From a virus, in the IMG/VR virus record IMGVR_UViG_3300048088_000530, positions 1 through 64,000 of that record: a stretch of 64,000 nt of DNA, one strand, 5' to 3'. The notes under the pieces are model-generated. The model was not told where the DNA came from and made no database searches. It saw only the letters and a list, made by a program, of their open reading frames with translations. Numbering within the stretch: the stretch's first letter is position 1; the number at the start of each line of letters is the position of its first letter. A program made the translations under genes and the position numbers. Below, one piece after another: positions 1-64,000 of this stretch.

Positions 1-22
1 CGATGTGCTTGATTTTGATCAT
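1..22 (-). CDS. Start of a small gene running off the left edge
   Basis: Only the first seven codons (MIKIKHI) are inside the window. The start is supported by the ribosome binding site GGAGCTAAACGCC directly before the ATG, the same site used by several other genes here. That site overlaps the stop codon of the gene upstream (28-231), so the two are probably translated together. Function cannot be judged. Confidence 0.5.
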
Positions 23-27
23 GGCGT

Positions 28-231
28 TTAGCTCCAGTTAGATTCGGTCGCGTCTTCGACGCCTTTTGTCCGGCCTTCTTTCCAGCCCTTCGATGCCTCT
101 TTGTCGAGAGGCCAACCGCGCAGTCCGCAAACGTATCCGCATTTGAACTGCATGAAATAGATGCAATCGCGAGTCTCTTGGATCGAGTCCAAAAACTTCT
201 GCTGCGCTTCGGTCACTTTGAACTTTTTCAT
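28..231 (-). CDS. Small hypothetical protein, 67 aa
   Basis: I do not recognise this protein. It starts MKKFKVTEAQQKFLDSIQ and has two cysteines in the middle (FKCGYVCGL) and a charged C-terminal third. The ATG is preceded by GGAGCTAAACGCCAA, and a good sigma70-like promoter lies just upstream (278-306), so it can be transcribed independently. Its last codons (TGG AGC TAA) form part of the ribosome binding site of the next gene. Confidence 0.7.
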   Translation of the reverse strand: MKKFKVTEAQQKFLDSIQETRDCIYFMQFKCGYVCGLRGWPLDKEASKGWKEGRTKGVEDATESNWS

Positions 232-277
232 TTGGCGTTTAGCTCCGTTTCCGTCACCGGCTGGATGACGTGAAGAG

Positions 278-306
278 ATTATGCCTGACGAGTGTTCACC
301 AGTCAA
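278..306 (-). promoter_or_regulatory. Sigma70-like promoter for the 28-231 gene
   Basis: On the minus strand a TTGACT -35 box (301-306) is followed by a 17-nt spacer and a CATAAT -10 box (278-283). Both are five-of-six matches to the host consensus, and the downstream gene starts about 47 nt after the -10. The bases before the -35 (ATGCTTGACTGG) resemble those at 12618-12630. Confidence 0.65.
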
Positions 307-326
307 GCATTCATCGCGCGAAAGTG

Positions 327-536
327 CTAAATATTTTTGAACGTGTGGTGCGAGCCGTCCTTGTAATACTCCGTCGCGAAGACTTCGCCGCCCTGCTCGT
401 GGACGACGACCGTTCTGGCTGCGGCTCGTTGGCGCGCTACGGTCGGACCTAGCGACGATGCATTGAAAGTCTGGGTGCCGCTCGCGCCGTCCGGCAGATT
501 CCACTTGACGTTAATGGACGATAGTTCTTTTGCCAT
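327..536 (-). CDS. Small hypothetical protein, 69 aa
   Basis: Unrecognised protein starting MAKELSSINVKWNLPDG, with an Arg-rich middle and a C-terminal segment that reads like a short beta structure (ARTVVVHEQGGEVFATEYY). A GGAG lies 12 nt before the ATG, a rather long spacing, so a start within the preceding codons cannot be excluded. It lies between 559-753 and the promoter of 28-231. Confidence 0.6.
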   Translation of the reverse strand: MAKELSSINVKWNLPDGASGTQTFNASSLGPTVARQRAAARTVVVHEQGGEVFATEYYKDGSHHTFKNI

Positions 537-558
537 GGGTTTTATACACTCCAAATCG

Positions 559-753
559 TTACTGGACGGACTTCTTACGACGACCGCGCGCCGGTTTCCG
601 CTCGATTCCCAACTCATCCGCGAGCATGGACACCAGGATCAGCGCGGCCAGGTCCGGTTTCGTCGCGACGTACTCCGCGAAGGAAGTGCGCGGATTATTA
701 CGCGCGGCTTTATAGCTCATATACGCGAGGAAGAGATCAGTTGAGGTGGCCAT
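559..753 (-). CDS. Small hypothetical protein, 64 aa
   Basis: Unrecognised protein (MATSTDLFLAYMSYKAARNN) that looks alpha-helical, with a basic tail (RGRRKKSVQ). The start is fixed by GGAGCTAAACGCCG before the ATG. The promoter and inverted repeat at 776-816 lie just upstream, which suggests it begins its own transcript. Confidence 0.7.
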   Translation of the reverse strand: MATSTDLFLAYMSYKAARNNPRTSFAEYVATKPDLAALILVSMLADELGIERKPARGRRKKSVQ

Positions 754-775
754 CGGCGTTTAGCTCCTAAAGAAA

Positions 776-816
776 GGTGAGCTAGTATCTTAACCGACTA
801 GCTCACCGAAAGTAAA
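776..816 (-). promoter_or_regulatory. Promoter overlapped by an 11-bp inverted repeat
   Basis: The minus strand has TTTACT (811-816), 18 nt, then TAAGAT (787-792), a modest sigma70-like promoter for the 559-753 gene. An 11-bp perfect inverted repeat, GGTGAGCTAGT (776-786) and ACTAGCTCACC (797-807), brackets the -10 box. It could be an operator. It could also act as a terminator for the gene upstream (824-1189), since TTTCTTT follows the hairpin on the minus strand. Confidence 0.5.
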
Positions 817-823
817 GTGATCT

Positions 824-1189
824 TTACGCCGCTTCGATCATCGCAATGACACGATCCGTTTCCGCGATGGCGTCTTTGAGCGCGACGCAGACGTGAACGG
901 CCTTTCCGTGGTCACCGTGACCGTCCACGACTGACGCTGCGACGCTCTCTGCGTCGTTCTTCGTGAAGCGCGTCGCGAGGTGCGGACCGCCAGCAGGCTT
1001 GGGATCGAAGACCTGCTGGCCTTCTACCTTGAATTTGAGCGCGATACCAACGGCGGACACCACGACGAAGCCCTGGCCCAGCAGGACGTTCGAAAGGCCG
1101 TCCAGCGCGGCGACGAGTTCCGCGCGGCTGTTATTGAGAACGGCGAGAACTTCGGCCTTCGTTTCTTTGGCGGATTTTGATTCAGACAT
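824..1189 (-). CDS. Hypothetical protein, 121 aa
   Basis: Unrecognised protein that starts MSESKSAKETKAEVLAVL after a GGAGCTAAAC site two bases from the ATG. It looks mixed alpha/beta: an N-terminal helix, a hydrophobic strand-like stretch (GQGFVVVSAVGIALKFKVEG), a His/Asp-rich turn (VVDGHGDHGKAVHV) and a C-terminal helix. A longer reading frame upstream would cross the promoter, so the MSES start is preferred. Confidence 0.7.
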   Translation of the reverse strand: MSESKSAKETKAEVLAVLNNSRAELVAALDGLSNVLLGQGFVVVSAVGIALKFKVEGQQVFDPKPAGGPHLATRFTKNDAESVAASVVDGHGDHGKAVHVCVALKDAIAETDRVIAMIEAA

Positions 1190-1195
1190 GTTTAG

Positions 1196-1257
1196 CTCCT
1201 GGTCGGTGTTCACTGCATCAGAGACTCTATTATCTTTGATATCCGACCAGGAGTAAA
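1196..1257 (-). promoter_or_regulatory. Promoter with an 11-bp inverted repeat reaching the ribosome binding site
   Basis: The minus strand carries TTTACT (1252-1257), a 17-nt spacer and GATAAT (1229-1234), a plausible promoter for 824-1189. An exact 11-bp inverted repeat, CTCCTGGTCGG at 1196-1206 and CCGACCAGGAG at 1243-1253, joins the promoter spacer to the Shine-Dalgarno GGAG. Because one arm lies upstream of the expected transcript start, it fits a DNA operator pair better than an RNA hairpin. Confidence 0.55.
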
Positions 1258-1298
1258 GCACTTTGTGAACTTCTTTGACGTAGGTGATTACGCCGACA

Positions 1299-1640
1299 TT
1301 ACGAAAGCGCCAGACGGCTCCGAACGTCTTCCAGCAGTCGACGAATCTCCACCGTGCGTTGAACGGCTCGCTGCAACTCTTCGACGGCCTGCGGAACGGC
1401 CTGAACCGCTTCTACTTCGCCACGGCCATCGCCCTTCGGATAGGGCGGATGCGCCACACCGGCCAGAGCGTCTTCCAGCTGCGACGCGGATTTCTCCAAC
1501 TCGTTCAATTCGACGTGGAGCGCGGCTGTCTGACCGTACACCGTGTTTGCAAACTTGGTGCTGTCCGAAAACGTTGCGGCGTCGATCCCGTTTGGACGGC
1601 GATCCACATCACCAGTAAACCCTCTCGTTGCTGCTCCCAT
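1299..1640 (-). CDS. Hypothetical coiled-coil protein, 113 aa
   Basis: Unrecognised protein (MGAATRGFTGDVDRRPNG) with two helical heptad-like stretches around residues 45-60 and 80-108 separated by a Pro/Gly loop (AHPPYPKGDGRG). It probably forms a helical hairpin or oligomer. GGAG sits ten bases before the ATG; codons further upstream would overlap the 1660-1809 gene. Confidence 0.65.
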   Translation of the reverse strand: MGAATRGFTGDVDRRPNGIDAATFSDSTKFANTVYGQTAALHVELNELEKSASQLEDALAGVAHPPYPKGDGRGEVEAVQAVPQAVEELQRAVQRTVEIRRLLEDVRSRLALS

Positions 1641-1659
1641 GAATCTCTCCTTCGTTGAA

Positions 1660-1809
1660 CTACACATTAAAGAACTTTGCCGCGCGTTTCTTATCAGCGA
1701 GCGACGTTCCAAAGAACCGCTCAAGCTGCTTTAGAGAGCGGATGACGACGATGCGTGACGCAATCGGATGAACCGGTGGCGGACGCTTAGTGATGCGACG
1801 GACTTTCAT
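1660..1809 (-). CDS. Small basic protein, 49 aa
   Basis: Begins MKVRRITKRPPPVHPIAS and is strongly basic, ending FFNV. Its ATG overlaps the stop codon of 1806-1967 (ATGA), the usual sign of coupled translation, which is the main reason for calling it. No family is recognised; the charge would suit nucleic-acid or host-protein binding, but that is a guess. Confidence 0.6.
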   Translation of the reverse strand: MKVRRITKRPPPVHPIASRIVVIRSLKQLERFFGTSLADKKRAAKFFNV

Positions 1810-1967
1810 GGGTGCAACCGACGAAGGACTTCAGTCAGCTTCTTGTCGATGCTTTGGACGGCAGTCAGCGAGGTTGCACCGTGCACGTATTGCTCATGGG
1901 CTTTGCGCAACTTCCCGCGAAGTATGTCTGCCTGCCTCTCCAGGGCGCGACGTTGGCTTTCGTTCAT
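1806..1967 (-). CDS. Small helical protein, 53 aa
   Basis: MNESQRRALERQADILRG and the rest is almost wholly charged helix, so a short coiled coil is likely. GGAGCTAGGAAT before the ATG sets the start, and this site lies in the last codons of the HNH gene upstream (ATGA overlap at 1964-1967). An upstream ATG at 2006 is possible but lacks such a site. Confidence 0.65.
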   Translation of the reverse strand: MNESQRRALERQADILRGKLRKAHEQYVHGATSLTAVQSIDKKLTEVLRRLHP

Positions 1968-2344
1968 ATTCCTAGCTCCATTTGCTTCACCGGCATATCC
2001 GGCCATTCATAGTGGCCCTTCTGGGCGTTCGGTTTCCAGTGGACCACGCGCATGTTGTAATCGACGTGAAGCCCACTTACGATGTTTGCGCCGTTGTACT
2101 TACCAATCAACGGCACGATGTGATCGACCACGTGCAACTCGCCGGTCAACTTCGTCAGGCGGCGCGCTTCGTTGTACAGCGCTCGTATCGCCTTCCGATC
2201 TGCCCAAGGCGGTCTACGGCGACGTTCCTGGGCGCGACGTACTTGGCCCTGCTTGCCGTGCGGCCTGGCCAACGGTCGCTGCTTAACGATGACGAAGAGC
2301 GGACCCGCGTGCGATCCGCCAGTCAAATTAAGAGCGAGGTTCAT
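1964..2344 (-). CDS. HNH-family endonuclease, 126 aa
   Basis: A small HNH nuclease. After a basic N-terminal half (RPHGKQGQVRRAQERRRR), the fold begins at about residue 50 (WADRKAIRALYNEARRLTK). The core follows as HVVDHIVPL and, after a loop, VSGLHVDYNMRVVHWKPNAQK, the usual spacing of the metal-binding His-Asp-His and Asn residues. HNH enzymes in phages act in DNA packaging, as homing nucleases or in host-DNA attack. This one sits among small early-type genes away from terminase, so its role is open. Its start overlaps the small membrane protein upstream by 17 nt. Confidence 0.75.
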   Translation of the reverse strand: MNLALNLTGGSHAGPLFVIVKQRPLARPHGKQGQVRRAQERRRRPPWADRKAIRALYNEARRLTKLTGELHVVDHIVPLIGKYNGANIVSGLHVDYNMRVVHWKPNAQKGHYEWPDMPVKQMELGI

Positions 2345-2459
2345 TTGCGCCCGGTTCCGAATCGACCCAGCGCAGAATCTTGCCGATAGCGAGCGAGAGC
2401 ACGAAAGAAAGGCCGATCCAGCCAGCGAAAAACTTGATGCCAAATTCAAGCGGACTCAT
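2328..2459 (-). CDS. Small membrane protein, 43 aa
   Basis: Begins MSPLEFGIKFFAGWIG and has one long hydrophobic segment to about residue 28, followed by a charged tail. It should be a single-pass inner-membrane protein. GAGG lies seven bases before the ATG, and the 3' end overlaps the HNH gene. Too small to identify by sequence. Confidence 0.6.
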   Translation of the reverse strand: MSPLEFGIKFFAGWIGLSFVLSLAIGKILRWVDSEPGANEPRS

Positions 2460-2468
2460 ATTCAAACC

Positions 2469-2636
2469 TCAGTGATGGTTGTAAGGCAGCTTAAGGTCGG
2501 CGTAATGGTTGCAGGCGACATTCAGACAACCGCCAGGACCAATAATGCCATAGAAGTGAAAGATGACCCAGGCGCGACAGCATGAGTATCCTTTCGCGTC
2601 CCAATGGAGCGCAATCGAGTTTCCGAAGTCATCCAT
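2469..2636 (-). CDS. Small Cys-containing protein, 55 aa
   Basis: Starts MDDFGNSIALHWDAKG and carries four cysteines (SCCRAW, GGCLNVAC) plus several His, so metal binding is possible. The start has GGAG seven bases upstream and overlaps the end of the 2629-2952 gene. Function unknown. Confidence 0.6.
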   Translation of the reverse strand: MDDFGNSIALHWDAKGYSCCRAWVIFHFYGIIGPGGCLNVACNHYADLKLPYNHH

Positions 2637-2952
2637 GTTCGTACTCCATAACTTGTTGATCCGGGTCGATGAAGAAGTCAGCGTCACCGTATGACCGCTG
2701 CGTTCCGTCAGCGCGGAACCAGCAGCGCAGCGAACCTTTCCGATGCATCGCGCCAGTCATGTTACCGGCCCAAGAATATCCGCTGCACATACAGCCCATC
2801 GCCCGCGTATTGCGTCGATTCATCCACGCGTCCACTCTAAATGAACGCTTGCCACACACTCGGCACTGGGGCACGAAAAGGTACTGATCAGGGTGCTGCT
2901 TCAGCACGCGGCGAGTATCGCAATGGCGACAACGGCAATGAACACGGCTCAC
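2629..2952 (-). CDS. Cysteine-rich zinc-binding protein, 107 aa
   Basis: The first 60 residues contain CxCxxC (CRCRHC), CRVCGK and CMC clusters with nearby His, the look of a small zinc ribbon with two metal sites. The remainder (RCWFRADGTQRSYGDADF) reads like a compact beta domain. No named family is recognised. The operon position suggests an early protein that may bind nucleic acid or a host factor. Confidence 0.65.
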   Translation of the reverse strand: MSRVHCRCRHCDTRRVLKQHPDQYLFVPQCRVCGKRSFRVDAWMNRRNTRAMGCMCSGYSWAGNMTGAMHRKGSLRCWFRADGTQRSYGDADFFIDPDQQVMEYEHG

Positions 2953-3137
2953 TTTCTAACGTCCTTGGCTTGTGCTGGTCTACGCACAAATTCTACTTCT
3001 GCCGGGTGTAGGTAGCTCGCACACAGAGTACGTTTGTTGATAATAAAAATGAGGTCCAGGCGTTCGAATACGCACAAGACCTCACACGGCGACTCTTCGT
3101 GCTTGACGATGTCGCTAGGCTTTAGCGCGATCTTCAA
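2949..3137 (-). CDS. Small hypothetical protein, 62 aa, probable TTG start
   Basis: The frame is open further upstream, but the protein reads naturally from a TTG codon (MKIALKPSDIVKHEESPCEV) with GGAG four bases before it. It looks like a small beta-barrel protein. It overlaps the end of 3115-3522 by 23 nt and the start of the next gene by four. Confidence 0.55.
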   Translation of the reverse strand: MKIALKPSDIVKHEESPCEVLCVFERLDLIFIINKRTLCASYLHPAEVEFVRRPAQAKDVRK

Positions 3138-3522
3138 GAAACTCCCGAAGGTGCTTTGCGATAACACCATTGCCCATTGACTCGCACAGCGATGCAGCCG
3201 CTCCGATTGCGCAAATCTTTTCGTTGGACGGCGGAACCATCAGCTGAGAAATGTCCAGACCATCAGCCAGGCCGCGTGCATATCCGGTTTCCTCAGCACG
3301 ACGCGCGGCCTGCCGTCCTTCGCACTCTGCCTTGTGGATCGCACGGTGCAAGTCGGAGTCTTCCGCATCGCACAACTCAACTCGCCGCTCCATCTCACGG
3401 AACTTCGCGATGTTTATTTGGCATGCAGGTTCGTGCATCTGGCTCGATCCGAAATGCTCGCGCGCAGAGAGCAGGTCATAGAATATTTCATCACAGTGGA
3501 AGCAACGCCATTGCTTGGCCAT
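3115..3522 (-). CDS. C2H2-type zinc finger protein, 135 aa
   Basis: The N-terminus (MAKQWRCFHCDEIFYDLLSA) followed by HFGSSQMHEPAC forms a single Cys2His2-like finger, the kind found in small phage proteins of unknown role. Residues 45-85 are a charged helix. A C-terminal region has a Gly-rich turn and ends in REFLEDRAKA. AGGA lies eight bases before the ATG. Nucleic-acid binding is likely but not proven. Confidence 0.65.
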   Translation of the reverse strand: MAKQWRCFHCDEIFYDLLSAREHFGSSQMHEPACQINIAKFREMERRVELCDAEDSDLHRAIHKAECEGRQAARRAEETGYARGLADGLDISQLMVPPSNEKICAIGAAASLCESMGNGVIAKHLREFLEDRAKA

Positions 3523-3523
3523 A

Positions 3524-3766
3524 TCAAATTCCTGTGCAGTTGACGACCGCGTACGGACGCTTGATGACGATAGGGAAGAACTCAGGCAGCACGTCAATCG
3601 GCTGCACGTCCTGGTTTCGAAGCGCGCGATCATACGCAACAGCGTGCAACGCGATCCTGAACAACGAGTCTGCCTTCATCGCTGGAAGACCTTCGCGGTG
3701 CGCCTTGACCCAGTGCTGACGATGGACGTGGATGAGGTTGGCGGGAAATCTGACGGAAGTCCGCAT
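3524..3766 (-). CDS. Hypothetical protein, 80 aa
   Basis: MRTSVRFPANLIHVHRQH, followed by a mixed sequence without recognisable motifs. The start overlaps the stop of 3766-4008 (TGATG), and the stop lies one base before the start of the zinc-finger gene. Called on gene packing and plausible composition. Confidence 0.6.
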   Translation of the reverse strand: MRTSVRFPANLIHVHRQHWVKAHREGLPAMKADSLFRIALHAVAYDRALRNQDVQPIDVLPEFFPIVIKRPYAVVNCTGI

Positions 3767-4008
3767 CACGCATCCACGTCATCAAAGATTGATCGGGACA
3801 CCGAACCATCCGGCTTGATTGCCATCATCGTGCCGTCGCTCGTGAAGTAGGTCAGCCGACCTTGCTCCTGCGCCAAGCGCTTCTCGCACTCGTCATAGAT
3901 GGCTGCAGCCTTCTTACGGTCGCCGTCTTCCAGCGCAGCGTACAGCTGAGAGCCTGGTGCCGCCCAAGTATCTTTGAACCGTTTGCAAGTGGCGTGATTA
4001 ACCGGCAT
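3766..4008 (-). CDS. Hypothetical protein, 80 aa
   Basis: MPVNHATCKRFKDTWAAPG, with a charged helical middle (DRKKAAAIYDECEKRLAQEQ) and a strand/turn C-terminus (YFTSDGTMMAIKPDGSV). AAGGGG lies upstream of the ATG. It overlaps both neighbours by a few bases. No family recognised. Confidence 0.65.
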   Translation of the reverse strand: MPVNHATCKRFKDTWAAPGSQLYAALEDGDRKKAAAIYDECEKRLAQEQGRLTYFTSDGTMMAIKPDGSVSRSIFDDVDA

Positions 4009-4312
4009 TGCTGGTCCCCTTCATGCGCTTCTTCGCAGCGTCCATCAGCGCGGCTGTGGCGGCGCGGATATCCTGCTGGTTGTCAGCGATCACGACCGCA
4101 CCAACGCGCTTCGCCTTATTCGACACTGCCTTATTGCCGACAGCACGCTCCAGCGCACGGATATAGTCCACGGCGTGCTTCAGCACTTCACGCGTTTCGT
4201 TTGACACGCCGTTTTCATCGCGAAGGTCCAGAAGAGCCTTGGCAACGTGCACCGGCTTGCCGACGCGCTTGGTGGCGATCTTGGCGGATTGGAAATCGAA
4301 TGTCTGTGGCAT
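3998..4312 (-). CDS. Hypothetical helical protein, 104 aa
   Basis: MPQTFDFQSAKIATKRVG, then a largely helical protein rich in Lys, Ala and Val. The ATG is immediately after the stop of 4315-4707. A GTG two codons earlier is an alternative start. No family recognised. Confidence 0.65.
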   Translation of the reverse strand: MPQTFDFQSAKIATKRVGKPVHVAKALLDLRDENGVSNETREVLKHAVDYIRALERAVGNKAVSNKAKRVGAVVIADNQQDIRAATAALMDAAKKRMKGTSNAG

Positions 4313-4314
4313 GT

Positions 4315-4707
4315 TCACTTACCGTTTGCGAGTTGTTCAAGTGCCGCTTTGAATCCTTCTTCGCCGTTCGCGTCAGGGAAGTGCGACTTGAGCGCGACCA
4401 TCACCTGATCGACGGACAGCCCACCTTGGCGCTTGTGGTTCCGAAGTTCACAGTTGGCGTAGTCTTCCGCTTCGGCAACGGCGTCCAAGTACGCCTGACC
4501 TTTGGGCGGATTCTGCGCGGCCATTAGTTCGCGCTCCAGAACATCAATCGGGTTCGCGCCCAGGCCAAGGTTCAGACCGAAGCCGCGCGTGACTTGGAGT
4601 TCACGAATCTCGTGCCCGTGTCCGTTCAACGCATTGATGATCATCGTAAGCGCGTGGGCGTTGACTTCGACGCGCTCTGGAAGAGGTCTGCTGTACTTGG
4701 TAGTCAT
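4315..4707 (-). CDS. Hypothetical protein, 130 aa
   Basis: MTTKYSRPLPERVEVNAH, with a first half reading as helix-loop-helix (ALTMIINALNGHGHEIREL) and a C-terminal half with EF-like acidic turns and a helix ending LEQLANGK. AAAAGG lies upstream of the ATG. The terminator at 4745-4774 separates it from 4840-5145, so it may depend on read-through. Confidence 0.65.
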   Translation of the reverse strand: MTTKYSRPLPERVEVNAHALTMIINALNGHGHEIRELQVTRGFGLNLGLGANPIDVLERELMAAQNPPKGQAYLDAVAEAEDYANCELRNHKRQGGLSVDQVMVALKSHFPDANGEEGFKAALEQLANGK

Positions 4708-4744
4708 TCTGTGTGTATCCTTTTCACTGCCTAGTTAAAAAGAA

Positions 4745-4774
4745 GGGCGCAGAAACCGGTCCTGGTCTGCGCCC
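4745..4774 (-). terminator. Rho-independent terminator, probably bidirectional
   Basis: A 9-bp stem, GGGCGCAGA (4745-4753) with TCTGCGCCC (4766-4774), and a 12-nt loop. On the minus strand it is followed by TTCTTTTT, on the plus strand by TTTTC. It should end the transcript of 4840-5145. Confidence 0.8.
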
Positions 4775-4839
4775 TTTTCAACGGGGGTTCGCAATCCGCA
4801 GACTGCGATTTAATTCTAACTGCAAGCGGTGACGAAAAG

Positions 4840-5145
4840 TTAAACTGCGCCCGCGCTTTTTAGAATGTCGTCTTCCGACCGCAGCTTGCCTTCCGAGTCG
4901 ATCCAGGCCACTTCGTCGCCTTTCTGAATGGACACCGCGCATCGCTTCTCCTTGGCGTTTGCGACGATAGAGCGAGCCGACCAGCCTTGATCGCCTGCGA
5001 CCTTGAGAGCGGTCGCTTGCGCTTCGGTCATGTAACGGGGTGCGGCGGCGCGGATACGCTTCTGCTGAACAGAGGCGCGCTTACTTTTCGAAGTCGGAAC
5101 GCCTGTAACGCGAAGGACTTCACGTGCGGTCGTTTGAGCAATCAT
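4840..5145 (-). CDS. Hypothetical basic protein, 101 aa
   Basis: MIAQTTAREVLRVTGVPTS, then a Lys/Arg-rich linker and a helical region (YMTEAQATALKVAGDQGW) that could be helix-turn-helix-like, followed by a small strand-rich tail (CAVSIQKGDEVAWIDSEGKL). GAAAGGAG is eight bases before the ATG. A 153-bp upstream gap with TATACT-like hexamers may hold its promoter, but no good -35 is visible. Confidence 0.65.
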   Translation of the reverse strand: MIAQTTAREVLRVTGVPTSKSKRASVQQKRIRAAAPRYMTEAQATALKVAGDQGWSARSIVANAKEKRCAVSIQKGDEVAWIDSEGKLRSEDDILKSAGAV

Positions 5146-5298
5146 GACATACTCCTTTCGGTCTAGTAGGTTGAAGTTCGTTTTTCTTTCCAGCGATTTG
5201 AGTATAAGCGACTAAACAGCAAAATACTAGACACTGTGGAAGAAGAAAACACCTAGAAGGAGTATAGCAGTAACGTGCGGTAACGAACGGTCAGGCGT

Positions 5299-5670
5299 TC
5301 ACATGACCTTATCTGACTTTGGAAAGAGAACGTTCATATTGCGAACGAAGCGCAGATGCTGGTTGCCTATCTTGCGATAGCCGTCAGCCGTACGCTCGAA
5401 AGCGCTGCGAGAGTCGGCCTGGAAAGTTCGGCTGGCCGCTTTCTTCTCCATCTCATTCGCTCGTCGGCTGTACTCGTGGTATTGGTCGAAGTGCCACTGA
5501 CGAAGTTCGCGAAGGGCGGACAAATCCTCACCCTTCGGACCTGCGGAAACCTGGAGAAGTTCTTGGGACTCACGGACTGCCGCGCTGGAATCGCGGTGTC
5601 CGTGGCCAAGGAGAAGAGCAGCTGCGGCAGTGAGGCGGTCGGAGAGCGTTACGAGAAGTGCTGTGTTCAT
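5299..5670 (-). CDS. Hypothetical helical protein, 123 aa
   Basis: MNTALLVTLSDRLTAAAALL, then a mainly helical charged protein (HFDQYHEYSRRANEMEKKAA) with likely coiled-coil parts. The start overlaps the stop of 5670-5825. The opposite strand is also open here, but lacks a start site with a ribosome binding site and conflicts with the operon. Confidence 0.65.
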   Translation of the reverse strand: MNTALLVTLSDRLTAAAALLLGHGHRDSSAAVRESQELLQVSAGPKGEDLSALRELRQWHFDQYHEYSRRANEMEKKAASRTFQADSRSAFERTADGYRKIGNQHLRFVRNMNVLFPKSDKVM

Positions 5671-5825
5671 CAGTTGCGAGGGAGTAGCTGGAGTTCGAAG
5701 AAGCGTTCACGCCAGGCTTTGAGCGCGGCGTCCAAACACGGACGGATTTTCAGGATGCCGCAACCTCTGACGATGTATTCGCCGGTTGACGGAACGAAGA
5801 TTGCGCGCGGCTTAACTGTCTGCAT
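5670..5825 (-). CDS. Small hypothetical protein, 51 aa
   Basis: MQTVKPRAIFVPSTGEYIVR, a short sequence with strands followed by a helix (CLDAALKAWRERFFELQLL). AAAGGAAGCC precedes the ATG and the gene overlaps its neighbours at both ends. The pattern suggests a small soluble accessory protein; no family is recognised. Confidence 0.6.
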   Translation of the reverse strand: MQTVKPRAIFVPSTGEYIVRGCGILKIRPCLDAALKAWRERFFELQLLPRN

Positions 5826-5970
5826 GGCTTCCTTTGGTGTAGTAGTTGGGCTTGACCCAGATGCCGATAACGCGAAGTGCACCCATGCCAAGAAGGCCAC
5901 CGAAGACGAGTGTAAGCATGGCGCTGTCCATTTCTGTGAGAACGTCGACAATTGCGGAAAGGGTGTTCAC
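5812..5970 (-). CDS. Small membrane protein, 52 aa
   Basis: Starts at a GTG with AGGAG five bases before it (MNTLSAIVDVLTEMDSAM). One hydrophobic segment follows (LTLVFGGLLGMGALRVIGIW) with a short polar tail, so it should be a single-pass inner-membrane protein. It overlaps the next gene by 14 nt. Function unknown. Confidence 0.6.
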   Translation of the reverse strand: MNTLSAIVDVLTEMDSAMLTLVFGGLLGMGALRVIGIWVKPNYYTKGSHADS

Positions 5971-6022
5971 GATAACTCCTGGGTCTGGAAGGGAAGAGCC
6001 GAAGCCCTTCCTATCTTACGCG

Positions 6023-6889
6023 TTATTCAGCGTCGATTGCGACGATGCTGAAGACGTACTTCTTGCCGTTCTGTTCGAAGGTTTCGCTACCACCGCTGAT
6101 GCGATGGGCTTCCTTCAGACGCAGACGGAAACGGATATGTTTGTTGTCCGGCAGACGCAGCGCGCGGAAGGCTTCGCGAGTCGATTTGAAGGTGCCAACT
6201 TCCTTGCCTTCCAATTCGACCTTTACGCCGTCGCGAGTCAGACGCGCTTCGCGAACTTCGGAGTCAGCCCAGCTGGCCGCGACTCCATCGCTGTTCGAAG
6301 CCTTCGAACCGGACGACTTAACGGCGGGCTTCGGTTCGCTGCCTTGCTTCTCGTTGATCGCCTGGAGCGTCGTCTGGAGAAGGTTGAAGGCGTTGTGACT
6401 CTTCGCGGAACGCTGAGCCGAACCTTCTTCGTCATCTTCGTCGGTTTCGTCTTCAGCTTCCTCACCCGAACCGACGACCGGCGCGTTGTTCGGGACTTCC
6501 GACGCACCTTCGTTTTCGAGCGCTTCCGCTGCTGCGCGCTCTTCGTTCGTCGGCGCGTCGGACGGTTCCAGGTTGAGCGGCGAGCCGTCCATATCCGATT
6601 CCGGCGCGGCTTCGTTGGGCTTTTGGTCGTCCGTAGCTGCGCCGTCCGCGCCGGTCGATTCCTGGGTGTCCGTTTCGTCGGCATCCGGGTTGGGGATGAA
6701 CCCTTCAGGCGTTTCGAGTTCCGGGAAGTGGGAAGCGATCTTTTCTGCCAGGTCCGTCACGCGCTTTTCTGCGCTCTTTCGGTCGGCGAAGCGCTTGATT
6801 TCCTTTCCGTCAGCGAGCATGACGGCGTGCTTGTTGAAGTAGGCGAGAAGCTGAGCGGTGGTGGCTTCGGAGATAGCGATGGTGTTCAT
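6023..6889 (-). CDS. Three-part protein with acidic linker, 288 aa
   Basis: Residues 1-65 form a helical N-terminal domain (ISEATTAQLLAYFNKHAVML). Residues 66-165 are very acidic and low-complexity (DETDTQE, EDETDEDDEEG). A C-terminal domain after residue 200 begins SWADSEVREARLTRDGV and ends VFSIVAIDAE. Acidic linkers of this kind occur in DNA-mimic and chaperone-like proteins, but no family is clear. GGAGCCGTAAA precedes the ATG and a strong promoter lies upstream at 6952-6980, so this is the first gene of the leftward block and likely well expressed. Confidence 0.75.
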   Translation of the reverse strand: MNTIAISEATTAQLLAYFNKHAVMLADGKEIKRFADRKSAEKRVTDLAEKIASHFPELETPEGFIPNPDADETDTQESTGADGAATDDQKPNEAAPESDMDGSPLNLEPSDAPTNEERAAAEALENEGASEVPNNAPVVGSGEEAEDETDEDDEEGSAQRSAKSHNAFNLLQTTLQAINEKQGSEPKPAVKSSGSKASNSDGVAASWADSEVREARLTRDGVKVELEGKEVGTFKSTREAFRALRLPDNKHIRFRLRLKEAHRISGGSETFEQNGKKYVFSIVAIDAE

Positions 6890-6951
6890 TTTACGGCTCC
6901 TTTCTAGGTCTTTCTGGGTTTCGCGCTTCGTTTCGTTCAGCGCATGAGAGG

Positions 6952-6980
6952 ATTATGAAGCACGAAACCGCAGATGGCAA
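6952..6980 (-). promoter_or_regulatory. Strong sigma70-like promoter for the leftward block
   Basis: On the minus strand TTGCCA (6975-6980), exactly 17 nt, then CATAAT (6952-6957); each box has five of six consensus bases. TTTGTGA-type motifs just upstream (near 6987 and 7009) recur near other promoters of this window. Drives 6023-6889. Confidence 0.7.
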
Positions 6981-7102
6981 CAGATATTTGTGAGCGAAGT
7001 GAAGAAGTTTGTGAAAGAATTTCTATCAGCCGGCAGAAGTGATAGTCCACCCATGCCACCGAACCGCTAGAATAACGCGAACAACCATGGAACACTAGCG
7101 CA

Positions 7103-8716
7103 ATGGCCTTACCACTTCGCGTACCAGACGACTACAACGCGCCGCTTCCAGCAGCGTATTATGACCCAGAAAGGCTGGAAGTCTATCGTTCACTGAACGA
7201 AGCGCGCTTTGCCGCGACGGTCGCGGCGAACGACGAAGAACTGCCGATGTATTCGCTGAATCCGGCGCTTCGCGACTTCTGGGAAACCGAAGCGCGGTAC
7301 AAGGTATTGTACGGCGGTCGCGGCTCGTCCAAGTCCCACGATGCCGCTGGCCACGCGGTGTTCCTCGCGGCCAACTACACGGTCAAGATACTCTGCGCCC
7401 GACAATTCCAGAACCGCATCAGCGAGTCCGTATACACGCTGATCAAGGACAAGATCAACGCTTCGCCGTATCGTAACGAATTTGAGATTCTAAAGACGTC
7501 CATTCGTCACCGGCGAACCGGGTCTGAGTTTTTGTTCTACGGTATCGCGCGCAACCTGGAAGAAATTAAGTCAACGGAAGGCGTGGACATTCTCTGGCTG
7601 GAAGAAGCGCACTATTTGAACCAAGAGCAGTGGGAAGTTATTGAGCCGACGATCCGTAAAGAAGGCGCGCAGGTTTGGCTGATCTTTAACCCGGATGAGT
7701 ACACTGACTTTGTGTACCAGAATTTCGTCGTCAATCCGCCAGCCGATACGGTCAGCCGCGAGATTAACTGGCAAGACAATCCTTACCTCTCGATCACCAT
7801 GCTGAAGGTGATCTACAACTATTACAAGCGCGAGCCGGAAAGCGCAAGGCACGTGTACGGCGGCGAACCGAAGATGGGCGCGGACAAGTCGATCATCCCA
7901 CTCAAGTACATAATAGCGGCTGTGGACGCCCACCTGCCGAAGTACGGTTGGCAGAACGTACCGGAAGGGCTCACTGGGCTTGATCTGGTCAAGTGGAAGG
8001 TAGAGCACCTAAACAATCCGAAGTTCCACGTATGCGTGTGGCCTGGCTGGGATATGGGCGGCGTGCACGCGGTTGGATATGACGTAGCCGATGACGGCGA
8101 CGACAAGAACGCGTTGGTGGAGTCGTGGGGCAATATCGTTCTGCACGCTGAAGAGTGGCAGGGACTAGAAGACCAGATCATCAAATCGGCCACGAAGGTC
8201 TACAACCACGCGGTAACGACCAACTCACAGATCGTCTGGGACTCCATCGGCGTCGGCGCGTTCGTCGGCTCTAAGTTCGCTGAGCTCAACGACGCCCAGA
8301 AGCGCAAGATCATTTACGAGCCGTTCAACGCTGGCGGCGCGGTGATGGATCCAAAGGGCGCGTACATGGTCTTTCCGCACGTGACGATCACTAACGGCGA
8401 GCACTTCTCGAACATTAAAGCGCAGATGTGGGATGAGGTTGCGGTGCGCTTTCGGAAGACCTATGAGGCGATTACTTTCGGAACGCCGCACCCGAAGCAC
8501 GAGTTGATTAGTCTGAACTCGAAGACGCTTGGGAATATGGTGGACAAGATCAAGATGGAACTCGCCGCGCCTCACAAATCGACAGACCGTATGGGCAAGT
8601 TCAAGGTGGAGAGTAAAGACGACTTGAGGGACCGTGGTATCAAGTCGCCTAACGTTGCGGATGCTTTAATTATGTCCCTGATCCGCCCGAAGCGTGCTGC
8701 TGCGACTTTCTTTTGA
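7103..8716 (+). CDS. terL: Terminase large subunit
   Basis: The packaging motor ATPase and headful or site-specific nuclease. Residues 71-78 hold a Walker A motif (GGRGSSKS), and residues 162-168 a Walker B with catalytic Glu (DILWLEE). The C-terminal RNase H-like nuclease is indicated by YDVADDGDDKNAL, WDSIGVGAFVG and a late Asp in NVADALIMSL. At 537 aa it has the usual length. It stands alone on the plus strand between two leftward blocks. No small subunit could be recognised beside it. GGAA lies upstream of the ATG but the ribosome binding site is weak. Confidence 0.95.
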   Translation: MALPLRVPDDYNAPLPAAYYDPERLEVYRSLNEARFAATVAANDEELPMYSLNPALRDFWETEARYKVLYGGRGSSKSHDAAGHAVFLAANYTVKILCARQFQNRISESVYTLIKDKINASPYRNEFEILKTSIRHRRTGSEFLFYGIARNLEEIKSTEGVDILWLEEAHYLNQEQWEVIEPTIRKEGAQVWLIFNPDEYTDFVYQNFVVNPPADTVSREINWQDNPYLSITMLKVIYNYYKREPESARHVYGGEPKMGADKSIIPLKYIIAAVDAHLPKYGWQNVPEGLTGLDLVKWKVEHLNNPKFHVCVWPGWDMGGVHAVGYDVADDGDDKNALVESWGNIVLHAEEWQGLEDQIIKSATKVYNHAVTTNSQIVWDSIGVGAFVGSKFAELNDAQKRKIIYEPFNAGGAVMDPKGAYMVFPHVTITNGEHFSNIKAQMWDEVAVRFRKTYEAITFGTPHPKHELISLNSKTLGNMVDKIKMELAAPHKSTDRMGKFKVESKDDLRDRGIKSPNVADALIMSLIRPKRAAATFF

Positions 8717-8846
8717 CGTTTGGATCGTCGTCAATCTTCACTACACAGTCAATCTTTCCTGTATGGTCCAGGAATAGCTTGACTGTGGCGATGAGACCGA
8801 TGGCCGTTGTTACGCTCTCCTGAATGAATTGCTGGGACGCGGACAC
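8670..8846 (-). CDS. Small protein, 58 aa, antisense to the terL 3' end
   Basis: Starts at a GTG with AAGGAG nine bases before it (MSASQQFIQESVTTAIGLIA), has a mildly hydrophobic helix, an acidic KIDDDPN turn and a basic tail. The last 47 bases overlap the terminase gene on the opposite strand. It is the most downstream gene of the leftward 12.5-8.7 kb block. Called mainly on its ribosome binding site. Confidence 0.5.
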   Translation of the reverse strand: MSASQQFIQESVTTAIGLIATVKLFLDHTGKIDCVVKIDDDPNVKRKSQQHASGGSGT

Positions 8847-8851
8847 GGTTA

Positions 8852-9010
8852 CTACTCCTTAGCGGGTGGGGTTGGCGGTTGATCTGGGGAAGTGATGAAG
8901 CCGATGAATAGAACCACCAGCCAGAAAATGGCAGCTGCTGTCTTTACGTCGCTCGCGTTGGAGCAGAAGAAGACGAGACAGATGAAGACAAGACACGCTG
9001 CGAATTCCAT
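8852..9010 (-). CDS. Small two-helix membrane protein, 52 aa
   Basis: MEFAACLVFICLVFFCSN, a short polar link and a second hydrophobic segment (AAAIFWLVVLFIGFIT), with a Pro-rich tail. Two membrane passes are expected. GGAGG is close before the ATG. Holins can look like this, but a better holin exists at 43195-43452, so the role is open. Its stop overlaps the ribosome binding site of 8670-8846. Confidence 0.6.
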   Translation of the reverse strand: MEFAACLVFICLVFFCSNASDVKTAAAIFWLVVLFIGFITSPDQPPTPPAKE

Positions 9011-9025
9011 GCAGCCTCCAAGCAG

Positions 9026-9065
9026 TGGTACACCAAGAATTGTACTATTAATCCTTGGTGTACCA
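9026..9065. repeat. 12-bp perfect inverted repeat between two membrane-protein genes
   Basis: TGGTACACCAAG (9026-9037) and CTTGGTGTACCA (9054-9065) with a 16-nt loop. It lies 15 bases upstream of the 8852-9010 start, with no T-run after it on either strand. It fits an mRNA-stabilising or translation-controlling hairpin, or an operator, better than a terminator. Confidence 0.6.
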
Positions 9066-9075
9066 TTCGGCAGAC

Positions 9076-9315
9076 TCAGGTGTTCGAGACCCAAATAATT
9101 GCGAGAGCCACGATGAGTCCGGCAAGCGCTAATCCCCAGCGACCGGCCTGGGCGGCGCGTTGCGCGTCTTCCCAAACGTCACGCCGGATAGTAACGAACG
9201 GCGACTTGTCACGCGGCGTATCCACGAACGGGACGCCTTTGATGGTGCCCTTCGGCGGCGGAACGTCGCGCGGCGACTCGTGCTTCAGAAAACCATCCCA
9301 GACACGGCGCGTCAT
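9076..9315 (-). CDS. Tail-anchored membrane protein, 79 aa
   Basis: MTRRVWDGFLKHESPRDV, a polar 55-residue head and a single C-terminal transmembrane helix (GLALAGLIVALAIIWV). Start overlaps the stop of 9312-9530 (ATGA). Probably cytoplasmic domain in, C-terminus out. Unrecognised. Confidence 0.65.
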   Translation of the reverse strand: MTRRVWDGFLKHESPRDVPPPKGTIKGVPFVDTPRDKSPFVTIRRDVWEDAQRAAQAGRWGLALAGLIVALAIIWVSNT

Positions 9316-9530
9316 AGCTTGATCCTCAGTGCGCGCTCCTTCTCCTTGTCGCGTTTCGGCAGCGGTGCCCATGCGATGAAGTGATCGCGCGTTGCGTTGG
9401 TAATCGAACCCAGGACGGCAACGCCGCCTTGATTCAGAAGGATACACTTAACACCAGGTCGCAGAGCGGACATGTCATAGTCATACTCGCTGACGGCTGC
9501 GGTGATGTACGTCTTCGCCTGATCCTTCAC
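9312..9530 (-). CDS. Hypothetical protein, 72 aa
   Basis: Starts at a GTG inside the stop region of the lipoprotein gene (MKDQAKTYITAAVSEYDYDM), followed by a small beta-rich body (PGVKCILLNQGGVAVLGSI) and a basic tail. Called on coupling between two well supported genes. Confidence 0.65.
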   Translation of the reverse strand: MKDQAKTYITAAVSEYDYDMSALRPGVKCILLNQGGVAVLGSITNATRDHFIAWAPLPKRDKEKERALRIKL

Positions 9531-9916
9531 TTCGCAACTTCCTTCGTGGCGCGACCGGCTTCCATGATCGGCAGACCGGCTTCGGTCGGCACGTAGATGA
9601 TCTGGTTCTTGGTGTCCTGCAGCGTCTGGATGTACAGATAGCGCAGATATCCTTCGGGACCGCCAAGGCCGTCAGCGACGATCTTGTTTGCCGCAGCAAC
9701 GCCGCGAGCGCGGATGACTTCGGCGTTGGCCAAGTGCTGCGCGGACTCTTCAGCCGCGATGGCTTCTTGGACCTTGACCTGCTTCGACGCGTTGGCCTTT
9801 GCCAGTTCCGCTTCGCCGTCCATCTTCTGCTGGTACACGTGGTACGGCGGATACATGTCGCAGCCGGACATTGCGAAGGTGGACATTACTGCAACTGCGA
9901 TCAGAATACGTTTCAT
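9527..9916 (-). CDS. Prohibitin-like (SPFH C-terminal) lipoprotein, 129 aa
   Basis: A signal peptide with a lipobox (FAMSGC, Cys at 19) predicts a lipid-anchored envelope protein. Residues 35-80 form a charged helix (AELAKANASKQVKVQEAIAA), and the C-terminus (GYLRYLYIQTLQDTKNQIIY) matches the tail of prohibitin/stomatin proteins, where the helix drives ring assembly. The SPFH body itself is missing, so this is a short form. Neighbours on both sides are small membrane proteins, which suggests an envelope-directed gene group. GGAG lies upstream of the ATG. Confidence 0.75.
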   Translation of the reverse strand: MKRILIAVAVMSTFAMSGCDMYPPYHVYQQKMDGEAELAKANASKQVKVQEAIAAEESAQHLANAEVIRARGVAAANKIVADGLGGPEGYLRYLYIQTLQDTKNQIIYVPTEAGLPIMEAGRATKEVAK

Positions 9917-9932
9917 TCGTACTACTCCTTAG

Positions 9933-10505
9933 TTAGCGCGGGCGTACCGCTGGTGAATTTGCGCCGCTTTCTTCGGCGTGCTTAGGATCGTACCTGCCCA
10001 TGATGTAGTCAGGGCGACGCTGGTCTGGCTGTGGGCACGCGGCGATGATGCGCCACCCGTTGTCCAGTTCCGTCTGGAGCGCGTCGCTGCACATATCCTG
10101 GAGAAGCATCACGCGGTTGAAGAGCATCAGGCCCATACCGGGCGTGTACACTTCGACCTTCTCGTTGAACATGTTGTTGGTCACGTCCGGCACCGAACTG
10201 GCGAAGCGCGCGACCTTCTCTGCTGCCGCGTTTATGACTTCAGCCGCGCGCATCAGCGTGTCTTCCGATACCCTGATGGAAGACGAAACGGTCACCGATT
10301 CTCCACTCGTCATAAGGTCTGCCAGCTGACCTTCTGTGATGGCGATAGGGATGGCCCTGGTCAGGTCTTCAACGTCCACGTCGATGCCGACTTTCGCAAG
10401 AACGGCTCGACGCCTCTCAACCTTCGCAATCCGCTCGCGATCTTTCTTTTCTTCGTCATCGCCCCAGATGTAGATTGAATCCAGCTGCGCGTTAAGAATT
10501 CTCAT
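9933..10505 (-). CDS. Hypothetical protein, 190 aa
   Basis: MRILNAQLDSIYIWGDDEEK, a charged start, then a helical middle (DTLMRAAEVINAAAEKVARF) and a C-terminal part with DNGWRIIAACPQ, a pattern like the small DUF4177-type fold that binds in the order strand-helix-strand. Whether the family is truly present needs a profile search. It follows 10508-11278 directly. Confidence 0.6.
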   Translation of the reverse strand: MRILNAQLDSIYIWGDDEEKKDRERIAKVERRRAVLAKVGIDVDVEDLTRAIPIAITEGQLADLMTSGESVTVSSSIRVSEDTLMRAAEVINAAAEKVARFASSVPDVTNNMFNEKVEVYTPGMGLMLFNRVMLLQDMCSDALQTELDNGWRIIAACPQPDQRRPDYIMGRYDPKHAEESGANSPAVRPR

Positions 10506-10507
10506 GA

Positions 10508-11278
10508 TTAGTCATCCAAACGTTTGATGATTTCGATTTTCTGGCCGTCGATATATCCGGCAGTCCGTGCGCGTTCGTTCTCCACCTGCGACTCGTAATC
10601 AGCAACGGATGAACTCTTGCTCTTTTTCGTGTATTCTACGTCACCGAACTTCTCGTTGACAGCAGCAGTCTTGACGACGACCAGCGCGTTGCCAGAAGAG
10701 TAGGTGAGCGCTTCACGCGCTTCCGTCATTTCACGGAACTTGGCGCAGAGAACTCGCGCGGCAGCGGCCTTATATTCGCCGCCGATCCGAACGCTGTAAC
10801 GGCCAGGATAGTTCTCCTGCATGTACTTCTTGCAGAGCGCGTCGATGTTTGCGCAAAGGTTGTCGAACATCATCTTGGCCAGTTCAACGTCGCGCTTGTA
10901 TCCGCGAAAGACGGCCTTCTTGCCAAACTTCTTCGTCCGTCCACCGCCAAGTTTGTCGTTTTGATTCTGCTTGGACTCCATCTTGTAGTCCATCCGCGCC
11001 TCATAGAAAACCGACTGGCAATCGTTGTACGCTGCGACCGCGACAGAAAGTATGTCCATGTGGTACGGCATCGCGGCGAAGGCCCGCGTTACATCGACCT
11101 CACCGAAGACGTCAGGCGCGGCGTCCTTGATGTCGTATTCGTCCAGCTGGTACTTGTCCATCATAGCGCGAGCGCGCTGGGCTGCAATCGCCGCCTCATT
11201 GGGGCTGGATGCGTCCTTGGCCATCGAGAGAAGCTTGGCGATGCGCTCTTTGATCTTGTCTAACTGTTCGCGTTCCAC
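10508..11278 (-). CDS. DUF2786-type protein, 256 aa
   Basis: The N-terminus (KIKERIAKLLSMAKDASSPN, then EAAIAAQRARAMMDKYQLDE) is a clear DUF2786 helical domain. The rest fits the region that commonly follows it (DUF7168-like: AVAAYNDCQSVFY, FRGYKRDVELAKMMFDNLCA). Such proteins are common in phages and have no proven function. The gene follows 11336-12259 in the same direction and is one of the larger early proteins. Confidence 0.75.
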   Translation of the reverse strand: MEREQLDKIKERIAKLLSMAKDASSPNEAAIAAQRARAMMDKYQLDEYDIKDAAPDVFGEVDVTRAFAAMPYHMDILSVAVAAYNDCQSVFYEARMDYKMESKQNQNDKLGGGRTKKFGKKAVFRGYKRDVELAKMMFDNLCANIDALCKKYMQENYPGRYSVRIGGEYKAAAARVLCAKFREMTEAREALTYSSGNALVVVKTAAVNEKFGDVEYTKKSKSSSVADYESQVENERARTAGYIDGQKIEIIKRLDD

Positions 11279-11335
11279 TTTCTATTCCTTTCTGAGTCCG
11301 TATCAGGCGCGACTATTCTGCCGCGCCTCAATGAC

Positions 11336-12259
11336 TTAACCAAAGAAGTTATCAGCGCAGATCGGGCCAATGCCGCGCTCAATCGAATCCGGGTCCGTCA
11401 AGGTCCGCGAGCAGATCGAGCAAACGCCGAATTCCTTCCCGAACGCGATGGCCGCTTGTTCCGGGTCGGCGCACGCGGCGAGAACGGCCTTTGCGCGGTC
11501 TTCGCTGCAGTCGTATGACTTCTGGAACTTGTCGTTGGCGATCTTGCCCAGATACGTGCCTTCGTCGTCCTTGACGTAGACTGCACCCGCGTTTTTGCCT
11601 GTGTCCGGTGCGCGGGAGAACGTCAGCTTTTGGCCAAGGCCCAGCAGCTTCATCTTCGGCTTCTGAACACCCTTGCTACGGGCACGAGCGAACGACGCCG
11701 TAACAGACGAGATATTGACGACCGGCGCGGCTGCAACATCAGCGGCGCGCTGGGTTTCCTTCGCCGTCTTCGCCGCGCTGAATTTCTCTGCGCAACGTAG
11801 CGCCGCAGCGAGTTGGCCAGCGGTCAGGTTTCCGTACTGCATGACCTTTTCGCGCAGATCAATGGCGAACGGAAAGGTGCTGCCGGTCCACCACACAGAC
11901 ACTGTCGGGTTGTCGCGTTCGAACTCTGCGAGGTTGGCGGCGCGCTTCGCTTCCTTCCGGTTCGCGGCCTTGATCTTGTTCGCGTCGCGGACGGCCTTCG
12001 GCGTCTTGAAGGTGAGAACGCCCTTGCCATCGCATTGGTAGCACTTCCCGGCTTCGCGGAAAGCGTACGCGCCGATGTAGCCTTGGCCACGGCATTTCGA
12101 GCAAGGCTCGCTATAGAGCGTTTCGGCGCGGTCGGTCGGCTCGCGCTTCTCAAACTTCTTGTTCTTCGGCATCTTTGCGAGTTCAGCGGCGCTGGGGACG
12201 TATCCCAGATCGTCGTCCTGGAAGTCTTCGAAACCGGTGTTGGACGTAGCGAGGTTCAT
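11336..12259 (-). CDS. Protein with DnaJ-type zinc repeats and a C-terminal Cys cluster, 307 aa
   Basis: At residues 50-82 two CxxCxGxG repeats (CSKCRGQG, CYQCDGKG) form a DnaJ-like zinc finger. The middle is basic and helical. The last 30 residues (CSICSRTLTDPDSIERGIGP) match the DUF6011-type zinc motif. It could hold nucleic acid or act on protein folding; no J domain is present, so it is not a co-chaperone of the usual kind. Starts after GGAGCTAAACGCC, the shared ribosome binding site. Confidence 0.75.
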   Translation of the reverse strand: MNLATSNTGFEDFQDDDLGYVPSAAELAKMPKNKKFEKREPTDRAETLYSEPCSKCRGQGYIGAYAFREAGKCYQCDGKGVLTFKTPKAVRDANKIKAANRKEAKRAANLAEFERDNPTVSVWWTGSTFPFAIDLREKVMQYGNLTAGQLAAALRCAEKFSAAKTAKETQRAADVAAAPVVNISSVTASFARARSKGVQKPKMKLLGLGQKLTFSRAPDTGKNAGAVYVKDDEGTYLGKIANDKFQKSYDCSEDRAKAVLAACADPEQAAIAFGKEFGVCSICSRTLTDPDSIERGIGPICADNFFG

Positions 12260-12315
12260 GGCGTTTAGCTCCTTTGGTTATCTTAGTTGCCGCGAATAAA
12301 CGCGGTGCAGGTCAC

Positions 12316-12549
12316 TTAAGCGCGGCCAGATTCGCGCGGATTCTTTCCGTTTTTGTCAAACAAAAAAATCTTCCCTTCGGCGACGCAGAAGAGTGGGAAT
12401 CCTTCGGCCCAGACCGACTCGACGCGCGATGCCTTCGTTTTCGGAGCGATCTTACCGAACGACTCGATTGCCGATTTCAATTGATCGGCCTTCATCTGAA
12501 GAATGTTGTACAGCATGTACGTATCACCAGCGATTTCGTAAGTCTTCAT
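12316..12549 (-). CDS. Small hypothetical protein, 77 aa
   Basis: MKTYEIAGDTYMLYNILQMK, helix then a strand-rich C-terminus (WAEGFPLFCVAEGKIFLFDK). First gene of the leftward 12.5-8.7 kb block, with promoter 12594-12623 and GGAGCTAAACGCC before the ATG. Function unknown. Confidence 0.7.
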   Translation of the reverse strand: MKTYEIAGDTYMLYNILQMKADQLKSAIESFGKIAPKTKASRVESVWAEGFPLFCVAEGKIFLFDKNGKNPRESGRA

Positions 12550-12593
12550 GGCGTTTAGCTCCGTTCAGTCAGTTATTCGTACAACGTGAGAGA

Positions 12594-12623
12594 ATCTTAA
12601 CCTGAGAGTAATCCGCCAGGCAA
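12594..12623 (-). promoter_or_regulatory. Promoter for the leftward 12.5 kb block
   Basis: Minus strand TTGCCT (12618-12623), 18 nt, TAAGAT (12594-12599). The -35 context GTGCTTGCCTGG resembles that at 301-306. Weaker than the promoter at 6952-6980 but placed the same way. Confidence 0.5.
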
Positions 12624-12640
12624 GCACTTTTGCGTCACTT

Positions 12641-12670
12641 TTGTGAACTTTCTGAATATCTTTTGATAAT
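12641..12670 (+). promoter_or_regulatory. Promoter for the virion operon
   Basis: Plus strand TTGTGA (12641-12646), 18 nt, GATAAT (12665-12670), with the portal ATG only 13 nt after the -10, so the leader would be very short. The -35 lies inside a TTTGTGAACTTTCT sequence that also occurs near 1262. Confidence 0.5.
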
Positions 12671-12682
12671 CATGGACTTACG

Positions 12683-15121
12683 ATGGCGACACCTACACTA
12701 GATGTCGTTAAGATACGCGCGATACAGCCATCTATTCTCCTTTCCGTCCATATGATCCCAGCCTTCCTCCGCAAGCTACTTGGCCGCGCTACCGTAGCGC
12801 CTGCCACGAACCCAGAGCCTAAGAAGGAAGCGCTGGCCGTCGATCCGCTCGACCCGATCAAGAAGCGAAAGGATTGGCAAGACCACGCGCCGGTCTTCAA
12901 GATTCGTGGCGTCAGCGACTTCGCCGTTGACGATTCGTACGCTGGTGACACTCCCGTCACGACCGTCAAGGCCATCGGTGACGCCGCGCTCAAGCTGAAG
13001 GAGCAGGGCGCGATCATGGATGACGGCGACGGCAGCGGAACGGGCATGCTCAAGTTGGGCGGTCAGTCTGAGTACACCGTGCCGTTCGGGCTGCAGGCGT
13101 GGTACATGTCCCAGTCGTTCATCGGATATCAGGCGTGCGCGATCATCGCCCAGCATTGGCTTGTTGACAAAGCCTGCTCTATGGCCGGTGAAGATGCCGC
13201 GCGAAACGGCTGGGTGGTGAAGGCGCGCGGCGGCGATGATTTGGATGACGACGCGCACGACCGGATTCTGGAAGCCGACAAAGCGTTCAAAGTCAAAGAG
13301 AACCTGATTGAGCTCAACCGGTTCAAGAACATTTTCGGCATCCGCGTCGCCATCTTCAAGGTCGATTCCGAAGACCCGCTTTATTACACGAAGCCGTTCA
13401 ACATCGACGGCATCACGCCGGGTTCGTATCAGGGCATCTCACAGGTCGATCCGTACTGGATGACGCCGGTGATGAGCACGAAGGGCACCAGCGATCCTTC
13501 TGCCATCGGCTTCTATGATCCTGAATACTGGGTCATCAGCGGAAAGAAGTACCACAAGAGCCACCTGTGCATCGTGCGCGGTCCGCAACCTGCCGACATT
13601 CTGAAGCCGACATACATTTTCGGTGGCGTTCCGCTCACCCAGCGCATCTATGAGCGTGTGTATGCTGCTGAGCGTACCGCGAACGAAGCGCCTTTGATGG
13701 CAATGTCTAAGCGCACGATGGCCATCCACGCCGATCTGGACAAGGTCATGGCGGACCAGGAAGGATTCGAGCAGCGCTTGCTGACGTGGATTCGTTACCG
13801 CGATAACCACGGCGTCAAGGTGCTTGGTAAGGAAGAAGCGCTTGAGCAGTTCGACACCAATATGTCGGACTTCGATTCGATCATCATGAACCAGTATCAG
13901 CTGGTCGCGGCCATCGCACGTACGCCTGCCACGAAGCTGCTGGGAACGTCACCGAAGGGCTTTAACGCCACCGGTGAGTTCGAAATGAAGAGCTATCACG
14001 AAGAACTCGAATCAATCCAAGAGCACACGATGATGCCGCTGCTCACGCGGCATTATGATATCCTTTGCCGTAGCGAAGAGATTGACACTGAAGTCGAAGT
14101 CGTCTGCAACCCGGTTGACTCGATGACGGCGAAGGAGCGTGCTGAGCTCAACGATTTGAAAGCGAAGACCGGCACCGAACTGATCAACAACGGCGCGCTG
14201 TCGCCTGACGAAGAGCGCAACCGCATTCGCGACGACGAGCATAGCGGATACAACCGCCTGCAGGACGAAGACGCTGAAACTGATCCGGGCATGTCCCCTG
14301 AGAACGTCGCCGCGCTGCAGAAGTCTGGCGCTCAGCAGGAAGAAGCACAGGCAGGTGCGGTGATGGCCAAGCCTGGCGAGCCGGGAAGCGGGACGACGCC
14401 TGGCAACGAAGAAGGCGCTGAATCGGACACATTAGAACTGGGTCAAGCGAATCCTGGCGGGACTCTGCAGGCGTTGATTCCGACGATCCTGCACGGTCTG
14501 GTGTCGCGAAAGAACGGACCGGCCATTGATCCGACTCAGATTCTTATTCTTGCCATCGCTCAGCAGATTCTGGGCCAGCAAACGCAGCAGGCTGGGTCCG
14601 CGATCCAAGGGACGAAGCCAAGCACCCAGCGGACGGCAAAAGGCAGCGTAACGCCTTCTAGCCAACGCGCTGGTGACGCTCGCGTTGTCGGCGTCATGCC
14701 GCACCAGAAGCTGCCGAAGATGCGCTTGAACGGCCTGAACATCGTCATCGAAAATCCGCGCGGCACCGTTCGCGAAGGGATGAACATGGACGGCACAGAC
14801 TGGTCCGTTGAGATGCCTGACCACTATGGGTTCATCAAGGGCTTCGAAGGCGCGGACGGCGATGAAGTGGATTGCTTCATCGGACCAAATGCGCGGTCGA
14901 TGGACGTGTTCGTTATCTCGCAGAACGACTCTGAAGGTGCGTTCGATGAGTACAAGTGCATGATCGGTTACGACGACGAAGAAGCTGCGGTGAAGGCATA
15001 CCACGCGGCTCACGACGAAACCTTCAAGGGTTATGACTCGTGCGTGAAGATGTCCATGGACGACTTCAAGAACTGGCTGGAAGCCGGTGACTGCGCGAAC
15101 GCTCCGACGACTGCCGAATAA
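12683..15121 (+). CDS. Portal protein (DUF1073 type) with C-terminal pyrophosphatase-like domain
   Basis: 812 aa. Residues about 110-560 match the DUF1073 portal family: VPFGLQAWYMSQSFIGYQ, NRFKNIFGIRVAIFKV and SPKGFNATGEFEMKSYHEEL. Residues 560-670 are a Gln/Ala/Gly-rich linker. The C-terminus (about 690-800) is a separate fold: IENPRGTVREGMNMDGTDWS, MPDHYGFIKGFEGADGDEVD, CFIGPNARS, the pattern of the phage InPase-like domain that resembles inorganic pyrophosphatase. Whether it hydrolyses anything is unknown. DUF1073 is also the family from which the anti-CBASS Acb1 N-terminal domain was named, but no Acb1 catalytic HxT pair was identified here. It abuts the minor head gene (stop/start overlap). 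Confidence 0.9.
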   Translation: MATPTLDVVKIRAIQPSILLSVHMIPAFLRKLLGRATVAPATNPEPKKEALAVDPLDPIKKRKDWQDHAPVFKIRGVSDFAVDDSYAGDTPVTTVKAIGDAALKLKEQGAIMDDGDGSGTGMLKLGGQSEYTVPFGLQAWYMSQSFIGYQACAIIAQHWLVDKACSMAGEDAARNGWVVKARGGDDLDDDAHDRILEADKAFKVKENLIELNRFKNIFGIRVAIFKVDSEDPLYYTKPFNIDGITPGSYQGISQVDPYWMTPVMSTKGTSDPSAIGFYDPEYWVISGKKYHKSHLCIVRGPQPADILKPTYIFGGVPLTQRIYERVYAAERTANEAPLMAMSKRTMAIHADLDKVMADQEGFEQRLLTWIRYRDNHGVKVLGKEEALEQFDTNMSDFDSIIMNQYQLVAAIARTPATKLLGTSPKGFNATGEFEMKSYHEELESIQEHTMMPLLTRHYDILCRSEEIDTEVEVVCNPVDSMTAKERAELNDLKAKTGTELINNGALSPDEERNRIRDDEHSGYNRLQDEDAETDPGMSPENVAALQKSGAQQEEAQAGAVMAKPGEPGSGTTPGNEEGAESDTLELGQANPGGTLQALIPTILHGLVSRKNGPAIDPTQILILAIAQQILGQQTQQAGSAIQGTKPSTQRTAKGSVTPSSQRAGDARVVGVMPHQKLPKMRLNGLNIVIENPRGTVREGMNMDGTDWSVEMPDHYGFIKGFEGADGDEVDCFIGPNARSMDVFVISQNDSEGAFDEYKCMIGYDDEEAAVKAYHAAHDETFKGYDSCVKMSMDDFKNWLEAGDCANAPTTAE

Positions 15122-15978
15122 TGGCCTTTAAAGCATCCAAGAAGCGCGAACGCCGCGCGCCGGAACCGGTGGGCAAGGGCAAGCCGCTGATTCCCAGCGC
15201 GGCTATCCGTTCGTGGTACCAATCAAAAATGGATGCGCTCGCCGCAGCCATGATCGCTGACTACCGAAAAGAGATAAGCGAGGCATTGGCACACCCGGAA
15301 GTCGAAGCATTCTACACGGCGGATGCTGCTGATTCAGTCTTCCAGCGCGTCATGCGCCGGTTGAACAAGAAGTGGATGGAAGTCTACAACGGCTTTGCTG
15401 CGAAGTACGCTCCAGAGTTCGTTGAGAAAGTCGATGATCACGCAAAGTCGTCCACGTGGTTCAGTCTTTCTGCGGCTGGCGTAAAAGAGCCGCGTATGAC
15501 CTATAATACTAACATCGCCGCGACCCTTGGCGCATCACAGGACTTCAATCATACACTGATCACGAACGTCCAGAAGGAAGTGCACGAAAAGATTTATTCT
15601 GCCGTGATGCTTTCTCTCACTTCACCAAACCCGGAAGAACAGGGCGCATCGGGAATCCAGAACGCGCTCAAAGAGGTCGGCAAGTTCTCGAAGAACAGAA
15701 TTGAACTCATAGCGCGCGACCAGACCAGCAAATTATATAGCTCGCTTTCAGACGAGCGCATGAAAGATAATGGGTGCTTCCACTTCGAATGGCTTCATTC
15801 ATCCGCAGGGAAAGTGCCACGACAAACGCACGTCGATAAGGACGGCAAAGTATTCTCACTTAACGATCCGCGTTTGTGGGAAGGCCCGAAGGCAGACCAA
15901 GGGCCACCAGGTTGGGCCATTAACTGCCGCTGCCGCAAGGTGCCGGTGATCGGGTATCACGACGAAGAGAATGACTGA
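15121..15978 (+). CDS. Minor head protein (Mu gpF/SPP1 gp7 type)
   Basis: 285 aa. The C-terminal half has the hallmark IARDQTSKLYSSLSDERM, FHFEWLHSSAGKVPRQTHV and INCRCRKVPVI of the Mu F-like family, which binds the portal and is ejected or processed during head assembly. The N-terminus is basic (KASKKRERRAPEPVGKGK). The position right after portal is the usual one. Starts in the stop codon of the portal gene. Confidence 0.9.
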   Translation: MAFKASKKRERRAPEPVGKGKPLIPSAAIRSWYQSKMDALAAAMIADYRKEISEALAHPEVEAFYTADAADSVFQRVMRRLNKKWMEVYNGFAAKYAPEFVEKVDDHAKSSTWFSLSAAGVKEPRMTYNTNIAATLGASQDFNHTLITNVQKEVHEKIYSAVMLSLTSPNPEEQGASGIQNALKEVGKFSKNRIELIARDQTSKLYSSLSDERMKDNGCFHFEWLHSSAGKVPRQTHVDKDGKVFSLNDPRLWEGPKADQGPPGWAINCRCRKVPVIGYHDEEND

Positions 15979-16016
15979 CCTAGTGGTATTGACCAACTCA
16001 ATCGGAGTCCTATGAA

Positions 16017-16163
16017 ATGGAACAGACAGTCCAGACGTATCCGCGAAGCCTCATCCGTGAAGGTTTGATTAACACAATCGAGTTCGTGGAAAGTTTGCCG
16101 CTGCTCAGACCGCGATGGGCCGCTTTTGACGTCGCTATCGTCGTGCTGATGTTCTGGTGCTAA
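16017..16163 (+). CDS. Small hydrophobic-tail protein, 48 aa
   Basis: MEQTVQTYPRSLIREGLINT, with a hydrophobic C-terminus (FDVAIVVLMFWC). GGAG lies nine bases before the ATG. It may be a small membrane protein inserted between head genes; the first part of an otherwise gene-free stretch. Confidence 0.45.
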   Translation: MEQTVQTYPRSLIREGLINTIEFVESLPLLRPRWAAFDVAIVVLMFWC

Positions 16164-16537
16164 GCCGCGATCCTTAACCCAACTGCGCCCAACTTTAGAA
16201 TCTCCAGCCGCGACAAGTACTTAACATCGCATAGTTGGAAATTGTCGAGTTGTGCGCAGTTTTCAAACCATCTATACCTCTTTAATCTATCTATACCTTT
16301 CTAGACTTATACAATTACTCAACTATCCAACTTAAGGTGTTAGAAGCCTTGCGCGGCGGTACTTTCGCGAGTTGGCCTAACCAGTTGGGCGCGGCTGAGT
16401 CGATGAAACGCTCAACTATCAGTGAAGTCATATACAGAGGATGACTAACACTAAGAAATCCGAATCAATGTAGTACTGTCGGACACTGCACCGATACATA
16501 ATACACGCGAACGCATACACATTGCACAGACCCTCGA
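16164..16537 (+). other. AT-rich gene-free stretch in the head operon with nested inverted repeats
   Basis: No coding frame with a ribosome binding site. It holds AACTGCGC (16181-16188) and GCGCAGTT (16254-16261), which enclose CCAACT (16189-16194) and AGTTGG (16233-16238), so an extended RNA stem is possible. CTATACCT occurs twice (16272-16279 and 16291-16298). The composition is unlike the neighbours. It could be a decayed insert, a structured leader or a small RNA. Confidence 0.5.
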
Positions 16538-18079
16538 ATGCCACAGTCAGCACGACAACAAGACCAGAATGGATTCCTTCTCGTTAAGGGTTGCCCAATC
16601 TCGTCTTTCGGCATCTTCCAGTACTCTGCTGCGCAAGTCGGCCTGAAAGAAGGCGACCCGAACCGCATCATCAACGTCTTTCGTCCTGAGTCAGCAGTTA
16701 GTGATCCTGAATTGCTCGCGTCGCTCCAAGAAGTGCCGCTGATCAACGATCACGAAATGCTCAGTGGTTTTCAGGGCGATGAAAGTGCTACCGCGCCTGA
16801 AGATTACGGCATCGACGGAGTGCTATTCAACGTTGGTTACGATTCACCGTGGACTCGCGGTGATCTGAAAGTCTTCACGCGGCAGATGCAAGCCGATCTG
16901 AACAGCGGGAAGAAGGACTTATCACTTGGATATACGTGCGACTTCGAAATGCAAACCGGCGTATTCGACGGCGTGCCATTCGAAGTCGTACAGACCAATA
17001 TGCGCGGCAACCATATCGCGCTCGTTGACTCTGGACGCGTGCCGGGTGCAAAGGTTCTTGACGGTAAGAAGCTGTGCTTTGATCATTTGGATTTTTCAGT
17101 TGTGAACCCTCATGGAGAGAATATGAAACGCAAAGGCAAGGCTCTCGACAGCAGCGTGGTAGCGCAGCTGCAAGCCCAGCTGAAAGCGCTTCTGCCCACC
17201 TTCGAGCAGTTCTTGAATGAGGAGGCCACCGAACCTGCTCATCAAGAAGGTGCCGCAGGGGCGGAAGGCGCTGCGGCTGGCACGGCCAATGCCGCTGCAT
17301 CGGGTGAAACCGGTTCAGCGGCAACGGGCGCGGAAGGCGGCGGTATGGGCGCAGAAACCGGCACCGGCGAAGTCGCTGCTGAAGGTGCTGGCGGCGCGGC
17401 TGCTGGCGCTGAACAACCCACGGGCGAAGGTGCCGCTGCGGGTGCGGAAGGCGAAGAAGACGCTGGCGAAGCCGGTGCAGCTGGTGCCGAAGCCGGTGGT
17501 GAATCGGCTGGTGGCGCGGCTCAACTCATCAGCCAACTCGAAGCGATCCTGGCCCAGCTGAAGCAGGCAACGGGCGCTGCTGCTGGTGACGAAGGCGAGG
17601 CGGGCGGCGAAGCAGGCGAGGCCACCAATGCAGGAGAAGAACAAGCCAACGACACCGTTGAAGGACTTGAAGCCACGGCGCGCACTGGCGACGAAGGCGA
17701 AGCGGGCGCGACCGGCGAGCAAGGCAGCGCGTCGGCGGGTCCGGCAGCAGGAAAGCACGCAGGCCTTGACGCTGCGGTTCGTGCTGTCCATGCTGACATT
17801 GCTCTTAAGAATCGCCTCCATGACGGGCTGTCTAAGGTGGTTGGCGCATTTGACGGGGCCATGGATCTCGCATCTGCAACTGCTCGTGACGTCGCTGTTT
17901 ACGGGGTGAAGAAGCTCAAGATCAAGTGCGCAGCTGGCCAGGAAACGGTCGCGCTGGATGCGTATCTAAATGGTCTTGCTTTGGCCCGTAAGACGACCGA
18001 ACAAAACCGTCAAACCAAACGTGCCGCCGATGCAGCCGCGAATGAAGTTCCGGCAATCGACGCATACTTCAAGGAGTAA
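16538..18079 (+). CDS. Prohead protease (DUF2213 type) fused to scaffold
   Basis: 513 aa. Residues 1-185 match DUF2213, a prohead-protease-like family (RIINVFRPESAVSDPELLAS, LSLGYTCDFEMQTG, MRGNHIALVDSGRVPGAKVL). A second half starts MKRKGKALDSSVVAQLQAQL. Residues 230-400 are Ala/Gly/Glu low complexity, and a helical C-terminus follows, as expected of a scaffold. An in-frame internal start with its own ribosome binding site (17123) probably makes the scaffold alone. No Shine-Dalgarno is clear at the 16538 start. Confidence 0.85.
   Translation: MPQSARQQDQNGFLLVKGCPISSFGIFQYSAAQVGLKEGDPNRIINVFRPESAVSDPELLASLQEVPLINDHEMLSGFQGDESATAPEDYGIDGVLFNVGYDSPWTRGDLKVFTRQMQADLNSGKKDLSLGYTCDFEMQTGVFDGVPFEVVQTNMRGNHIALVDSGRVPGAKVLDGKKLCFDHLDFSVVNPHGENMKRKGKALDSSVVAQLQAQLKALLPTFEQFLNEEATEPAHQEGAAGAEGAAAGTANAAASGETGSAATGAEGGGMGAETGTGEVAAEGAGGAAAGAEQPTGEGAAAGAEGEEDAGEAGAAGAEAGGESAGGAAQLISQLEAILAQLKQATGAAAGDEGEAGGEAGEATNAGEEQANDTVEGLEATARTGDEGEAGATGEQGSASAGPAAGKHAGLDAAVRAVHADIALKNRLHDGLSKVVGAFDGAMDLASATARDVAVYGVKKLKIKCAAGQETVALDAYLNGLALARKTTEQNRQTKRAADAAANEVPAIDAYFKE
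17123..18079 (+). CDS. Nested scaffold protein from an internal start, 318 aa
   Basis: The ATG at 17123 is in frame with the protease gene and has GGAGAGA five bases upstream, a better site than that of the long form. The product would lack the protease-like domain and keep the Ala/Gly/Glu-rich and helical parts. This is the same arrangement as lambda C and Nu3. It is inferred from sequence only. Confidence 0.6.
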   Translation: MKRKGKALDSSVVAQLQAQLKALLPTFEQFLNEEATEPAHQEGAAGAEGAAAGTANAAASGETGSAATGAEGGGMGAETGTGEVAAEGAGGAAAGAEQPTGEGAAAGAEGEEDAGEAGAAGAEAGGESAGGAAQLISQLEAILAQLKQATGAAAGDEGEAGGEAGEATNAGEEQANDTVEGLEATARTGDEGEAGATGEQGSASAGPAAGKHAGLDAAVRAVHADIALKNRLHDGLSKVVGAFDGAMDLASATARDVAVYGVKKLKIKCAAGQETVALDAYLNGLALARKTTEQNRQTKRAADAAANEVPAIDAYFKE

Positions 18080-18085
18080 ACAGCG

Positions 18086-18700
18086 ATGTTGCAAACCACC
18101 GTACAACGCGCGTACACGACCGGCTTCGCTGGTCAACTGGTCAATGACGGCCCGCGTCGCGCCTTCCCCGCTCGTATCACGTCCGCTTCGGTCGGCACCG
18201 ATCCGGCTGCATCCACCAACCGCATGTCGCGTGCGTTCGGTTACAGCGGCGAAGTCGCTGCTACCGGCACCACGGTCGCGGCTCGCGAAATCACCGCTGC
18301 TGTGGGCGGCACGTCCTTCGCCGGTATCCTGGGCCATCCGCAGCACTATGCGTTGTATGGTTCGAACGGCAACGCGCTGACGCCGTCGATGGACCTGGCA
18401 TACGGCGAGTTGGGCGAACTCTTCAACATGTTCACCGGCATGATCGTGGAACTGTTCAACGAAACGACCGCGACGAAGGCCGCAGCGTTCGATGATCAGG
18501 TGGCGTACGCGCCGAACAACATCACGGTCGCGAACAACGCCCAGGCGATTCCGTACGGTGGCTTGATCACCGTGCCGGCAGGCAGCGCTGCGCCGACCGG
18601 GTTCATTCTGATTCCGAACGCCAAGCTGATCAACGCCTTCTCGTTGGGCGCATCGGCAGTCGGCGCACCGGTGTCGGGTCTGTCGATCATCCAGCTGTAA
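18086..18700 (+). CDS. Head decoration/cement-type structural protein
   Basis: 204 aa, between scaffold and capsid genes, where decoration proteins normally lie. It is rich in Ala, Gly and Thr with little charge (TVPAGSAAPTGFILIPNAKL), as in outer capsid beta proteins. No exact family is recognised; the role is inferred from place and composition. Confidence 0.65.
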   Translation: MLQTTVQRAYTTGFAGQLVNDGPRRAFPARITSASVGTDPAASTNRMSRAFGYSGEVAATGTTVAAREITAAVGGTSFAGILGHPQHYALYGSNGNALTPSMDLAYGELGELFNMFTGMIVELFNETTATKAAAFDDQVAYAPNNITVANNAQAIPYGGLITVPAGSAAPTGFILIPNAKLINAFSLGASAVGAPVSGLSIIQL

Positions 18701-18728
18701 TTCGCTAACATAAAGGAGCGAGAGAGTC

Positions 18729-19868
18729 ATGCAACTTTCCAAAACCCGCTCGTCCATCGCTCCGCGCAAAGTGCGCCCGTTGGCGATGGACAGCAAAGAA
18801 ATCACCGTTGCAGCGGTGAATCAACTCGCGCAGAAGTTCGGTATCGTGTTCGATCACGCGACCGTGCTTCAGCAGGTCAAGCTGCTCAACGAGCAGACTG
18901 GCGGCGGCGCGATGGACTCGGCGTTTGTCGCACCGGCCACGGTCGGTTCGCTGCCGACGCCGATCCAGTTCCTGCAGACCTGGCTGCCCGGTTTCATCAA
19001 GGTGATGACCGCTGCCCGCAAGATTGACGACATCATCGGCGTCAAGACTGTCGGCAGCTGGGAAGACCAGGAAATCGTGCAGGGTATCGTGGAACCGGCT
19101 GCTACGGCGACGGAGTACGGCGACTTCACGAACATTCCGCTGGCGAACTGGAACACCAACTTCATCAAGCGGACCATCGTGCGCGGCGAACTCGGCATGC
19201 AAGTCGGTCTGCTGGAAGAAGGCCGCAGCGCTGCAATGCGTCTGTCGTCGTCGGAAACGAAGCGCCAGGGCGCGGCTGTCGGTCTGGAGATTTTCCGCAA
19301 TGCCATCGGCTTCTATGGCTGGAATGGCGGGAACAACCAAACCTACGGCTTCCTGAACGATCCGGTGCTGCCGGCGTTCATCGCGTCGTCGGTGGCGAGC
19401 GGCTGGAGCGGCGCAAACGGCACGTTCCAAGGCATCACCGGCGATCTGCGGATGGCCATCGTTCAGCTGCGCACGCAGTCGCAAGACCAGATCGACCCGG
19501 AAAAGGTCGATATGACGCTGGTGCTGCCGATGAACAAAATCGACTACCTGTCGGTGACCACCGATTACGGCGTGTCGGTTCGCGACTGGCTGACGCAGAC
19601 TTACCCGAAGGTCCGCGTGGTCTCCGCGCCGGAACTCCAGGGTGCGAACGCTGGTGCTGACGTGTTCTATCTCTTCGCAGAAGAAATCGACTCGTCCATC
19701 GACGGATCGACGGACGGCGGCGAAACCTTCGTGCAGCTGATTCAAACGAAGTTCGTGACGCTGGGCGTTGAAAAGCGCGCAAAAAGTTATGTGGAAGATT
19801 ATTCCAACGGGACTGCCGGCACGCTTTGCAAACGCCCATGGGCTGTCGTACGTGTGACCGGCATCTAA
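18729..19868 (+). CDS. Major capsid protein (DUF2184 type)
   Basis: 379 aa. Strong agreement with the DUF2184 family: [57 protein letters not shown] and a C-terminal [20 protein letters not shown]. Members carry the HK97-like fold. A ribosome binding site (AAAGGAG) lies before the ATG and a terminator follows the gene, fitting high expression. Confidence 0.9.
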
Positions 19869-19890
19869 TCGGCGCGAGTCGATAGGGCAA

Positions 19891-19920
19891 GGGCTGGGCG
19901 GAAACGTCCAGCCCATTTTA
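19891..19920 (+). terminator. Terminator after the capsid gene
   Basis: GGGCTGG (19891-19897) and CCAGCCC (19908-19914) form a 7-bp stem followed by ATTTTAA. It is in the right place to limit transcription into the connector genes and so raise capsid mRNA relative to them. Confidence 0.7.
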
Positions 19921-19978
19921 ACATCGATGGAATAGGCTTCAGGGGCCAACCTCCACGTAACTACAAGGACTGAATAAA

Positions 19979-20443
19979 ATGAGCGACGTATACATTGTTT
20001 CCACCATGAGCGAATCGGTTTCCTATCGCACTTATTCGTTCATCGGCAATGCGCACGAAACGAAGAACCAAAGTCTTCTGCCCGTGCCGCACCCGGACCC
20101 GGTCATCATTCGCGGCGGCGCGAACAAGCCTTCCCTCAAGGGCGGCTTCGGTGACGCCAACGAAGACATCAACGGCAATATCCTTTGGACGCCGAAGGGT
20201 GTTGTGACGAAGCTGAGCGATGAAGATTACGGGCGTGTCAAAGACCACTGGCTGTTCCAGAAGCACTTGAAGGGCGGCTATTTGTCGGTCCTGGAACGTG
20301 ACGTCAGCGGCAACCACAAGGCCGTTTCTCGCGTCGCGTCGGACATGACCGAACAAGACCCCAGCAAGCAGCTGACGAAGGAAACCGTGGCCCAGAAAAT
20401 CAAGGTCAAGGTTCCGTCGAAAGAACTTTCTTCGCAGAGCTAA
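19979..20443 (+). CDS. Structural protein of unknown role, 154 aa
   Basis: MSDVYIVSTMSESVSYRTYS, then a region with Gly and His-rich turns and a basic C-terminus. It falls in the head-tail connector block after the capsid. AAGGA lies before the ATG. Similar small proteins are virion components in related gene clusters, but the family is not recognised. Confidence 0.6.
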   Translation: MSDVYIVSTMSESVSYRTYSFIGNAHETKNQSLLPVPHPDPVIIRGGANKPSLKGGFGDANEDINGNILWTPKGVVTKLSDEDYGRVKDHWLFQKHLKGGYLSVLERDVSGNHKAVSRVASDMTEQDPSKQLTKETVAQKIKVKVPSKELSSQS

Positions 20444-20449
20444 GCGATC

Positions 20450-20911
20450 ATGCCAGCATACAACGACAATGCCTTCAGGACGCTGTTCACGGTCTTCTCC
20501 GATGACACGGCGTATCCGACTGCCACCCTCTCGATGTACTGGGACGTTGGTTCGGACTACATCAGCACGAATGACAATCCGTGCAACAACCTGAATGGCA
20601 AGTCGTTGCAGCTGGCGCTCGATTTGATGTGCGCTCACATCACGACGCTCTTCACGCAGGACGCACAAAACGCCGAAGATGGCGGCGGTACTGGCCAAGC
20701 AGGCGGTATTGAAACATCAGCGAGCGTTGGTGCTGTGAGCGTATCAACCTTGCCGCCACCGGTTGGCGATGCATGGGAATACTGGTTGAACCAGACGCAA
20801 TACGGAAAGCAGCTGCTCGCGCTTCTGCAGGTGAAGGCGGTCGGCGGATTCTATGTTGGCGGTCTGCCGGAACGTCACGGCTTCAGGAAGTTTGGAGGCA
20901 CGTTCGGATGA
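20450..20911 (+). CDS. Head-tail connector (DUF4054 type)
   Basis: 153 aa. AYNDNAFRTLFTVFSDDTAY, CNNLNGKSLQLALDLMCAHI and WEYWLNQTQYGKQLLALLQV match the DUF4054 pattern of helical adaptors that bind the portal. It ends in RHGFRKFGGTFG. The stop overlaps the next start (ATGA). Confidence 0.75.
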   Translation: MPAYNDNAFRTLFTVFSDDTAYPTATLSMYWDVGSDYISTNDNPCNNLNGKSLQLALDLMCAHITTLFTQDAQNAEDGGGTGQAGGIETSASVGAVSVSTLPPPVGDAWEYWLNQTQYGKQLLALLQVKAVGGFYVGGLPERHGFRKFGGTFG

Positions 20912-21294
20912 CCACACCCGGCTCCAACCTGCTTCGTCGCGCGTCGCGGCTGATCAAGTTCCAAGAGGTACAGTACTACAGCGCGGCTGAGCGCGTGCTC
21001 AACGCCGCTCGCCAGTGGGTGCCTGGGTTCGGTACGGCGACGCCGCTGAAGGCCAGCGTACAGGCCGTCAACCGGTCCAGCTACGCCGAAATGGGCCTGA
21101 ACTTTAACAGCTTCTATGTTCAGGTCTACGCGATGCTGAACATGGTCGATCTTCAGCGCGATTCGAGCGGCGACCGGTTCATTTACAACGGCGACCTTTA
21201 CCAAATGGAGAACGGCCAAAGCTGGTTTGAGCAGGACGGTTGGGCAACGTGCTTGGCCGTTCGGATTAAAACTGGCGCTACTGGCCCGGATTAA
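20908..21294 (+). CDS. Neck/connector protein, 128 aa
   Basis: Starts in the ATGA overlap with the upstream gene (MTTPGSNLLRRASRLIKF), with GGAGG upstream. The body is beta-rich with repeated Tyr/Asn/Gln. By position it is a head-completion or stopper-type protein, but no family can be named. Confidence 0.65.
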   Translation: MTTPGSNLLRRASRLIKFQEVQYYSAAERVLNAARQWVPGFGTATPLKASVQAVNRSSYAEMGLNFNSFYVQVYAMLNMVDLQRDSSGDRFIYNGDLYQMENGQSWFEQDGWATCLAVRIKTGATGPD

Positions 21295-21297
21295 CGC

Positions 21298-21864
21298 ATG
21301 CTGGATAACGCCCTTATCAACCTGTTCGCGACCCAGCTGGAAGCCGCTAGTGCAGCCGCTGGGTGGAATTACATCGTGCTGCAGAAGAGCCAGCCGACGC
21401 AAGAAGGGATTCCGACCGCGCCAACGATCTTTTTCGAGAAGCTGTTTGATCATTCGTATGGGTGGCCCGAAGTAACGTATTCGGACTATAACCCTGAGAC
21501 AAACATGTTCACGCAGACGGAAACTCAATGGACTGAGACGACATTCCAAGTGTCCGCGATGGTCATTCAAGACCCCAGTAACCTGAGCCTTCCGACAGCA
21601 TCCGATGTAGTAAACTACATGAAATTATTCACTAATAGTCGCGGCACCATCGCGCGGCTTAAGGCCCAAGGCGTCAGCGCTTTGCGCATCAGTGAGCTTA
21701 GGAATCCTTACTACCGTGATGAGCGTCACGTGTTCGAAGGCAATCCGAATTTCGATGTAGTGCTGCAGCATCAGAGGATGATCCAGACGCAAATCGGCGC
21801 GACAAACGTGGTGGTGCCGGGAGTTGTCGAAGGAATTGAAAGCGAAGGAACGTTTCCAGTTTAG
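21298..21864 (+). CDS. Neck terminator-like protein, 188 aa
   Basis: MLDNALINLFATQLEAASAA, followed by VLQKSQPTQEGIPTAPTIF and FQVSAMVIQDP. The pattern of a helical start and a beta body is that of the phage neck terminator family (LIC12616/gp12-like). It would close the head-tail channel. Called from order and resemblance. Confidence 0.65.
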   Translation: MLDNALINLFATQLEAASAAAGWNYIVLQKSQPTQEGIPTAPTIFFEKLFDHSYGWPEVTYSDYNPETNMFTQTETQWTETTFQVSAMVIQDPSNLSLPTASDVVNYMKLFTNSRGTIARLKAQGVSALRISELRNPYYRDERHVFEGNPNFDVVLQHQRMIQTQIGATNVVVPGVVEGIESEGTFPV

Positions 21865-21871
21865 GTGAGTT

Positions 21872-22360
21872 ATGGCGAAAGGTCCGAACATGATTGAGCG
21901 CCACATCGCGGCGCTGAAGCAACTCAAGGGCCAATCGGTGGAAGCCGGTTGGTTTGAGTCTGCACGCTATAAGGCTGGCAAGAACATACCTGACAAGCAG
22001 GTCGGCACGTCCATTTCCTACGTTATGCGCGTGCAGGAATTCGGCGCGACCATCAAGCGCGGAAACGTCACCATCATCATCCCAGCGCGTCCTTTCATGC
22101 GACTCGCGTACCAAAATTTTCTGAAGCAGCGTAAGGCTATTCAGACCAAGATCGCCAAGCAGTTAGTCCGTGGCGAAATAAAGCCTGAACAAGCACTGGG
22201 CCAAATCGGTCTGGCGCTGGAGGCTTGCATCGTCAAGAGCATCAAGAACGGTGGCTGGGAAGGCAATGCCGCTTCGACCATCGCAAAGAAAGGGTTTGAT
22301 AAGCCGCTCATCGACTCTGCCCAGGCGTGGCAGGCCGTCGCAAGCAAAGTTAATCCATAA
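21872..22360 (+). CDS. Tail completion protein (HK97 gp10-like)
   Basis: 162 aa. The sequence (VEAGWFESARYKAGKNIPDK, VMRVQEFGATIKRG, IIIPARPFMRLAYQ) carries the familiar pattern of gp10/virion morphogenesis proteins that cap the tail tube. It ends just before the sheath gene. GGTGAG precedes the ATG. Confidence 0.75.
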   Translation: MAKGPNMIERHIAALKQLKGQSVEAGWFESARYKAGKNIPDKQVGTSISYVMRVQEFGATIKRGNVTIIIPARPFMRLAYQNFLKQRKAIQTKIAKQLVRGEIKPEQALGQIGLALEACIVKSIKNGGWEGNAASTIAKKGFDKPLIDSAQAWQAVASKVNP

Positions 22361-22372
22361 GGAGTCACTAAC

Positions 22373-23893
22373 GTGATCAGCATGTCCCGTTATATCAGTA
22401 TCGTTTCCGGCGTGGGTGCTGGCGCGGCAGTAGCTCAGCGTCAACTCATCATGCGCGCGGTTACGCAAAACAGCGTCCTGCCGCCTGGCTTGGTCGCCCA
22501 ATTCGCGAATGCAACGGCGGTCGGAGCGTACTTCGGCACCACGTCTGAAGAGTATTACCGTGCTGTGGCGTACTTCGCATTCATCAGCAAAAACATCAAC
22601 TCGCCGCAGCTGATGAGCTTTTCGCGTTGGGTTGGCGCGGCCATCGCTCCGATGATCGTTGGCGACTCCATCGCGAAGGTTCTGGCATCGTTCGTCGCGC
22701 AAACGAACGGTACGCTGACCGTCAATGATGGCGCGACGCCGGTGCTGGTGACTGGCCTGAACTTCTCGACGGCGACGACGCTCACGCAAGTGGCTTCGAT
22801 CCTGCAGACGGCTCTCCGCGCCACCGCCGATGCTCAGCTTACCACGTGCACGGTTTCGTTCAACACGAACACGAACCAGTTCGTGTTGACTGGCTCGAAC
22901 ACCGGTACAGGCTCCCTTTCGGCCACTCCTACGGCGCTGTCCACGGACGTGAGCGCGCTACTGGGTTGGACTACGGGCGGCACGGTTCTCGTCGCGGGCC
23001 AAACGGCGGACACGCCTGACCAGGCCGTTGCGAAGTCGGCAGCGATCAGCGACAACTTCGGTTCGTTCATCTACTGCACGCCGTCCACGCCGCTGTCCAA
23101 TTCGGATATCGCGCTGATTGCCGCTTGGACGGACGGTCAGAACAACAAGTTCATGTACTCGCTGGCCACGCCGCTCGCAAACCTGCAGACGCTCTATGCG
23201 CTGATCAAGGGCTACAGCGGCGTTGCAATCAACCTGCTCTCCACGACGCAGGCCAACGATTACATCGAGCAATCGCCGTGCGAGATTCTGGCTGCAACGA
23301 ACTACAATGCAGCTGCCGCGTCCCAGAACTACATGTTCTATCAGTTCGCGAATCGCAACACGACGGTGAGCGACGATACCACGGCCAACACCGTGGACGC
23401 ATCACGCGGCAACTATATCGGCGTGACGCAATCGGCGGGCCAGCAACTCGCGTTCTATCAGCGCGGCGTGCTCTGCGGCGGTTCGCAGGCGGCGGTGGAC
23501 ATGAACACGTTCGCGAACGAAATGTGGATGAAGTCGTCATTCACGGCCAACTTCATGTCTCTGTTCCTGAACGTGCCGGAAGTGCCTGCCGATCCGACTG
23601 GCGCGGCGATGATCCTGGGCGTGATGCAGCCGACGATCACTTTGGCGAAGGCCAATGGCGTTATCTCCGCAGGCAAGACGCTCACGGCGGTGCAGCAGCA
23701 GTACATCACGAGCATCACCGGCGATCCGAACGCGTGGCGTCAAGTGCAGACGTTGGGCTACTGGCTGCAGATCACCTTTACTTCGCAAGTCAACACGAAT
23801 AGTGGGCTTACGGAGTGGGTGGCCCACTACCTCTTCGTGTATTCGAAGTCCGACGCAATCCGCTCCGTCCAAGGCAGCGACGTCATGATCTAA
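22373..23893 (+). CDS. Tail sheath protein (DUF3383 type)
   Basis: 506 aa. YISIVSGVGAGAAVAQRQLI, RVLPP-type N-terminus, EEYYRAVAYFAFISKNI and the C-terminal WVAHYLFVYSKSDAIRSVQG match DUF3383, the sheath family of such phages. The sheath contracts during infection. The start is a GTG with AAGGAG eight bases upstream; an ATG three codons later is possible. Confidence 0.9.
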   Translation: MISMSRYISIVSGVGAGAAVAQRQLIMRAVTQNSVLPPGLVAQFANATAVGAYFGTTSEEYYRAVAYFAFISKNINSPQLMSFSRWVGAAIAPMIVGDSIAKVLASFVAQTNGTLTVNDGATPVLVTGLNFSTATTLTQVASILQTALRATADAQLTTCTVSFNTNTNQFVLTGSNTGTGSLSATPTALSTDVSALLGWTTGGTVLVAGQTADTPDQAVAKSAAISDNFGSFIYCTPSTPLSNSDIALIAAWTDGQNNKFMYSLATPLANLQTLYALIKGYSGVAINLLSTTQANDYIEQSPCEILAATNYNAAAASQNYMFYQFANRNTTVSDDTTANTVDASRGNYIGVTQSAGQQLAFYQRGVLCGGSQAAVDMNTFANEMWMKSSFTANFMSLFLNVPEVPADPTGAAMILGVMQPTITLAKANGVISAGKTLTAVQQQYITSITGDPNAWRQVQTLGYWLQITFTSQVNTNSGLTEWVAHYLFVYSKSDAIRSVQGSDVMI

Positions 23894-23899
23894 TGCTGC

Positions 23900-23939
23900 G
23901 CGCGGCTGGTTTCCTGAGTGAATAGGACATCAGCCGCGC
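23900..23939. repeat. 9-bp GC-rich hairpin between sheath and tube genes
   Basis: GCGCGGCTG (23900-23908) and CAGCCGCGC (23931-23939) with a 22-nt loop, no T-run after it. It may serve in mRNA stability or partial termination; a TATAAT follows at 23943-23948 but without a good -35. Confidence 0.5.
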
Positions 23940-23972
23940 CAGTATAATCAAGACACTTTCTGGAGTCCTTAA

Positions 23973-24428
23973 ATGGAAGATATTAGCGTATTTGGCTTGT
24001 CGGCAAACTTGACGGCAGACACCACGTTTCCGAATGGTCTGACGATCAACGCATTTGCTGACGACGCCGACCCGCTCGACTCGCCTGACATTGATCTGGC
24101 GGATATGGCGATGGGTCCGAACGGCGATACCGTCACGTGGACGCGTCCGCAGTTGATCGAGATTTCCATCAACGTCATTCCGCAGTCGAAGGATGACGTG
24201 AACCTGACCTGCCTGCAGGACGCGAACCGCGTGGCCAAGGGCAAGTCGTCGGCCATGGACGAAATCACGATGATCTTCACCTATCCGAACGGCATGGTTG
24301 TTACGTGCTCCGAAGGAAAGATGGTCACCGCGAACGTTGTGCAGTCCGGTTCTTCGGCTGGCCGCGCGAAGTCGAAGCGCTATGCGTTCCGCTTCTCGCA
24401 AGTTTCGCGCCAAGCAGCAACGAGCTAA
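23973..24428 (+). CDS. Tail tube protein
   Basis: 151 aa. FPNGLTINAFADDADPLD, LIEISINVIPQSKDDVNLTC and NRVAKGKSSAMDEITMIF match the tube family (DUF3277/Phage_tube_2-like), with the conserved DDxDPL and VIPxSxDD elements. It directly follows the sheath. A second copy with the same layout lies at 25398-25895. Confidence 0.8.
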   Translation: MEDISVFGLSANLTADTTFPNGLTINAFADDADPLDSPDIDLADMAMGPNGDTVTWTRPQLIEISINVIPQSKDDVNLTCLQDANRVAKGKSSAMDEITMIFTYPNGMVVTCSEGKMVTANVVQSGSSAGRAKSKRYAFRFSQVSRQAATS

Positions 24429-24434
24429 GCGCCC

Positions 24435-24761
24435 ATGCTGGCCATCCCGCTGTCGCAAGTCGCTAACCAGTCCGTTTCCTTCAATGCGGATGGCGTACTG
24501 TGGACAATTCACGTCTATCAGGCAGTCAATCACATGGTCGCGGATATCTCCAAGAACGGCGTAAAGGTCGTCGATGGGGTGCGCTGCTTCGGCGGGATTC
24601 CACTCATGCAGTACAGCTACATGTACTCACCGAACCTTGGCAACTTCTGCTTCGATTCTGATGCTGACTGGACCATGTTCGGCGGCTCGTGCAATCTGTA
24701 CTACATGGAGCAGGATGAGTTGGTCATCTTCCTTGCCGCGCTTCAAGAAGGGGTCATTTAA
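24435..24761 (+). CDS. Baseplate plug-like protein
   Basis: 108 aa. AIPLSQVANQSVSFNADGVL and DLSKNGV-type pattern with MQYSYMYSPNLGNFCF and DADWTMFGGSCNLYYME resemble the small baseplate plug family (Pam3 gp18-like, DUF6983). Overlaps the next gene by one base. Confidence 0.6.
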   Translation: MLAIPLSQVANQSVSFNADGVLWTIHVYQAVNHMVADISKNGVKVVDGVRCFGGIPLMQYSYMYSPNLGNFCFDSDADWTMFGGSCNLYYMEQDELVIFLAALQEGVI

Positions 24762-25144
24762 TGGCCACGCTGACGTTCCAATGCAACGAGAACAACGACC
24801 TGTATCTGCCTGACGGTCGCAATTTGGCGCTTATTTCTGGTGCTCCCGCGTGCGCGCAGAACTTGACGCAGAAGGCGTCGATGCGACTTGGAGAGAACCA
24901 GTATAACACCGCAGACGGCGTGGATTACTTCGGCACGATATTCACGCCGCAACCCGATTACGACGCGGCTCGCGCTTCGCTTTCGAAGAACCTGCTGGAA
25001 GTGCCTGACGTCAACAGCATCGAAACGTTGACTATCACGATCAGCGGCGACGTGTTCTCATACGAAGCAGACCTGCACACGACTTACGGACCCGTCAGCA
25101 TCCAGGACGAAACGAATTTGAACGCTACATTCATCACAGGATAA
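24761..25144 (+). CDS. Baseplate wedge protein (gp25/DUF2634-like)
   Basis: 127 aa. NENNDLYLPDGRNLALISGA, RLGENQYNTADGVDYFGTIF and SIETLTITISGDVFSYEADL fit the pattern of gp25-type wedge proteins, including a GE and YGPVSI element. It sits beside the plug gene. Confidence 0.65.
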   Translation: MATLTFQCNENNDLYLPDGRNLALISGAPACAQNLTQKASMRLGENQYNTADGVDYFGTIFTPQPDYDAARASLSKNLLEVPDVNSIETLTITISGDVFSYEADLHTTYGPVSIQDETNLNATFITG

Positions 25145-25148
25145 AGCG

Positions 25149-25385
25149 ATGCCCGCACAACAAGTCTCCCACGGCGTTATCACGATCAGCGCGCCGAAGC
25201 CAGAACTGCCCACGGCAGACTCGGTGGCCGCTGCTTTGCCGCAGACGGCGATGATCAGCGCCAGCGCGCCTCCACCGCCTGTGGTTATTCACAAGACGGT
25301 CGCGGACGTGCAAGCTGAGGCCAAAGAAATCGCGGCTGCAGCTGAGCAACTCATCACGGACGCGGCGAACGCTTCGGCAACGTAA
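25149..25385 (+). CDS. Small Ala/Pro-rich protein, 78 aa
   Basis: MPAQQVSHGVITISAPKPEL, Pro-rich in the middle and helical at the end (DVQAEAKEIAAAAEQLIT). The coding frame is tight to its neighbours. Unknown; a small linker or chaperone is conceivable. Confidence 0.55.
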   Translation: MPAQQVSHGVITISAPKPELPTADSVAAALPQTAMISASAPPPPVVIHKTVADVQAEAKEIAAAAEQLITDAANASAT

Positions 25386-25397
25386 TTCGGACTGCTA

Positions 25398-25895
25398 ATG
25401 ATCGACATCAGCGCATTTGGAACCGGCATCACCATCGTAAGCACAGCCAGCTTTCCGGTGGGGTTCCAAATCACGTCTTTTTCGGATGACGAAGACCCGC
25501 TGACCATCGACCAGTGCGACGTTTCCGGCTTCGAGAAATTGTATGACGGAAGCATTTTCACGTTTGACAAAACGTCACCGGTACTGGTCTCAGTTGGCGT
25601 AATGCCGAATACCGATGACGACATCAACCTGAAGATTTTGCTGCAGGCGCGGAAGAGTTCTGTGTCGCTCCTTCCTCTGCCGGACACGACGACTATGATC
25701 ATCGTCTATCCTGATGGTGGCCGCGTCGCACTAAGCAACGGTTTGATGCTTTCCGGTCCCATTGCCGACTCTATCACGTCATCTGGCCGTAAGAAGGGCA
25801 ACGTGTACCATTTCGTCTTTGGGTCGTTTGACGGTGCCCAGAGCTTCAAGGAACTTGCCGCAGGCGTGGCGCGCGTGGCTCTATCGCTGTTATAA
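25398..25895 (+). CDS. Second tail-tube-like protein
   Basis: 165 aa, paralogous to 23973-24428: FPVGFQITSFSDDEDPLTID, VLVSVGVMPNTDDDINLKIL. It may form the tube end, the initiator or a second kind of tube ring. It is followed by a second pair of duplicated genes (25900-26508 and 26510-27148). Confidence 0.7.
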   Translation: MIDISAFGTGITIVSTASFPVGFQITSFSDDEDPLTIDQCDVSGFEKLYDGSIFTFDKTSPVLVSVGVMPNTDDDINLKILLQARKSSVSLLPLPDTTTMIIVYPDGGRVALSNGLMLSGPIADSITSSGRKKGNVYHFVFGSFDGAQSFKELAAGVARVALSLL

Positions 25896-25899
25896 GACT

Positions 25900-26508
25900 A
25901 TGGCAGCCAGCATCCTATCCAGCCTGCTGTCCAAGCCCGCTCTGTCCATCGTGAGCAGCCAGACCGGCATCGACATAGCATCCAGCCTCAAGGTGGTCCG
26001 CGTCCGCTTTCGGTATCGCTCGCGGACGCTTCGCCACATGCGCGAAGACGGAACCAGCATCGTTGACCAGCGCGTGATTCTCGCGACGGTCGTGGAACTT
26101 GAAGTATTTTGCTCGACCCAGAACGATCTGGCGGCAGTCAACTCTGCGATGCTTGACCGGACAGGAGTTTACACCATCACGTCGAAAGGCTTGATTGTGA
26201 AGAACATGATGTCCGAAGAGAACCAGATCAAGCAGACGCCGGAAGTGATCAGCGCCAATCCGGTTCGTATCTCGTTCAAGCAGTTGTTGACGCAAGGCGG
26301 AACCAATCCGGCATCGGTGGAGCAGGCAGCAGACTCGTCGCTGCTCGACAAGGGAATCCAGCAGCTGCAAACGGCGGCGATCAGCGCGGAAACGTTCACA
26401 AGCAATGTGGTCGCCAATTTCACGGGCGCGGCTGCAGCAGCGACCAAGTTGGGTCCGACTTTCTTCTTGGATACCAGTCGTTTGGGCGGCACAGGGACGA
26501 TAGGCTGA
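25900..26508 (+). CDS. Tail protein, paralog A, 202 aa
   Basis: Starts MAASILSSLLSKPALSIVSS just after the tube-like gene. It shares start (SIL..LLSKP) and end (LGPTFFLDTSRL) with the next gene, so both arose by duplication. The fold is unknown; a baseplate or tube-associated role is likely by position. The correct start is the ATG at 25900, not an earlier one in the overlapping reading. Confidence 0.65.
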   Translation: MAASILSSLLSKPALSIVSSQTGIDIASSLKVVRVRFRYRSRTLRHMREDGTSIVDQRVILATVVELEVFCSTQNDLAAVNSAMLDRTGVYTITSKGLIVKNMMSEENQIKQTPEVISANPVRISFKQLLTQGGTNPASVEQAADSSLLDKGIQQLQTAAISAETFTSNVVANFTGAAAAATKLGPTFFLDTSRLGGTGTIG

Positions 26509-26509
26509 T

Positions 26510-27148
26510 ATGGCACAATCCATCCTTTCTACGCTGCTGAGCAAGCCGCAGTTTGTGGCGACGAACGAGAACAACGGCACGACGATCTGGAGCAAGCTGG
26601 GAATTGTTGACGTTGAAGTTTCGAGCGACAGCGCCAACACCGATATGCCGATATCGAATCAGCAGGTTTCGGATCAACAGACATATCAGTCGATTCTAGC
26701 GACAGACCTGCAATCTGTGAAGATTATGCAGCCTTCTCGCCTGCGAGTTACGGCACTCTGCTCAGACATTTCGACACAGGAAAACGTCATATCGACGTTC
26801 CTGGACAACACCGTTACAATATCGGTTAACACCAAATCCATCATCACGTCCTATCTCGTTTTAACGGACGTGGACATAGAACAGAGCGGCGAAATGATAT
26901 CAGCCGCGCGCATCACATTGATTTTTGAGCAGGCTCAGGCACCGGCGAATTCAGGCTATGCGCCAGAGCAGTCGGCAGACAGTTCGGTGTACGGAGTAAG
27001 CATCCAGACGCCGCCAACGGTCGTGCCACTTGCAACGCTCGTCCAGGCAGTCAAAAACGCGGCCTTCATCCCGCAAGTTCCGGCCAATGGCGCAGTCCTT
27101 GGTTCTCTTGGTGAGCCTTTCATCCTTGACTCTAGCAGGGTATCATGA
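26510..27148 (+). CDS. Tail protein, paralog B, 212 aa
   Basis: MAQSILSTLLSKPQFVATNE with the same beginning and end as the previous gene, the middle more divergent. Ends LGEPFILDSSRVS and overlaps the fiber gene by four bases (ATGA). Function unknown. Confidence 0.65.
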   Translation: MAQSILSTLLSKPQFVATNENNGTTIWSKLGIVDVEVSSDSANTDMPISNQQVSDQQTYQSILATDLQSVKIMQPSRLRVTALCSDISTQENVISTFLDNTVTISVNTKSIITSYLVLTDVDIEQSGEMISAARITLIFEQAQAPANSGYAPEQSADSSVYGVSIQTPPTVVPLATLVQAVKNAAFIPQVPANGAVLGSLGEPFILDSSRVS

Positions 27149-29187
27149 GCGACTATATTGCCGGACAGACACTGACGGCTGAAGAGTTGAATACGTCGTT
27201 TGACGAAAAGATCGACGGCGCAAATGCTGATATTACCGGTGGCTTTGCCGAAGGGCTCGATCACGTTTACATCGTCGGCTCGACTGACGCAACTTCACCG
27301 ACGACCGGCGCGCTAACGGTCGCTGGCGGCGTCGGCATCGAAAAGACTTTGCAGGTCGGCTCCAACGCAGTCGTGGGAGGAACGATCTATGGCAATAGCA
27401 CGACCGATGCCACGAGCACGACGACCGGCGCTGTTATCGTTGCTGGCGGCGTAGGCGTTGCCAAGTCCGTGCGCGTTGGCGGCTCTGTTACCGTCAGCGG
27501 CGCGACCAACACACTCACCGCTTCCGTAACCGGCTCGACCGCCTCCACCAGCGCAACTACTGGCGCGCTGGTGGTCACAGGTGGCATTGGGATCGGCGGT
27601 GCCGCGTACATCGGTGGGCTGCTTAATGTCGCCGGAACCGCCAACTTCGTCGGCGCGGTTACTGTATCATCCACCGCTGCAAGCAGCAGCGCTTCGACCG
27701 GCGCACTTGTTGTCTCTGGCGGGCTTGGGGTGGCTGGCGCGCTCTTCATTGCTGGTGGCATAACCATCGGGAACAGCGCAACGTTGAACGCTGGCAATTC
27801 CGTCGATTCGACAAGCACCGGAACTGGGGCGATCACGACCAATGGCGGCATCGGTATAGCCAAGAGCCTCTGGGTTGGGTCCGTTCTCAACGTCGCAGGG
27901 GCAAGTACCTTCCAGGGCGCAACAAAGGTAACGAACACCACGGCAAGCACCAGCACCAGCACCGGCGCGCTGGTCGTTACGGGCGGCGTTGGGATCGGCG
28001 GCGCGCTGCAGGTCGGTGGAACAGCGACAGTGGCCGCTTTGGTCGCGACGACTGCAGACGTCAACGGTGGCACGGTTGATGCAACGGTCATCGGCGCGAC
28101 CACGCCAGCCGCTGCAACGGTAACGACCATCACCGCAACGGGCGCGGCGAACATCGGTGGCGCGCTTGCTGTGACCGGAACGACCACGCACACCGGCGCT
28201 GTCACCGTCACGTCCGCCACGGCTTCGACGACCACCAGCACAGGTGCCCTTATCGTTACGGGTGGCGTGGGCATCGGCGGCGCGGTCAACATCGGCGGCG
28301 CGGCAGCGATCACAAACGCAACGGCGTCTTCGAGCACGACCACTGGCGCGGTGATCGTCACAGGCGGCGTGGGCATCGGCGGCAACCTGAATGTTGGCGG
28401 GTCGGCAAACTTCGTCGGCGGCAACCTGAGCGTTAGTGGCACGCTGACGGTCGGCACGTTCACGATTCCTTCGTTGAACAACACGCCGGTCGGCAACACA
28501 ACGCCTTCGACTGGTGCGTTCACGAACTTGAGCGCGACCGGAACGCTGACTGGGATTCCTGGTCGGTTGCTGAACGTTCAAACTTTTACATCAAGCGGCA
28601 CCTATACGCCGACTGCCGGAACCAATAGCATCGTTGCCAGGATTCAAGCGGGCGGCGGCGGCGCGGGCGGTCCGGTGGCAAATGCCGCTGGTAATGTGAG
28701 TTGTGCTTCGAGTGGCGCGGCAGGCGGTTACATCGAACACCGTATGACCTCTGGGTTCAGTGGACTAGCGGTCACGGTGGGCGTTGGCGGCACCGGTGGG
28801 ACGGGTGCTGCCGGGTCGGCTGGTGGGTCATCCGCGTTCGGCACAATAACCGCAGGCGGCGCGATTGGCGGCACAGTCTCTCCGTCCGCTAACACTACCG
28901 TCGCAGGCACCGGTCTAGGGGGCACCGCAACCGGTGGCAATATTCTGAACGTGCCCGGTGGCCCCGGAAACTGGGCTATGAACGGTCTGACTGCGGGGCT
29001 CTACGTAGCTCCAAACGGGGCGAGTTCTTTGCTTGGCACTGGCGGCATTTGGGGCGGAAACAGTGCAGGCGGTAATGCCAGAGGGTTTGGTGCTGGCGGC
29101 GGCGGCGCTGTTCAAGGTCCATCACAACCAGCCATCAAAGGTGGCGACGGCTCTCCTGGTATTGTCATCATTTACGAGTACGCATAA
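27145..29187 (+). CDS. Long tail fiber with repeats
   Basis: 680 aa. After an N-terminal 45 residues there are eight copies of a unit of about 40-46 residues with the consensus TxxTGAlxVxGGvGI (for example TGALVVTGGVGIGGA), a triple-helical fiber shaft pattern. Residues from 480 on form a Gly-rich tip (QAGGGGAGGPVANAAG, GDGSPGIVIIYEYA) as in phage receptor-binding tips. It overlaps the previous gene and ends on the start of a DUF4376-type gene, a common fiber partner. This is a candidate host-range determinant. Confidence 0.85.
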   Translation: MSDYIAGQTLTAEELNTSFDEKIDGANADITGGFAEGLDHVYIVGSTDATSPTTGALTVAGGVGIEKTLQVGSNAVVGGTIYGNSTTDATSTTTGAVIVAGGVGVAKSVRVGGSVTVSGATNTLTASVTGSTASTSATTGALVVTGGIGIGGAAYIGGLLNVAGTANFVGAVTVSSTAASSSASTGALVVSGGLGVAGALFIAGGITIGNSATLNAGNSVDSTSTGTGAITTNGGIGIAKSLWVGSVLNVAGASTFQGATKVTNTTASTSTSTGALVVTGGVGIGGALQVGGTATVAALVATTADVNGGTVDATVIGATTPAAATVTTITATGAANIGGALAVTGTTTHTGAVTVTSATASTTTSTGALIVTGGVGIGGAVNIGGAAAITNATASSSTTTGAVIVTGGVGIGGNLNVGGSANFVGGNLSVSGTLTVGTFTIPSLNNTPVGNTTPSTGAFTNLSATGTLTGIPGRLLNVQTFTSSGTYTPTAGTNSIVARIQAGGGGAGGPVANAAGNVSCASSGAAGGYIEHRMTSGFSGLAVTVGVGGTGGTGAAGSAGGSSAFGTITAGGAIGGTVSPSANTTVAGTGLGGTATGGNILNVPGGPGNWAMNGLTAGLYVAPNGASSLLGTGGIWGGNSAGGNARGFGAGGGGAVQGPSQPAIKGGDGSPGIVIIYEYA

Positions 29188-29738
29188 TGAACACATACGC
29201 ATTGGTGCAGAATGGCTTCGTTGTCAATCTTGTGCTTTGGGATGGTCAATCCGACATAACGTGGCCAGAAGGAACTCTGGTAATCGAAACGGACGGCAGC
29301 GTGCACATCGGATTCGGCTATGATGGTTCAAAGTTCATAAACCAGAATCCGACTGGATCGCAAACGCTAGAAGACGCACAGGACGCGCAAGTATCGGCGA
29401 ACAACGTCGCGTGCGCTGCGGCGATAACGGCAGGCTTCCAATCGACCGCGCTGGGCGCTTGGTACACCTATCCATCGAAGGTTACGGACCAGCAGAACCT
29501 GAACGCGTCCGTTGTCGCATCGCTGCTTCCTGGGATTCCGGCCACCTGGGTGACGCCGTTCTGGTGCCAAGACTCGAATGGCACCTGGGCTTATGTCTAC
29601 CACACAGCAACGCAGATTCAGAAGGTTGGGCAAGACGCGAAAGGCGCGATTCTGACGCTGCTCAACAAGAACGCGCAGCTGCAGGCGTCTGTGATGGCCG
29701 CGACGACAGCACAAGCCGTGCAATCAATCAACTGGTGA
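29187..29738 (+). CDS. Fiber-associated protein (DUF4376-like)
   Basis: 183 aa. It opens MNTYALVQNGFVVNLVLWDG like proteins at the end of fiber operons. The middle (DAQDAQVSANNVACAAAITA) and the helical tail (GAILTLLNKNAQLQASVMAA) fit DUF4376. It may be a tail fiber chaperone or tip part. Confidence 0.7.
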   Translation: MNTYALVQNGFVVNLVLWDGQSDITWPEGTLVIETDGSVHIGFGYDGSKFINQNPTGSQTLEDAQDAQVSANNVACAAAITAGFQSTALGAWYTYPSKVTDQQNLNASVVASLLPGIPATWVTPFWCQDSNGTWAYVYHTATQIQKVGQDAKGAILTLLNKNAQLQASVMAATTAQAVQSINW

Positions 29739-29742
29739 TGTC

Positions 29743-30057
29743 ATGACCCGAAAACAACTGTTACTGCTCTGGCTGCTCTGTACGCTGTTCATGCCAATCC
29801 TCTCGATTGCGATGTTCTGTCAAGCGGCGTTCGGCTCTGAAGCGCGGGCCAAGGCAATGGCCGTTGCGCAAGACGAGTGCGGTAACGCGCTGTTTGGCGG
29901 ACCCGCAACGCAGACGATATCGACGCGCACCGGAAACGCGTTGATTGAAGGGCGCGGCTGGGCCAAGATCGCGTCCAAGGTCATCGACTACTTCTTCGGC
30001 GCTGGGCACTGCCTGGCAAATGCAACTATTCCAATTCCGGTCGGCTTCGTCGGATAG
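29743..30057 (+). CDS. Exported small protein, 104 aa
   Basis: MTRKQLLLLWLLCTLFMPIL looks like a signal peptide or anchor, followed by a soluble part with two Cys and a Gly-rich stretch. It may act at the envelope (superinfection or lysis). It lies at the end of the fiber genes and is followed by a terminator (30069-30104). Confidence 0.6.
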   Translation: MTRKQLLLLWLLCTLFMPILSIAMFCQAAFGSEARAKAMAVAQDECGNALFGGPATQTISTRTGNALIEGRGWAKIASKVIDYFFGAGHCLANATIPIPVGFVG

Positions 30058-30068
30058 TAGTACACACA

Positions 30069-30112
30069 GAACGGAGTCATAATTAGCTGTCCTTGACTCC
30101 GTTCTCTTTCCA
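30069..30112 (+). terminator. Terminator after the fiber block
   Basis: GAACGGAGTCA (30069-30079) and TGACTCCGTTC (30094-30104) make an 11-bp perfect stem followed by TCTTTCC. It separates the fiber genes from the chaperone/tape-measure genes. Confidence 0.7.
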
Positions 30113-30115
30113 GCG

Positions 30116-30538
30116 ATGAATATTGAAATCACGACGCCGACTGGCGACATAAAGACCATTGCCATCGGCCTGTTTCCGGCTCTCGAAGGCTGGGATATTC
30201 AACAGCGCTTCCTTGAATTCGCGGCGACCAATGACAAAGACGTCAGAACCGCCTACACGCTCGAAGTCCTGACTTACGCAAACGTGGTCCAGACGGCGGA
30301 TCGCACGTTGCCGCTGACTACAGCCGCGCTCATCGACAATCACCTTGGCTCGTGGCAGAACGTCAAGCGCGTGTTCGAAGAGGTTTTGATCCAAAACGGG
30401 ATCGACCCGAAGACACACGCCGATCAGCCGCACTACTGGTCCAATGCCGGTAACGAAATGGCCACAGCGTTCATCGCTGAAGTCTCTATACTCCTTGGGC
30501 CTGCATTTTCGCAGATTCAAGGAGTGAAAAGTGAATAG
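30116..30538 (+). CDS. Probable tail assembly chaperone
   Basis: 140 aa. It lies before the tape measure gene, where chaperones occur. Two helical parts (GLFPALEGWDIQQRFLEFAA and LIDNHLGSWQNVKRVFEEVL) resemble those of known tail assembly chaperones. A GIY-YIG gene is inserted after it, overlapping its last eight bases. No slippery site for the usual frameshift was found at its end. A second chaperone-like gene is at 34299-34814. Confidence 0.6.
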   Translation: MNIEITTPTGDIKTIAIGLFPALEGWDIQQRFLEFAATNDKDVRTAYTLEVLTYANVVQTADRTLPLTTAALIDNHLGSWQNVKRVFEEVLIQNGIDPKTHADQPHYWSNAGNEMATAFIAEVSILLGPAFSQIQGVKSE

Positions 30539-31227
30539 TGGAATCTATAAGATCACATCGCCTTCTGGGAAGTTTTATATTGGGAGTTCAAAGAATATAA
30601 AAAAAGAGGTGGAGGGAGCACGTGAACAGTCTTCGGCGGAAAAGTCACCACAGTACACCCCTTCAAAACGCCTGTGAAAAATACGGAATTGAAAATCTTA
30701 AGTTTGAGTTGATTCTTGCTCTTCCACCGGAACGACTTCTGGTTGAAGAGCAACGGCTCATTGATGATCTTAATCCTGCATATAACGTGGCGAAAATCGC
30801 TGGCAGTCCGGGACTTCTTTGGCTCGGAAAGACTCATAAAGAAGAGACCAAGCTTAAGATGAGCGAGTCGCGGAAATCAGTTCTTTCATCGAAAGTCGTG
30901 TATACGGATGAAGTGAGGGCATTGATGAGTGCAAGGGCGTCTGCAAGGGCAAACTCACCGGAAGGAAAGGCAAGGCTTTCTGCCGTAAACATCGGCAGAA
31001 AGGCCACAAAAGAAGTTCGCGCAGCAATGTCGGAAAGGCGCAAAGGTGAAGGGTCAAACACCGCCATACTTACAAATGAAATAGTATTTGAAATCAAGAC
31101 TGTCCTTAAGAGCAGGCGCAGCGCGTATGGGCTGATGCCTGCTCTGGCAAAGAAGTACGGTGTTAAAACGGTGACAATCGGCGCAATTGCTTCCGGTCGA
31201 AGCTGGAAGCACATAATTGTGGAATAA
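30531..31227 (+). pseudogene. GIY-YIG homing endonuclease with an internal frameshift
   Basis: From a GTG at 30531 with AAGGAG upstream, the frame reads NSGIYKITSPSGKFYIGSS, the GIY-YIG core. At about 30607 one extra base after a run of seven A shifts the frame, and the expected KKRWREHVNSLRR continues in frame +1. The remainder, from 30622 on, contains the EEQRLIDDLNPAYN catalytic part, a NUMOD-like segment (SPGLLWLGKTHKEETKLKMS) and a C-terminal helix-turn-helix-like piece (ALAKKYGVKTVTIGAIASG). It is AT-richer than its neighbours, a sign of transfer. The break could be real, a sequencing error, or programmed; a programmed +1 shift is unlikely given the sequence. Confidence 0.75.
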
Positions 31228-31229
31228 AT

Positions 31230-33419
31230 ATGGCAGATGATCTTGATCGCTTCGTTTTGCAGTACAATGTTGAGCTAAAGGACAGCATCAGCAAACTCGA
31301 AAAGCTGAATGAGAAGATGTCTGGCGCGGGCGCGGCTGCAAAGAAGAGCGGCGGCGAGGTCAAGAAGTTCACGTCAGACGCTACCAATGAGCTTGGAAAG
31401 CTTGTCCCAGGGCTGAATGCCGTATCGTCTGCCGTAAAGATGATGGGCGCGGAATTCGCGGCGGCGACTGCCGCAATCGCTGCGCTTGCTCTTGGCGTCA
31501 AGATGGTCATGAATTTGCGCGAGCAGTACAACCAGCAACGCTCTGACGGGATGCAACTTGGCGTCAGTTCGATCCGCATGGAAGAGTACCAGCGCAAGTT
31601 CGTCAAAGGGTCTGGCGGATACCTTACGCGCGATGCGGCGGCAGAAGGGATCAAGTCTTTTTCCGGGATGGCCAACGCCGCCTATGCCGATCCATCCAGG
31701 CTGGGTCGCGAAGCGCGGATCATGCGCCAGTACCTCGGTGTGGACGTAGGCGCACGCGGCGGTCCTTCTACGCCTCTGAACACTGAACTTACGCAGCTGG
31801 CCAAAGGCTTGCAGGGCAAGTCACGCGGCGACGTCCAAGGCATCGCGAAGGCGACCGGCCTGAATCAAGACTGGCTGCTAACCGTCCAGAAGCTGGGGCC
31901 GTCGATTGGCAAGATCACCGAAATGACCGGTGAGGAAATCGAGAAGCGACAGCAGGCCGAACAAAGCCTGGGCAAGTTCAACGAAGAGCTTTCCAATCTG
32001 AAAGAGAAGTTCACCGAAGTATCCAATGAACTCGCTGAGCCTCTCTTGCCGCTGCTCTCTGAACTCGTAAAGGTGATGGAGCGAATCGCTGCTGCGATTC
32101 CGAAGGTCAATGACAAGGCGAACACGAAGACGGAAGACCTCGCAAATTGGTTTGGAGGAACGGAGAAGGGCGGCAAGAAGTGGAACTTGGGCTTTGGGCT
32201 TGGAAGCCTGCTCAGCGGCGACTTCTTCAAACCGAAGGACAAGAACGCGAGCGCAGGAACCGGATGGGGCATCGCAGGGTCGCTCTTTGATATGTTCAAC
32301 GGCGCTTCGACTGACGTGAAAGCGAAGCAGGCGGCGGACGACAAGCAGAAGAACGATAAGCAGGCCGCATCCAAACGTGACCAGGCCGTCGAAAAGATGG
32401 ACGAAACCAGCAAACAGGGTATTCAGACGGCCAACGAAATGGCACTGGCCATCAACATGTTCGCTGGTGCGGTCCAGTCGTTCTCGTCGGCTGTGAACAT
32501 TCAGCAGGCATGGGCCGCGTGGGCAGGGGAAATCGGGAAGGCAGGCGGCTTGCCCGGTTCCTCAACGAATGTCGGAACCCCAGGCGGATTCCAAGGCGGT
32601 GGCAATGGTACATGGGACACCAGCCAGTACTCCAAGCAGATCAAAGCCGCGTCGGACGTTTACAAAGTCGATCCGCAGATGCTGTACTCTATCATGATGG
32701 CCGAATCAAGCGGCGTCAACGGCAAGTATAGCGAAACTGGCGCGGGCGGTCTGATGCAGGTGACCAAGGGAAACTGGAAGGCGTACGGTGGCGGGTCGGA
32801 CGTGATGAACCCGGATGCAAACATCATGGTCGGCGCGCGCATTTATTCGGACTTTCTGAAGCGCAACAAAGGTAATATCTCTGGCGCGCTTACCGGGTAC
32901 AACGGCAACTCCGATCCGAACTATCTGGCCAAGGTCAACCGCTTCTACGGCGGCGGTTCTGGTGGCATGGGTGAGAGTAAGGTCAAGATGCAGCAGCGTC
33001 AAGTCCAGCAGGCAATCGCGTCGTATCTCAACGTTCCCCTGAGTCAAATCCAGCGCGGCGGGGTTACGCAAGGTGACGCCGCGTGGGCTTCGCAGCAGAT
33101 GCAGAACGGAGTCGCGAACAACATCACGAGCCTGAAACAACAGCTTTCCGTTGCCGGTCTTCCGGCGCAGAATTACGCGAAGTTGCAAATGGAACTTCGT
33201 GACCAGTCACGCGGCCTTGATTTGCTGCGGCAGTACGCACCGGGCGTCGTGGATCGCGAACCGGCAGGCGAACGCCAGCGAACCATCGGTGAACGCCCTA
33301 TCATCATCAACATCAACGGCGCGCTCGATCCCAAGGCGGTCGGCGCGGAAGTCAACAACCAGCTGACGAAGGCGATGAATGACCTTCTGATGGACCACTC
33401 GAATGGACAGAAGGGATAA
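31230..33419 (+). CDS. Tape measure protein with lytic transglycosylase domain
   Basis: 729 aa. A long helical N-terminal part (DSISKLEKLNEKMSGAGAAA), a hydrophobic segment near residues 60-90 (AAATAAIAALALGVKMVM) and a C-terminal soluble transglycosylase (SLT) domain at about 466-580: YKVDPQMLYSIMMAESSGVN, GGLMQVTKGNWKAYGGG, GALTGYNGNSDPNYLAKV. The Glu in MMAESSG is the likely catalytic acid. The length sets the tail length and the SLT part cuts peptidoglycan at injection. The start follows the GIY-YIG gene; its ribosome binding site is weak, since the older AAGGAG is now used by the insert. Confidence 0.9.
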   Translation: MADDLDRFVLQYNVELKDSISKLEKLNEKMSGAGAAAKKSGGEVKKFTSDATNELGKLVPGLNAVSSAVKMMGAEFAAATAAIAALALGVKMVMNLREQYNQQRSDGMQLGVSSIRMEEYQRKFVKGSGGYLTRDAAAEGIKSFSGMANAAYADPSRLGREARIMRQYLGVDVGARGGPSTPLNTELTQLAKGLQGKSRGDVQGIAKATGLNQDWLLTVQKLGPSIGKITEMTGEEIEKRQQAEQSLGKFNEELSNLKEKFTEVSNELAEPLLPLLSELVKVMERIAAAIPKVNDKANTKTEDLANWFGGTEKGGKKWNLGFGLGSLLSGDFFKPKDKNASAGTGWGIAGSLFDMFNGASTDVKAKQAADDKQKNDKQAASKRDQAVEKMDETSKQGIQTANEMALAINMFAGAVQSFSSAVNIQQAWAAWAGEIGKAGGLPGSSTNVGTPGGFQGGGNGTWDTSQYSKQIKAASDVYKVDPQMLYSIMMAESSGVNGKYSETGAGGLMQVTKGNWKAYGGGSDVMNPDANIMVGARIYSDFLKRNKGNISGALTGYNGNSDPNYLAKVNRFYGGGSGGMGESKVKMQQRQVQQAIASYLNVPLSQIQRGGVTQGDAAWASQQMQNGVANNITSLKQQLSVAGLPAQNYAKLQMELRDQSRGLDLLRQYAPGVVDREPAGERQRTIGERPIIININGALDPKAVGAEVNNQLTKAMNDLLMDHSNGQKG

Positions 33420-34297
33420 TGCCGCTAGGAACCCGAATTTTGAACGTATCAATGGCGCTGCCTGAAGGTACGGTTCTGCTCGATCAGTCCTTGGACTTGC
33501 ACGTGCGCGTTCGAAAGGACGCCTTAGCAATCCAGAACACGTGCAGCGTCGAAGTTTTTAACTTGTCCCAGAATCTCCGTGAGCGTCTTCTCTCGCAATT
33601 CACCGCGTGGAATAAACGGAACCTGGAGCAAGGTTCGACCGGCGCGCAGCAGAACTATATCGACATAATGATACAGGCAGGCTACAACGACGCCGGACAA
33701 AACACGGCCACGACCATATTCCAAGGGCAAATTGCGCTTGCCGGTCCATTCAATGCGCCGCCGAATCAGGGCGTCCACATTGAATGCTACTCGCAGCAAC
33801 TGAACAAGCTGGACTGGATCACGGCACCCGCACCGACCAGCGGCACGTTCAAAAGTTATGTCCAGTGGGCTGGAGAGCAGATGGGTGTTAGCAGCGTCGT
33901 CTGCGAAACGTCTTACGATGATACGCCGATCACCAATCCGTTCGCGAGCACGCACGTGGTGGCTGAACTGCTCGTTGACATTCAGAGCGCGTACCGTCCG
34001 AACGTCGCGGCATTCATCGACAACAACGTGCTATACGTGAAGGACGTCAACAAGGTCGTATCCTCTGCCCAGGCCGTTACAATCAGCGAGTTCATCGGGA
34101 CTCCTATGTGGACTGAGTGGGGTGTGGAATTCACGACGCTCTTCAACCCGCAGATCAACTTGGCCGGTGCATCAACGCTAAAGTCGCTGATGAATCCCAG
34201 CTTGAATCAGACCTTCGTCAACTCGTCGCTGGAGTACGATCTGACCAGCCGCGAAGTGCCGTTTTACGTCAAGGTCAACGCGAACCCGTCAGCCTAA
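33419..34297 (+). CDS. Baseplate hub protein
   Basis: 292 aa. It starts at the tape measure stop. VSMALPEGTVLLDQSLDLHV and the pattern CSVEVFNLSQNLRERLL, GQIALAGPFNAPPNQGVHIE fit a gp27-like hub with two beta barrels. The order tape measure, hub, spike, wedge is typical. Family is assigned by order rather than by motif. Confidence 0.7.
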   Translation: MPLGTRILNVSMALPEGTVLLDQSLDLHVRVRKDALAIQNTCSVEVFNLSQNLRERLLSQFTAWNKRNLEQGSTGAQQNYIDIMIQAGYNDAGQNTATTIFQGQIALAGPFNAPPNQGVHIECYSQQLNKLDWITAPAPTSGTFKSYVQWAGEQMGVSSVVCETSYDDTPITNPFASTHVVAELLVDIQSAYRPNVAAFIDNNVLYVKDVNKVVSSAQAVTISEFIGTPMWTEWGVEFTTLFNPQINLAGASTLKSLMNPSLNQTFVNSSLEYDLTSREVPFYVKVNANPSA

Positions 34298-34298
34298 T

Positions 34299-34814
34299 AT
34301 GTCCACGAAAACCAAGCATTTTGACCTATTTGGCGTGGAGTATAAGACCACGCAATTTCCGGCAATCACCGCGCTCGCGATCATGGAGAATGCCGCGTCG
34401 ATCCACCCAACCGACAACCTGCGGCAGACGTTCGTCCGCGTCGGAAAGGATTGGGTGCCTCTCGACTCTCGCGACGCCATCAACGAGCTTGTGGTGGACA
34501 GAGCGTTTATCATCCCACCGCGAATCGTTCTGCAGGCCGTGCTCAAGACCGTCAACGAGTTCAGTTTTGGGTTCGTCAACGGCTGGCGCGGCGTCAAGAT
34601 TCCAACTCGATTCGCCAGCGGCGCGGCTCCGAAAGAATCACGCTACGTTGACCCGCTGATTGCGCAGCTTCTGCAGGAAGAAGTCGCGAACCTTCGTGAG
34701 CTTGAAGAGTATTACTCACTGGAGGATGCATTCAAGATGTTCGACGTTATGGTGGCCAAAGGAGTCAACGCCGCGCTCGCTCAAGAAGCAGCGACAAAGA
34801 GCGCTAAGCGCTGA
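34299..34814 (+). CDS. Probable second tail assembly chaperone
   Basis: 171 aa. MSTKTKHFDLFGVEYKTTQF, then FPAITALAIMENAASI and a helical part (DRAFIIPPRIVLQAVLKTV). The layout resembles that of 30116-30538 and of chaperones in similar operons, but it comes after the hub. It might instead be a baseplate accessory. Assigned with caution. Confidence 0.5.
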   Translation: MSTKTKHFDLFGVEYKTTQFPAITALAIMENAASIHPTDNLRQTFVRVGKDWVPLDSRDAINELVVDRAFIIPPRIVLQAVLKTVNEFSFGFVNGWRGVKIPTRFASGAAPKESRYVDPLIAQLLQEEVANLRELEEYYSLEDAFKMFDVMVAKGVNAALAQEAATKSAKR

Positions 34815-34848
34815 TACATAGTTCACCTACATAAGCCGTAAAATACTC

Positions 34849-35640
34849 GTGTCTATTTCGAGTGTTTTGCCACGCCTATACGATATGTCTGGATTCCAGA
34901 ACAAACCGATTGTCAACCTCATGCCCGGTGAGGCGAAAACGCCCAAAGCTGCGCTGAAGGCGTTGTTCGGTTTGCACGGTCTGAAGCTGGACAAGCTGAT
35001 TCCGGCAGAAGTCATGGCATTTGACCGTGCGCAAAATCTGGCCACCGTTAAGCCGCTGATTATGGTAGTTGATACCAACGATCAGACGCGCTCGCGGCTC
35101 CCAATTGGCAACGTTCCTGTGCTGTCTCTGGGCGGCGGCGGCTTCCATGTCAGTTTCCCGTTGAAGCAGGGCGACATTGGCTGGATCATGGCCGCCGACC
35201 GCGACTTGTCACTGTTCCTGCAGAGTCTTAAGGAGTCTGGCCCGAATACGTTCCGCAAGCACACGTTTGCTGACTCGTGGTTCATTCCTGACGTCTTCCG
35301 CCAGTACACGATTAATGCAGCCGACGCCAACGCGATGGTCATCCAATCTACTGACGGCAGCACGCGAATCTCGATCAGCGAAGGAAACGTCAACATCACG
35401 GCTCCAACGGGCGTGCTTGTAACAACGCCACTGGCCACCTTCTCGCAGAACGTTCAGGTCAACGGCAACTTGGTCGTTACCGGCGCGACGACCGTCAACG
35501 GCGGGTTCAACGCGAACGGCAGCGGCTCGGCAGGCGTTACCCTTCCCACCCAAACCACCATCGGCGGCATCACCGTTTATGGCCACGGACACATCAGCAG
35601 CAGTCCTGGCTCAAGAACGTCTGGAGGCATGATCTCGTGA
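34849..35640 (+). CDS. Baseplate central spike (gp138/gpV type)
   Basis: 263 aa. The N-terminal OB part (RAQNLATVKPLIMVVDTNDQ, GDIGWIMAADRD) matches the Gp138 N-terminal family, then beta-helix repeats (NITAPTGVLVTTP, GNLVVTGATTVNGGFNANG) and a tip with YGHGHISSSPGSRTSGGM; the His-x-His there resembles the iron-holding apex of contractile-tail spikes. A GTG at 34849 is the likely start; an ATG at 34885 is possible. Neither has a strong ribosome binding site. Confidence 0.85.
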   Translation: MSISSVLPRLYDMSGFQNKPIVNLMPGEAKTPKAALKALFGLHGLKLDKLIPAEVMAFDRAQNLATVKPLIMVVDTNDQTRSRLPIGNVPVLSLGGGGFHVSFPLKQGDIGWIMAADRDLSLFLQSLKESGPNTFRKHTFADSWFIPDVFRQYTINAADANAMVIQSTDGSTRISISEGNVNITAPTGVLVTTPLATFSQNVQVNGNLVVTGATTVNGGFNANGSGSAGVTLPTQTTIGGITVYGHGHISSSPGSRTSGGMIS

Positions 35641-36899
35641 GCGCGAATTACACTTACCTGCTCGACACCGGAACCATCGGCATCGACACAACGGACCTTC
35701 TCACGGACGTTGAAACCGAATGGCAGACCGCGTTCGGCGCGACCCTCAACACGGACGCGAGCACGCCCCAGGGCACACTCATGGCCGCTGAGACGACCGC
35801 GCGCACGAGTGTTATGCGCAATAACGCCGAACTGGCGAACATGCAGAACCCGAACCTGGCCTATGGGACGTTTCTGGATGCTATCTGCGCGCTGCTCGGC
35901 ATCGGTCGCGGAACGAACCAGTCAACGGTCGCAACCGGTGTCCAGCTGACCGGAAATGCACAGACGCCTATCGCTGCAGGCTCTCGTATCCAGACTCCAA
36001 ACGGCGATGTATTCGCATTGGTTACGGCAGTCACAATTCCGGCAGGCGGCGTCACCACCGGAATCTTCCAGTCGCAGCAGTACGGCGCGTTCTCGTTTCC
36101 TACCGGAACGATGACAATTCTGGACGGCACCATTGGCTGGGGAAGCGCGGATGCAGTCGGAACGACAACCGTCCAATCCGGCTCAACTCAAAATACCGAT
36201 CCGCAGCTGAAGAACAAACGCAACGCCCAGTTGGCAATCCAGGGAACCGCTTCGACGGCATCAATCAAAGCCAACCTGCTGGAAGTCCCCAACGTAACGT
36301 CCTGCATGGTTGTCGAAAACAACACAGGCGCGGCTGGGACGATCAACGGAATCACCTTCACCAAGGCGACCGGCCTTTGGGTGTGCGTGGCCGGCACTGC
36401 GTCCGCTGCTTCCATCGCGGCTGCACTCTACGCCGCGCACAACTCTGGTTGTCCATGGGATTTCGGCGCAGCAGGCTTCGGCGTTCAAGTCCAGCCGCCC
36501 AATGGCGTCGCAGTGACCGATCCGACGACCGGGTTCACGTACTACGTCCTGTACACGACGCCGATCCTGCTGGACGCCTACGTCGCTATTTCAGTCAAGC
36601 AGTCCGCCACCGCTTCACCCGGATCGACCGCAATTCAGGACGCCATTCTGCAGTACGCTCAAGGCGCAGAATCCGGCGAAGCAGGCCTGGTGCTGGGCGC
36701 GAGCGTTTCGGCGTTCGAAATGTCCGGCCCAGTCGCACGGCAGTATCCCGGTGTGTACGTTAAAAGCTGTCTGGTTGCAACGGTTCCGGCTGGCAATCCT
36801 GCGCCTTCGTATCCGTCTGCGTACTCCAGTGAAGTCGTCCTTCTGCCGTATCAGCAAGCCCAACTGGCAGTCGGCAATATCGTGGTGACCCAGCTATGA
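35637..36899 (+). CDS. Baseplate wedge protein (gpJ/gp47-like)
   Basis: 420 aa. LLTDVETEWQTAFGATLNTD, QGTLMAAETTARTSVMR, NAELANMQNPNLAYGTFLDA and TASTASIKANLLEVPNVTSC match the baseplate J family. It starts in the spike gene's stop (ATGA-type overlap) and ends overlapping the next gene. It anchors fibers to the baseplate rim. Confidence 0.9.
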   Translation: MSANYTYLLDTGTIGIDTTDLLTDVETEWQTAFGATLNTDASTPQGTLMAAETTARTSVMRNNAELANMQNPNLAYGTFLDAICALLGIGRGTNQSTVATGVQLTGNAQTPIAAGSRIQTPNGDVFALVTAVTIPAGGVTTGIFQSQQYGAFSFPTGTMTILDGTIGWGSADAVGTTTVQSGSTQNTDPQLKNKRNAQLAIQGTASTASIKANLLEVPNVTSCMVVENNTGAAGTINGITFTKATGLWVCVAGTASAASIAAALYAAHNSGCPWDFGAAGFGVQVQPPNGVAVTDPTTGFTYYVLYTTPILLDAYVAISVKQSATASPGSTAIQDAILQYAQGAESGEAGLVLGASVSAFEMSGPVARQYPGVYVKSCLVATVPAGNPAPSYPSAYSSEVVLLPYQQAQLAVGNIVVTQL

Positions 36900-38581
36900 C
36901 GATGGCTCCATACAACCCGGATATTACGCGCGCTCTGAAGTGGCTTCAGAACAACGCGCCGAACATCCAGTCAATCGTGACCCAGAAGGCGGATTGGTAC
37001 GGCAAGTACAACGACCAATTCTGGATGAACTGGGAAGAGAACGTGTTTGACCTTCGCACGGCCAACGCGTTCGGCCTAGTGGTCTGGTGCATCATCTTGG
37101 GACTGCCGCTGTCGGCCTTCAACTTCCAGCCGATCACGAACGCATTCGCCTTCGGTTCGCAGCGCGGCAACTTCCAGGATGGCGGCGGGCACGTTGCCCC
37201 GTTCACGTTCGTCGGCACACCCACGATCTACTCAAACGGCATCGCGCTTTCCACTTCTTCGTATGCGATCAATTCGGCAACGGCCCAGATCACGTTCGGT
37301 GGCGCGCCTGCAATCGGCGCGAAGCTGACCTGGTCAGGCTCGATCCAGAATCCGAACACGTCACAGACACTCGTCGTCCAACAGCCGCGCCCTATCGGGA
37401 CAGGCGACGGCATCACCACCGTATTCAATATGTTCCCTGCGGACGGTGGGAATTATGATGAGGTCGGTTCGAACTTCTACGGCGGCGGGTCGTCGTCCGT
37501 TGCTTCGCTGAACGAAATCCGCTACGCCTGCATGCTGCGTTACGTGACGCTGGTGTCGAATGGTCGCATACAGTGGATCAATCAGATGCTGGCATATATC
37601 TTCAACGGCGGCGCGGCCTGGACTCCTACCACAAAGAAGTACTTTTATCTGGCTGATTCGACGCTTGCCAATCTGGGCGTAACTGGAGCGTCAATCTACC
37701 GGCAGGACTGGCAAGGCAACCAGCTGATGTACGCAACGCCGCGCACGAACCTGGTCAAGTACTCGCAAGACTTCACCAATGCTGCATGGTTGAAGCAAAA
37801 CGCTGGCGTTGGCGTCGCTCCTGTCGTAACGGGAAACTATGCAACTGCACCAGACGGAACTATGACGGCAAGCCGGGTGCAGTTCAACCTTGGCGGCGGC
37901 GTTGCTGGCAGCGACTACAGCCGTTTGACGCAAAACGTAACGACAATCGCGCAGCAGGGATATGCATCGGGCGTTTGGGTGCGGTCCACGGACGGAGTTT
38001 CGACATACACGCTGCAACTTACATTCAATGGTCAGTACACAGGCAATGCCAGGATAACAGTCGGCCCCACTTGGACTTTTGTGACGCAAAGTATCGCCTC
38101 TGCAATTGATACATCGCGCAACTTCCGTTTCGATACGCAGGGCGGCGCTGGAACTTCGAATACAGCAGATATTTTGATGTGGGGTGCGATGCACGTGCAA
38201 GGCGCGGTGACCGGCGCTTACATTCCGACCACTAGCGCGGCTGTGACGGTGACGGACTACTCCATCAACACGACGACCGCCAACGTCACGTTCTCAACTG
38301 CGCCGGTGACTGGCGCAGTCCTGACCTACAGCGGCACGTATCAAGGCGTTACGACGCCAACGCCGCAACAGTTCGGAACGGGCAACGGCTCAATGACCAG
38401 TTTCATGCTGAGCCTTCCGCCTGGTGCACCCGCTCCGATCAGCACCCCGTATTACATGGAATACAGGATTGGCGCGAATATGGGCCTTTCCGCTCAGTTC
38501 GTCAACCTTCTAAACAATGCCTCATACGGCATCATGCCGACTTGTGCAGGCATCCGCTACGCAGTCGTTCAGGAGTCTTAA
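36896..38581 (+). CDS. Baseplate wedge protein (DUF2612) with inserted carbohydrate-binding domain
   Basis: 561 aa. Residues 1-75 match DUF2612 (MNWEENVFDLRTANAFGLVV). Two copies of a short beta repeat (YAINSATAQITFGGAPAIGA and YSINTTTANVTFSTAPVTGA) flank residues 285-440, where TNLVKYSQDFTNAAWLKQN and the following beta sandwich look like a carbohydrate-binding module. The DUF2612 C-terminus (YYMEYRIGANMGLSAQFVNL) resumes at the end. Such an insert would bind sugars at the cell surface. Confidence 0.8.
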   Translation: MTMAPYNPDITRALKWLQNNAPNIQSIVTQKADWYGKYNDQFWMNWEENVFDLRTANAFGLVVWCIILGLPLSAFNFQPITNAFAFGSQRGNFQDGGGHVAPFTFVGTPTIYSNGIALSTSSYAINSATAQITFGGAPAIGAKLTWSGSIQNPNTSQTLVVQQPRPIGTGDGITTVFNMFPADGGNYDEVGSNFYGGGSSSVASLNEIRYACMLRYVTLVSNGRIQWINQMLAYIFNGGAAWTPTTKKYFYLADSTLANLGVTGASIYRQDWQGNQLMYATPRTNLVKYSQDFTNAAWLKQNAGVGVAPVVTGNYATAPDGTMTASRVQFNLGGGVAGSDYSRLTQNVTTIAQQGYASGVWVRSTDGVSTYTLQLTFNGQYTGNARITVGPTWTFVTQSIASAIDTSRNFRFDTQGGAGTSNTADILMWGAMHVQGAVTGAYIPTTSAAVTVTDYSINTTTANVTFSTAPVTGAVLTYSGTYQGVTTPTPQQFGTGNGSMTSFMLSLPPGAPAPISTPYYMEYRIGANMGLSAQFVNLLNNASYGIMPTCAGIRYAVVQES

Positions 38582-38584
38582 CAA

Positions 38585-39922
38585 ATGGCGAATCCACCGC
38601 TCATTACCGTTCCGTTTGCAAACTCTGGCGACCAATCGGTGCTGCCGGCAACCGATCCGAACGGGTTTGTGAACTTCACAACAGGCTACACGCCGGATTA
38701 TGAAATCAATCTGGCTGCTGGCGACCCGTCCGCAAAGGCGGTTGAGCGCGGCATCCAGAACTATCTGTTCAACGTCCTGACGAACGGGATGATGTACTGG
38801 CAGACCAACAACCGTCCGTGCTGGTACGCCGGTATGCCTGGCGGTTACGGCAAGTACGCAGAAGTGACGCTGCTGGACGTCTCAAACAACCCGGTCCCGT
38901 ACCGCTCGCTGGTTGCTGGCAACGTTTCCACACCTGGAAGCAGCAGCACCTGGGAATATATCCAGGGGTCCGGTGAAATGATCAAGAACGTTCCGATGCC
39001 CAGCGGTGGCGCTGGCGGGCCTTCTGCTCTGCTGGTGACAGCCGCGACGGACTTCAACACGTTCATAACTTCCGGCACCTTCCAATTTGCAACGGACGCG
39101 ATTGTAACCGGCTCGCCCAATACGCCGGCAAACGGCAGCAATGCAGCCGCGAGCGGTATGCTTGAAGTGGCTTCGTGGACGCAATCCGGCTCCACCTACG
39201 TCACCCAGTTTTTCCGCGACCGCAACGGCCTTGGCTTCATGCGCGGCTCGACCAACGGCAGCTGGACTATCTGGAAAATCTGGGCAAACGCCACGCAATT
39301 CGTCGTCGGTGAAGTTCGTATGTGGAGCGGCACGGCGACGCAAGCCGCAGTTACTGCCGCGTGGGGACCGGGCTGGCATCTGTGCGACGGAACGCTTGGG
39401 ACTCCGAATTTGCGTGACCGTTTCATCGTCGGCGCGGGTGCGTCGTATGCCAATGGCGCGAGCGGCGGCGCGACGACCGCAGCCCTGTCCACGACGAACA
39501 TGCCTGCTCACAACCACGTGATCAACATCAGTGACCCTGGTCATGCGCACGGAGTTTCGCAAGGCGCTCACGCCCACGGAGTCGTTGATCCAGGCCACGC
39601 TCACGGCGTGTACGATCCGGGCCACTCGCACTTCACCACATTTCCGACTTCGTTCGTGTCCGGCAACCAGCACACAGGCGGCCAGGAAGTCACATTTGAC
39701 AACACCGGTGGGCAGAACGTCGGTACATCTTCAAGCGGGACCGGCATTGCCATCTACGGAAATGGCACCGGCATCGGAATATCCGGTGCCACCATCCCGA
39801 TCAGCATCAACGGCGCTGGCACCGGAATCACCGCCAGTTCCAACAACAACGGCAGCGGCTCTGCTTTCTCGATCCTGCCGCCGTACTACGCTCTGTGCTA
39901 CGTCATGTACACCGGGTCTTAA
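38585..39922 (+). CDS. Tail collar fiber / receptor-binding protein
   Basis: 445 aa. The phage tail collar domain starts about residue 240 (VGEVRMWSGTATQAAVTAAW, GWHLCDGTLGTPNLRDRFIV). Then come HAHGV repeats (DPGHAHGVYDPGHSH) in a tip of the T4 short-fiber type, where paired His bind metal. The end (FSILPPYYALCYVMYTG) is the usual one. AACAAATG start with little ribosome binding site. It is probably the short fiber, with the long fiber at 27145-29187. Confidence 0.85.
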   Translation: MANPPLITVPFANSGDQSVLPATDPNGFVNFTTGYTPDYEINLAAGDPSAKAVERGIQNYLFNVLTNGMMYWQTNNRPCWYAGMPGGYGKYAEVTLLDVSNNPVPYRSLVAGNVSTPGSSSTWEYIQGSGEMIKNVPMPSGGAGGPSALLVTAATDFNTFITSGTFQFATDAIVTGSPNTPANGSNAAASGMLEVASWTQSGSTYVTQFFRDRNGLGFMRGSTNGSWTIWKIWANATQFVVGEVRMWSGTATQAAVTAAWGPGWHLCDGTLGTPNLRDRFIVGAGASYANGASGGATTAALSTTNMPAHNHVINISDPGHAHGVSQGAHAHGVVDPGHAHGVYDPGHSHFTTFPTSFVSGNQHTGGQEVTFDNTGGQNVGTSSSGTGIAIYGNGTGIGISGATIPISINGAGTGITASSNNNGSGSAFSILPPYYALCYVMYTGS

Positions 39923-39933
39923 GGAGAACTTAG

Positions 39934-40674
39934 ATGGGCATCAAACTTACCTCTGCAATCCTCATGGCTGGCACCGGTTGCTCTGCAGCAATCGCCGGTG
40001 CTTGGCTGGCTCCGATGCAGGCCGCGTGCGACGAGTTTGGCGTCAGCGATACGCCAGCGCGCGTCGCGGCCTTCCTGGCCAACGTAGGTGTCGAATCGAA
40101 CGGCCTGACGGTCTTCGTGGAGAATCTAAACTACAGCGCGCAAGGCCTGGCAAACACCTGGCCTGGTCGTTACGCCGTTGGCGCGCACGTACTCCAGAAG
40201 GTGCCGAATCAACTGGCCTATCAACTGGGCGGTAAGCCGCAGGCCATCGCCAATAACGTCTATGCAAACCGTCTGGGGAATGGACCGGAATCGAGTGGGG
40301 ATGGGTGGAAGTTTCGTGGCCAAGGTCCGATCCAGCTGACTGGCCACGACAACATTCTGAAGTTCTTCGCTGCGGCTGGCCTTCCTTTGCAGACCGATCC
40401 TGCTGAGCTTCAAAGGCCGGTCTTGGGATCGAAGTCAGCCGCGTGGTTCTTCTCGACTTCTGGCGCATTCGCCTATGCAGATGAAGGGAACTTCGATTGC
40501 ACGGTGAAGAGCGTCAATGGCCAGGTGCCGTGCCAGGAAAATCAAGGCGACCGGCGGAACAAGTTGTATCAGGCGGCATTGCCGCTTGCACAGGCGGCAG
40601 CGAAACCAGCGGCACCGGTTCCGGCTCCGAAGAAGGCACCGGTGGCTCCTGCGACGGCGACAGATAAGCCGTAG
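39934..40674 (+). CDS. Endolysin, GH19 chitinase-like
   Basis: 246 aa. GVESNGLTVFVENLNYSAQG with the active Glu, LANTWPGRY, and YANRLGNGPESSGDGWKFRG with QGPIQLTGHDNI match the GH19-type lysozyme family that cleaves peptidoglycan. The first 30 residues are hydrophobic, so a signal-arrest start is possible. The last 40 residues are Pro/Ala-rich. AAGGAG precedes the ATG. It is the last gene of the virion operon, with the holin and spanins on the opposite strand. Confidence 0.9.
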   Translation: MGIKLTSAILMAGTGCSAAIAGAWLAPMQAACDEFGVSDTPARVAAFLANVGVESNGLTVFVENLNYSAQGLANTWPGRYAVGAHVLQKVPNQLAYQLGGKPQAIANNVYANRLGNGPESSGDGWKFRGQGPIQLTGHDNILKFFAAAGLPLQTDPAELQRPVLGSKSAAWFFSTSGAFAYADEGNFDCTVKSVNGQVPCQENQGDRRNKLYQAALPLAQAAAKPAAPVPAPKKAPVAPATATDKP

Positions 40675-40831
40675 AGCCTGCTACGCCAGCGGCCAGGACG
40701 GCTCTGAGGACACGACCCTTAACCGTCAGGCCGATCAACTTCATCAGGAACGTAGCGCCAGCATCCACAAGTTCAGGATCGACTTGTGGGTGTTTCTTTT
40801 TGTGGTGCTCTACTCTGAAATGCTCGAACAT
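40514..40831 (-). CDS. Possible small membrane protein antisense to the endolysin end
   Basis: 105 aa. MFEHFRVEHHKKKHPQVDPE and a hydrophobic helix (RAVLAAGVAGSTAYL) followed by a Pro-rich tail. AAGGAG lies 19 bases before the ATG, which is far. It lies just downstream of the ligase and its 3' half runs against the endolysin tail. It fills an otherwise gene-free 250 bp; coding is plausible but uncertain. Confidence 0.4.
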   Translation of the reverse strand: MFEHFRVEHHKKKHPQVDPELVDAGATFLMKLIGLTVKGRVLRAVLAAGVAGSTAYLSPSQEPPVPSSEPEPVPLVSLPPVQAAMPPDTTCSAGRLDFPGTAPGH

Positions 40832-40922
40832 TGGAATCGGCCTGAAAACGCTCCTTTCGAAGCGTATTTATACACTCGGTTAATAAGGCAGCTGGACTAC
40901 TACCGCCATACAAAACCACATA

Positions 40923-41849
40923 TCACAGGTCGTTAGGATCGCGAATCGACTCAAACATACCGTGTCGCGGCACGTCAACGACGCCGTGCGGGAAGTACTT
41001 GAACCGCGCGAGTTCGCCCATGAATTCAGACTGGAAGTTGTCGAAAGCGTGCTTGCGCTCTTCGTGAGTCAGTGAAGTTGCGCTAATCTCGAATGGGCGC
41101 GGCCAATTGCCCGATTCTACCGTGAACGCGCCGATCATTCCGGTGCCGACCATCATATCTTTATTCTCACTTCGTTTCGAGTTACCGAAGTTGTCCTGCA
41201 CGGCGTCGTTCATATTCTCCATCTGCTCCTTGAAGCCGGTGATGAGCGCTTCTTCGGTGATGAACCGCTTGACCTTCAGCAGCAAGTTCTCCTTCACCGT
41301 GCTGCGGCCATACTTGTAACGTCCGTTCGGGTCGCGCAGCATGATTCCTTCGAACCCGTTGTCCACAGCGATCTTTTCGAAGTGAAGCAACTCTTCCAGG
41401 TTCATAACCATCGTCTGCGGCAGGTAGTCGATCCGGGTGAAGCCGCGCGCATGGAGTTCTTCGACGCGAGCGCACGCCCGCTGTGAGCGATGCATGAAGG
41501 CTTCGTTCGGATTGGTTCGGTCATCGAAGATGTACCAGCGCACGTCAGGCTCGCCAGTCTTACGCCGCACCGGGCCAGAGGTGTTGTGGAAGGCGCGCGG
41601 ATCGTTCCAGGCACCAACGACCAACTCACCGTCCAGACCGGTAAAGTCCAGGTGCGGCATCCCAGCCAAGGTGCGGTTCTGGTACAACGATTGGGTGTAC
41701 TCGTTAGTGACCGGATTCGCACTGCTTGTCAGAATATTGCCCTCTTCATGGAACGCGCGATAACCGTCCAACTTGAAGCTGGCGAAGTACGGGAAACGGA
41801 GTTCAGACTCAACATAGTCATCGCCCTTCATCGGCTTTTTGATTGCCAT
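40923..41849 (-). CDS. ATP-dependent DNA ligase
   Basis: 308 aa. Motif I KLDGYR at residues 26-31 (Lys26 is the AMP-binding residue), EGIMLRDP and LLLKVK supply motifs IV and V. The T7-type short form has an adenylation domain and an OB part. It joins nicks in replication, likely in concert with the polymerase at 47.6 kb. GGAG is before the ATG and a terminator lies upstream. Confidence 0.9.
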   Translation of the reverse strand: MAIKKPMKGDDYVESELRFPYFASFKLDGYRAFHEEGNILTSSANPVTNEYTQSLYQNRTLAGMPHLDFTGLDGELVVGAWNDPRAFHNTSGPVRRKTGEPDVRWYIFDDRTNPNEAFMHRSQRACARVEELHARGFTRIDYLPQTMVMNLEELLHFEKIAVDNGFEGIMLRDPNGRYKYGRSTVKENLLLKVKRFITEEALITGFKEQMENMNDAVQDNFGNSKRSENKDMMVGTGMIGAFTVESGNWPRPFEISATSLTHEERKHAFDNFQSEFMGELARFKYFPHGVVDVPRHGMFESIRDPNDL

Positions 41850-41874
41850 TCTTACTGCTCCTTAGATGTGAAAA

Positions 41875-41895
41875 GAGGCCCAACTGGTGAGCCTC
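41875..41895 (-). terminator. Short terminator between Nudix-like and ligase genes
   Basis: GAGGC (41875-41879) with GCCTC (41891-41895), then TTTTC on the minus strand. Only five base pairs, so weak. Confidence 0.45.
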
Positions 41896-41919
41896 AAATA
41901 TAGCGTGCCGAAGTGGCGA

Positions 41920-42612
41920 TTACTGCGTGATCAGGTCGAAGTTCTCCAGAACCAGCTGGCTCCAGTTCTCCAGCGCACCTTCGCCCAATGCGAGGGTTTC
42001 TGAAGGAAGGGTCCAGCCGATGGTCGTCAGTTCTTCTTCGCGGCAGCGCGGATCGAAACCAGCCGGGACTTCCATGGCCATCACGATACCGTAGTGCACG
42101 CGTCCGACCGCGTTGGAAGTGTCGTTTATCATGCCGACGAACTTGGGGAAGAAGTCGGTGTGAGTAGCACGAACTTGGTCAAACGACAGCAGATTATGGC
42201 TGCCGGGATGCTTGAAGCTGAACTCTTCGTTGAGCTCACGAGCGATTGCCCGCGCAAACGTCAACACCACGTCGATCACGCTACCATTCAGCGCAACGTC
42301 CGCGATATCGACGTGTCCGCCGCCGCCGACCGAAAGCGCACCGGCCAGACGCTCTTCGCCAACCTTCTTCGTGCGCTGGTACGTGAAGACGCGCGGCGAG
42401 GTCTGGAATTCGGTCGGTCGCTGGTACATCAAGACATACGGAAGAGCCTGGCCAAAGCGCTCATCCGTTTCCAGTTCCGCACGGCGTCCGATGAACAGCG
42501 ACTTGCCTGCGCTTTCGAAGAACGCTTTGGGCGGCATCTGGATGAAGCCGCTGAGCGGTTCGATGCCGAAGGTTGCCTTTTCGAACGCCAGAATGTGTTG
42601 CGGGTGCTTCAT
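41920..42612 (-). CDS. Nudix-like hydrolase, 230 aa
   Basis: Starts MKHPQHILAFEKATFGIEPL in the stop of the spanin gene. SVGGGGHVD (95-102) and ARELNEEFSF (124-133) give the G...RELxEE frame of the Nudix box, with an insert between. Nudix enzymes hydrolyse nucleoside diphosphates linked to another group. ERLAGALSVGGGGH and the length suit a phage phosphoesterase of this type. Substrate unknown. Confidence 0.7.
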   Translation of the reverse strand: MKHPQHILAFEKATFGIEPLSGFIQMPPKAFFESAGKSLFIGRRAELETDERFGQALPYVLMYQRPTEFQTSPRVFTYQRTKKVGEERLAGALSVGGGGHVDIADVALNGSVIDVVLTFARAIARELNEEFSFKHPGSHNLLSFDQVRATHTDFFPKFVGMINDTSNAVGRVHYGIVMAMEVPAGFDPRCREEELTTIGWTLPSETLALGEGALENWSQLVLENFDLITQ

Positions 42613-43184
42613 TTCGTTACTCCAGGCAGTGCGCCGTTGCAGGTCGCGCGGTCTTGCGCGATGAGGTCGATGGCTTCGTTCAACGCAGCTGCGTTGACGT
42701 CTGCGGTGTGGAATCGCTGGGTGAGGTACCAATTAAGGCTTGATACCCCGTCAAGAAGTCCACTTTGACTTTGGCTGCCGGCTGAAGGTTGGCCGGTGCC
42801 GGTGGGAGCGATTGGCACGCCAGGAGTACCGGCGCTGGTGTGGGTTGCGGCAAGGTAGCTGCGCAACCGGCCAGCCCAAGCAGAGCCATTGCGAATGGCA
42901 GCATCGCGAGCCGTTGTAAGCGAGTCGATTTCATCTTGATGGTCCTTGACCAGCTTTGTCTGCTGGAGGTCGAATTGCGTTTGTTGGAACAGCAGCGCGG
43001 CCTTGTTATCGGCCAGTTGGGCTTCGCCCTTCTGCGACTGCTGGGACACGTAAAGGTCGTGAGCGGCCTTCTCGCTGGCGAATCCGTTGTGGTGGCCCCA
43101 GAGGTATGCGCCGCCAACGGCCAAGCCAACTATGGCCACTTTCGCCAGGATTGCTTGCGGGTTCAGATCGGAAAGGATTGACAC
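42609..43184 (-). CDS. Rz: Inner-membrane spanin (Rz)
   Basis: 191 aa. The start is a GTG with AAGGAG six bases before it (VSILSDLNPQAILAKV). One N-terminal transmembrane helix (VAIVGLAVGGAYLWGH) then a long charged coiled coil (LFQQTQFDLQQTKLVKDHQD). The second spanin gene is embedded in the +1 frame at 42680-42934. It links inner and outer membranes at lysis. Confidence 0.85.
   Translation of the reverse strand: MSILSDLNPQAILAKVAIVGLAVGGAYLWGHHNGFASEKAAHDLYVSQQSQKGEAQLADNKAALLFQQTQFDLQQTKLVKDHQDEIDSLTTARDAAIRNGSAWAGRLRSYLAATHTSAGTPGVPIAPTGTGQPSAGSQSQSGLLDGVSSLNWYLTQRFHTADVNAAALNEAIDLIAQDRATCNGALPGVTK
42680..42934 (-). CDS. Rz1: Outer-membrane spanin lipoprotein (Rz1), embedded in Rz
   Basis: 84 aa wholly inside the Rz gene in another frame. 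MKSTRLQRLAMLPFAMALLG then LAGC, a lipobox, followed by a Pro-rich mature part (PQPTPAPVLL, SLPPAPANLQPA). This is the textbook Rz/Rz1 layout. Confidence 0.85.
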   Translation of the reverse strand: MKSTRLQRLAMLPFAMALLGLAGCAATLPQPTPAPVLLACQSLPPAPANLQPAAKVKVDFLTGYQALIGTSPSDSTPQTSTQLR

Positions 43185-43194
43185 TTTGGTCTCC

Positions 43195-43452
43195 TTATTG
43201 TGAATCGGTCTTCTGCTTGAACGCGACCGCACCTGTCACCGCAGCAACGCCGCCAAGCATGCCTGCGAACGCCGTTCCGAACGCGATCATATCAAACGAG
43301 ATTCGGTGGAGTACGCTGTACACGCAAAGGAAGAGGAACGTTGGGAAGCCGGTGAGAAGCATGAACAGTGTCGCGACACGTGCCATATCATAGCTCTTGC
43401 CGTCATTCTCCGTTCCGCTGTCCTTAACGGCCTTTATGATTTCGGTGATCAC
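43195..43452 (-). CDS. Holin, two transmembrane helices
   Basis: 85 aa. MITEIIKAVKDSGTENDGK, TM1 ATLFMLLTGFPTFLFLCVYS, TM2 FGTAFAGMLGGVAAVTGAVA and a short charged end. Class II holin layout. It sits directly upstream of the spanins on the minus strand. Forms the lesion that lets the endolysin reach the wall. Confidence 0.8.
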   Translation of the reverse strand: MITEIIKAVKDSGTENDGKSYDMARVATLFMLLTGFPTFLFLCVYSVLHRISFDMIAFGTAFAGMLGGVAAVTGAVAFKQKTDSQ

Positions 43453-43468
43453 GCCAAACCCCTGTAAG

Positions 43469-43492
43469 AAAGGGCCAGATTAGTGGCCCTTT
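43469..43492 (-). terminator. Terminator, 9-bp stem
   Basis: AAAGGGCCA (43469-43477) and TGGCCCTTT (43484-43492), loop of six, then TTTC on minus (the stem end gives CCCTTTCTTAC). It closes the transcript of 43520-43816 before the lysis genes. Confidence 0.7.
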
Positions 43493-43519
43493 CGGTTCAG
43501 ACTATCGCAGCAGGCCCAA

Positions 43520-43816
43520 TTAGCTGGCTGCGGTGCCGGTCGTCGCTGCAGCCGTTTCCGTGGTCGCGGCAGGCGGCTGTGCCACCGACACGGCGACGCG
43601 AGCAGCGGCCCACTTCGCGCCTTCTGCAAACGCCTGCGACAGCGTCAGTTCGGTCGTTTCGAGCTTCGCGAACGCTGCCGATTCAGCGGCCTTCAGTTCG
43701 TCTTCACCGTACGCGACGCCCGATGCGACTGCGGTGGTGGCCTTCGAAACCGCGCTGGTCAACTTCGCTTTGAGCGCGTCGAATTCATCGACAATATCCG
43801 TGAACAAGTGCATCAT
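43520..43816 (-). CDS. Ala-rich helical protein, 98 aa
   Basis: MMHLFTDIVDEFDALKAKLT and helical Ala-rich remainder, with a Thr/Ala tail. AAGGA is six bases before the ATG. It may be a small structural or regulatory helix. Unrecognised. Confidence 0.6.
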   Translation of the reverse strand: MMHLFTDIVDEFDALKAKLTSAVSKATTAVASGVAYGEDELKAAESAAFAKLETTELTLSQAFAEGAKWAAARVAVSVAQPPAATTETAAATTGTAAS

Positions 43817-43883
43817 GATGTTTCCTTGAATGGAGAGGTTGGATAGGAACCGCTTGCGCGGCTCCGCTATTCTAGGCCAGGGC

Positions 43884-44735
43884 TTAGAACTTATCCGCTT
43901 CGGTCGGCGCACCCGACACCGAAGAGTCGCCGGCATCGACCGATTTGGAGTAATCGGCCTTGACTTCGCCGCCCAGGATCGACGCATAGAACGCCTTCGC
44001 GTCTGCGTACACTTGCGGATCGCTGACCAGGCCGTCCAGTTCGAACTTGACGCCAGCCCAGTTGCCCTTGTCGTTGCTCGCCGCGATGGTCGTCAGCTTG
44101 ACCAGGTTCGCGAAGGTCGGAGGCGTACGGTCACCCGCTGCCGTCTTCACCTTCTTCTGCTGAAGCGACGTCAACAGCATCTTCGATGCCTTGATCTGCG
44201 ACGAAGCGAGCGACAGGATGGCGGGCGATGCCGTGCCGCTTTCCGGGTCGATGGCCAGGACGAAGTGCGAGCGGGTGTCGGCATAGTAGTCCGACTTCTT
44301 GATGTTGACTTCGCCCTTGTCGTCTTTGACGAGCAGCTTGCCGTCCACGTTCTCGATGGTGCCGGACTCGATGATCTTGTCCATTTCTTCCGGCGTGACT
44401 TCACCCTTGAAGCCGCCATCGCCGTCACGCGCACCCCAGAGGATGAACGAGCGCTTGTATGCGCAGGGGATGATCACCAGCGGTGCCGTGCGGACGTCAT
44501 AGCCCTTCTGCGTGACGGTGTTGAAGATCATGCCGGCCTTCAGGCCCGGAATGTACTTTGCGTTGTCCTCATCCGCGATGGGCGACGACTTCTGGAGAAT
44601 CTGCAGGAAGGGAATCGCAAACGAATCCTTGTCCGCGCCTTCGAAACCCATGCCGTAATCGCCATCCAGGAACGCCGGTGCGGCGAGTGCGCCCTTTTGG
44701 ACTTCTGCGACTTCAGTGGTTTGAGCCTTAGCCAT
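43884..44735 (-). CDS. Hypothetical protein of the replication block, possibly ssDNA-binding
   Basis: 283 aa. MAKAQTTEVAEVQKGALAAP and a long mixed domain (DSFAIPFLQILQKSSPIADE, RTAPLVIIPCAYKRSFILWG, YADTRSHFVLAIDPESG). The C-terminus ends acidic and aromatic (TEADKF), which single-strand binding proteins often show. The position next to helicase and polymerase would suit this, but the fold was not identified. Confidence 0.55.
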   Translation of the reverse strand: MAKAQTTEVAEVQKGALAAPAFLDGDYGMGFEGADKDSFAIPFLQILQKSSPIADEDNAKYIPGLKAGMIFNTVTQKGYDVRTAPLVIIPCAYKRSFILWGARDGDGGFKGEVTPEEMDKIIESGTIENVDGKLLVKDDKGEVNIKKSDYYADTRSHFVLAIDPESGTASPAILSLASSQIKASKMLLTSLQQKKVKTAAGDRTPPTFANLVKLTTIAASNDKGNWAGVKFELDGLVSDPQVYADAKAFYASILGGEVKADYSKSVDAGDSSVSGAPTEADKF

Positions 44736-44784
44736 TTCTGTTTCCTTCTGTGTTAAAAGAGGTTTGCTACTGCGGTTGAATTAT

Positions 44785-45366
44785 CTACTTTTTGCGTGTC
44801 TTCGGAAGTGCAATTTTCGCGACTTTATACTCAAACACACCGAACGTTTCCAGCGGCAAGTTCGTGCCCGCTTCCAGCTGCTCCTTCACGAACGACTTCA
44901 GTGTCTGTGGATGGACACCTTCGGAAACTGACGGCTCAAAACCGGCTTCGTGCAGAGTCTCCATGGCCTTCTTGACCGCGTCCTGCTCGCCTTTGCCGAA
45001 TGACAGCGTCAGGCCGGTCTTGATGATGCCGTCGAACTCGTGTTCACGCAGCCAGTCGAACGCTGCTGGCTTGCGCTCTTCCGTCAGGCCGCACTTGACG
45101 TCTTCCTTGACGGTGACCTTCGAGCCGTCCGTCAGCTTGAACTCTTCCAGCCCCAACGTCTTCATGATCGTCGGGATATGGCCCATCAGGATTTTGTCCT
45201 GCTTGCCCTTGAGTTCTTCGAGCGCGACCGTGGCAACAGCAATCTGCTGCTCCAGTTCTTTCGACTCCATCGCGAGCGCGGTCAAACGCTCCAGCGTCGC
45301 GGCTTGCACTTCTTCCGGTACTTTAGGCAGATCATCGAAGAAGTCGATTGCGGGTGCTTCACTCAC
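44785..45366 (-). CDS. Helical hypothetical protein, 193 aa
   Basis: MSEAPAIDFFDDLPKVPEEV, then a coiled-coil of about 60 residues (ESKELEQQIAVATVALEELK), a strand pair (EEFKLTDGSKVTVKEDVKCG) and a helical C-terminal part with WLREHEFDGIIK. It has the look of Gam/Gp157-like phage proteins but I cannot assign one. The start is a GTG with GAGG upstream, overlapping the previous gene by four bases. Confidence 0.6.
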   Translation of the reverse strand: MSEAPAIDFFDDLPKVPEEVQAATLERLTALAMESKELEQQIAVATVALEELKGKQDKILMGHIPTIMKTLGLEEFKLTDGSKVTVKEDVKCGLTEERKPAAFDWLREHEFDGIIKTGLTLSFGKGEQDAVKKAMETLHEAGFEPSVSEGVHPQTLKSFVKEQLEAGTNLPLETFGVFEYKVAKIALPKTRKK

Positions 45367-45698
45367 GGCCTTACCTCCAGCATTAGATAGCGGTTCAACT
45401 TCTTATCCCATTTAAGCATGTTAAATGAGGCTTGGTTGCGCAGGATGACACCTGAGCACACTGCGATCACGGACGGATCGCCTACCGCAACGAAGTAATC
45501 GCGAGCGGTGAAGGAGTCCAATGATGCGTGAATTTTTGCGGTCAGCTGCGACAAGAACATCGGGTCGTCTTCTTTGTCCAGGATCGTCGTAAGGGTGCCG
45601 AAGTGCGCCGCGCTCGTGAAGTCGAATACCGGCACAAATCGGTCGGCGCTTTTGTCCCAGCGCTCGACCAGCTGCGGGATAAATACTCTGGGAAACAT
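45363..45698 (-). CDS. Hypothetical protein, 111 aa
   Basis: MFPRVFIPQLVERWDKSADR, alpha/beta (FTSAAHFGTLTTILDKED, DYFVAVGDPSVIAVCSGVIL). AAAGGAAG is upstream. Downstream it overlaps the 44785-45366 gene. A hairpin (45725-45752) precedes it. Possibly a small fold with a nucleotide-like pocket; unproven. Confidence 0.6.
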   Translation of the reverse strand: MFPRVFIPQLVERWDKSADRFVPVFDFTSAAHFGTLTTILDKEDDPMFLSQLTAKIHASLDSFTARDYFVAVGDPSVIAVCSGVILRNQASFNMLKWDKKLNRYLMLEVRP

Positions 45699-45724
45699 GT
45701 CTTTCTTCCTTTCTCAATTCGTTT

Positions 45725-45752
45725 CGGGTTACAGCAATTATGCCGTAACCCG
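45725..45752. repeat. 8-bp inverted repeat between SNF2 and the next gene
   Basis: CGGGTTAC (45725-45732) and GTAACCCG (45745-45752), 12-nt loop with a CATAAT (minus) inside. It could be a weak terminator for the helicase gene or an operator over a -10 box. Confidence 0.45.
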
Positions 45753-45758
45753 GTGACG

Positions 45759-47237
45759 TTAGACCGTCATAGGACGTCCATCAATGATGTGATCTGCCAG
45801 CGCGTCCTTCACCGCCAGGTTCGCGGCAATCTCTTCATCAATAGTATCCTCTGCGATCAGATCGACGTAAAGGACAGGCTTAGTCGTGCCAATCCGGTGA
45901 CAGCGGTCTTCCGACTGGCCGCGCACGTCATTGTCGTAATCGCAGCTGTAGTAGATGGACGTATGGGCGGCAGTAAGCGTAAGGCCTGCATACGCTGCCT
46001 TATTGCACACGAACGCGCGGACGCCGCCAGCTTGGAACGTATCCACGGCCAACTCGCGGTCGTCGTTCTTTACGCCGCCGTGGTATTCGACGCACGAAAT
46101 GCCTTGCGCCTTCAGTGTCGCAACGATCTGGTCAATCTCATACCGATAGATAGCCCAGACGATAAACTGCCCTTCTACGTCATCCACAACGTCCAGGAAC
46201 GCTTCCATGCGCGGGTTGTGCTCTGGTGAGAGCAGTTCAGGCTCTCCGTACACGTTGACAAAACCGGACGTTACCTGCTTCATCTTTGCTCGCGCGGCAA
46301 TGGCCTGGAATGACATTTCGCCTTCCTGCCGCGAGTGGTAAGCGAGTTCTTCCTTGAGCTTGTCATACACCGTACGCTGCTCGTCGTTCAGCTGGAAGAG
46401 TCGCTGTTCATAGACCTTCGGCGGAAGGTCCAAGCACTCGTCTTTGCGGACCCGGTACATGTGCGGTTTGATCATCTCAGCCAGCTTGTCCAGGTTCTTG
46501 TACTTCTTCTGGCCGTTCTCGTCGTTCTCCACCACCTGCGCATAGACGCCTTTCGGACCCATCTTGCGCAGAATGCCGGCATTCTTTGGGTTGGTCATGT
46601 CCAGCAGCACCGCGTATTCAGCGACGAACGCGCGGTAAGACTTCGTGCCCAGCAGACCGCTCTTCAGGAAGTCGAATTGACTGAACAGGTCCATCGGCGC
46701 TTTCGTCAGCGGCTTGCCGGACAGGATACGTCGCGCCTCTGCCGGTCGTCCAGCTTCGATGATGTACTTGGTACGCTTTGCATCCGGGTTGCCGATCTTT
46801 TTTGACTCATCGACCACGGCCATTGATTTGTACTGCAGAATGAAGGTTTCGACCAGTTCACGCGCGGCAGGCTGCAACATCGCCTCGAAATTCATGGTGA
46901 GCACGCGTAACGTCCTGGACTCGAATCGGGAAGCGGGTGCATTAAGTCGCTCCAAACCGCTCTTTTGCTTCTTCGTTTTCACCGGTCCACTCCAAGCGAA
47001 GCAGACGGACGGAATGCCCAGGTGTTTTGGAATCTCGCGCAGCACCCAGTTTGTGTGCACGCCCTTCGGCGCGAAGATGACCAGGCCTTCGATCTTGCCG
47101 GCCAGGAACGCGCGTTCAACGTCCGCGAGAAGCATCCATGACTTTCCTGTGCCCTGCTCAGAGAAGTTGGCGAAGTTACGTTTGCCTTCTGACCGTTCCA
47201 GGTAGGTCAGCTGGTGGCCCATGCCTTCTGTCTTCAT
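45759..47237 (-). CDS. SNF2-family helicase/ATPase
   Basis: 492 aa. Walker A EQGTGKSW, DESK (VVDESKKI) in place of DEAH, motif III LSGKPLTKAPMDLFSQFDFL, and C-terminal motifs with RCHRIGTTKPV (VI). A DNA-translocating ATPase as found in many phages. Its start overlaps the stop of the VRR-NUC-like gene (ATGA), so nuclease and translocase are translated together. Confidence 0.9.
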   Translation of the reverse strand: MKTEGMGHQLTYLERSEGKRNFANFSEQGTGKSWMLLADVERAFLAGKIEGLVIFAPKGVHTNWVLREIPKHLGIPSVCFAWSGPVKTKKQKSGLERLNAPASRFESRTLRVLTMNFEAMLQPAARELVETFILQYKSMAVVDESKKIGNPDAKRTKYIIEAGRPAEARRILSGKPLTKAPMDLFSQFDFLKSGLLGTKSYRAFVAEYAVLLDMTNPKNAGILRKMGPKGVYAQVVENDENGQKKYKNLDKLAEMIKPHMYRVRKDECLDLPPKVYEQRLFQLNDEQRTVYDKLKEELAYHSRQEGEMSFQAIAARAKMKQVTSGFVNVYGEPELLSPEHNPRMEAFLDVVDDVEGQFIVWAIYRYEIDQIVATLKAQGISCVEYHGGVKNDDRELAVDTFQAGGVRAFVCNKAAYAGLTLTAAHTSIYYSCDYDNDVRGQSEDRCHRIGTTKPVLYVDLIAEDTIDEEIAANLAVKDALADHIIDGRPMTV

Positions 47238-47650
47238 TTCAATAGTTCCAGGTAGGTTGCAATTTCGGTCTTGCCTGCACAGACGGTCGCACGGCTCGTC
47301 AACTCTTCGCGCGTCATCATATCCAGCGGCTCATCAGGGTCCAGCAGGTAGTAATCCAGGCCGACGCGAAGCAACGTAAAGGCGATGCCGTGCCATTCGC
47401 GCCACTGCCGCGCGAAGGAGAGTTGGCCTGGTTCGAACGCGTCACGCAGCGGCCTTGTCGTGGACCGGGCGGGCCAGCACTCCAATGCCTTGTTCTCGAT
47501 CCAGAAGACGGTGCCGCGCCGGTTGATAAGGAGTACATCAGGCATGCCATCGCCGCTGTACAGGTTCTCAATTCGGAACGGCTTCACCTGACGAGGGTCC
47601 AACGCCCTGCTGAACGTGTCCCACGATTTCTGCTCACGCTGACGGCTCAT
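47234..47650 (-). CDS. VRR-NUC-like nuclease
   Basis: 138 aa. GDGMPDVLLINRRGTVFWIE with NK after is the PD-(D/E)xK core of VRR-NUC/Holliday-junction-like nucleases. It starts (MSRQREQKSWDTFSRAL) after AAGG seven bases upstream, inside the last 17 bases of the polymerase gene. Coupling with SNF2 and polymerase suggests recombination or repair at the fork. Confidence 0.75.
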   Translation of the reverse strand: MSRQREQKSWDTFSRALDPRQVKPFRIENLYSGDGMPDVLLINRRGTVFWIENKALECWPARSTTRPLRDAFEPGQLSFARQWREWHGIAFTLLRVGLDYYLLDPDEPLDMMTREELTSRATVCAGKTEIATYLELLK

Positions 47651-50495
47651 TGTCAATCCTTTTAACGTTTTTGACGATAAACATATCTATACCAGAAATC
47701 TTCCATGCTCTGACCAGAAACCACGAGCCAAGCGGCGCGGTTTCTGCAATCGGCTTGCCGTGCTGTTTGTACTTGTCCGGTCGGACGCGGAACCGCATCG
47801 GCGAATCGGTGGAGTCATCGACCATCATCAGATCAATGAACTGCGTATCGCCTTTCATAACTTTACCGCCGCGCTTCTTGATTCGGATGGCTTCGTTCTC
47901 ATCGGCCAAAATCTTTTTGGTCAACTTAGAAATGACCAAGCACTCATCGCGGTCGCCGCACTCCTTCATCTGGATGATGGGGTTGCCGGAAGTGACGCCG
48001 ACCAAGCGCGGATTGCGATAGTACTCGCCCCACTTGGTATGGGCTTCTGCCAAGTCCTGAAACTGAACTTCAGCCTTCGCGAGCGATTCAACGTGCTTCT
48101 GGTACAGCTTCCAGTCCTTTTTCGTGAGCGGACCAAGCGCAATTTGCGCTCGCCATTTCTCACGCGCCTGAATGAATTTGAGCGCCTTGACCGGCCCAAA
48201 GCCTTTTGCGTTTTGAATGCCGCCAATGAGCCGACCATCGGCAACTTTCCAATGCGTTTCGGAAAAGTCAGGATCGATGGGGGTATAGGCCACGCCTTCT
48301 TTCGCCAGTTCTCTAAGAATCGCGATAGTCTGCTCATCATCCTTCGCCGCGCGTAGGCAGGCGGCTGCAAACTCCAGCTTGTGGTAGCGCTTAAGCCAGC
48401 ATGTCCAGTAGGTAACGACAGCATATGATACGGAGTGAGACTTGTTGAACCCCCACGAACCGAACGTGACCATTTCCTGCCAAATTTTCTTTGCTTGGTC
48501 AACCGGTACGCCTTGGGACGTAGCACCTTCAACGAAGTCCTGGCCCATTTTGTTGAAGTACTCTTCACCTTTTCTCCCTGACATAGCCTTGCGGACGGCA
48601 GAAGTTTTGACCCAGTCAAACAGGCCGATTTCCTTCACCACCGACATGATCTGTTCCTGGTACAAGAAGACGCCAAACGTGTCCTTCAGGTACTTCTCCA
48701 GCTGCGGCACATCGTACGTAACCGGCTCTTTCCCTGCCGCGCGCGCGATGTATTTCTGTGCCATGCCAGACGCGAGCGGGCCAGGCCGCGCCAACGCCGT
48801 CAGGTTGTCGATCTTGGAGAACCTATCGACATTAACAGAGCGCGTAACAGACCGGACGGCATCGCCTTCGAATTGGAAGATGCCGCTGACGCGGTCTTCG
48901 TTGATAACCTTGAACACTTCCGGGTCGTCCAGCTTCAGCGAGAACAACTGTTCTGCCGTAACCACGCCAGAGTCTTCGATGATGCCCAGAGTACGAAGCC
49001 CCAGGGCGTCGATCTTCAGCAGGTTCAGATACTCCGAATCCGGCTTGTCGATCTGCGCCACGCCTTCCACGTTGACTGTGCAATAGTCGCTGACCGGGTC
49101 ATTACACACAAGAATGCCCGCTGCATGGACACCGGTGTGAGATGGATGAATCTCAAGATCGCCCATGCACTGCGCGGCTTCGGGAAAGCGGCGCATAAAC
49201 TCCTGGCCAGGCTCCGTGCCGTCGAAGGTATCCTGCAGACCCTTCCCGTAACGCGCGTCACCAGACGAATAGACGATAAGCGCATTCTTGACGTTGGCAG
49301 TTTCACTGTAAGGGACTCCGAACCGTTTGCCAACCTGCGCCATCACGCTGTTAGCTTGCAGAGTGTTAATATTCCCAAGCTTCGCGACGTTTGCCGCACC
49401 GTACTTATTCTGAAGGTACTCGAAAACCAGATGTCGTTTGGTGTCCGTAAAGTCGATGTCGATGTCAGGCAAGTCAGCGCGACTAATGTCAATGAATCGC
49501 TGGAATAGTAGATCGTGCGGGATTGGGTCAACTTCGGTGATACCCAAAAGATAACACACCAGCGACCCTGCCGAAGAGCCGCGAGCGGGACCGACCAGCA
49601 TATGCTCCTTCGCATAGCGAACCAGATCAGACACAACAAGAAAGTATGAATCAAACTTCTTGAGTTGAATCTGCTCGATTTCCATGACAAACCGCGCTTC
49701 ATACTCGTCCGTCCATTCCGAAATATGACCACGCGACAGACGGCTGACCTGCCCTTCGCGCGCCAGTGCCACCAGATCGCCGTCTAAGTGGATAAGCGGC
49801 GCTTTCTGGAGCGATACCCCAGACAGACGCTCAGCGACGCAATGCGTGTTGAATACGGCATTTTCGAACTCGTCGCAAGTCATGAAATGGCACACCTGCG
49901 TCCAAATCTCGACTTCCGATGCTATGTGGCGCATTCCGACAGAGTCACGAACTTCCCAAGCATACGCAAACCGCTCGTGCTTCGGGTGCGGCATGTCGTT
50001 GTAAGATGTGATAACCATCGGCTTGCCGGTACGCCGCGCGAGTTGCACGGCACGGTAGGCGTGCAGATAGGAAGACGGATTGACGTCAACGTAATCGAAT
50101 GCGTCTTCACTGAGATCATGCGCGCCGCCACAGAAGCGAGTAACGCCCCTGGCCTTGATAAAATCAGCATTCGTCAGGCCCTTTTGCGCGACCGCTTTCG
50201 TGGTCAGGTTGTAGAACGCTTTGGTGTCCTCTGCGAGAACCCAGGCAACCGGCTTGAATCCGTCTGGCTCGCCGTCTTCGTCCAGCGTGATCACCGGAAT
50301 CTCTGCGCCGAACATCGGCTTGAGCTCAGCCTTCTTCATCGCCTGTTCCCAGCGACCGTGGCCCCACGTGCCGGCATCCACGAGCGCGGCAGTCGTGCAA
50401 CCTAGTTCCTGCAGACGCGTGACGATTTCCGGGTGCCGTCCGTAGGCGTTGCGGTACGAATAGCCAGACCTTACTCTGAGTTGCGGGATGGCCAT
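47634..50495 (-). CDS. DNA polymerase III alpha-type polymerase
   Basis: 953 aa, shorter than cellular DnaE. The N-terminal PHP domain is recognisable but degenerate: where the family has HVHSEYS and TDHG, here RVRSGYS and VDAG stand, so metal ligands are lost. The palm is intact (GPARGSSAGSLVCYLLGITE, ADLPDIDIDF with catalytic Asps). A Helix-hairpin-helix-like part follows (GGIQNAKGFGPVKALKFI), with a short OB-like end. The start has GGAG seven bases upstream and overlaps the stop of the exonuclease gene. Confidence 0.95.
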   Translation of the reverse strand: MAIPQLRVRSGYSYRNAYGRHPEIVTRLQELGCTTAALVDAGTWGHGRWEQAMKKAELKPMFGAEIPVITLDEDGEPDGFKPVAWVLAEDTKAFYNLTTKAVAQKGLTNADFIKARGVTRFCGGAHDLSEDAFDYVDVNPSSYLHAYRAVQLARRTGKPMVITSYNDMPHPKHERFAYAWEVRDSVGMRHIASEVEIWTQVCHFMTCDEFENAVFNTHCVAERLSGVSLQKAPLIHLDGDLVALAREGQVSRLSRGHISEWTDEYEARFVMEIEQIQLKKFDSYFLVVSDLVRYAKEHMLVGPARGSSAGSLVCYLLGITEVDPIPHDLLFQRFIDISRADLPDIDIDFTDTKRHLVFEYLQNKYGAANVAKLGNINTLQANSVMAQVGKRFGVPYSETANVKNALIVYSSGDARYGKGLQDTFDGTEPGQEFMRRFPEAAQCMGDLEIHPSHTGVHAAGILVCNDPVSDYCTVNVEGVAQIDKPDSEYLNLLKIDALGLRTLGIIEDSGVVTAEQLFSLKLDDPEVFKVINEDRVSGIFQFEGDAVRSVTRSVNVDRFSKIDNLTALARPGPLASGMAQKYIARAAGKEPVTYDVPQLEKYLKDTFGVFLYQEQIMSVVKEIGLFDWVKTSAVRKAMSGRKGEEYFNKMGQDFVEGATSQGVPVDQAKKIWQEMVTFGSWGFNKSHSVSYAVVTYWTCWLKRYHKLEFAAACLRAAKDDEQTIAILRELAKEGVAYTPIDPDFSETHWKVADGRLIGGIQNAKGFGPVKALKFIQAREKWRAQIALGPLTKKDWKLYQKHVESLAKAEVQFQDLAEAHTKWGEYYRNPRLVGVTSGNPIIQMKECGDRDECLVISKLTKKILADENEAIRIKKRGGKVMKGDTQFIDLMMVDDSTDSPMRFRVRPDKYKQHGKPIAETAPLGSWFLVRAWKISGIDMFIVKNVKRIDNEPSA

Positions 50496-51058
50496 CACTT
50501 CACTCCTTTGAACGCTTCATAGACACCTTCTGCTTTGCAGGCTTCGTGCAGCAACTTAACGTCGTCCAATGCCCTGTGCTTCTGGACGTACGGACCACAC
50601 TTCATCGCGTACCAGTCCTGCAGCCGCACCCGTTTTCCGTACATATGGAACGTCTGTTCCACCGTACAGATTTCGATTGCGTCGCCGTTCAGGCCGCGCC
50701 AGCAGATATCGTCCAGCGTCTTTCTGAGGCGTCGAAGGTCGAAGGTGCAAATGCCCTTATCGAATGAGAGGTTGTGCGCGATCCGTCCGCGCGTCGCAGC
50801 GAAGTAGCTGCACAGTTGCGGAATGAAGTGCTCAAATGGCGGCTTGTCTTCCAGATCGGCGTTCGTCAAACCGGTGATTTCGGTGATGATCGCTTCGATC
50901 TGGATGCCAGGGTTGCAGATGAATGACAACTCTTCGTGAATCGTTTCGCCGTCCGTGATTATGCCACCGAATTCGATGGCGCGCGGCTGCTTGTGGAGGT
51001 CTGCGTCAGGATGGAAGGGCAGGCCCGTAGTTTCCCAGTCGAACACGGAGAAGAGCAT
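50495..51058 (-). CDS. DEDDh 3'-5' exonuclease (DnaQ-like)
   Basis: 187 aa. FDWETTGL (Asp7, Glu9), IAHNLSFD and HRALDDVKLL supply the DEDDh catalytic set. It overlaps the polymerase start, so it is the likely editing subunit, replacing the lost PHP activity. The gene order polymerase-exonuclease is unlike cellular dnaE, where the genes are apart. Confidence 0.9.
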   Translation of the reverse strand: MLFSVFDWETTGLPFHPDADLHKQPRAIEFGGIITDGETIHEELSFICNPGIQIEAIITEITGLTNADLEDKPPFEHFIPQLCSYFAATRGRIAHNLSFDKGICTFDLRRLRKTLDDICWRGLNGDAIEICTVEQTFHMYGKRVRLQDWYAMKCGPYVQKHRALDDVKLLHEACKAEGVYEAFKGVK

Positions 51059-51342
51059 CAGTCAACTCCCAGGAAACGGATATTGCGTTTGAGCATACGA
51101 GCGCATCGCGTAGCGTGGCACGATGAGTTCTTGGCGTAGACGGTCGCAGGCGTATCGGCAGCAGGCTGTCCGCGCCAGAGCTTGAGCCAGCGACGGTTGG
51201 CGCGTCGAATGCTTCGGACGCAGATCGGTTTGCCGATAGGATTGCCGTACAGGTTTGGGATAGATACGCGCGAGCCTTCTGCGTATCCGTTTGATTCATT
51301 CCAAGCGCGCCGACGAAGCGCACGTGTTAGACTTTTGGTCAT
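51058..51342 (-). CDS. Small basic protein, 94 aa
   Basis: MTKSLTRALRRRAWNESNGY, Arg-rich throughout, with two late Cys (SSCHATRCARMLKRN). AAAGGAAAGA is upstream and the stop overlaps the exonuclease start. It could bind DNA or ribosomes. Unrecognised. Confidence 0.6.
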   Translation of the reverse strand: MTKSLTRALRRRAWNESNGYAEGSRVSIPNLYGNPIGKPICVRSIRRANRRWLKLWRGQPAADTPATVYAKNSSCHATRCARMLKRNIRFLGVD

Positions 51343-51369
51343 TCTCTTTCCTTTCTGTGGATAACAAAA

Positions 51370-51388
51370 AGCCGCGACTGGCGCGGCT
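51370..51388 (-). terminator. Rho-independent terminator
   Basis: AGCCGCG (51370-51376) and CGCGGCT (51382-51388), five-base loop, followed on minus by TTTTTG. It ends the transcript from 51515-54466 before the replication genes. Confidence 0.8.
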
Positions 51389-51514
51389 CTCTGGGCAAAC
51401 GGGTTACGGCTGAGAGCCAGAGCCGAACCGACAAACGGTGGGTGGCTCTGGCCAGTTCCGTGTGAAGGCGCATCGTACCTTGGCTGTCTTTGAAGTAGAC
51501 GGTACGCGCCTATT

Positions 51515-52039
51515 TTACTGGGCGGAACTGTACGGCAGACGCACGATGAACTTGAGGTCCACGCCGATCAGGTAGCGCGTGTCATAAATGACGTACTTGT
51601 AGCGGCGCGAATCCTTGATTACCGGGTTCGCATGCGACTGCGTGACGACGCGCTGCGCGATCTTGATGTCGAATTCCTGCATGACCAGATCGAACTGCGT
51701 CAGTTCTTCTTCAGTGACGTGCATGCCCAGATGCGACACCGCGCCGAAGCAGCCGGTTTCGTTCGCTTCCTGGCTCACGGTCATCCAGTTGTCGCCTTCC
51801 GTGTAGTCCAGAATTTCGAGTTCCAGCGGCTTGCCGGCACCAGCGTCTGACCCGTTACCGGCCTGGTAGTTGAAGGCCAGGTGCGCGGTGTTCTCGCAGT
51901 CCGACTCGGTAAATACAGAGCCGCGTGCAACGACCGTATCGTGGTGCCAATCGGACAGGCCAAGGCGCGCCAGGAAGTTACGTGCGTTGACGGAATTGGC
52001 GGTGAAGAGTGCAACTTGTTCGATTTTGAATTGCGGCAT
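51515..52039 (-). CDS. VOC-like (glyoxalase-fold) protein
   Basis: 174 aa. It starts MPQFKIEQVALFTANSVNAR, and NTAHLAFNY, ELEILDY and AVSHLGMHVTEEEL reproduce the strand and metal-site pattern of VOC-fold enzymes. The paired repeat layout suggests one bound metal. VOC members do isomerisation, lyase and antibiotic-binding work; which one fits is unknown. Unusual for a phage. Confidence 0.6.
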   Translation of the reverse strand: MPQFKIEQVALFTANSVNARNFLARLGLSDWHHDTVVARGSVFTESDCENTAHLAFNYQAGNGSDAGAGKPLELEILDYTEGDNWMTVSQEANETGCFGAVSHLGMHVTEEELTQFDLVMQEFDIKIAQRVVTQSHANPVIKDSRRYKYVIYDTRYLIGVDLKFIVRLPYSSAQ

Positions 52040-52040
52040 T

Positions 52041-52247
52041 TTAATTTCCATTAACATCGGGTTCCGGGTCTTGCGCGTCTTCGAATTCGACAAGCGCTTT
52101 GCCCAGGTTGAGAATCATAGACGAAGCGGACTGGACGTGCTCTTCACCGTTCATGAACTGAACGAATCGAAGGACGACTTCAGCAGCGGCTTCGTCACCA
52201 AATGCGAGGTCTTCACTAGCCGCGCGCAGTTCGCTTTCCAAAGACAT
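52041..52247 (-). CDS. Acidic helical protein, 68 aa
   Basis: MSLESELRAASEDLAFGDEA, mostly helix, acidic. Immediately followed by the VOC-like gene. GGAG lies upstream of the ATG. Unrecognised. Confidence 0.6.
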   Translation of the reverse strand: MSLESELRAASEDLAFGDEAAAEVVLRFVQFMNGEEHVQSASSMILNLGKALVEFEDAQDPEPDVNGN

Positions 52248-52256
52248 CAGGACTCC

Positions 52257-52511
52257 TTAGCGCTTGGGCGCTTCTTTGTCAGGCCCGTTGAACTTCGAGT
52301 TGTCCACCGTAACAACGGGCACGGTGGACAGGAGTTCGCAGCGCTGCGTGTCGAACCAGCTGGAGTCGCGCAGCTTGCCGTCTGCATCGACGGACGGAAC
52401 CAGCAGCAACTGATCGCAGCCGGTGATGTATTCGACGTGGCCCGTTGCGACGCCGGTGAATCCGGTCACCTTGTCGCGAAGCGTGAAGCCAAGCAATTCT
52501 TTCCCTTTCAT
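52257..52511 (-). CDS. Conserved small phage protein, 84 aa
   Basis: MKGKELLGFTLRDKVTGFTG with GHVEYITGCDQLLL, an SH3-like barrel pattern that I have the impression occurs in many phage genomes as a hypothetical. Role unknown. AAGGAG precedes the ATG. Confidence 0.7.
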   Translation of the reverse strand: MKGKELLGFTLRDKVTGFTGVATGHVEYITGCDQLLLVPSVDADGKLRDSSWFDTQRCELLSTVPVVTVDNSKFNGPDKEAPKR

Positions 52512-52521
52512 TTACTTCTCC

Positions 52522-52830
52522 TTAAAGGTAAACCACTTGCAGACCAAGCATGACTGCAATGTTAAATTCCCAATTCGCGCCCTTGCTCGCTTGCCAGCCA
52601 GGAAGCATCCAGATTTGTGTGCAGTCCGGGATTTCCTTAACGCAGCGCCGCATGTAGTAGCGCCAGATTTCATCCTTGTCGGTCATCGACTCCGGGTGCG
52701 GCGGAACGTCCTGCGGATTGAAATAGGCAAGGCCGCTCGAAAACAGATTTGCCGCCACCTTGTCGAATGCCGGTTTATTCCCTTCCGGCAGACCGGAAAC
52801 CGGACCGCTGATGTATATTTTCACTGGCAT
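52522..52830 (-). CDS. DUF4406-type (nucleoside deoxyribosyltransferase-like) protein
   Basis: 102 aa. KIYISGPVSGLPEGNKPAFD, a middle MRRCVKEIPDCTQIWMLPGW and ASKGANWEFNIAVMLGLQVV match DUF4406, a relative of nucleoside 2-deoxyribosyltransferases. Such proteins handle nucleosides or NAD-like compounds. The start is MPVKIY with GGAG nine bases upstream. Confidence 0.8.
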   Translation of the reverse strand: MPVKIYISGPVSGLPEGNKPAFDKVAANLFSSGLAYFNPQDVPPHPESMTDKDEIWRYYMRRCVKEIPDCTQIWMLPGWQASKGANWEFNIAVMLGLQVVYL

Positions 52831-52843
52831 CGCGGATCGCTCC

Positions 52844-53524
52844 TTACTTACCAAACGGTATATCGCAACCGGACAGGTATAGATAGTTGCCCTGGGTGAG
52901 AAGTCCGCTGATCAACTCAGCGACGGCTTCAGGCGGTGTTTCAAGGCCGTGCATCAACGCCTTGCGCTGGTACTCCTTCGCGAATTCCGGCGACCAGCCG
53001 CGCACCTTGCAAACATTGTCCTCGATGGCCTTGGACATGCCGGTGCCCGCCAGTTTGTTCGGTGAGACGCTGAAGACGGTGATGCCGTACTTCGGCGTCA
53101 ACTCGTGCGCCATCTGCTTGCTGATCATCAACGCTGCGGCCTTCGATGCATTGTAGCTCAGGCTGGAAGTCATCGGGATATGACTCGCATTGGATACAAT
53201 GTTGATGACACAGCCTTTCGACTTCCGCAAGTGAGGGAGCAACGCCTGTGTCATCTTCACAAACGAGAAGGCGTTGACATCCATCAAGCCGAAAAAATCA
53301 TCTTCTCCGACTTCTTCGAACCAGCGGTTGTCGTTGATACCGGCGCAGTTGATCAGCGCGTCCAGCGTGCCGATTTCGTTCAGCCACTGCGACGGATTGC
53401 GAACGTCGTCGCCGTTCAGCTGGTCATACTCGTACACGAAGTGGCCAGCGTCACGAAGGGCGGCGCAGATTGCCGCGCCCAGGCCGGTGGACGAACCGGT
53501 CACAAGAATGTGCTTGATGGACAT
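52844..53524 (-). CDS. Short-chain dehydrogenase/reductase
   Basis: 226 aa. Cofactor motif TGSSTGLG (9-16), NCAG (59-62), catalytic Ser near 111, and YNASK (Tyr124, Lys128). An NAD(P)-dependent oxidoreductase; the substrate is unknown. It starts on the stop of the HAD/MazG-like gene (TAAATG). A metabolic enzyme of host origin by appearance. Confidence 0.9.
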   Translation of the reverse strand: MSIKHILVTGSSTGLGAAICAALRDAGHFVYEYDQLNGDDVRNPSQWLNEIGTLDALINCAGINDNRWFEEVGEDDFFGLMDVNAFSFVKMTQALLPHLRKSKGCVINIVSNASHIPMTSSLSYNASKAAALMISKQMAHELTPKYGITVFSVSPNKLAGTGMSKAIEDNVCKVRGWSPEFAKEYQRKALMHGLETPPEAVAELISGLLTQGNYLYLSGCDIPFGK

Positions 53525-54466
53525 TTAGTCTTCGCTCCACTGGTCGCGAACTTCGATGTTGTGCTCAGTCGCGAGCGCTTCGACCATGGCAGCGTACACG
53601 GCCAGATCGTGGATCGAGTCGGCATGGCGCAGATCGCTCTTGACGAAGCGCGTCAGCTTGACGATCATCAATTCAAACAGGTGATACGCGTGGTGGTCTT
53701 CCGCTTCGCGCAGCGTAACGCCGTGCGGGAATAGCGCCTTCATCACCGCGCCGACCATCACGGCGTTGTCCTTGTAACCGGCGTTGCGCTCGCGGTACGT
53801 CGCTGCGGCCTGGTCCAGAATGTCTGCCGCGCTGAGCAGCTTGGCGCGCGTCGCGACGTTTGCCGGGTTGAACGGTTGCTTGTTCTGGCTCGCGAGCGTG
53901 GCCAGGTGGGCTTCGCGCAGTTGATCCAGGGTAACGGGTGCGCCGTCGATCCGCGTCCCAGTCTGGGCCGTTTCCTGCACCAAGCCGTTCTCGTTGAGCA
54001 GGCCGACCTGCACGCCCTTCGACCGGTACATGTCGATGATGTCCTGGCGGTCGTCGTAAGCCATCACCAGATTCTTGCCGGTCTGCTCGACGTACTTGTT
54101 GATGTACGACAAGAATTCCGTCTTCACTTCGACGGCGCTGCGTGCGTCGTCGTCCTTGCGCATCAGGATGATGAAATCCTTCGTCGGCTCGATGCTGAAG
54201 TGGCGCTTGATCCAGCCAGCGGTGAGCTCAGCGACCTTGAACGGGCGCGCGGTGCAGAACGCGATGAAGTCGCCGTTGGCGATGTGACCGGTGAGCAGCT
54301 GGCTGCCGACTTCCAACGGCGGATCGTCGCCGCAACCGGCGTGGTAGAAGTCGAATTGCAGCGGCTGGTCTGCGTCAGCCGGAATACGCGAACGCCTCCA
54401 GCGGTCGTCGCTGATACAGCCGTCGATATCGAAGATCACCACGTTGTCGTTGAGTTCACGAGTCAT
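53525..54466 (-). CDS. HAD phosphatase fused to a MazG-like (DUF6378-type) domain
   Basis: 313 aa. Residues 8-160: DIDGC (13-17) and later DDR, the HAD acid-phosphatase/nucleotidase layout, with PFKVAELTAGWIKRHF. Residues 205-300 (ADILDQAAATYRERNAGYKD, HHAYHLFELMIVKLTRFVKS, DSIHDLAVYAAMVEAL) form the four-helix DUF6378/MazG-like domain. One chain thus joins a phosphatase with a nucleotide-pyrophosphohydrolase-like fold, which suggests nucleotide clean-up. Confidence 0.8.
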   Translation of the reverse strand: MTRELNDNVVIFDIDGCISDDRWRRSRIPADADQPLQFDFYHAGCGDDPPLEVGSQLLTGHIANGDFIAFCTARPFKVAELTAGWIKRHFSIEPTKDFIILMRKDDDARSAVEVKTEFLSYINKYVEQTGKNLVMAYDDRQDIIDMYRSKGVQVGLLNENGLVQETAQTGTRIDGAPVTLDQLREAHLATLASQNKQPFNPANVATRAKLLSAADILDQAAATYRERNAGYKDNAVMVGAVMKALFPHGVTLREAEDHHAYHLFELMIVKLTRFVKSDLRHADSIHDLAVYAAMVEALATEHNIEVRDQWSED

Positions 54467-54504
54467 TTCTGATTCCTTTCTTGAAAGAGGTTGATATTCT
54501 ACGC

Positions 54505-55257
54505 TTAGTAGGTGTAGTTCAAAGTCAGCATGTGCGCGCCCTTAACACCGGACGGCGATTGCCAATCTTGAACACCAGTCTGTGACTGGCGCGCGAAGAT
54601 GTACGTGTACCGGACACTGAACGGACCCTTGGAAACGCTCGCGCCGACGACCGCGCCAACGTGCAGCTTCGGTTCGGTGGTCAGGTTGTGGACGGTGCCA
54701 ATCGGGCCAAGCTTGCCGGTGCCGTCATTGGACGTAACGGTGGCGTGCGTAACCCAGGTGTCGCGATACAGGGCCGGTCCTGCTTCGACGCCGACCGTCC
54801 AGCCGTTACGCAGCTGCCAGTACGGCTCCAGCGTAAGAGCGAATGCCTGGATGCGTCCGAACGACTCGAAATCACTCATCTGGCCGCACGTATGGTTGAT
54901 GCAGGCCTTTGCCTTCGGATCGTATCCGCCGACCTTTCCGACCATGGTGAAATCGCTTGCGTCTTGCGGCGAAGAAGCGGACCAGTTGACGCCGCCGAAG
55001 TTGAGATAATCCGCGTGGATGCGCAGGCCAGGAACGAACGACATGGCCTTTGCGTCGATGACGGTCGATACGACGCCGACCCGGAACGCGAAGGCATTGA
55101 CCGGCGCGCTGTACTTGAAACCCGGACTGTAATAGATGCCCGGACCTTCGCGCGTGTACGATGACACGCCAAAACCGGCTTCGATACTGAACCACGATTC
55201 AGCGTGCGCGCCTACAGAGGCGAACGCAAGGGCGGCAACAACGGCGACTTTCTTCAT
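54505..55257 (-). CDS. Phage-encoded outer-membrane beta-barrel protein
   Basis: 250 aa. A signal peptide with an AHA|E cleavage site near residue 19 is followed by alternating polar/hydrophobic strands (WFSIEAGFGVSSYTREGP, LRIHADYLNFGGVNWSA, GPFSVRYTYIFARQSQ) and a C-terminal strand ending LNYTY, the signal for BAM insertion. It should sit in the host outer membrane. Two Cys are in a loop (ACINHTCGQ). Proteins like this block rival phages or change envelope properties. Confidence 0.8.
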   Translation of the reverse strand: MKKVAVVAALAFASVGAHAESWFSIEAGFGVSSYTREGPGIYYSPGFKYSAPVNAFAFRVGVVSTVIDAKAMSFVPGLRIHADYLNFGGVNWSASSPQDASDFTMVGKVGGYDPKAKACINHTCGQMSDFESFGRIQAFALTLEPYWQLRNGWTVGVEAGPALYRDTWVTHATVTSNDGTGKLGPIGTVHNLTTEPKLHVGAVVGASVSKGPFSVRYTYIFARQSQTGVQDWQSPSGVKGAHMLTLNYTY

Positions 55258-55292
55258 GTTCTTTCTGGTCCTTTCTTCTTTTGTTTAAGAGT

Positions 55293-55330
55293 GAGTTAAT
55301 TCTACCGTGCGGTGGTGAACTAACTCACAC
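55293..55330. repeat. 8-bp inverted repeat upstream of the barrel gene
   Basis: GTGAGTTA (55293-55300) and TAACTCAC (55323-55330) after the thyX stop. May be a weak terminator or an operator for the barrel gene. Confidence 0.45.
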
Positions 55331-55339
55331 ACACTGCGC

Positions 55340-56239
55340 TTACATGCTCTTCCCGTCCTTCGCGACCGGATTGGCCTGTGCGAGTTCTTCGCGGCTCCAG
55401 AACGAAATGCGCAGTTCTTCTTTCTGCTTCGTCAGGTCCATCCACGGACGATAGTGCGGGCATTGGTAACGGTCATACGAACTGCCGTTCCAGAAGATGT
55501 CCACGCCAGCAATCTGCCCTGCCTGCTTCTCGCCCATCTCATGGATAGGCGTCGATTCCACGACCGCGCCGCCCCAACGCGGGAAGGCGCACTGCCCGGT
55601 CGCGACGCACGCCACCTGCAGGAGCGGATCGGCCCACGGATGGACGGCGAGAACAGCCGCGCGCATGAGCCGGTACGCTTGCTGGTATTCGCCCTGGGTA
55701 CGTGCGCAGAGCCGGTTCTTGGCCATATCGGACATCGTCCGCAGGTTGAACTTCGCCTTGATCGCCGTCTGCATATTCGACGGCAGAACGGCGCGAGCGT
55801 CTTGGAGCGCGGCACCAGCCTTGATCAGCTGCTGGTAGTGCGCGTTGGCGTCCGCTACGGCATCGTCAAACAAGCTTGCGAGCGAGCACTGGTCAGCCGT
55901 CGATTTATCGTAAGGCGCTTCATCGGAAAGATCGGGCCATGCAAACGCATCCGGCCTTACCGTTTCCGTGACTTCGAGTGCTCGACTCGTTTCTTGCTGA
56001 TAAGCGCCTGTGCGAGTGCGAACGAGTTGGTGCGTGAAATTTTTCGAGACTTCCGTAATCTCAAAGATGTAATCCACAAACTCGAATGGCGACTTGATCG
56101 TGTCGAGCATGTACTTGAAGTGCTCATAGCGCTCTGCGTCCGTCATTTCTTCAGGCGACTTACCGCGCATACGCGTGGTCTTAGTGCCGATGAGAAGGTT
56201 TAGTGCATCCGGTGTATGGCTGATCAGTTTCACTTGCAT
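55340..56239 (-). CDS. thyX: Flavin-dependent thymidylate synthase (ThyX)
   Basis: 299 aa, longer than most ThyX. LVRTRTGAYQQETSR holds the place of the family motif RHRxxSxNxxSxR, with H, S, N and S replaced by T, A, Q and T. DARAVLPSNMQTAIKAKFNL and RTQGEYQQAYRLMRAAV show the rest of the substrate-binding core. It makes dTMP. The last 80 residues add a Cys/Trp-rich part (QCAFPRWGGAVVES). The start follows TAAGGATCG and its first 67 bases are duplicated upstream at 56487-56553. Confidence 0.85.
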   Translation of the reverse strand: MQVKLISHTPDALNLLIGTKTTRMRGKSPEEMTDAERYEHFKYMLDTIKSPFEFVDYIFEITEVSKNFTHQLVRTRTGAYQQETSRALEVTETVRPDAFAWPDLSDEAPYDKSTADQCSLASLFDDAVADANAHYQQLIKAGAALQDARAVLPSNMQTAIKAKFNLRTMSDMAKNRLCARTQGEYQQAYRLMRAAVLAVHPWADPLLQVACVATGQCAFPRWGGAVVESTPIHEMGEKQAGQIAGVDIFWNGSSYDRYQCPHYRPWMDLTKQKEELRISFWSREELAQANPVAKDGKSM

Positions 56240-56251
56240 GTTATGCGATCC

Positions 56252-56431
56252 TTAGTTCAAACGGAGTGCGAATTGCTGGAAGGGCTTGCACGTCTTATTT
56301 GCAGCTTCGATACGGGCAACGGCTTCGTCGGCTTCTGCAATGATGTCGAACTCCAACACAGTCGTATGGACCGACGATGTATCGTAAGAGCGCGAGTATA
56401 CAGTTGTCACGAGCACTTTTGTTGTACGCAT
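56252..56431 (-). CDS. Small protein between the repeats, 59 aa
   Basis: MRTTKVLVTTVYSRSYDTSS, then EFDIIAEADEAVARIEAANK, strand-strand-helix. The start lies three bases from the stop of the preceding small gene, and the stop just before thyX. Unknown; probably a recent arrival between the thyX copies. Confidence 0.6.
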   Translation of the reverse strand: MRTTKVLVTTVYSRSYDTSSVHTTVLEFDIIAEADEAVARIEAANKTCKPFQQFALRLN

Positions 56432-56433
56432 GA

Positions 56434-56553
56434 TCAGATTACGCCGTGCTCGTTGGTGTTGTGGTCGGCCAGGAAAGCGATTTGTCGCGTGGCCTTAGTG
56501 CCGATGATAAGGTTCAGAGCGCCCGTTGTATGGCTGATCAATTTGACTTTCAT
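56434..56553 (-). CDS. Truncated ThyX N-terminus, 39 aa
   Basis: MKVKLISHTTGALNLIIGTK then ATR, clearly akin to the ThyX start, diverging after residue 23 to a tail ending EHGVI. It lacks all active-site parts, so it is a remnant or a peptide with another role. Only a weak ribosome binding site. Confidence 0.5.
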   Translation of the reverse strand: MKVKLISHTTGALNLIIGTKATRQIAFLADHNTNEHGVI

Positions 56554-56704
56554 CTTCAATCTCTGGGATTAGCGCGGCGTCGCTGTCGATCACCCGCTGA
56601 AGGTTTTCAGGAACTTCGCGGCCCATTTCCTTGAGCCACTCAGCAAGGCGTCTGGCAATGATGTTCTTTCCAGAGCCTTGCACAATCGACTGCGATGCCG
56701 CCAT
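56495..56704 (-). CDS. Small protein with P-loop-like start, 69 aa
   Basis: MAASQSIVQGSGKNIIARRL resembles a Walker A without the final Ser/Thr, then AEWLKEMGREVPENLQRVID. It may be a broken nucleotide-binding protein. AAGG is six bases before the ATG; the end overlaps the ThyX remnant. Confidence 0.55.
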   Translation of the reverse strand: MAASQSIVQGSGKNIIARRLAEWLKEMGREVPENLQRVIDSDAALIPEIEDESQIDQPYNGRSEPYHRH

Positions 56705-56705
56705 G

Positions 56706-56879
56706 TTACACCTTCTTGGATACCGTGTAATGCTTGAGGATCGAAACCGCCAGCTGCTTCGCGTCAAACGGATGCAGCGCGCAGTTCGTGTGGATGAAGC
56801 TGGCGAAGTCTTCCGCCTGTCCTGCGGCCACGGCTTCTTCCGGCGTGGCGTGAAGCGAGCCGTCAGCCGCGCGATACAT
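56706..56879 (-). CDS. C-terminal fragment of a split gene, 57 aa
   Basis: MYRAADGSLHATPEEAVAAG and the following helix (CALHPFDAKQLAVSILKHYT). The ATG lies inside the 43-bp duplicate. It continues the reading of the upstream gene (56896-57513), from which it has been split by the duplication. Whether it is made is uncertain; its stop overlaps the next gene's leader. Confidence 0.6.
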   Translation of the reverse strand: MYRAADGSLHATPEEAVAAGQAEDFASFIHTNCALHPFDAKQLAVSILKHYTVSKKV

Positions 56880-56962
56880 GGTCACGGCGGTCGGCTCAAC
56901 CGTGCTGAGAGGCGCGATACATGGTCACGGCGGTCGGCTCAACCGTGCTGAGAGGCGCGATA
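56869..56962. repeat. 43-bp tandem duplication
   Basis: Two perfect copies of a 43-bp unit (56869-56911, 56912-56954) and eight bases of a third. Because 43 is not a multiple of three, the frame is changed after the second copy. The unit carries ACCATGTATCGCGC on the minus strand. Confidence 0.9.
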
Positions 56963-57513
56963 AATCGCGGTTCAACAGGCAGCGGCTCGATGATCTCTGC
57001 CTTCGACCCTTGCGGGAAGGCGTAGCGCACCAGCTTGTAGTTCAGCGTCCGGTAGCCCATCAACTTGGCCAGACCAAGGACGTGCCATTGCGTAACCGGA
57101 ACCGGCCATTCATTCGTGTACGCAGCGTTGAATCGGTCGGCCAACTCCTTCGGGTGGATGCCCACCAGCGTCGGAAAGCTGAGAAGGAAGGTGTTCAGCG
57201 CTTCCCGGTGCGGCTTGGCCAGGCGCGTCTTCTGGTGCTGCCCAGCTTCCTCCGTCGCAGCTTCGGCAGGCGCTTCAACGGGCGAAGGATTCGCGGCCAG
57301 CTGACGTTCGTTTTGGCGCATGAACACGTCGCCTGCACCAGCGTTGACGTTGTCGCCATACGAGCCGGTGGCGCGATTCTTGAGCGGAATAGGTGCGTTC
57401 ATTTCTTTCTCTTCCTTTCTAACTTCGGTTGAATTGGGCGGAATGCCCAACAGTTTGGCCTGCAACGGACTGACGCGAATCAGTCGAATCTTTCGTGTCT
57501 TCTTTCTGCTCAC
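56896..57513 (-). CDS. Hypothetical protein truncated by the tandem duplication, 205 aa
   Basis: The start is a GTG with GGAG seven bases before it (MSRKKTRKIRLIRVSPLQAK); an internal ATG with AAGGAAG (MNAPIPLKNRATG) could start a second product. A helical central part (REALNTFLLSFPTLVGIHPK, ELADRFNAAYTNEWPV) follows. The last residues (MYRASQHG) come from the frameshifted second repeat copy. Without the duplication the protein would be about 254 aa, ending in KHYTVSKKV. Function unknown. Confidence 0.75.
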   Translation of the reverse strand: MSRKKTRKIRLIRVSPLQAKLLGIPPNSTEVRKEEKEMNAPIPLKNRATGSYGDNVNAGAGDVFMRQNERQLAANPSPVEAPAEAATEEAGQHQKTRLAKPHREALNTFLLSFPTLVGIHPKELADRFNAAYTNEWPVPVTQWHVLGLAKLMGYRTLNYKLVRYAFPQGSKAEIIEPLPVEPRFIAPLSTVEPTAVTMYRASQHG

Positions 57514-57534
57514 GTCAGTGCTCCGTTAATTCAG

Positions 57535-57562
57535 ATTATGCAATACGGCGGTGAATTATCAA
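57535..57562 (-). promoter_or_regulatory. Promoter upstream of the split gene
   Basis: On minus TTGATA (57557-57562), 16 nt, CATAAT (57535-57540). Placed between the HAD gene end and the GTG start. It would serve the 57.5-55.3 kb genes including thyX. Confidence 0.55.
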
Positions 57563-58152
57563 AACTTCCCAGGCGCGACCTGAAAGCACGCGACGCCGAC
57601 GCGACGCCACATGGCCACCACTTTATCGCGGTCGTCATACACAGCCGCGACGCGCGAACGTTCCTGCTTGCCCATGGTGTTGAGCCACTTGAGCTTCAGC
57701 TGTTCGTCCGGCGTGCTGATGTCCTCTTGCGGGCGCATCTTCAGCATCTGCTCCAGCTTGATGAGAGGGATTCGCGTAGTCTGGTGCAGCCACATCAGCG
57801 TCTTCTGCTTCACGGCATCGCTGCGAGCGCTCCAGATACGGATGTCGCATCCGACGCTATACAGCTGCAGCATCGTACCGATTACGGGCCAATTCGGCTG
57901 GTCCAGGTGACACAGTTCAAAGAAGCCGTTCCAGTCCGGTTTGAACTTTCCCGATCCGCCGCACTCGTTGCACGTATCGCCACCTTCATCGGCAACGTCG
58001 CTGAAGGTCTTGCCGCTGATGCAGCCACGGCATTGGCCGTCTTCCGGCTTCTCCACCAGATAGCGGCGATGCTCGATGAGAGCCAGTGTGCCGTCCAGAT
58101 CGAAGATGTAAAGCGGTGTTTGCTGCTGTGCCGGTTCCTGAAAGTACATCAT
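57559..58152 (-). CDS. HAD phosphatase with a zinc-binding insert, 197 aa
   Basis: DLDGT at residues 18-22 is the HAD nucleophile motif. A Cys insert follows: CRGC (41-44) and CNECGGSGKF (61-70), four Cys as in DnaJ zinc fingers, placed in the cap region. Later RIWSARSD and YDDRDKVVAMWR supply the other HAD motifs. It resembles the 3'-phosphatase domain of phage polynucleotide kinase without the kinase. The start ATGATG follows AAGGAG by six bases. Confidence 0.8.
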   Translation of the reverse strand: MMYFQEPAQQQTPLYIFDLDGTLALIEHRRYLVEKPEDGQCRGCISGKTFSDVADEGGDTCNECGGSGKFKPDWNGFFELCHLDQPNWPVIGTMLQLYSVGCDIRIWSARSDAVKQKTLMWLHQTTRIPLIKLEQMLKMRPQEDISTPDEQLKLKWLNTMGKQERSRVAAVYDDRDKVVAMWRRVGVACFQVAPGKF

Positions 58153-58166
58153 GATACACTCCTTCG

Positions 58167-58406
58167 TTATCGTTCGTAAACCGTTGTAAGGGACCGGCCA
58201 GCGCGTTCGATTGCGCGGTTCAGGCTGAGGTCTTTGAACTCCTGTCCGTTGGCGGCGCACACCCACTTGCCGTCTTCCGGGTCTTGGTACAGGGTGACGG
58301 GACTTACTGCGCCGTCCTTCCCAGCGCTGGCCATGAGCTTGAGCGCCTGCCACAACTGATCGTGCGCAGCTGCGGCTGGATTCACATAGTACGATCCTGC
58401 TGCCAC
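58167..58406 (-). CDS. Small hypothetical protein, 79 aa
   Basis: MAAGSYYVNPAAAAHDQLWQ, helix, then VSPVTLYQDPEDGKWVCAAN. A compact small fold. It lies between FAD oxidoreductase and HAD genes, with GGAG before the ATG. Unknown. Confidence 0.65.
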   Translation of the reverse strand: MAAGSYYVNPAAAAHDQLWQALKLMASAGKDGAVSPVTLYQDPEDGKWVCAANGQEFKDLSLNRAIERAGRSLTTVYER

Positions 58407-58415
58407 TTCGAACTC

Positions 58416-59369
58416 CTATCGGTTTGCCAGCACCAACTCGCGGCCATACGACGATGCAGCCATGAGGCGCTGAACAATGTCAATATCCTTCACCACGTCG
58501 TCCAGCAGTATATTGCGCCACGTCGCGAAACGCCCGATGCTGAACACGTTGAAGTCGCGCGTCAGTTCGTGGAGGATCGCTTCACGCGCTTCACGCGGCA
58601 ACTCAATTATCTTACCATATCGCTGGTCCACGCGTTCAATCTCTTCCAACTCAGACGGACAGATGCCGAATGCATCGCAAACGTACGTGAGTTCGTCAAA
58701 CGCAGGGCCATCCCATTTCGAGTACTCCGAACGGTCGGCGACTTTCTCGATGATCAGAAGATCGCCGGTAATCGACGCGCGGAACGTCCGCAGGTCCGGT
58801 TCCGGGAAGTAGAGCGTTTGGAATACGTCACTGCCGCGCGGCAGGCGATAGCGGAAAACTTCGATTCCAGACGATTCAAATAGAGTCTTGGTGATCGACT
58901 CAGGAGCCATGCCGCACGTCCGCATGATCACCGGCAGCGGTGCCGTGTTGATAGTCTGGAACTCACAGCCGCGCTGGATGGAGTCAATGGACTCTTCGAA
59001 GTGGATGCGCGAACGATGGCGATGGACCAGCTGATTGTAGAAGTCTTCCGGCGCAATGTAACGGACAGCCGTGTCGAGATTCCAGATGCTGCGGTCAGCT
59101 GCGATCTTGCCGGTGACCTTCCGGGCATACGAGTTCGCGAAGGCGGGATTGCACGCATTGTAGGTAACTCCCTTGCTATGGATGCCCTTTCGCACAGTAA
59201 CGGCTCGAAAAGGGATTCCAGTAAGATGAGATACGGACTCATCACGAAAACGTAGAAGAGCTTTATGTTGTTCAATTTGCGCGCCCTTCTCGAAGATTTC
59301 AGCGTGGCCGATCTTGCACGCCGTAAGGAGTCCTGCGAGTCCAGCACCAACGATGATCGCGTGTTTCAT
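58416..59369 (-). CDS. FAD-dependent oxidoreductase
   Basis: 317 aa. IIVGAGLAGLLTA at the start is the FAD GxGxxG motif, followed by EIFEKGAQIE, the Glu that holds ribose. A middle NTAPLPVIMRTCGM and a late FSIGRFATWRNILLDDVVKD, with GR-W, echo flavin monooxygenases and halogenases, but their catalytic Lys and WxWxIP are not evident. A GTG four codons earlier (59381) is possible. The substrate is unknown. Confidence 0.75.
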   Translation of the reverse strand: MKHAIIVGAGLAGLLTACKIGHAEIFEKGAQIEQHKALLRFRDESVSHLTGIPFRAVTVRKGIHSKGVTYNACNPAFANSYARKVTGKIAADRSIWNLDTAVRYIAPEDFYNQLVHRHRSRIHFEESIDSIQRGCEFQTINTAPLPVIMRTCGMAPESITKTLFESSGIEVFRYRLPRGSDVFQTLYFPEPDLRTFRASITGDLLIIEKVADRSEYSKWDGPAFDELTYVCDAFGICPSELEEIERVDQRYGKIIELPREAREAILHELTRDFNVFSIGRFATWRNILLDDVVKDIDIVQRLMAASSYGRELVLANR

Positions 59370-59399
59370 TGTGATAGTCACTTTTGTTCAGGTGAAGAA

Positions 59400-59420
59400 A
59401 ACCCGGCACTTGGCCGGGTT
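59400..59420 (-). terminator. Rho-independent terminator
   Basis: AACCCGGC (59400-59407) and GCCGGGTT (59413-59420), loop of five, TTTTC on minus. It closes the transcript of 59451-60224. Confidence 0.8.
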
Positions 59421-59450
59421 TCCTATTCTACAGCACGCCGGTGTAGGCGC

Positions 59451-60224
59451 TTATTCAGCAGGCTGTTCGTTTGCCGGCTCTTCGGCGACTTCCGTCACGA
59501 AGTCCAGGTGGCCACGCTCTTCCAGCTTCGACAGGAACGAGCGGACGCTTGCGCCGTACAGCAGCGGCTTGCAGCCTTTCGCCAGGTCTTCGATGGCGAT
59601 TTTGTCGCCTGCCGTGTAGTTGGCGCGCAGATACTCCAGCACCTTGCCGCGAATCGACGTGGTTTGCGGGTTGCTGAAGCCTTCCGCATTCAGGACGATG
59701 TGCGTGGCCTTGGCGCGACGCTCGCCGTCCACCTTGGTGTTGGCCTTGCGTTCTTCGACCAGCGCGGCGCGGCGCGCCACTTCGTCCTTGCGCGCTTGCT
59801 TCGCGGCTTCCTTCGCAGCTGCCGTTTCGGCCTTCGCGGCTTCCTTCGCGGCAGCGGCTTCGGTCTTCTTCGCTTCCTTGGCGGCGTCGCGCTCTGCCTT
59901 CTTCGCTTCCTTCTCCAGTTCGCGAGCTGCCTGGCGTTCTGCTGCCTTGGCTTCCTTCTCCTGCTCGCGCGTCGCGGCCTTCGCGACACGTTCCGCTTCC
60001 TTCTTCGCGTTCGCTTCGTCGCGTTCCGCCTGCTTCGCGGCCTTCTTCGCTTCGCGGTCGGCTTGCGCGGCGACGCGTGCAACTTCCTTCTCTGCGTTCT
60101 TCTGCGCCTTCTTCTGTTCGGCGGTCAACTCCACCGACGTTGCTTGCACGGCGGATTGAACCGACTGAGCGATGCTGTGGCTGTGTTGTGCGTCCGAAAC
60201 GTGGTGTTGGTGACCGTGCGACAT
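59451..60224 (-). CDS. Long charged-helix protein with a small C-terminal domain, 257 aa
   Basis: A His-rich beginning (MSHGHQHHVSDAQHSHSI), then about 130 residues of alternating Lys/Arg/Glu/Ala (AEKEVARVAAQADREAKKAA), a single stable helix of the ER/K type. Residues 175-245 (SIRGKVLEYLRANYTAGDKI, LLYGASVRSFLSKLEERGHL) look like a winged helix, so DNA binding is plausible. GGAG with AGTTAAACA lies before the ATG, and a TATAAT (minus, 60281-60286) upstream. Confidence 0.75.
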   Translation of the reverse strand: MSHGHQHHVSDAQHSHSIAQSVQSAVQATSVELTAEQKKAQKNAEKEVARVAAQADREAKKAAKQAERDEANAKKEAERVAKAATREQEKEAKAAERQAARELEKEAKKAERDAAKEAKKTEAAAAKEAAKAETAAAKEAAKQARKDEVARRAALVEERKANTKVDGERRAKATHIVLNAEGFSNPQTTSIRGKVLEYLRANYTAGDKIAIEDLAKGCKPLLYGASVRSFLSKLEERGHLDFVTEVAEEPANEQPAE

Positions 60225-60330
60225 TGTTTAACTCTCCATAATGTTTGATTGGGTTAGGCAATTCGTTTGCCTGTGATCAAATTATACCTGCTCGCTTCAA
60301 AGAAGAAGTGTTCAGTATTCCTAATTGCTC

Positions 60331-60366
60331 GCTAAGCCGCGCAGGTCAACCAGCTTGCGGCTTAGC
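60331..60366 (-). terminator. 10-bp hairpin at the end of the 60346 gene
   Basis: GCTAAGCCGC (60331-60340) and GCGGCTTAGC (60357-60366) overlap the stop of 60346-60591. No clear T-run follows, so a stability hairpin or weak terminator. Confidence 0.5.
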
Positions 60367-60591
60367 GTATCCTCGCACACCCCAAAGAGCACCAAGTTCA
60401 TTGACGATTGCGTCGATGGCTTTTGCGTCATCTGAGTCGATACGATCACCAGAACCGTGCTTCTCGATTAATGCTTTAACGAGCAAACGCGGAACAGTGA
60501 CGAGTTCAAACAACGTCGCCTCTTCGTGCGTCTTGAAGATCGTGCCGGGTGCGAGGTCGGACTGCCAAGCGGTTGTGGAATTGATGGTCAT
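60346..60591 (-). CDS. Small hypothetical protein, 81 aa
   Basis: MTINSTTAWQSDLAPGTIFK, a small beta/alpha protein (EATLFELVTVPRLLVKALIE). One-base overlap with the preceding gene. Ends in a hairpin. Unrecognised. Confidence 0.65.
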   Translation of the reverse strand: MTINSTTAWQSDLAPGTIFKTHEEATLFELVTVPRLLVKALIEKHGSGDRIDSDDAKAIDAIVNELGALWGVRGYAKPQAG

Positions 60592-60812
60592 TACGGACGC
60601 TCCGTGGTTACAGACCGGATGCCGTCGATCTTGATGGCAACGATTCCTTTCTGCTCTTGCGCGATTCGTTGTGCGATGTTCTGCGCGGCGCGATGGGCGT
60701 CTTTGTACGCGTCTTCAAACGTCCAGCTGCCGCCGTACTCAGAGCCACAATCGAACTCGATGGTGCACTGTGCGACGAGTCGCGTGCTCAGATTCAGTTT
60801 CTTTTCGCTCAT
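60591..60812 (-). CDS. Small hypothetical protein, 73 aa
   Basis: MSEKKLNLSTRLVAQCTIEF, strands and a helix (DAYKDAHRAAQNIAQRIAQE) then VAIKIDGIRSV. Resembles a small single-domain alpha/beta protein. Overlaps 60809-61024 by four bases. Confidence 0.65.
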   Translation of the reverse strand: MSEKKLNLSTRLVAQCTIEFDCGSEYGGSWTFEDAYKDAHRAAQNIAQRIAQEQKGIVAIKIDGIRSVTTERP

Positions 60813-61024
60813 GGCGTCACCGAATGGATCGAGTGCGGGTTGGCCAGACGGTCGCGGCTCGCGGCTTCTTCGGCGTCAGCCCAGTCCGACAACTCATCAG
60901 CCAGACTGCTATTGGTCGCGTGAATGTGCCGTGCATAACAGCGCATGGCCGCGCGGCAAGCCGTGGCGTGAGCGTCGTCACCAGCAGGCTTGAGAACGAA
61001 ATACTTCATTTGTAGTCCAGACAT
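60809..61024 (-). CDS. Small hypothetical protein, 71 aa
   Basis: MSGLQMKYFVLKPAGDDAHA, then a helix with Cys and His (CRAAMRCYARHIHATNSSLA). AAGGAG with TCTAAA precedes the ATG. Unrecognised. Confidence 0.65.
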   Translation of the reverse strand: MSGLQMKYFVLKPAGDDAHATACRAAMRCYARHIHATNSSLADELSDWADAEEAASRDRLANPHSIHSVTP

Positions 61025-61034
61025 TTTAGACTCC

Positions 61035-61190
61035 TTACAGTGTGAAAATCAGGAAGCAGACGAGCGCGAATCCAGCGACCCAGATGCCATCGCCGTGCCA
61101 AATTAGCGCGATACCGGCCAGCAGGATTGCGATGGTCAACACGGTCAAACAGACCGTCTGGGTAGTGGACATTTCGTTCTTTAAGCTCAT
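61035..61190 (-). CDS. Small two-helix membrane protein, 51 aa
   Basis: MSLKNEMSTTQTVCLTVLTI, a first hydrophobic helix, WHGDG turn, and a second (GIWVAGFALVCFLIFTL). The ATG starts just after the helicase stop codon. Function unknown. Confidence 0.6.
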   Translation of the reverse strand: MSLKNEMSTTQTVCLTVLTIAILLAGIALIWHGDGIWVAGFALVCFLIFTL

Positions 61191-61191
61191 A

Positions 61192-62355
61192 TCAGCGCCT
61201 CCGATAAACAGTCAAACGTTGAATTGCACGAGTCCAGCCGGTGTACTGCATCTTGCTGTAATCGCCCATGTTCTCTTCGATCAGCAGAACGTGATCCCAC
61301 TCGCTGCCCTGCGACTTGTGAACCGTGCAGCCATAGCCAAACTGGAAGCCGCCCACGGCCTTCAGCGCATCCTTCTGGGTGTCAGGATCGCGGCTAAACG
61401 ACAGCGGGTTGTACTTCACGCGGCGAATCTTTCCGTCCGTCAGCGACCGGATTCGCATCATAATCAGTTCATCCGGGTCGTTGTCCTTGATTTCGCTTTC
61501 CGGCACTTCCTCTTCATAACCCAGCACGATGCCCTGCTCGCCGTTCATGAAGTTATACGTGTGCTGATTGAACCAGCACATCACCTTCTCGCCAACGTTC
61601 GGCTGCTCGCCGGTAAATCCCAACTCAGCGCGGACGCGATTGTTCACTTCAACTCGCGTGTCGTTATACGAGCAGAGGATTTGGGCGTTCTCCCCTGCAT
61701 GCTCGATCATCTGGGCCAGCGGAGTGTTGCCAGCACGGACACGCACATCTTCGTATTCGCGCAACGGAATGCGGTGGCCCTTGCGGATGAAGCGTGCACC
61801 ACGAACGATGTTCGACTCTTCCGCCAACGAGCCGTCCGCGTTACGGAACCGCATTGGCTCTGTGAGCTCATGGTTCACGTTATCCGGCGTCAACGAAGGC
61901 GGCGCTTTAACCGGCTGTAGCTGGCCCAGATCGCCCAACGCAAGTACGGGTATGCCGTGCCGCGTGACAGCGCCCATATCATACGATCCTACCATCGACG
62001 CCTCATCCATCACGACTAGCAACGGACGCTCTTCCAACGCGCCCTTCTCCACAAAGATCGGCTCGCCGTCTTCGTCTTCGCCGCGTACGTTATAGACGAA
62101 CTGGTGCAGCGTCTTCGCGCCGTCGCAACCCTTCTGGCGCAACCGGCTCGCGGCCTTCCCGGTCGGCGCTATATAGACGACGTTGTAGCTGCGAAGATCC
62201 AAATTGGACACAGCCCCTTTGGCGAAAGTCGTCTTGCCCGTACCGGCTTCGCCCGAGAGGAAGAAGACCGGCGTGCGAGCGCGGCCACCGTTGAACCACT
62301 TCGCTACTTTATCGAAGCCTTCCAGCTGCCCTGCGTTGAATTCGATTCCGCTCAT
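61192..62355 (-). CDS. Dda/RecD-type SF1 helicase
   Basis: 387 aa. Walker A GEAGTGKT, VYIAPTGKAASRL (motif Ia), VMDEASM (II), ALGDLGQLQPV (III), VHKSQGSEWDHVLL (V) and a final YTGWTRA (VI). A 5'-3' helicase that may start replication or clear the fork. It is first in the leftward operon and divergent from the primase. Confidence 0.9.
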   Translation of the reverse strand: MSGIEFNAGQLEGFDKVAKWFNGGRARTPVFFLSGEAGTGKTTFAKGAVSNLDLRSYNVVYIAPTGKAASRLRQKGCDGAKTLHQFVYNVRGEDEDGEPIFVEKGALEERPLLVVMDEASMVGSYDMGAVTRHGIPVLALGDLGQLQPVKAPPSLTPDNVNHELTEPMRFRNADGSLAEESNIVRGARFIRKGHRIPLREYEDVRVRAGNTPLAQMIEHAGENAQILCSYNDTRVEVNNRVRAELGFTGEQPNVGEKVMCWFNQHTYNFMNGEQGIVLGYEEEVPESEIKDNDPDELIMMRIRSLTDGKIRRVKYNPLSFSRDPDTQKDALKAVGGFQFGYGCTVHKSQGSEWDHVLLIEENMGDYSKMQYTGWTRAIQRLTVYRRR

Positions 62356-62463
62356 ACTTTGACCTTTCTAATGTGTTCATCGGCGTTGTGTCCGAACTCG
62401 ATCACCAGATCAAGTGAGGCGAGTATAACGCCGCGCGATGAATATCAATTGGGCGATAAGAGG

Positions 62464-62541
62464 TAACTTGAGTAAGTTATACCGGGGACGAAAATAAATT
62501 GGTAAGTTGTATAATTGAGTCACATTACCCAATCCTATAAT
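62464..62541. promoter_or_regulatory. Divergent control region between helicase and primase
   Basis: Contains the perfect palindrome TAACTT-GAGT-AAGTTA (62464-62479) and two TATAAT boxes on plus (62510-62515 and 62536-62541). The second has TTGAGT (62515-62520) 15 nt upstream. A TTGATA/TATACT pair on minus (62448-62443 and 62427-62422), spaced 15, may serve the helicase. The palindrome is a likely operator. Confidence 0.5.
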
Positions 62542-62623
62542 TGCTCCGACGAAAGGTAAGCATCAGACGGCTTCCAGGTTGGCCGGTAAATACGACCTGC
62601 AACAGCACGAAGGATCAACAGAA

Positions 62624-63748
62624 GTGAACCACAGAGAACGTACCGAAGTATGCGAGCAATTCCTTGCGGAACTCGGCAAGGGAATCCCCGAAGAAGAGCG
62701 CGTGATGGCTGGCTACGCCGATGAGGCAACGGTCCAAGCGGACGCGAGCGGCAAGAAACTCAACGCAGGTTGGTGGCCTACTCCGTACAAGGCCGGTCGG
62801 CAAATTCCCCTGGACGAAAACTGCTATGTCTGTATCTCTTCCTCCATCAAGACTCCGAATCCCAAAACAGGCGCTTTGCGCTACTGGCGCGGTGAGGCGT
62901 CATTCGGCCATGGACTCGCGCTCATGGTTGACGACATTGGTGACGGAAAGGGCAGCAAAGGGGGACTCACTGTGGATCAACTCCAAGCTATCCTTCCACC
63001 TACCGCCATTGTTGAAACCTCTCCCGGCAATCACCAGCTATGGTATTTCCTGGACGAACCCACAGCCGATCGCAGACGGTTCAAGGCTTTTCTCCTGGGA
63101 TTCGTGGAGCACGTCCTCATCGACAAGGGCGGCGATTCAACCATACGGGACATTAGTCGATACGGACGCATGCCTGCTGGAATCAATAACAAACGCGGTG
63201 CGGACGGCCAATTCAAGTATCCGGTGTCTGCCGGATTGGGAAGCAATAAGTCGCGGTGTTTCGGCGTCGGAATGGTCGATGCTGACTACTCACTCAGGTA
63301 TTCGATGGATAGAATTGCTTCAGCGTTTGGCTTTCCAATCGTTGTGCCCGTGGAACGGCTAGTGAGCGCAGAAGAGCGCGAAGCGAAGGACGCCGAATCA
63401 CTGCACGACGCGCGCTGGTTGAACATCGCCATCCGTATTACGAGCCGCCTGAAGATGGGCGAAGGAACGGGCGGTGAAGTATCGCAAAACATGTCCGGCA
63501 AGTATCGTATAGCTTGCCCATGGGGAAACGAGCACACGAACGGCGACAAGTACGGCGCGTACTTCCGTGGCTCAATTCCGGGCGCAGAATACGAGTATGT
63601 GTTTGGCTGCGGTCACGACACCTGCCGGAAGGATAATAAGCGCACCTGGAGCGTATTTGTTGACGCTATCGTGATGCCGTATATCGAAGATGAATTGAAG
63701 AACGCCAACCGCGATTGCGATTGGTTCGATGCGAACTTTGAAGACTGA
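62624..63748 (+). CDS. RepB-like DNA primase
   Basis: 374 aa from a GTG with AGGATC upstream (62624). MVDDIGDG, ETSPGNHQLWYFLDEPTADR and RDISRYGRMPAGINNKRG match the RepB/primase-polymerase family (archaeo-eukaryotic type) with catalytic Asps. A Zn motif (CPWGNEHTNG, CGHDTCRK) lies near the end. It should prime the DnaE polymerase. The longer frame to 62579 has no ribosome binding site. Confidence 0.8.
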   Translation: MNHRERTEVCEQFLAELGKGIPEEERVMAGYADEATVQADASGKKLNAGWWPTPYKAGRQIPLDENCYVCISSSIKTPNPKTGALRYWRGEASFGHGLALMVDDIGDGKGSKGGLTVDQLQAILPPTAIVETSPGNHQLWYFLDEPTADRRRFKAFLLGFVEHVLIDKGGDSTIRDISRYGRMPAGINNKRGADGQFKYPVSAGLGSNKSRCFGVGMVDADYSLRYSMDRIASAFGFPIVVPVERLVSAEEREAKDAESLHDARWLNIAIRITSRLKMGEGTGGEVSQNMSGKYRIACPWGNEHTNGDKYGAYFRGSIPGAEYEYVFGCGHDTCRKDNKRTWSVFVDAIVMPYIEDELKNANRDCDWFDANFED

Positions 63749-63759
63749 GTGTGAAAATC

Positions 63760-64000
63760 ATGGCCAAGAATAAACTGGGGTGGTTCGTTGTAGAGAAGGC
63801 AGGCCGCGTCGTGGATTGCATCCGCGCGAAGGACTTGTGTCTGGCTTTCCAGGAAGCAATGGATAAGTGGGAGCATTGGTGCGAGAAGGGAACGCGCATC
63901 GAAGTGAAGCCAATGTCGGATGCACCCGCCAAGATCGACGTTGCGCCGGTCGTCGTGGTCGCCACACGCGCTGAAGTGCAGACGTATGCTGAGAAGAAGC
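63760..64000 (+). CDS. Hypothetical protein, cut by the right edge
   Basis: MAKNKLGWFVVEKAGRVVDC, then a helix (CLAFQEAMDKWEHWCEKGTR) and a Pro/Val-rich part. It follows the primase gene by 11 bases. The frame is open to the window end. Confidence 0.6.
   Translation, partial: MAKNKLGWFVVEKAGRVVDCIRAKDLCLAFQEAMDKWEHWCEKGTRIEVKPMSDAPAKIDVAPVVVVATRAEVQTYAEKK

What the first reader, a model, noticed from the sequence alone, without database searches (positions are those of the whole stretch)
1..12623. Family of promoter plus RBS cassettes for small leftward genes
Genes starting at 22, 231, 753, 1189, 12259 and 12549 share GGAGCTAAAC(GCC) before the start, and 1967 a variant. Several have their own promoter: TTGACT-17-CATAAT, TTTACT-18-TAAGAT, TTTACT-17-GATAAT, TTGCCA-17-CATAAT, TTGCCT-18-TAAGAT. 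TTTGTGAACTT-like motifs recur near 1262 and 12640, and TTTGTGA near 6987 and 7009. It looks like a modular system in which each accessory gene has a standard expression cassette, easing gene exchange.
Basis: partly seen in the sequence, partly recalled or inferred. Interest (0 to 1): 0.7.

Follow-up and report, generated by a model that had tools for sequence, protein, structure and literature searches.

The report
Repeated start signals joining phage genes
This phage puts one nearly identical "start translating here" signal in front of seven small, mostly unrelated genes, and in related phages genes have been inserted or swapped exactly at that signal, which suggests how phages can exchange accessory genes without breaking their expression.

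Summary
GGAGCTAAAC occurs exactly six times in the window, all leftward and all just before a start codon; shuffled sequence gives zero. A seventh copy lies at 70.92 kb of the same 71.2-kb genome. Five of the seven genes have their own sigma70-like promoter; two do not.

The phage is a BcepF1-/Pbunavirus-related myophage. In close relatives the same 16-mer (GGAGCTAAACGCCATG) recurs and acts as a hinge. One promoter plus signal precedes three unrelated genes in three phages. Homologous genes carry the signal under unrelated upstream DNA. Two phages differ by a clean 219-bp signal-to-signal insertion or deletion. Bacterial genomes hold the 16-mer only at or below chance, so it is not a host ribosome-binding site. 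BcepF1 and Karil-Mokiny-1 use another word (GGAGATAACC); the Pbunavirus tested has none.

It works like the start-associated sequences (SAS/ESAS) of cluster K mycobacteriophages and resembles T4-type promoter-terminator cassettes, but is not shown to be homologous to either. The modular-cassette idea is largely right, but the exchanged unit is signal plus gene, while promoters move separately. That the repeat itself drives recombination is plausible, not shown.

The parts
26..35 (-). start word before gene 22 (the gene runs across the record ends); no promoter of its own; the TAA inside the word (28-30) is the stop codon of gene 231
28..231 (-). 67-aa accessory gene, no Pfam match
237..246 (-). 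start word before gene 231
278..306 (-). promoter TTGACT-17-CATAAT; shares a 25-bp identical stretch with the promoter of gene 70919
559..753 (-). 64-aa accessory gene; 61% identical homologue in G003, also with the word but under an unrelated promoter
758..767 (-). start word before gene 753
768..807 (-). 11-bp inverted repeat with the -10 box TAAGAT (787-792) in its loop, followed by a T-rich stretch: terminator-like promoter hairpin
   Evidence: 0 of 60 shuffles reach the repeat score
787..816 (-). promoter TTTACT-18-TAAGAT of gene 753
824..1189 (-). 121-aa accessory gene; its G003 orthologue (66% identical) lies behind an extra inserted 70-aa gene and has another RBS
1190..1199 (-). start word before gene 1189, directly followed by ATG
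1229..1269 (-). promoter TTTACT-17-GATAAT (1229-1257) with AAAGTGCTT and TTCACAAA upstream; nearly identical in G003 before a different gene
1968..1979 (-). variant word GGAGCTAGGAAT before gene 1967
11336..12259 (-). 307-aa gene, DUF6011 / phrog_4046, the constant neighbour of the variable slot
12263..12272 (-). start word before gene 12259; same word in all eleven slot sequences compared
12316..12549 (-). 77-aa slot gene; replaced by unrelated 60-aa and 90-aa genes in G003 and G042/G002
12553..12562 (-). start word before gene 12549
12594..12647 (-). promoter TTGCCT-18-TAAGAT (12594-12623) with AAAGTGCTT and TTCACAAA upstream, conserved in G002, G003, G042

Best explanation
GGAGCTAAACGCC(ATG) is a lineage-specific start-associated sequence: a Shine-Dalgarno core (GGAG) inside a fixed 10-16-nt word that the phage reuses for a subset of small leftward accessory genes. 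Host-type sigma70 promoters upstream, several with AAAGTGNTT at the -35 and a few folded into a terminator-like hairpin, probably drive them. The word is the hinge of a modular arrangement: genes are gained, lost or replaced as complete [word-gene] units, so an incoming gene brings a working start (and sometimes a stop for its neighbour, through the TAA in the word) and is read from the resident promoter. Shown: the repeats, their position, the exact module borders, and independent reassortment of promoters and genes. Inferred: that the promoters are active, and that recombination between the short identical words, or selection for the standard start after illegitimate recombination, keeps the copies identical and the swaps precise.
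For: Exact repeats before genes only; six of 117 gene starts share the word against at most 3 in column shuffles; same promoter before unrelated genes: G000/G003/G042 slot, G034 against G038; at gene 1189, G003 has an extra gene inserted between the shared promoter+word and the orthologue; same gene with the word under unrelated upstream DNA: 753, 22, 70919, a 64-aa slot gene; clean 219-bp word-to-word insertion or deletion between G034 and G038; upstream 100 nt 71-87% identical while module interiors are at shuffled level; 16-mer at or below chance in 257 Gb of prokaryote genomes.
Against: Two of seven genes have no promoter of their own. Some relatives with 60-65% portal identity lack the word (G006, L014, L018). 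Many of the compared contigs were fetched by the word itself, so its conservation is overstated. Precise borders could also arise by selection alone. No expression data.
Confidence: 0.72

Rival explanations
1. Only a strong ribosome-binding site: the word is an optimal start for this phage and host, fixed by selection for translation; module swapping is ordinary phage mosaicism and the word plays no part in it.
For: GGAG core at normal spacing; the words of G006 and G017 look like plain extensions of Shine-Dalgarno pairing (with knowledge of the 16S 3' end).
Against: CTAAACGCC after GGAG cannot extend pairing with the 16S 3' end, yet it is invariant across diverged genomes, while the other genes of the same phage have variable spacers. 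Not a host RBS.
Confidence: 0.3
2. The word in the mRNA is the target of a phage or host RNA-binding regulator that controls this gene set together, as T4 RegA does for its targets (RegA from my own knowledge).
For: Conservation beyond the Shine-Dalgarno; use restricted to a subset of leftward genes. Pope et al. 2011 left the same option open for SAS.
Against: No candidate regulator identified; the word differs between lineages that keep the same gene block, so a regulator would have to change with it.
Confidence: 0.15
3. Recent duplication of whole gene cassettes (promoter, RBS and gene) followed by divergence.
For: The promoters of genes 231 and 70919 are clearly related.
Against: The seven proteins are not detectably related to one another and the other promoters differ; the word is far more conserved than either flank.
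Confidence: 0.07

Closest known systems
[quoted passage not shown] 2011, PMC3203893; Adephagia 2024, PMC11373665)
   Same: Short asymmetric word with a Shine-Dalgarno core, conserved beyond 16S pairing, before a subset of non-structural genes of different families, one orientation, sometimes holding the upstream gene's stop codon; some copies preceded by an inverted repeat that contains a promoter; repeat type differs between lineages.
   Different: Different sequence (GGGATAGGAGCCC there), unrelated phages of Gram-negative hosts, no common inverted-repeat consensus; here direct comparative evidence that gene modules change exactly at the word.
PeSL promoter-terminator cassettes of T4-type phages (Arbiol 2010; Comeau 2014; originals not held, known and my own knowledge)
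   Same: Regulatory cassettes at gene borders associated with shuffling of small accessory genes; some copies here combine a -10 box with a terminator-like hairpin.
   Different: In PeSL the repeated unit is promoter plus stem-loop; here it is the translation start, and only a minority of copies have the hairpin.
Phage morons (general knowledge)
   Same: Small extra genes, some with their own promoter, inserted between conserved genes.
   Different: Modules share one standard start word, often use the resident promoter and mostly lack a terminator of their own.

Membership tests
SAS-type element (functional kind) | Repeated asymmetric word at translation starts of a subset of non-structural genes, mostly one orientation | tested here: met
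SAS-type element (functional kind) | Conservation beyond pairing with the 16S 3' end | tested here: met
   CTAAACGCC invariant in 25 of 29 distinct sites; the others vary only just before the ATG. Sites were found by the word, so the figure is biased upward
Cluster K SAS/ESAS (as a family) | Consensus GGGATAGGAGCCC and a conserved 17-bp inverted-repeat consensus in ESAS | tested here: not met
   the word is GGAGCTAAACGCC; the inverted repeats found have unrelated arm sequences and occur in a minority of copies (definition)
PeSL (T4-type) | Composite early promoter plus terminator stem-loop at each unit | tested here: not met
   only gene 753 among the seven copies here, and a few in relatives
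BcepF1-/Pbunavirus-type phage | Homologous portal and terminase, with a leftward gene block between them that includes a DUF6011 gene (BcepF1 itself has same-strand small genes there) | tested here: met
Integron-like or site-specific gene cassette | Recombinase and structured attachment site | tested here: inconclusive
   the word is short and asymmetric; the proteins scanned show no recombinase, but the whole genome was not scanned
Active early promoter cassette | Transcription start at the boxes early in infection | not testable with these tools
   needs RNA from infected cells

The most novel reading that the evidence does not exclude
The word is a true gene-capture site: short identical translation starts, kept uniform within each phage lineage by recombination among copies, provide the homology for precise loading of new genes behind resident promoters, and each phage lineage has evolved its own word.
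Probability: 0.25. Interest if true: 0.7.

Novelty: new variant of a known kind. Interest (0 to 1): 0.5.

Why it matters
The function of SAS elements has been unexplained since 2011, and in the papers read here they are described only in mycobacteriophages. An analogous system in unrelated Gram-negative phages, with natural insertions and replacements whose borders fall exactly on the word, suggests a testable role: a standard translation start as the junction for accessory-gene exchange. It also gives a sequence handle for finding new small phage accessory genes.

Tried and rejected
Host RBS: rejected, the 16-mer is at or below chance in 257 Gb. Whole-cassette duplication: the proteins are unrelated. 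TTTGTGAA as a genome-wide motif: not significant. All copies in a promoter-terminator hairpin: only a subset. GAAANNNTTTC palindromes of BcepF1 and Karil-Mokiny-1 as fixed upstream promoter elements: few lie next to TTGAC. Single 16-mer hits in G030, G033, G036, G037, G039, G040, G043, G046: set aside as chance or unrelated because of single copies and unlike surroundings. Pfam gave no function for the small genes. A further search for relatives with the DUF6011 protein added nothing new. The PeSL papers are not held.

Full report
What was checked. The window is the first 64,000 bases of a 71,297-base IMG/VR virus record. The record's two ends repeat 127 bases, so it is a circular or circularly permuted assembly of 71,170 bp. 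GGAGCTAAAC occurs exactly six times in the window and never in 100 shuffles. There are seven distinct copies in the genome, all leftward and all immediately before start codons, at genes 22, 231, 753, 1189, 12259, 12549 and 70919. Among 117 predicted gene starts, six share the 9-mer GGAGCTAAA; column-shuffled controls reach 3 at most. The gene caller was a simple script of mine, so gene numbers are approximate.

Promoters. Five of the seven genes have a sigma70-like promoter whose -10 box ends 33-48 nt before the start. Such boxes alone are not above chance in this region. What makes them credible is position (intergenic gaps of 70-133 nt, against a median of 10 for other leftward genes) and conservation in relatives. 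The genes at 22 and 12259 have the word but no convincing promoter. The word before 22 contains the stop codon of gene 231. AAAGTGCTT overlaps the -35 at 1189, 12549 and 70919 and occurs nowhere else in the genome; a similar AAAGTGTTGAC occurs 5 times in BcepF1 and 4 times in Karil-Mokiny-1 against 0.02-0.03 expected.

Kinship. The portal protein is about 51% identical to that of Burkholderia phage BcepF1 and similar to those of Karil-Mokiny-1 and Pseudomonas Pbunavirus phages. The leftward block between terminase and portal, with a DUF6011 gene near its portal end, is shared out to Pbunavirus USP_1.

Evidence for modules. Between the DUF6011 gene and the portal lies a variable slot. In eleven records the order from the portal is promoter region, then word; in six of them the word is followed by one extra gene and in one by three, each behind its own copy of the word, and finally the word and the DUF6011 gene; in four there is no extra gene. 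G003 and G032 have the same slot sequence, so these are not eleven independent cases. In G000, G003 and G042 the same promoter (71-87% identical over 100 nt) precedes three unrelated genes; the module interiors are no more alike than shuffled DNA, and identity resumes at the next word. G034 and G038 differ by a clean 219-bp insertion or deletion from word to word, with nearly identical flanks. At gene 1189, G003 has the same promoter and word but an extra 70-aa gene before the orthologue of 1189, which there has a different RBS. Conversely, homologous genes carry the word under unrelated upstream DNA: 753, 22, 70919 and a 64-aa slot gene. Promoters and genes thus reassort on either side of the word.

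Specificity. The 16-mer GGAGCTAAACGCCATG was found in 21 stretches of IMG/VR, with the multi-copy contigs in this phage group. It was found in 62 single-copy places in 257 billion bases of bacterial and archaeal genomes, fewer than the roughly 120 expected for a random 16-mer (the expectation is my arithmetic, assuming equal base frequencies). It is therefore specific to a phage lineage. Other lineages have other repeated words: GGAGATAACC in BcepF1 and Karil-Mokiny-1, AGAAAGGAAYAGAA in G006, CTAGAAAGACC in G017. Pbunavirus USP_1, G007 and G034 show no comparable repeated word (no shuffle control was run for USP_1, whose top word had 4 copies). The G006 and G017 words look like extended Shine-Dalgarno sequences; the G000 and BcepF1 words are not explained by that.

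Hairpins. In a minority of copies the -10 box lies inside a significant inverted repeat, followed by a T-rich stretch: gene 753 here, and copies in G045, Karil-Mokiny-1 and BcepF1. These resemble composite promoter-terminators. At 1189 a long inverted repeat pairs the Shine-Dalgarno region with promoter DNA that only a read-through transcript would contain; by inference this could silence translation of read-through mRNA.

Comparison with known systems. Cluster K mycobacteriophages have 11-19 copies of a 13-bp start-associated sequence, conserved beyond 16S pairing and attached to genes of different families, about half of them preceded by inverted repeats that contain SigA-like promoters. The present system works alike but has a different sequence and no common inverted-repeat consensus, so it is not a member of that family. 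T4-type PeSLs are the closest precedent for regulatory cassettes that accompany gene shuffling (the original papers are not held).

Limits. Many relatives were fetched with the 16-mer itself, which inflates its apparent conservation; those found through the portal alone show both presence (G002, G003, G016) and absence (G006, L014, L018). Whether the word promotes recombination, or is merely preserved by selection afterwards, is not decided. There are no expression data.

Noticed in passing
window 1-127 and record 71171-71297: The record has an exact 127-bp terminal repeat although it is listed as having no end repeats; several related records (G006, G034, G039) also show exactly 127 bp, which looks like an assembler k-mer overlap, so these genomes are probably complete circles.
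   Followed up: partly
window about 12685-12735; relatives at the portal start: TATCGCGCGTATCTTA (its reverse complement in the portal direction) is conserved near the predicted portal start in several relatives. Most portal homologues align only from about residue 24, so the annotated start at 12683 may be too early and the conserved stretch may be a rightward promoter or operator.
   Followed up: partly
BcepF1 and Karil-Mokiny-1 (L063, L064, L097, L098): The palindrome GAAATNATTTC recurs many times in both genomes (exact AAATGATTTC 9 and 13 times), which also encode a ParB-like protein; it may be an operator or partition site.
   Followed up: partly
G039 (L093-L096): GAATTCCAGCGTCGTGG-type repeats occur up to 14 times, several just before gene starts; the record hit the 16-mer once, probably by chance.
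   Followed up: no
window 12683-15121: The portal protein carries a C-terminal domain (residues about 675-805) shared with many large phage proteins in PHROGs, including a DarB-like antirestriction family and an endolysin family.
   Followed up: no
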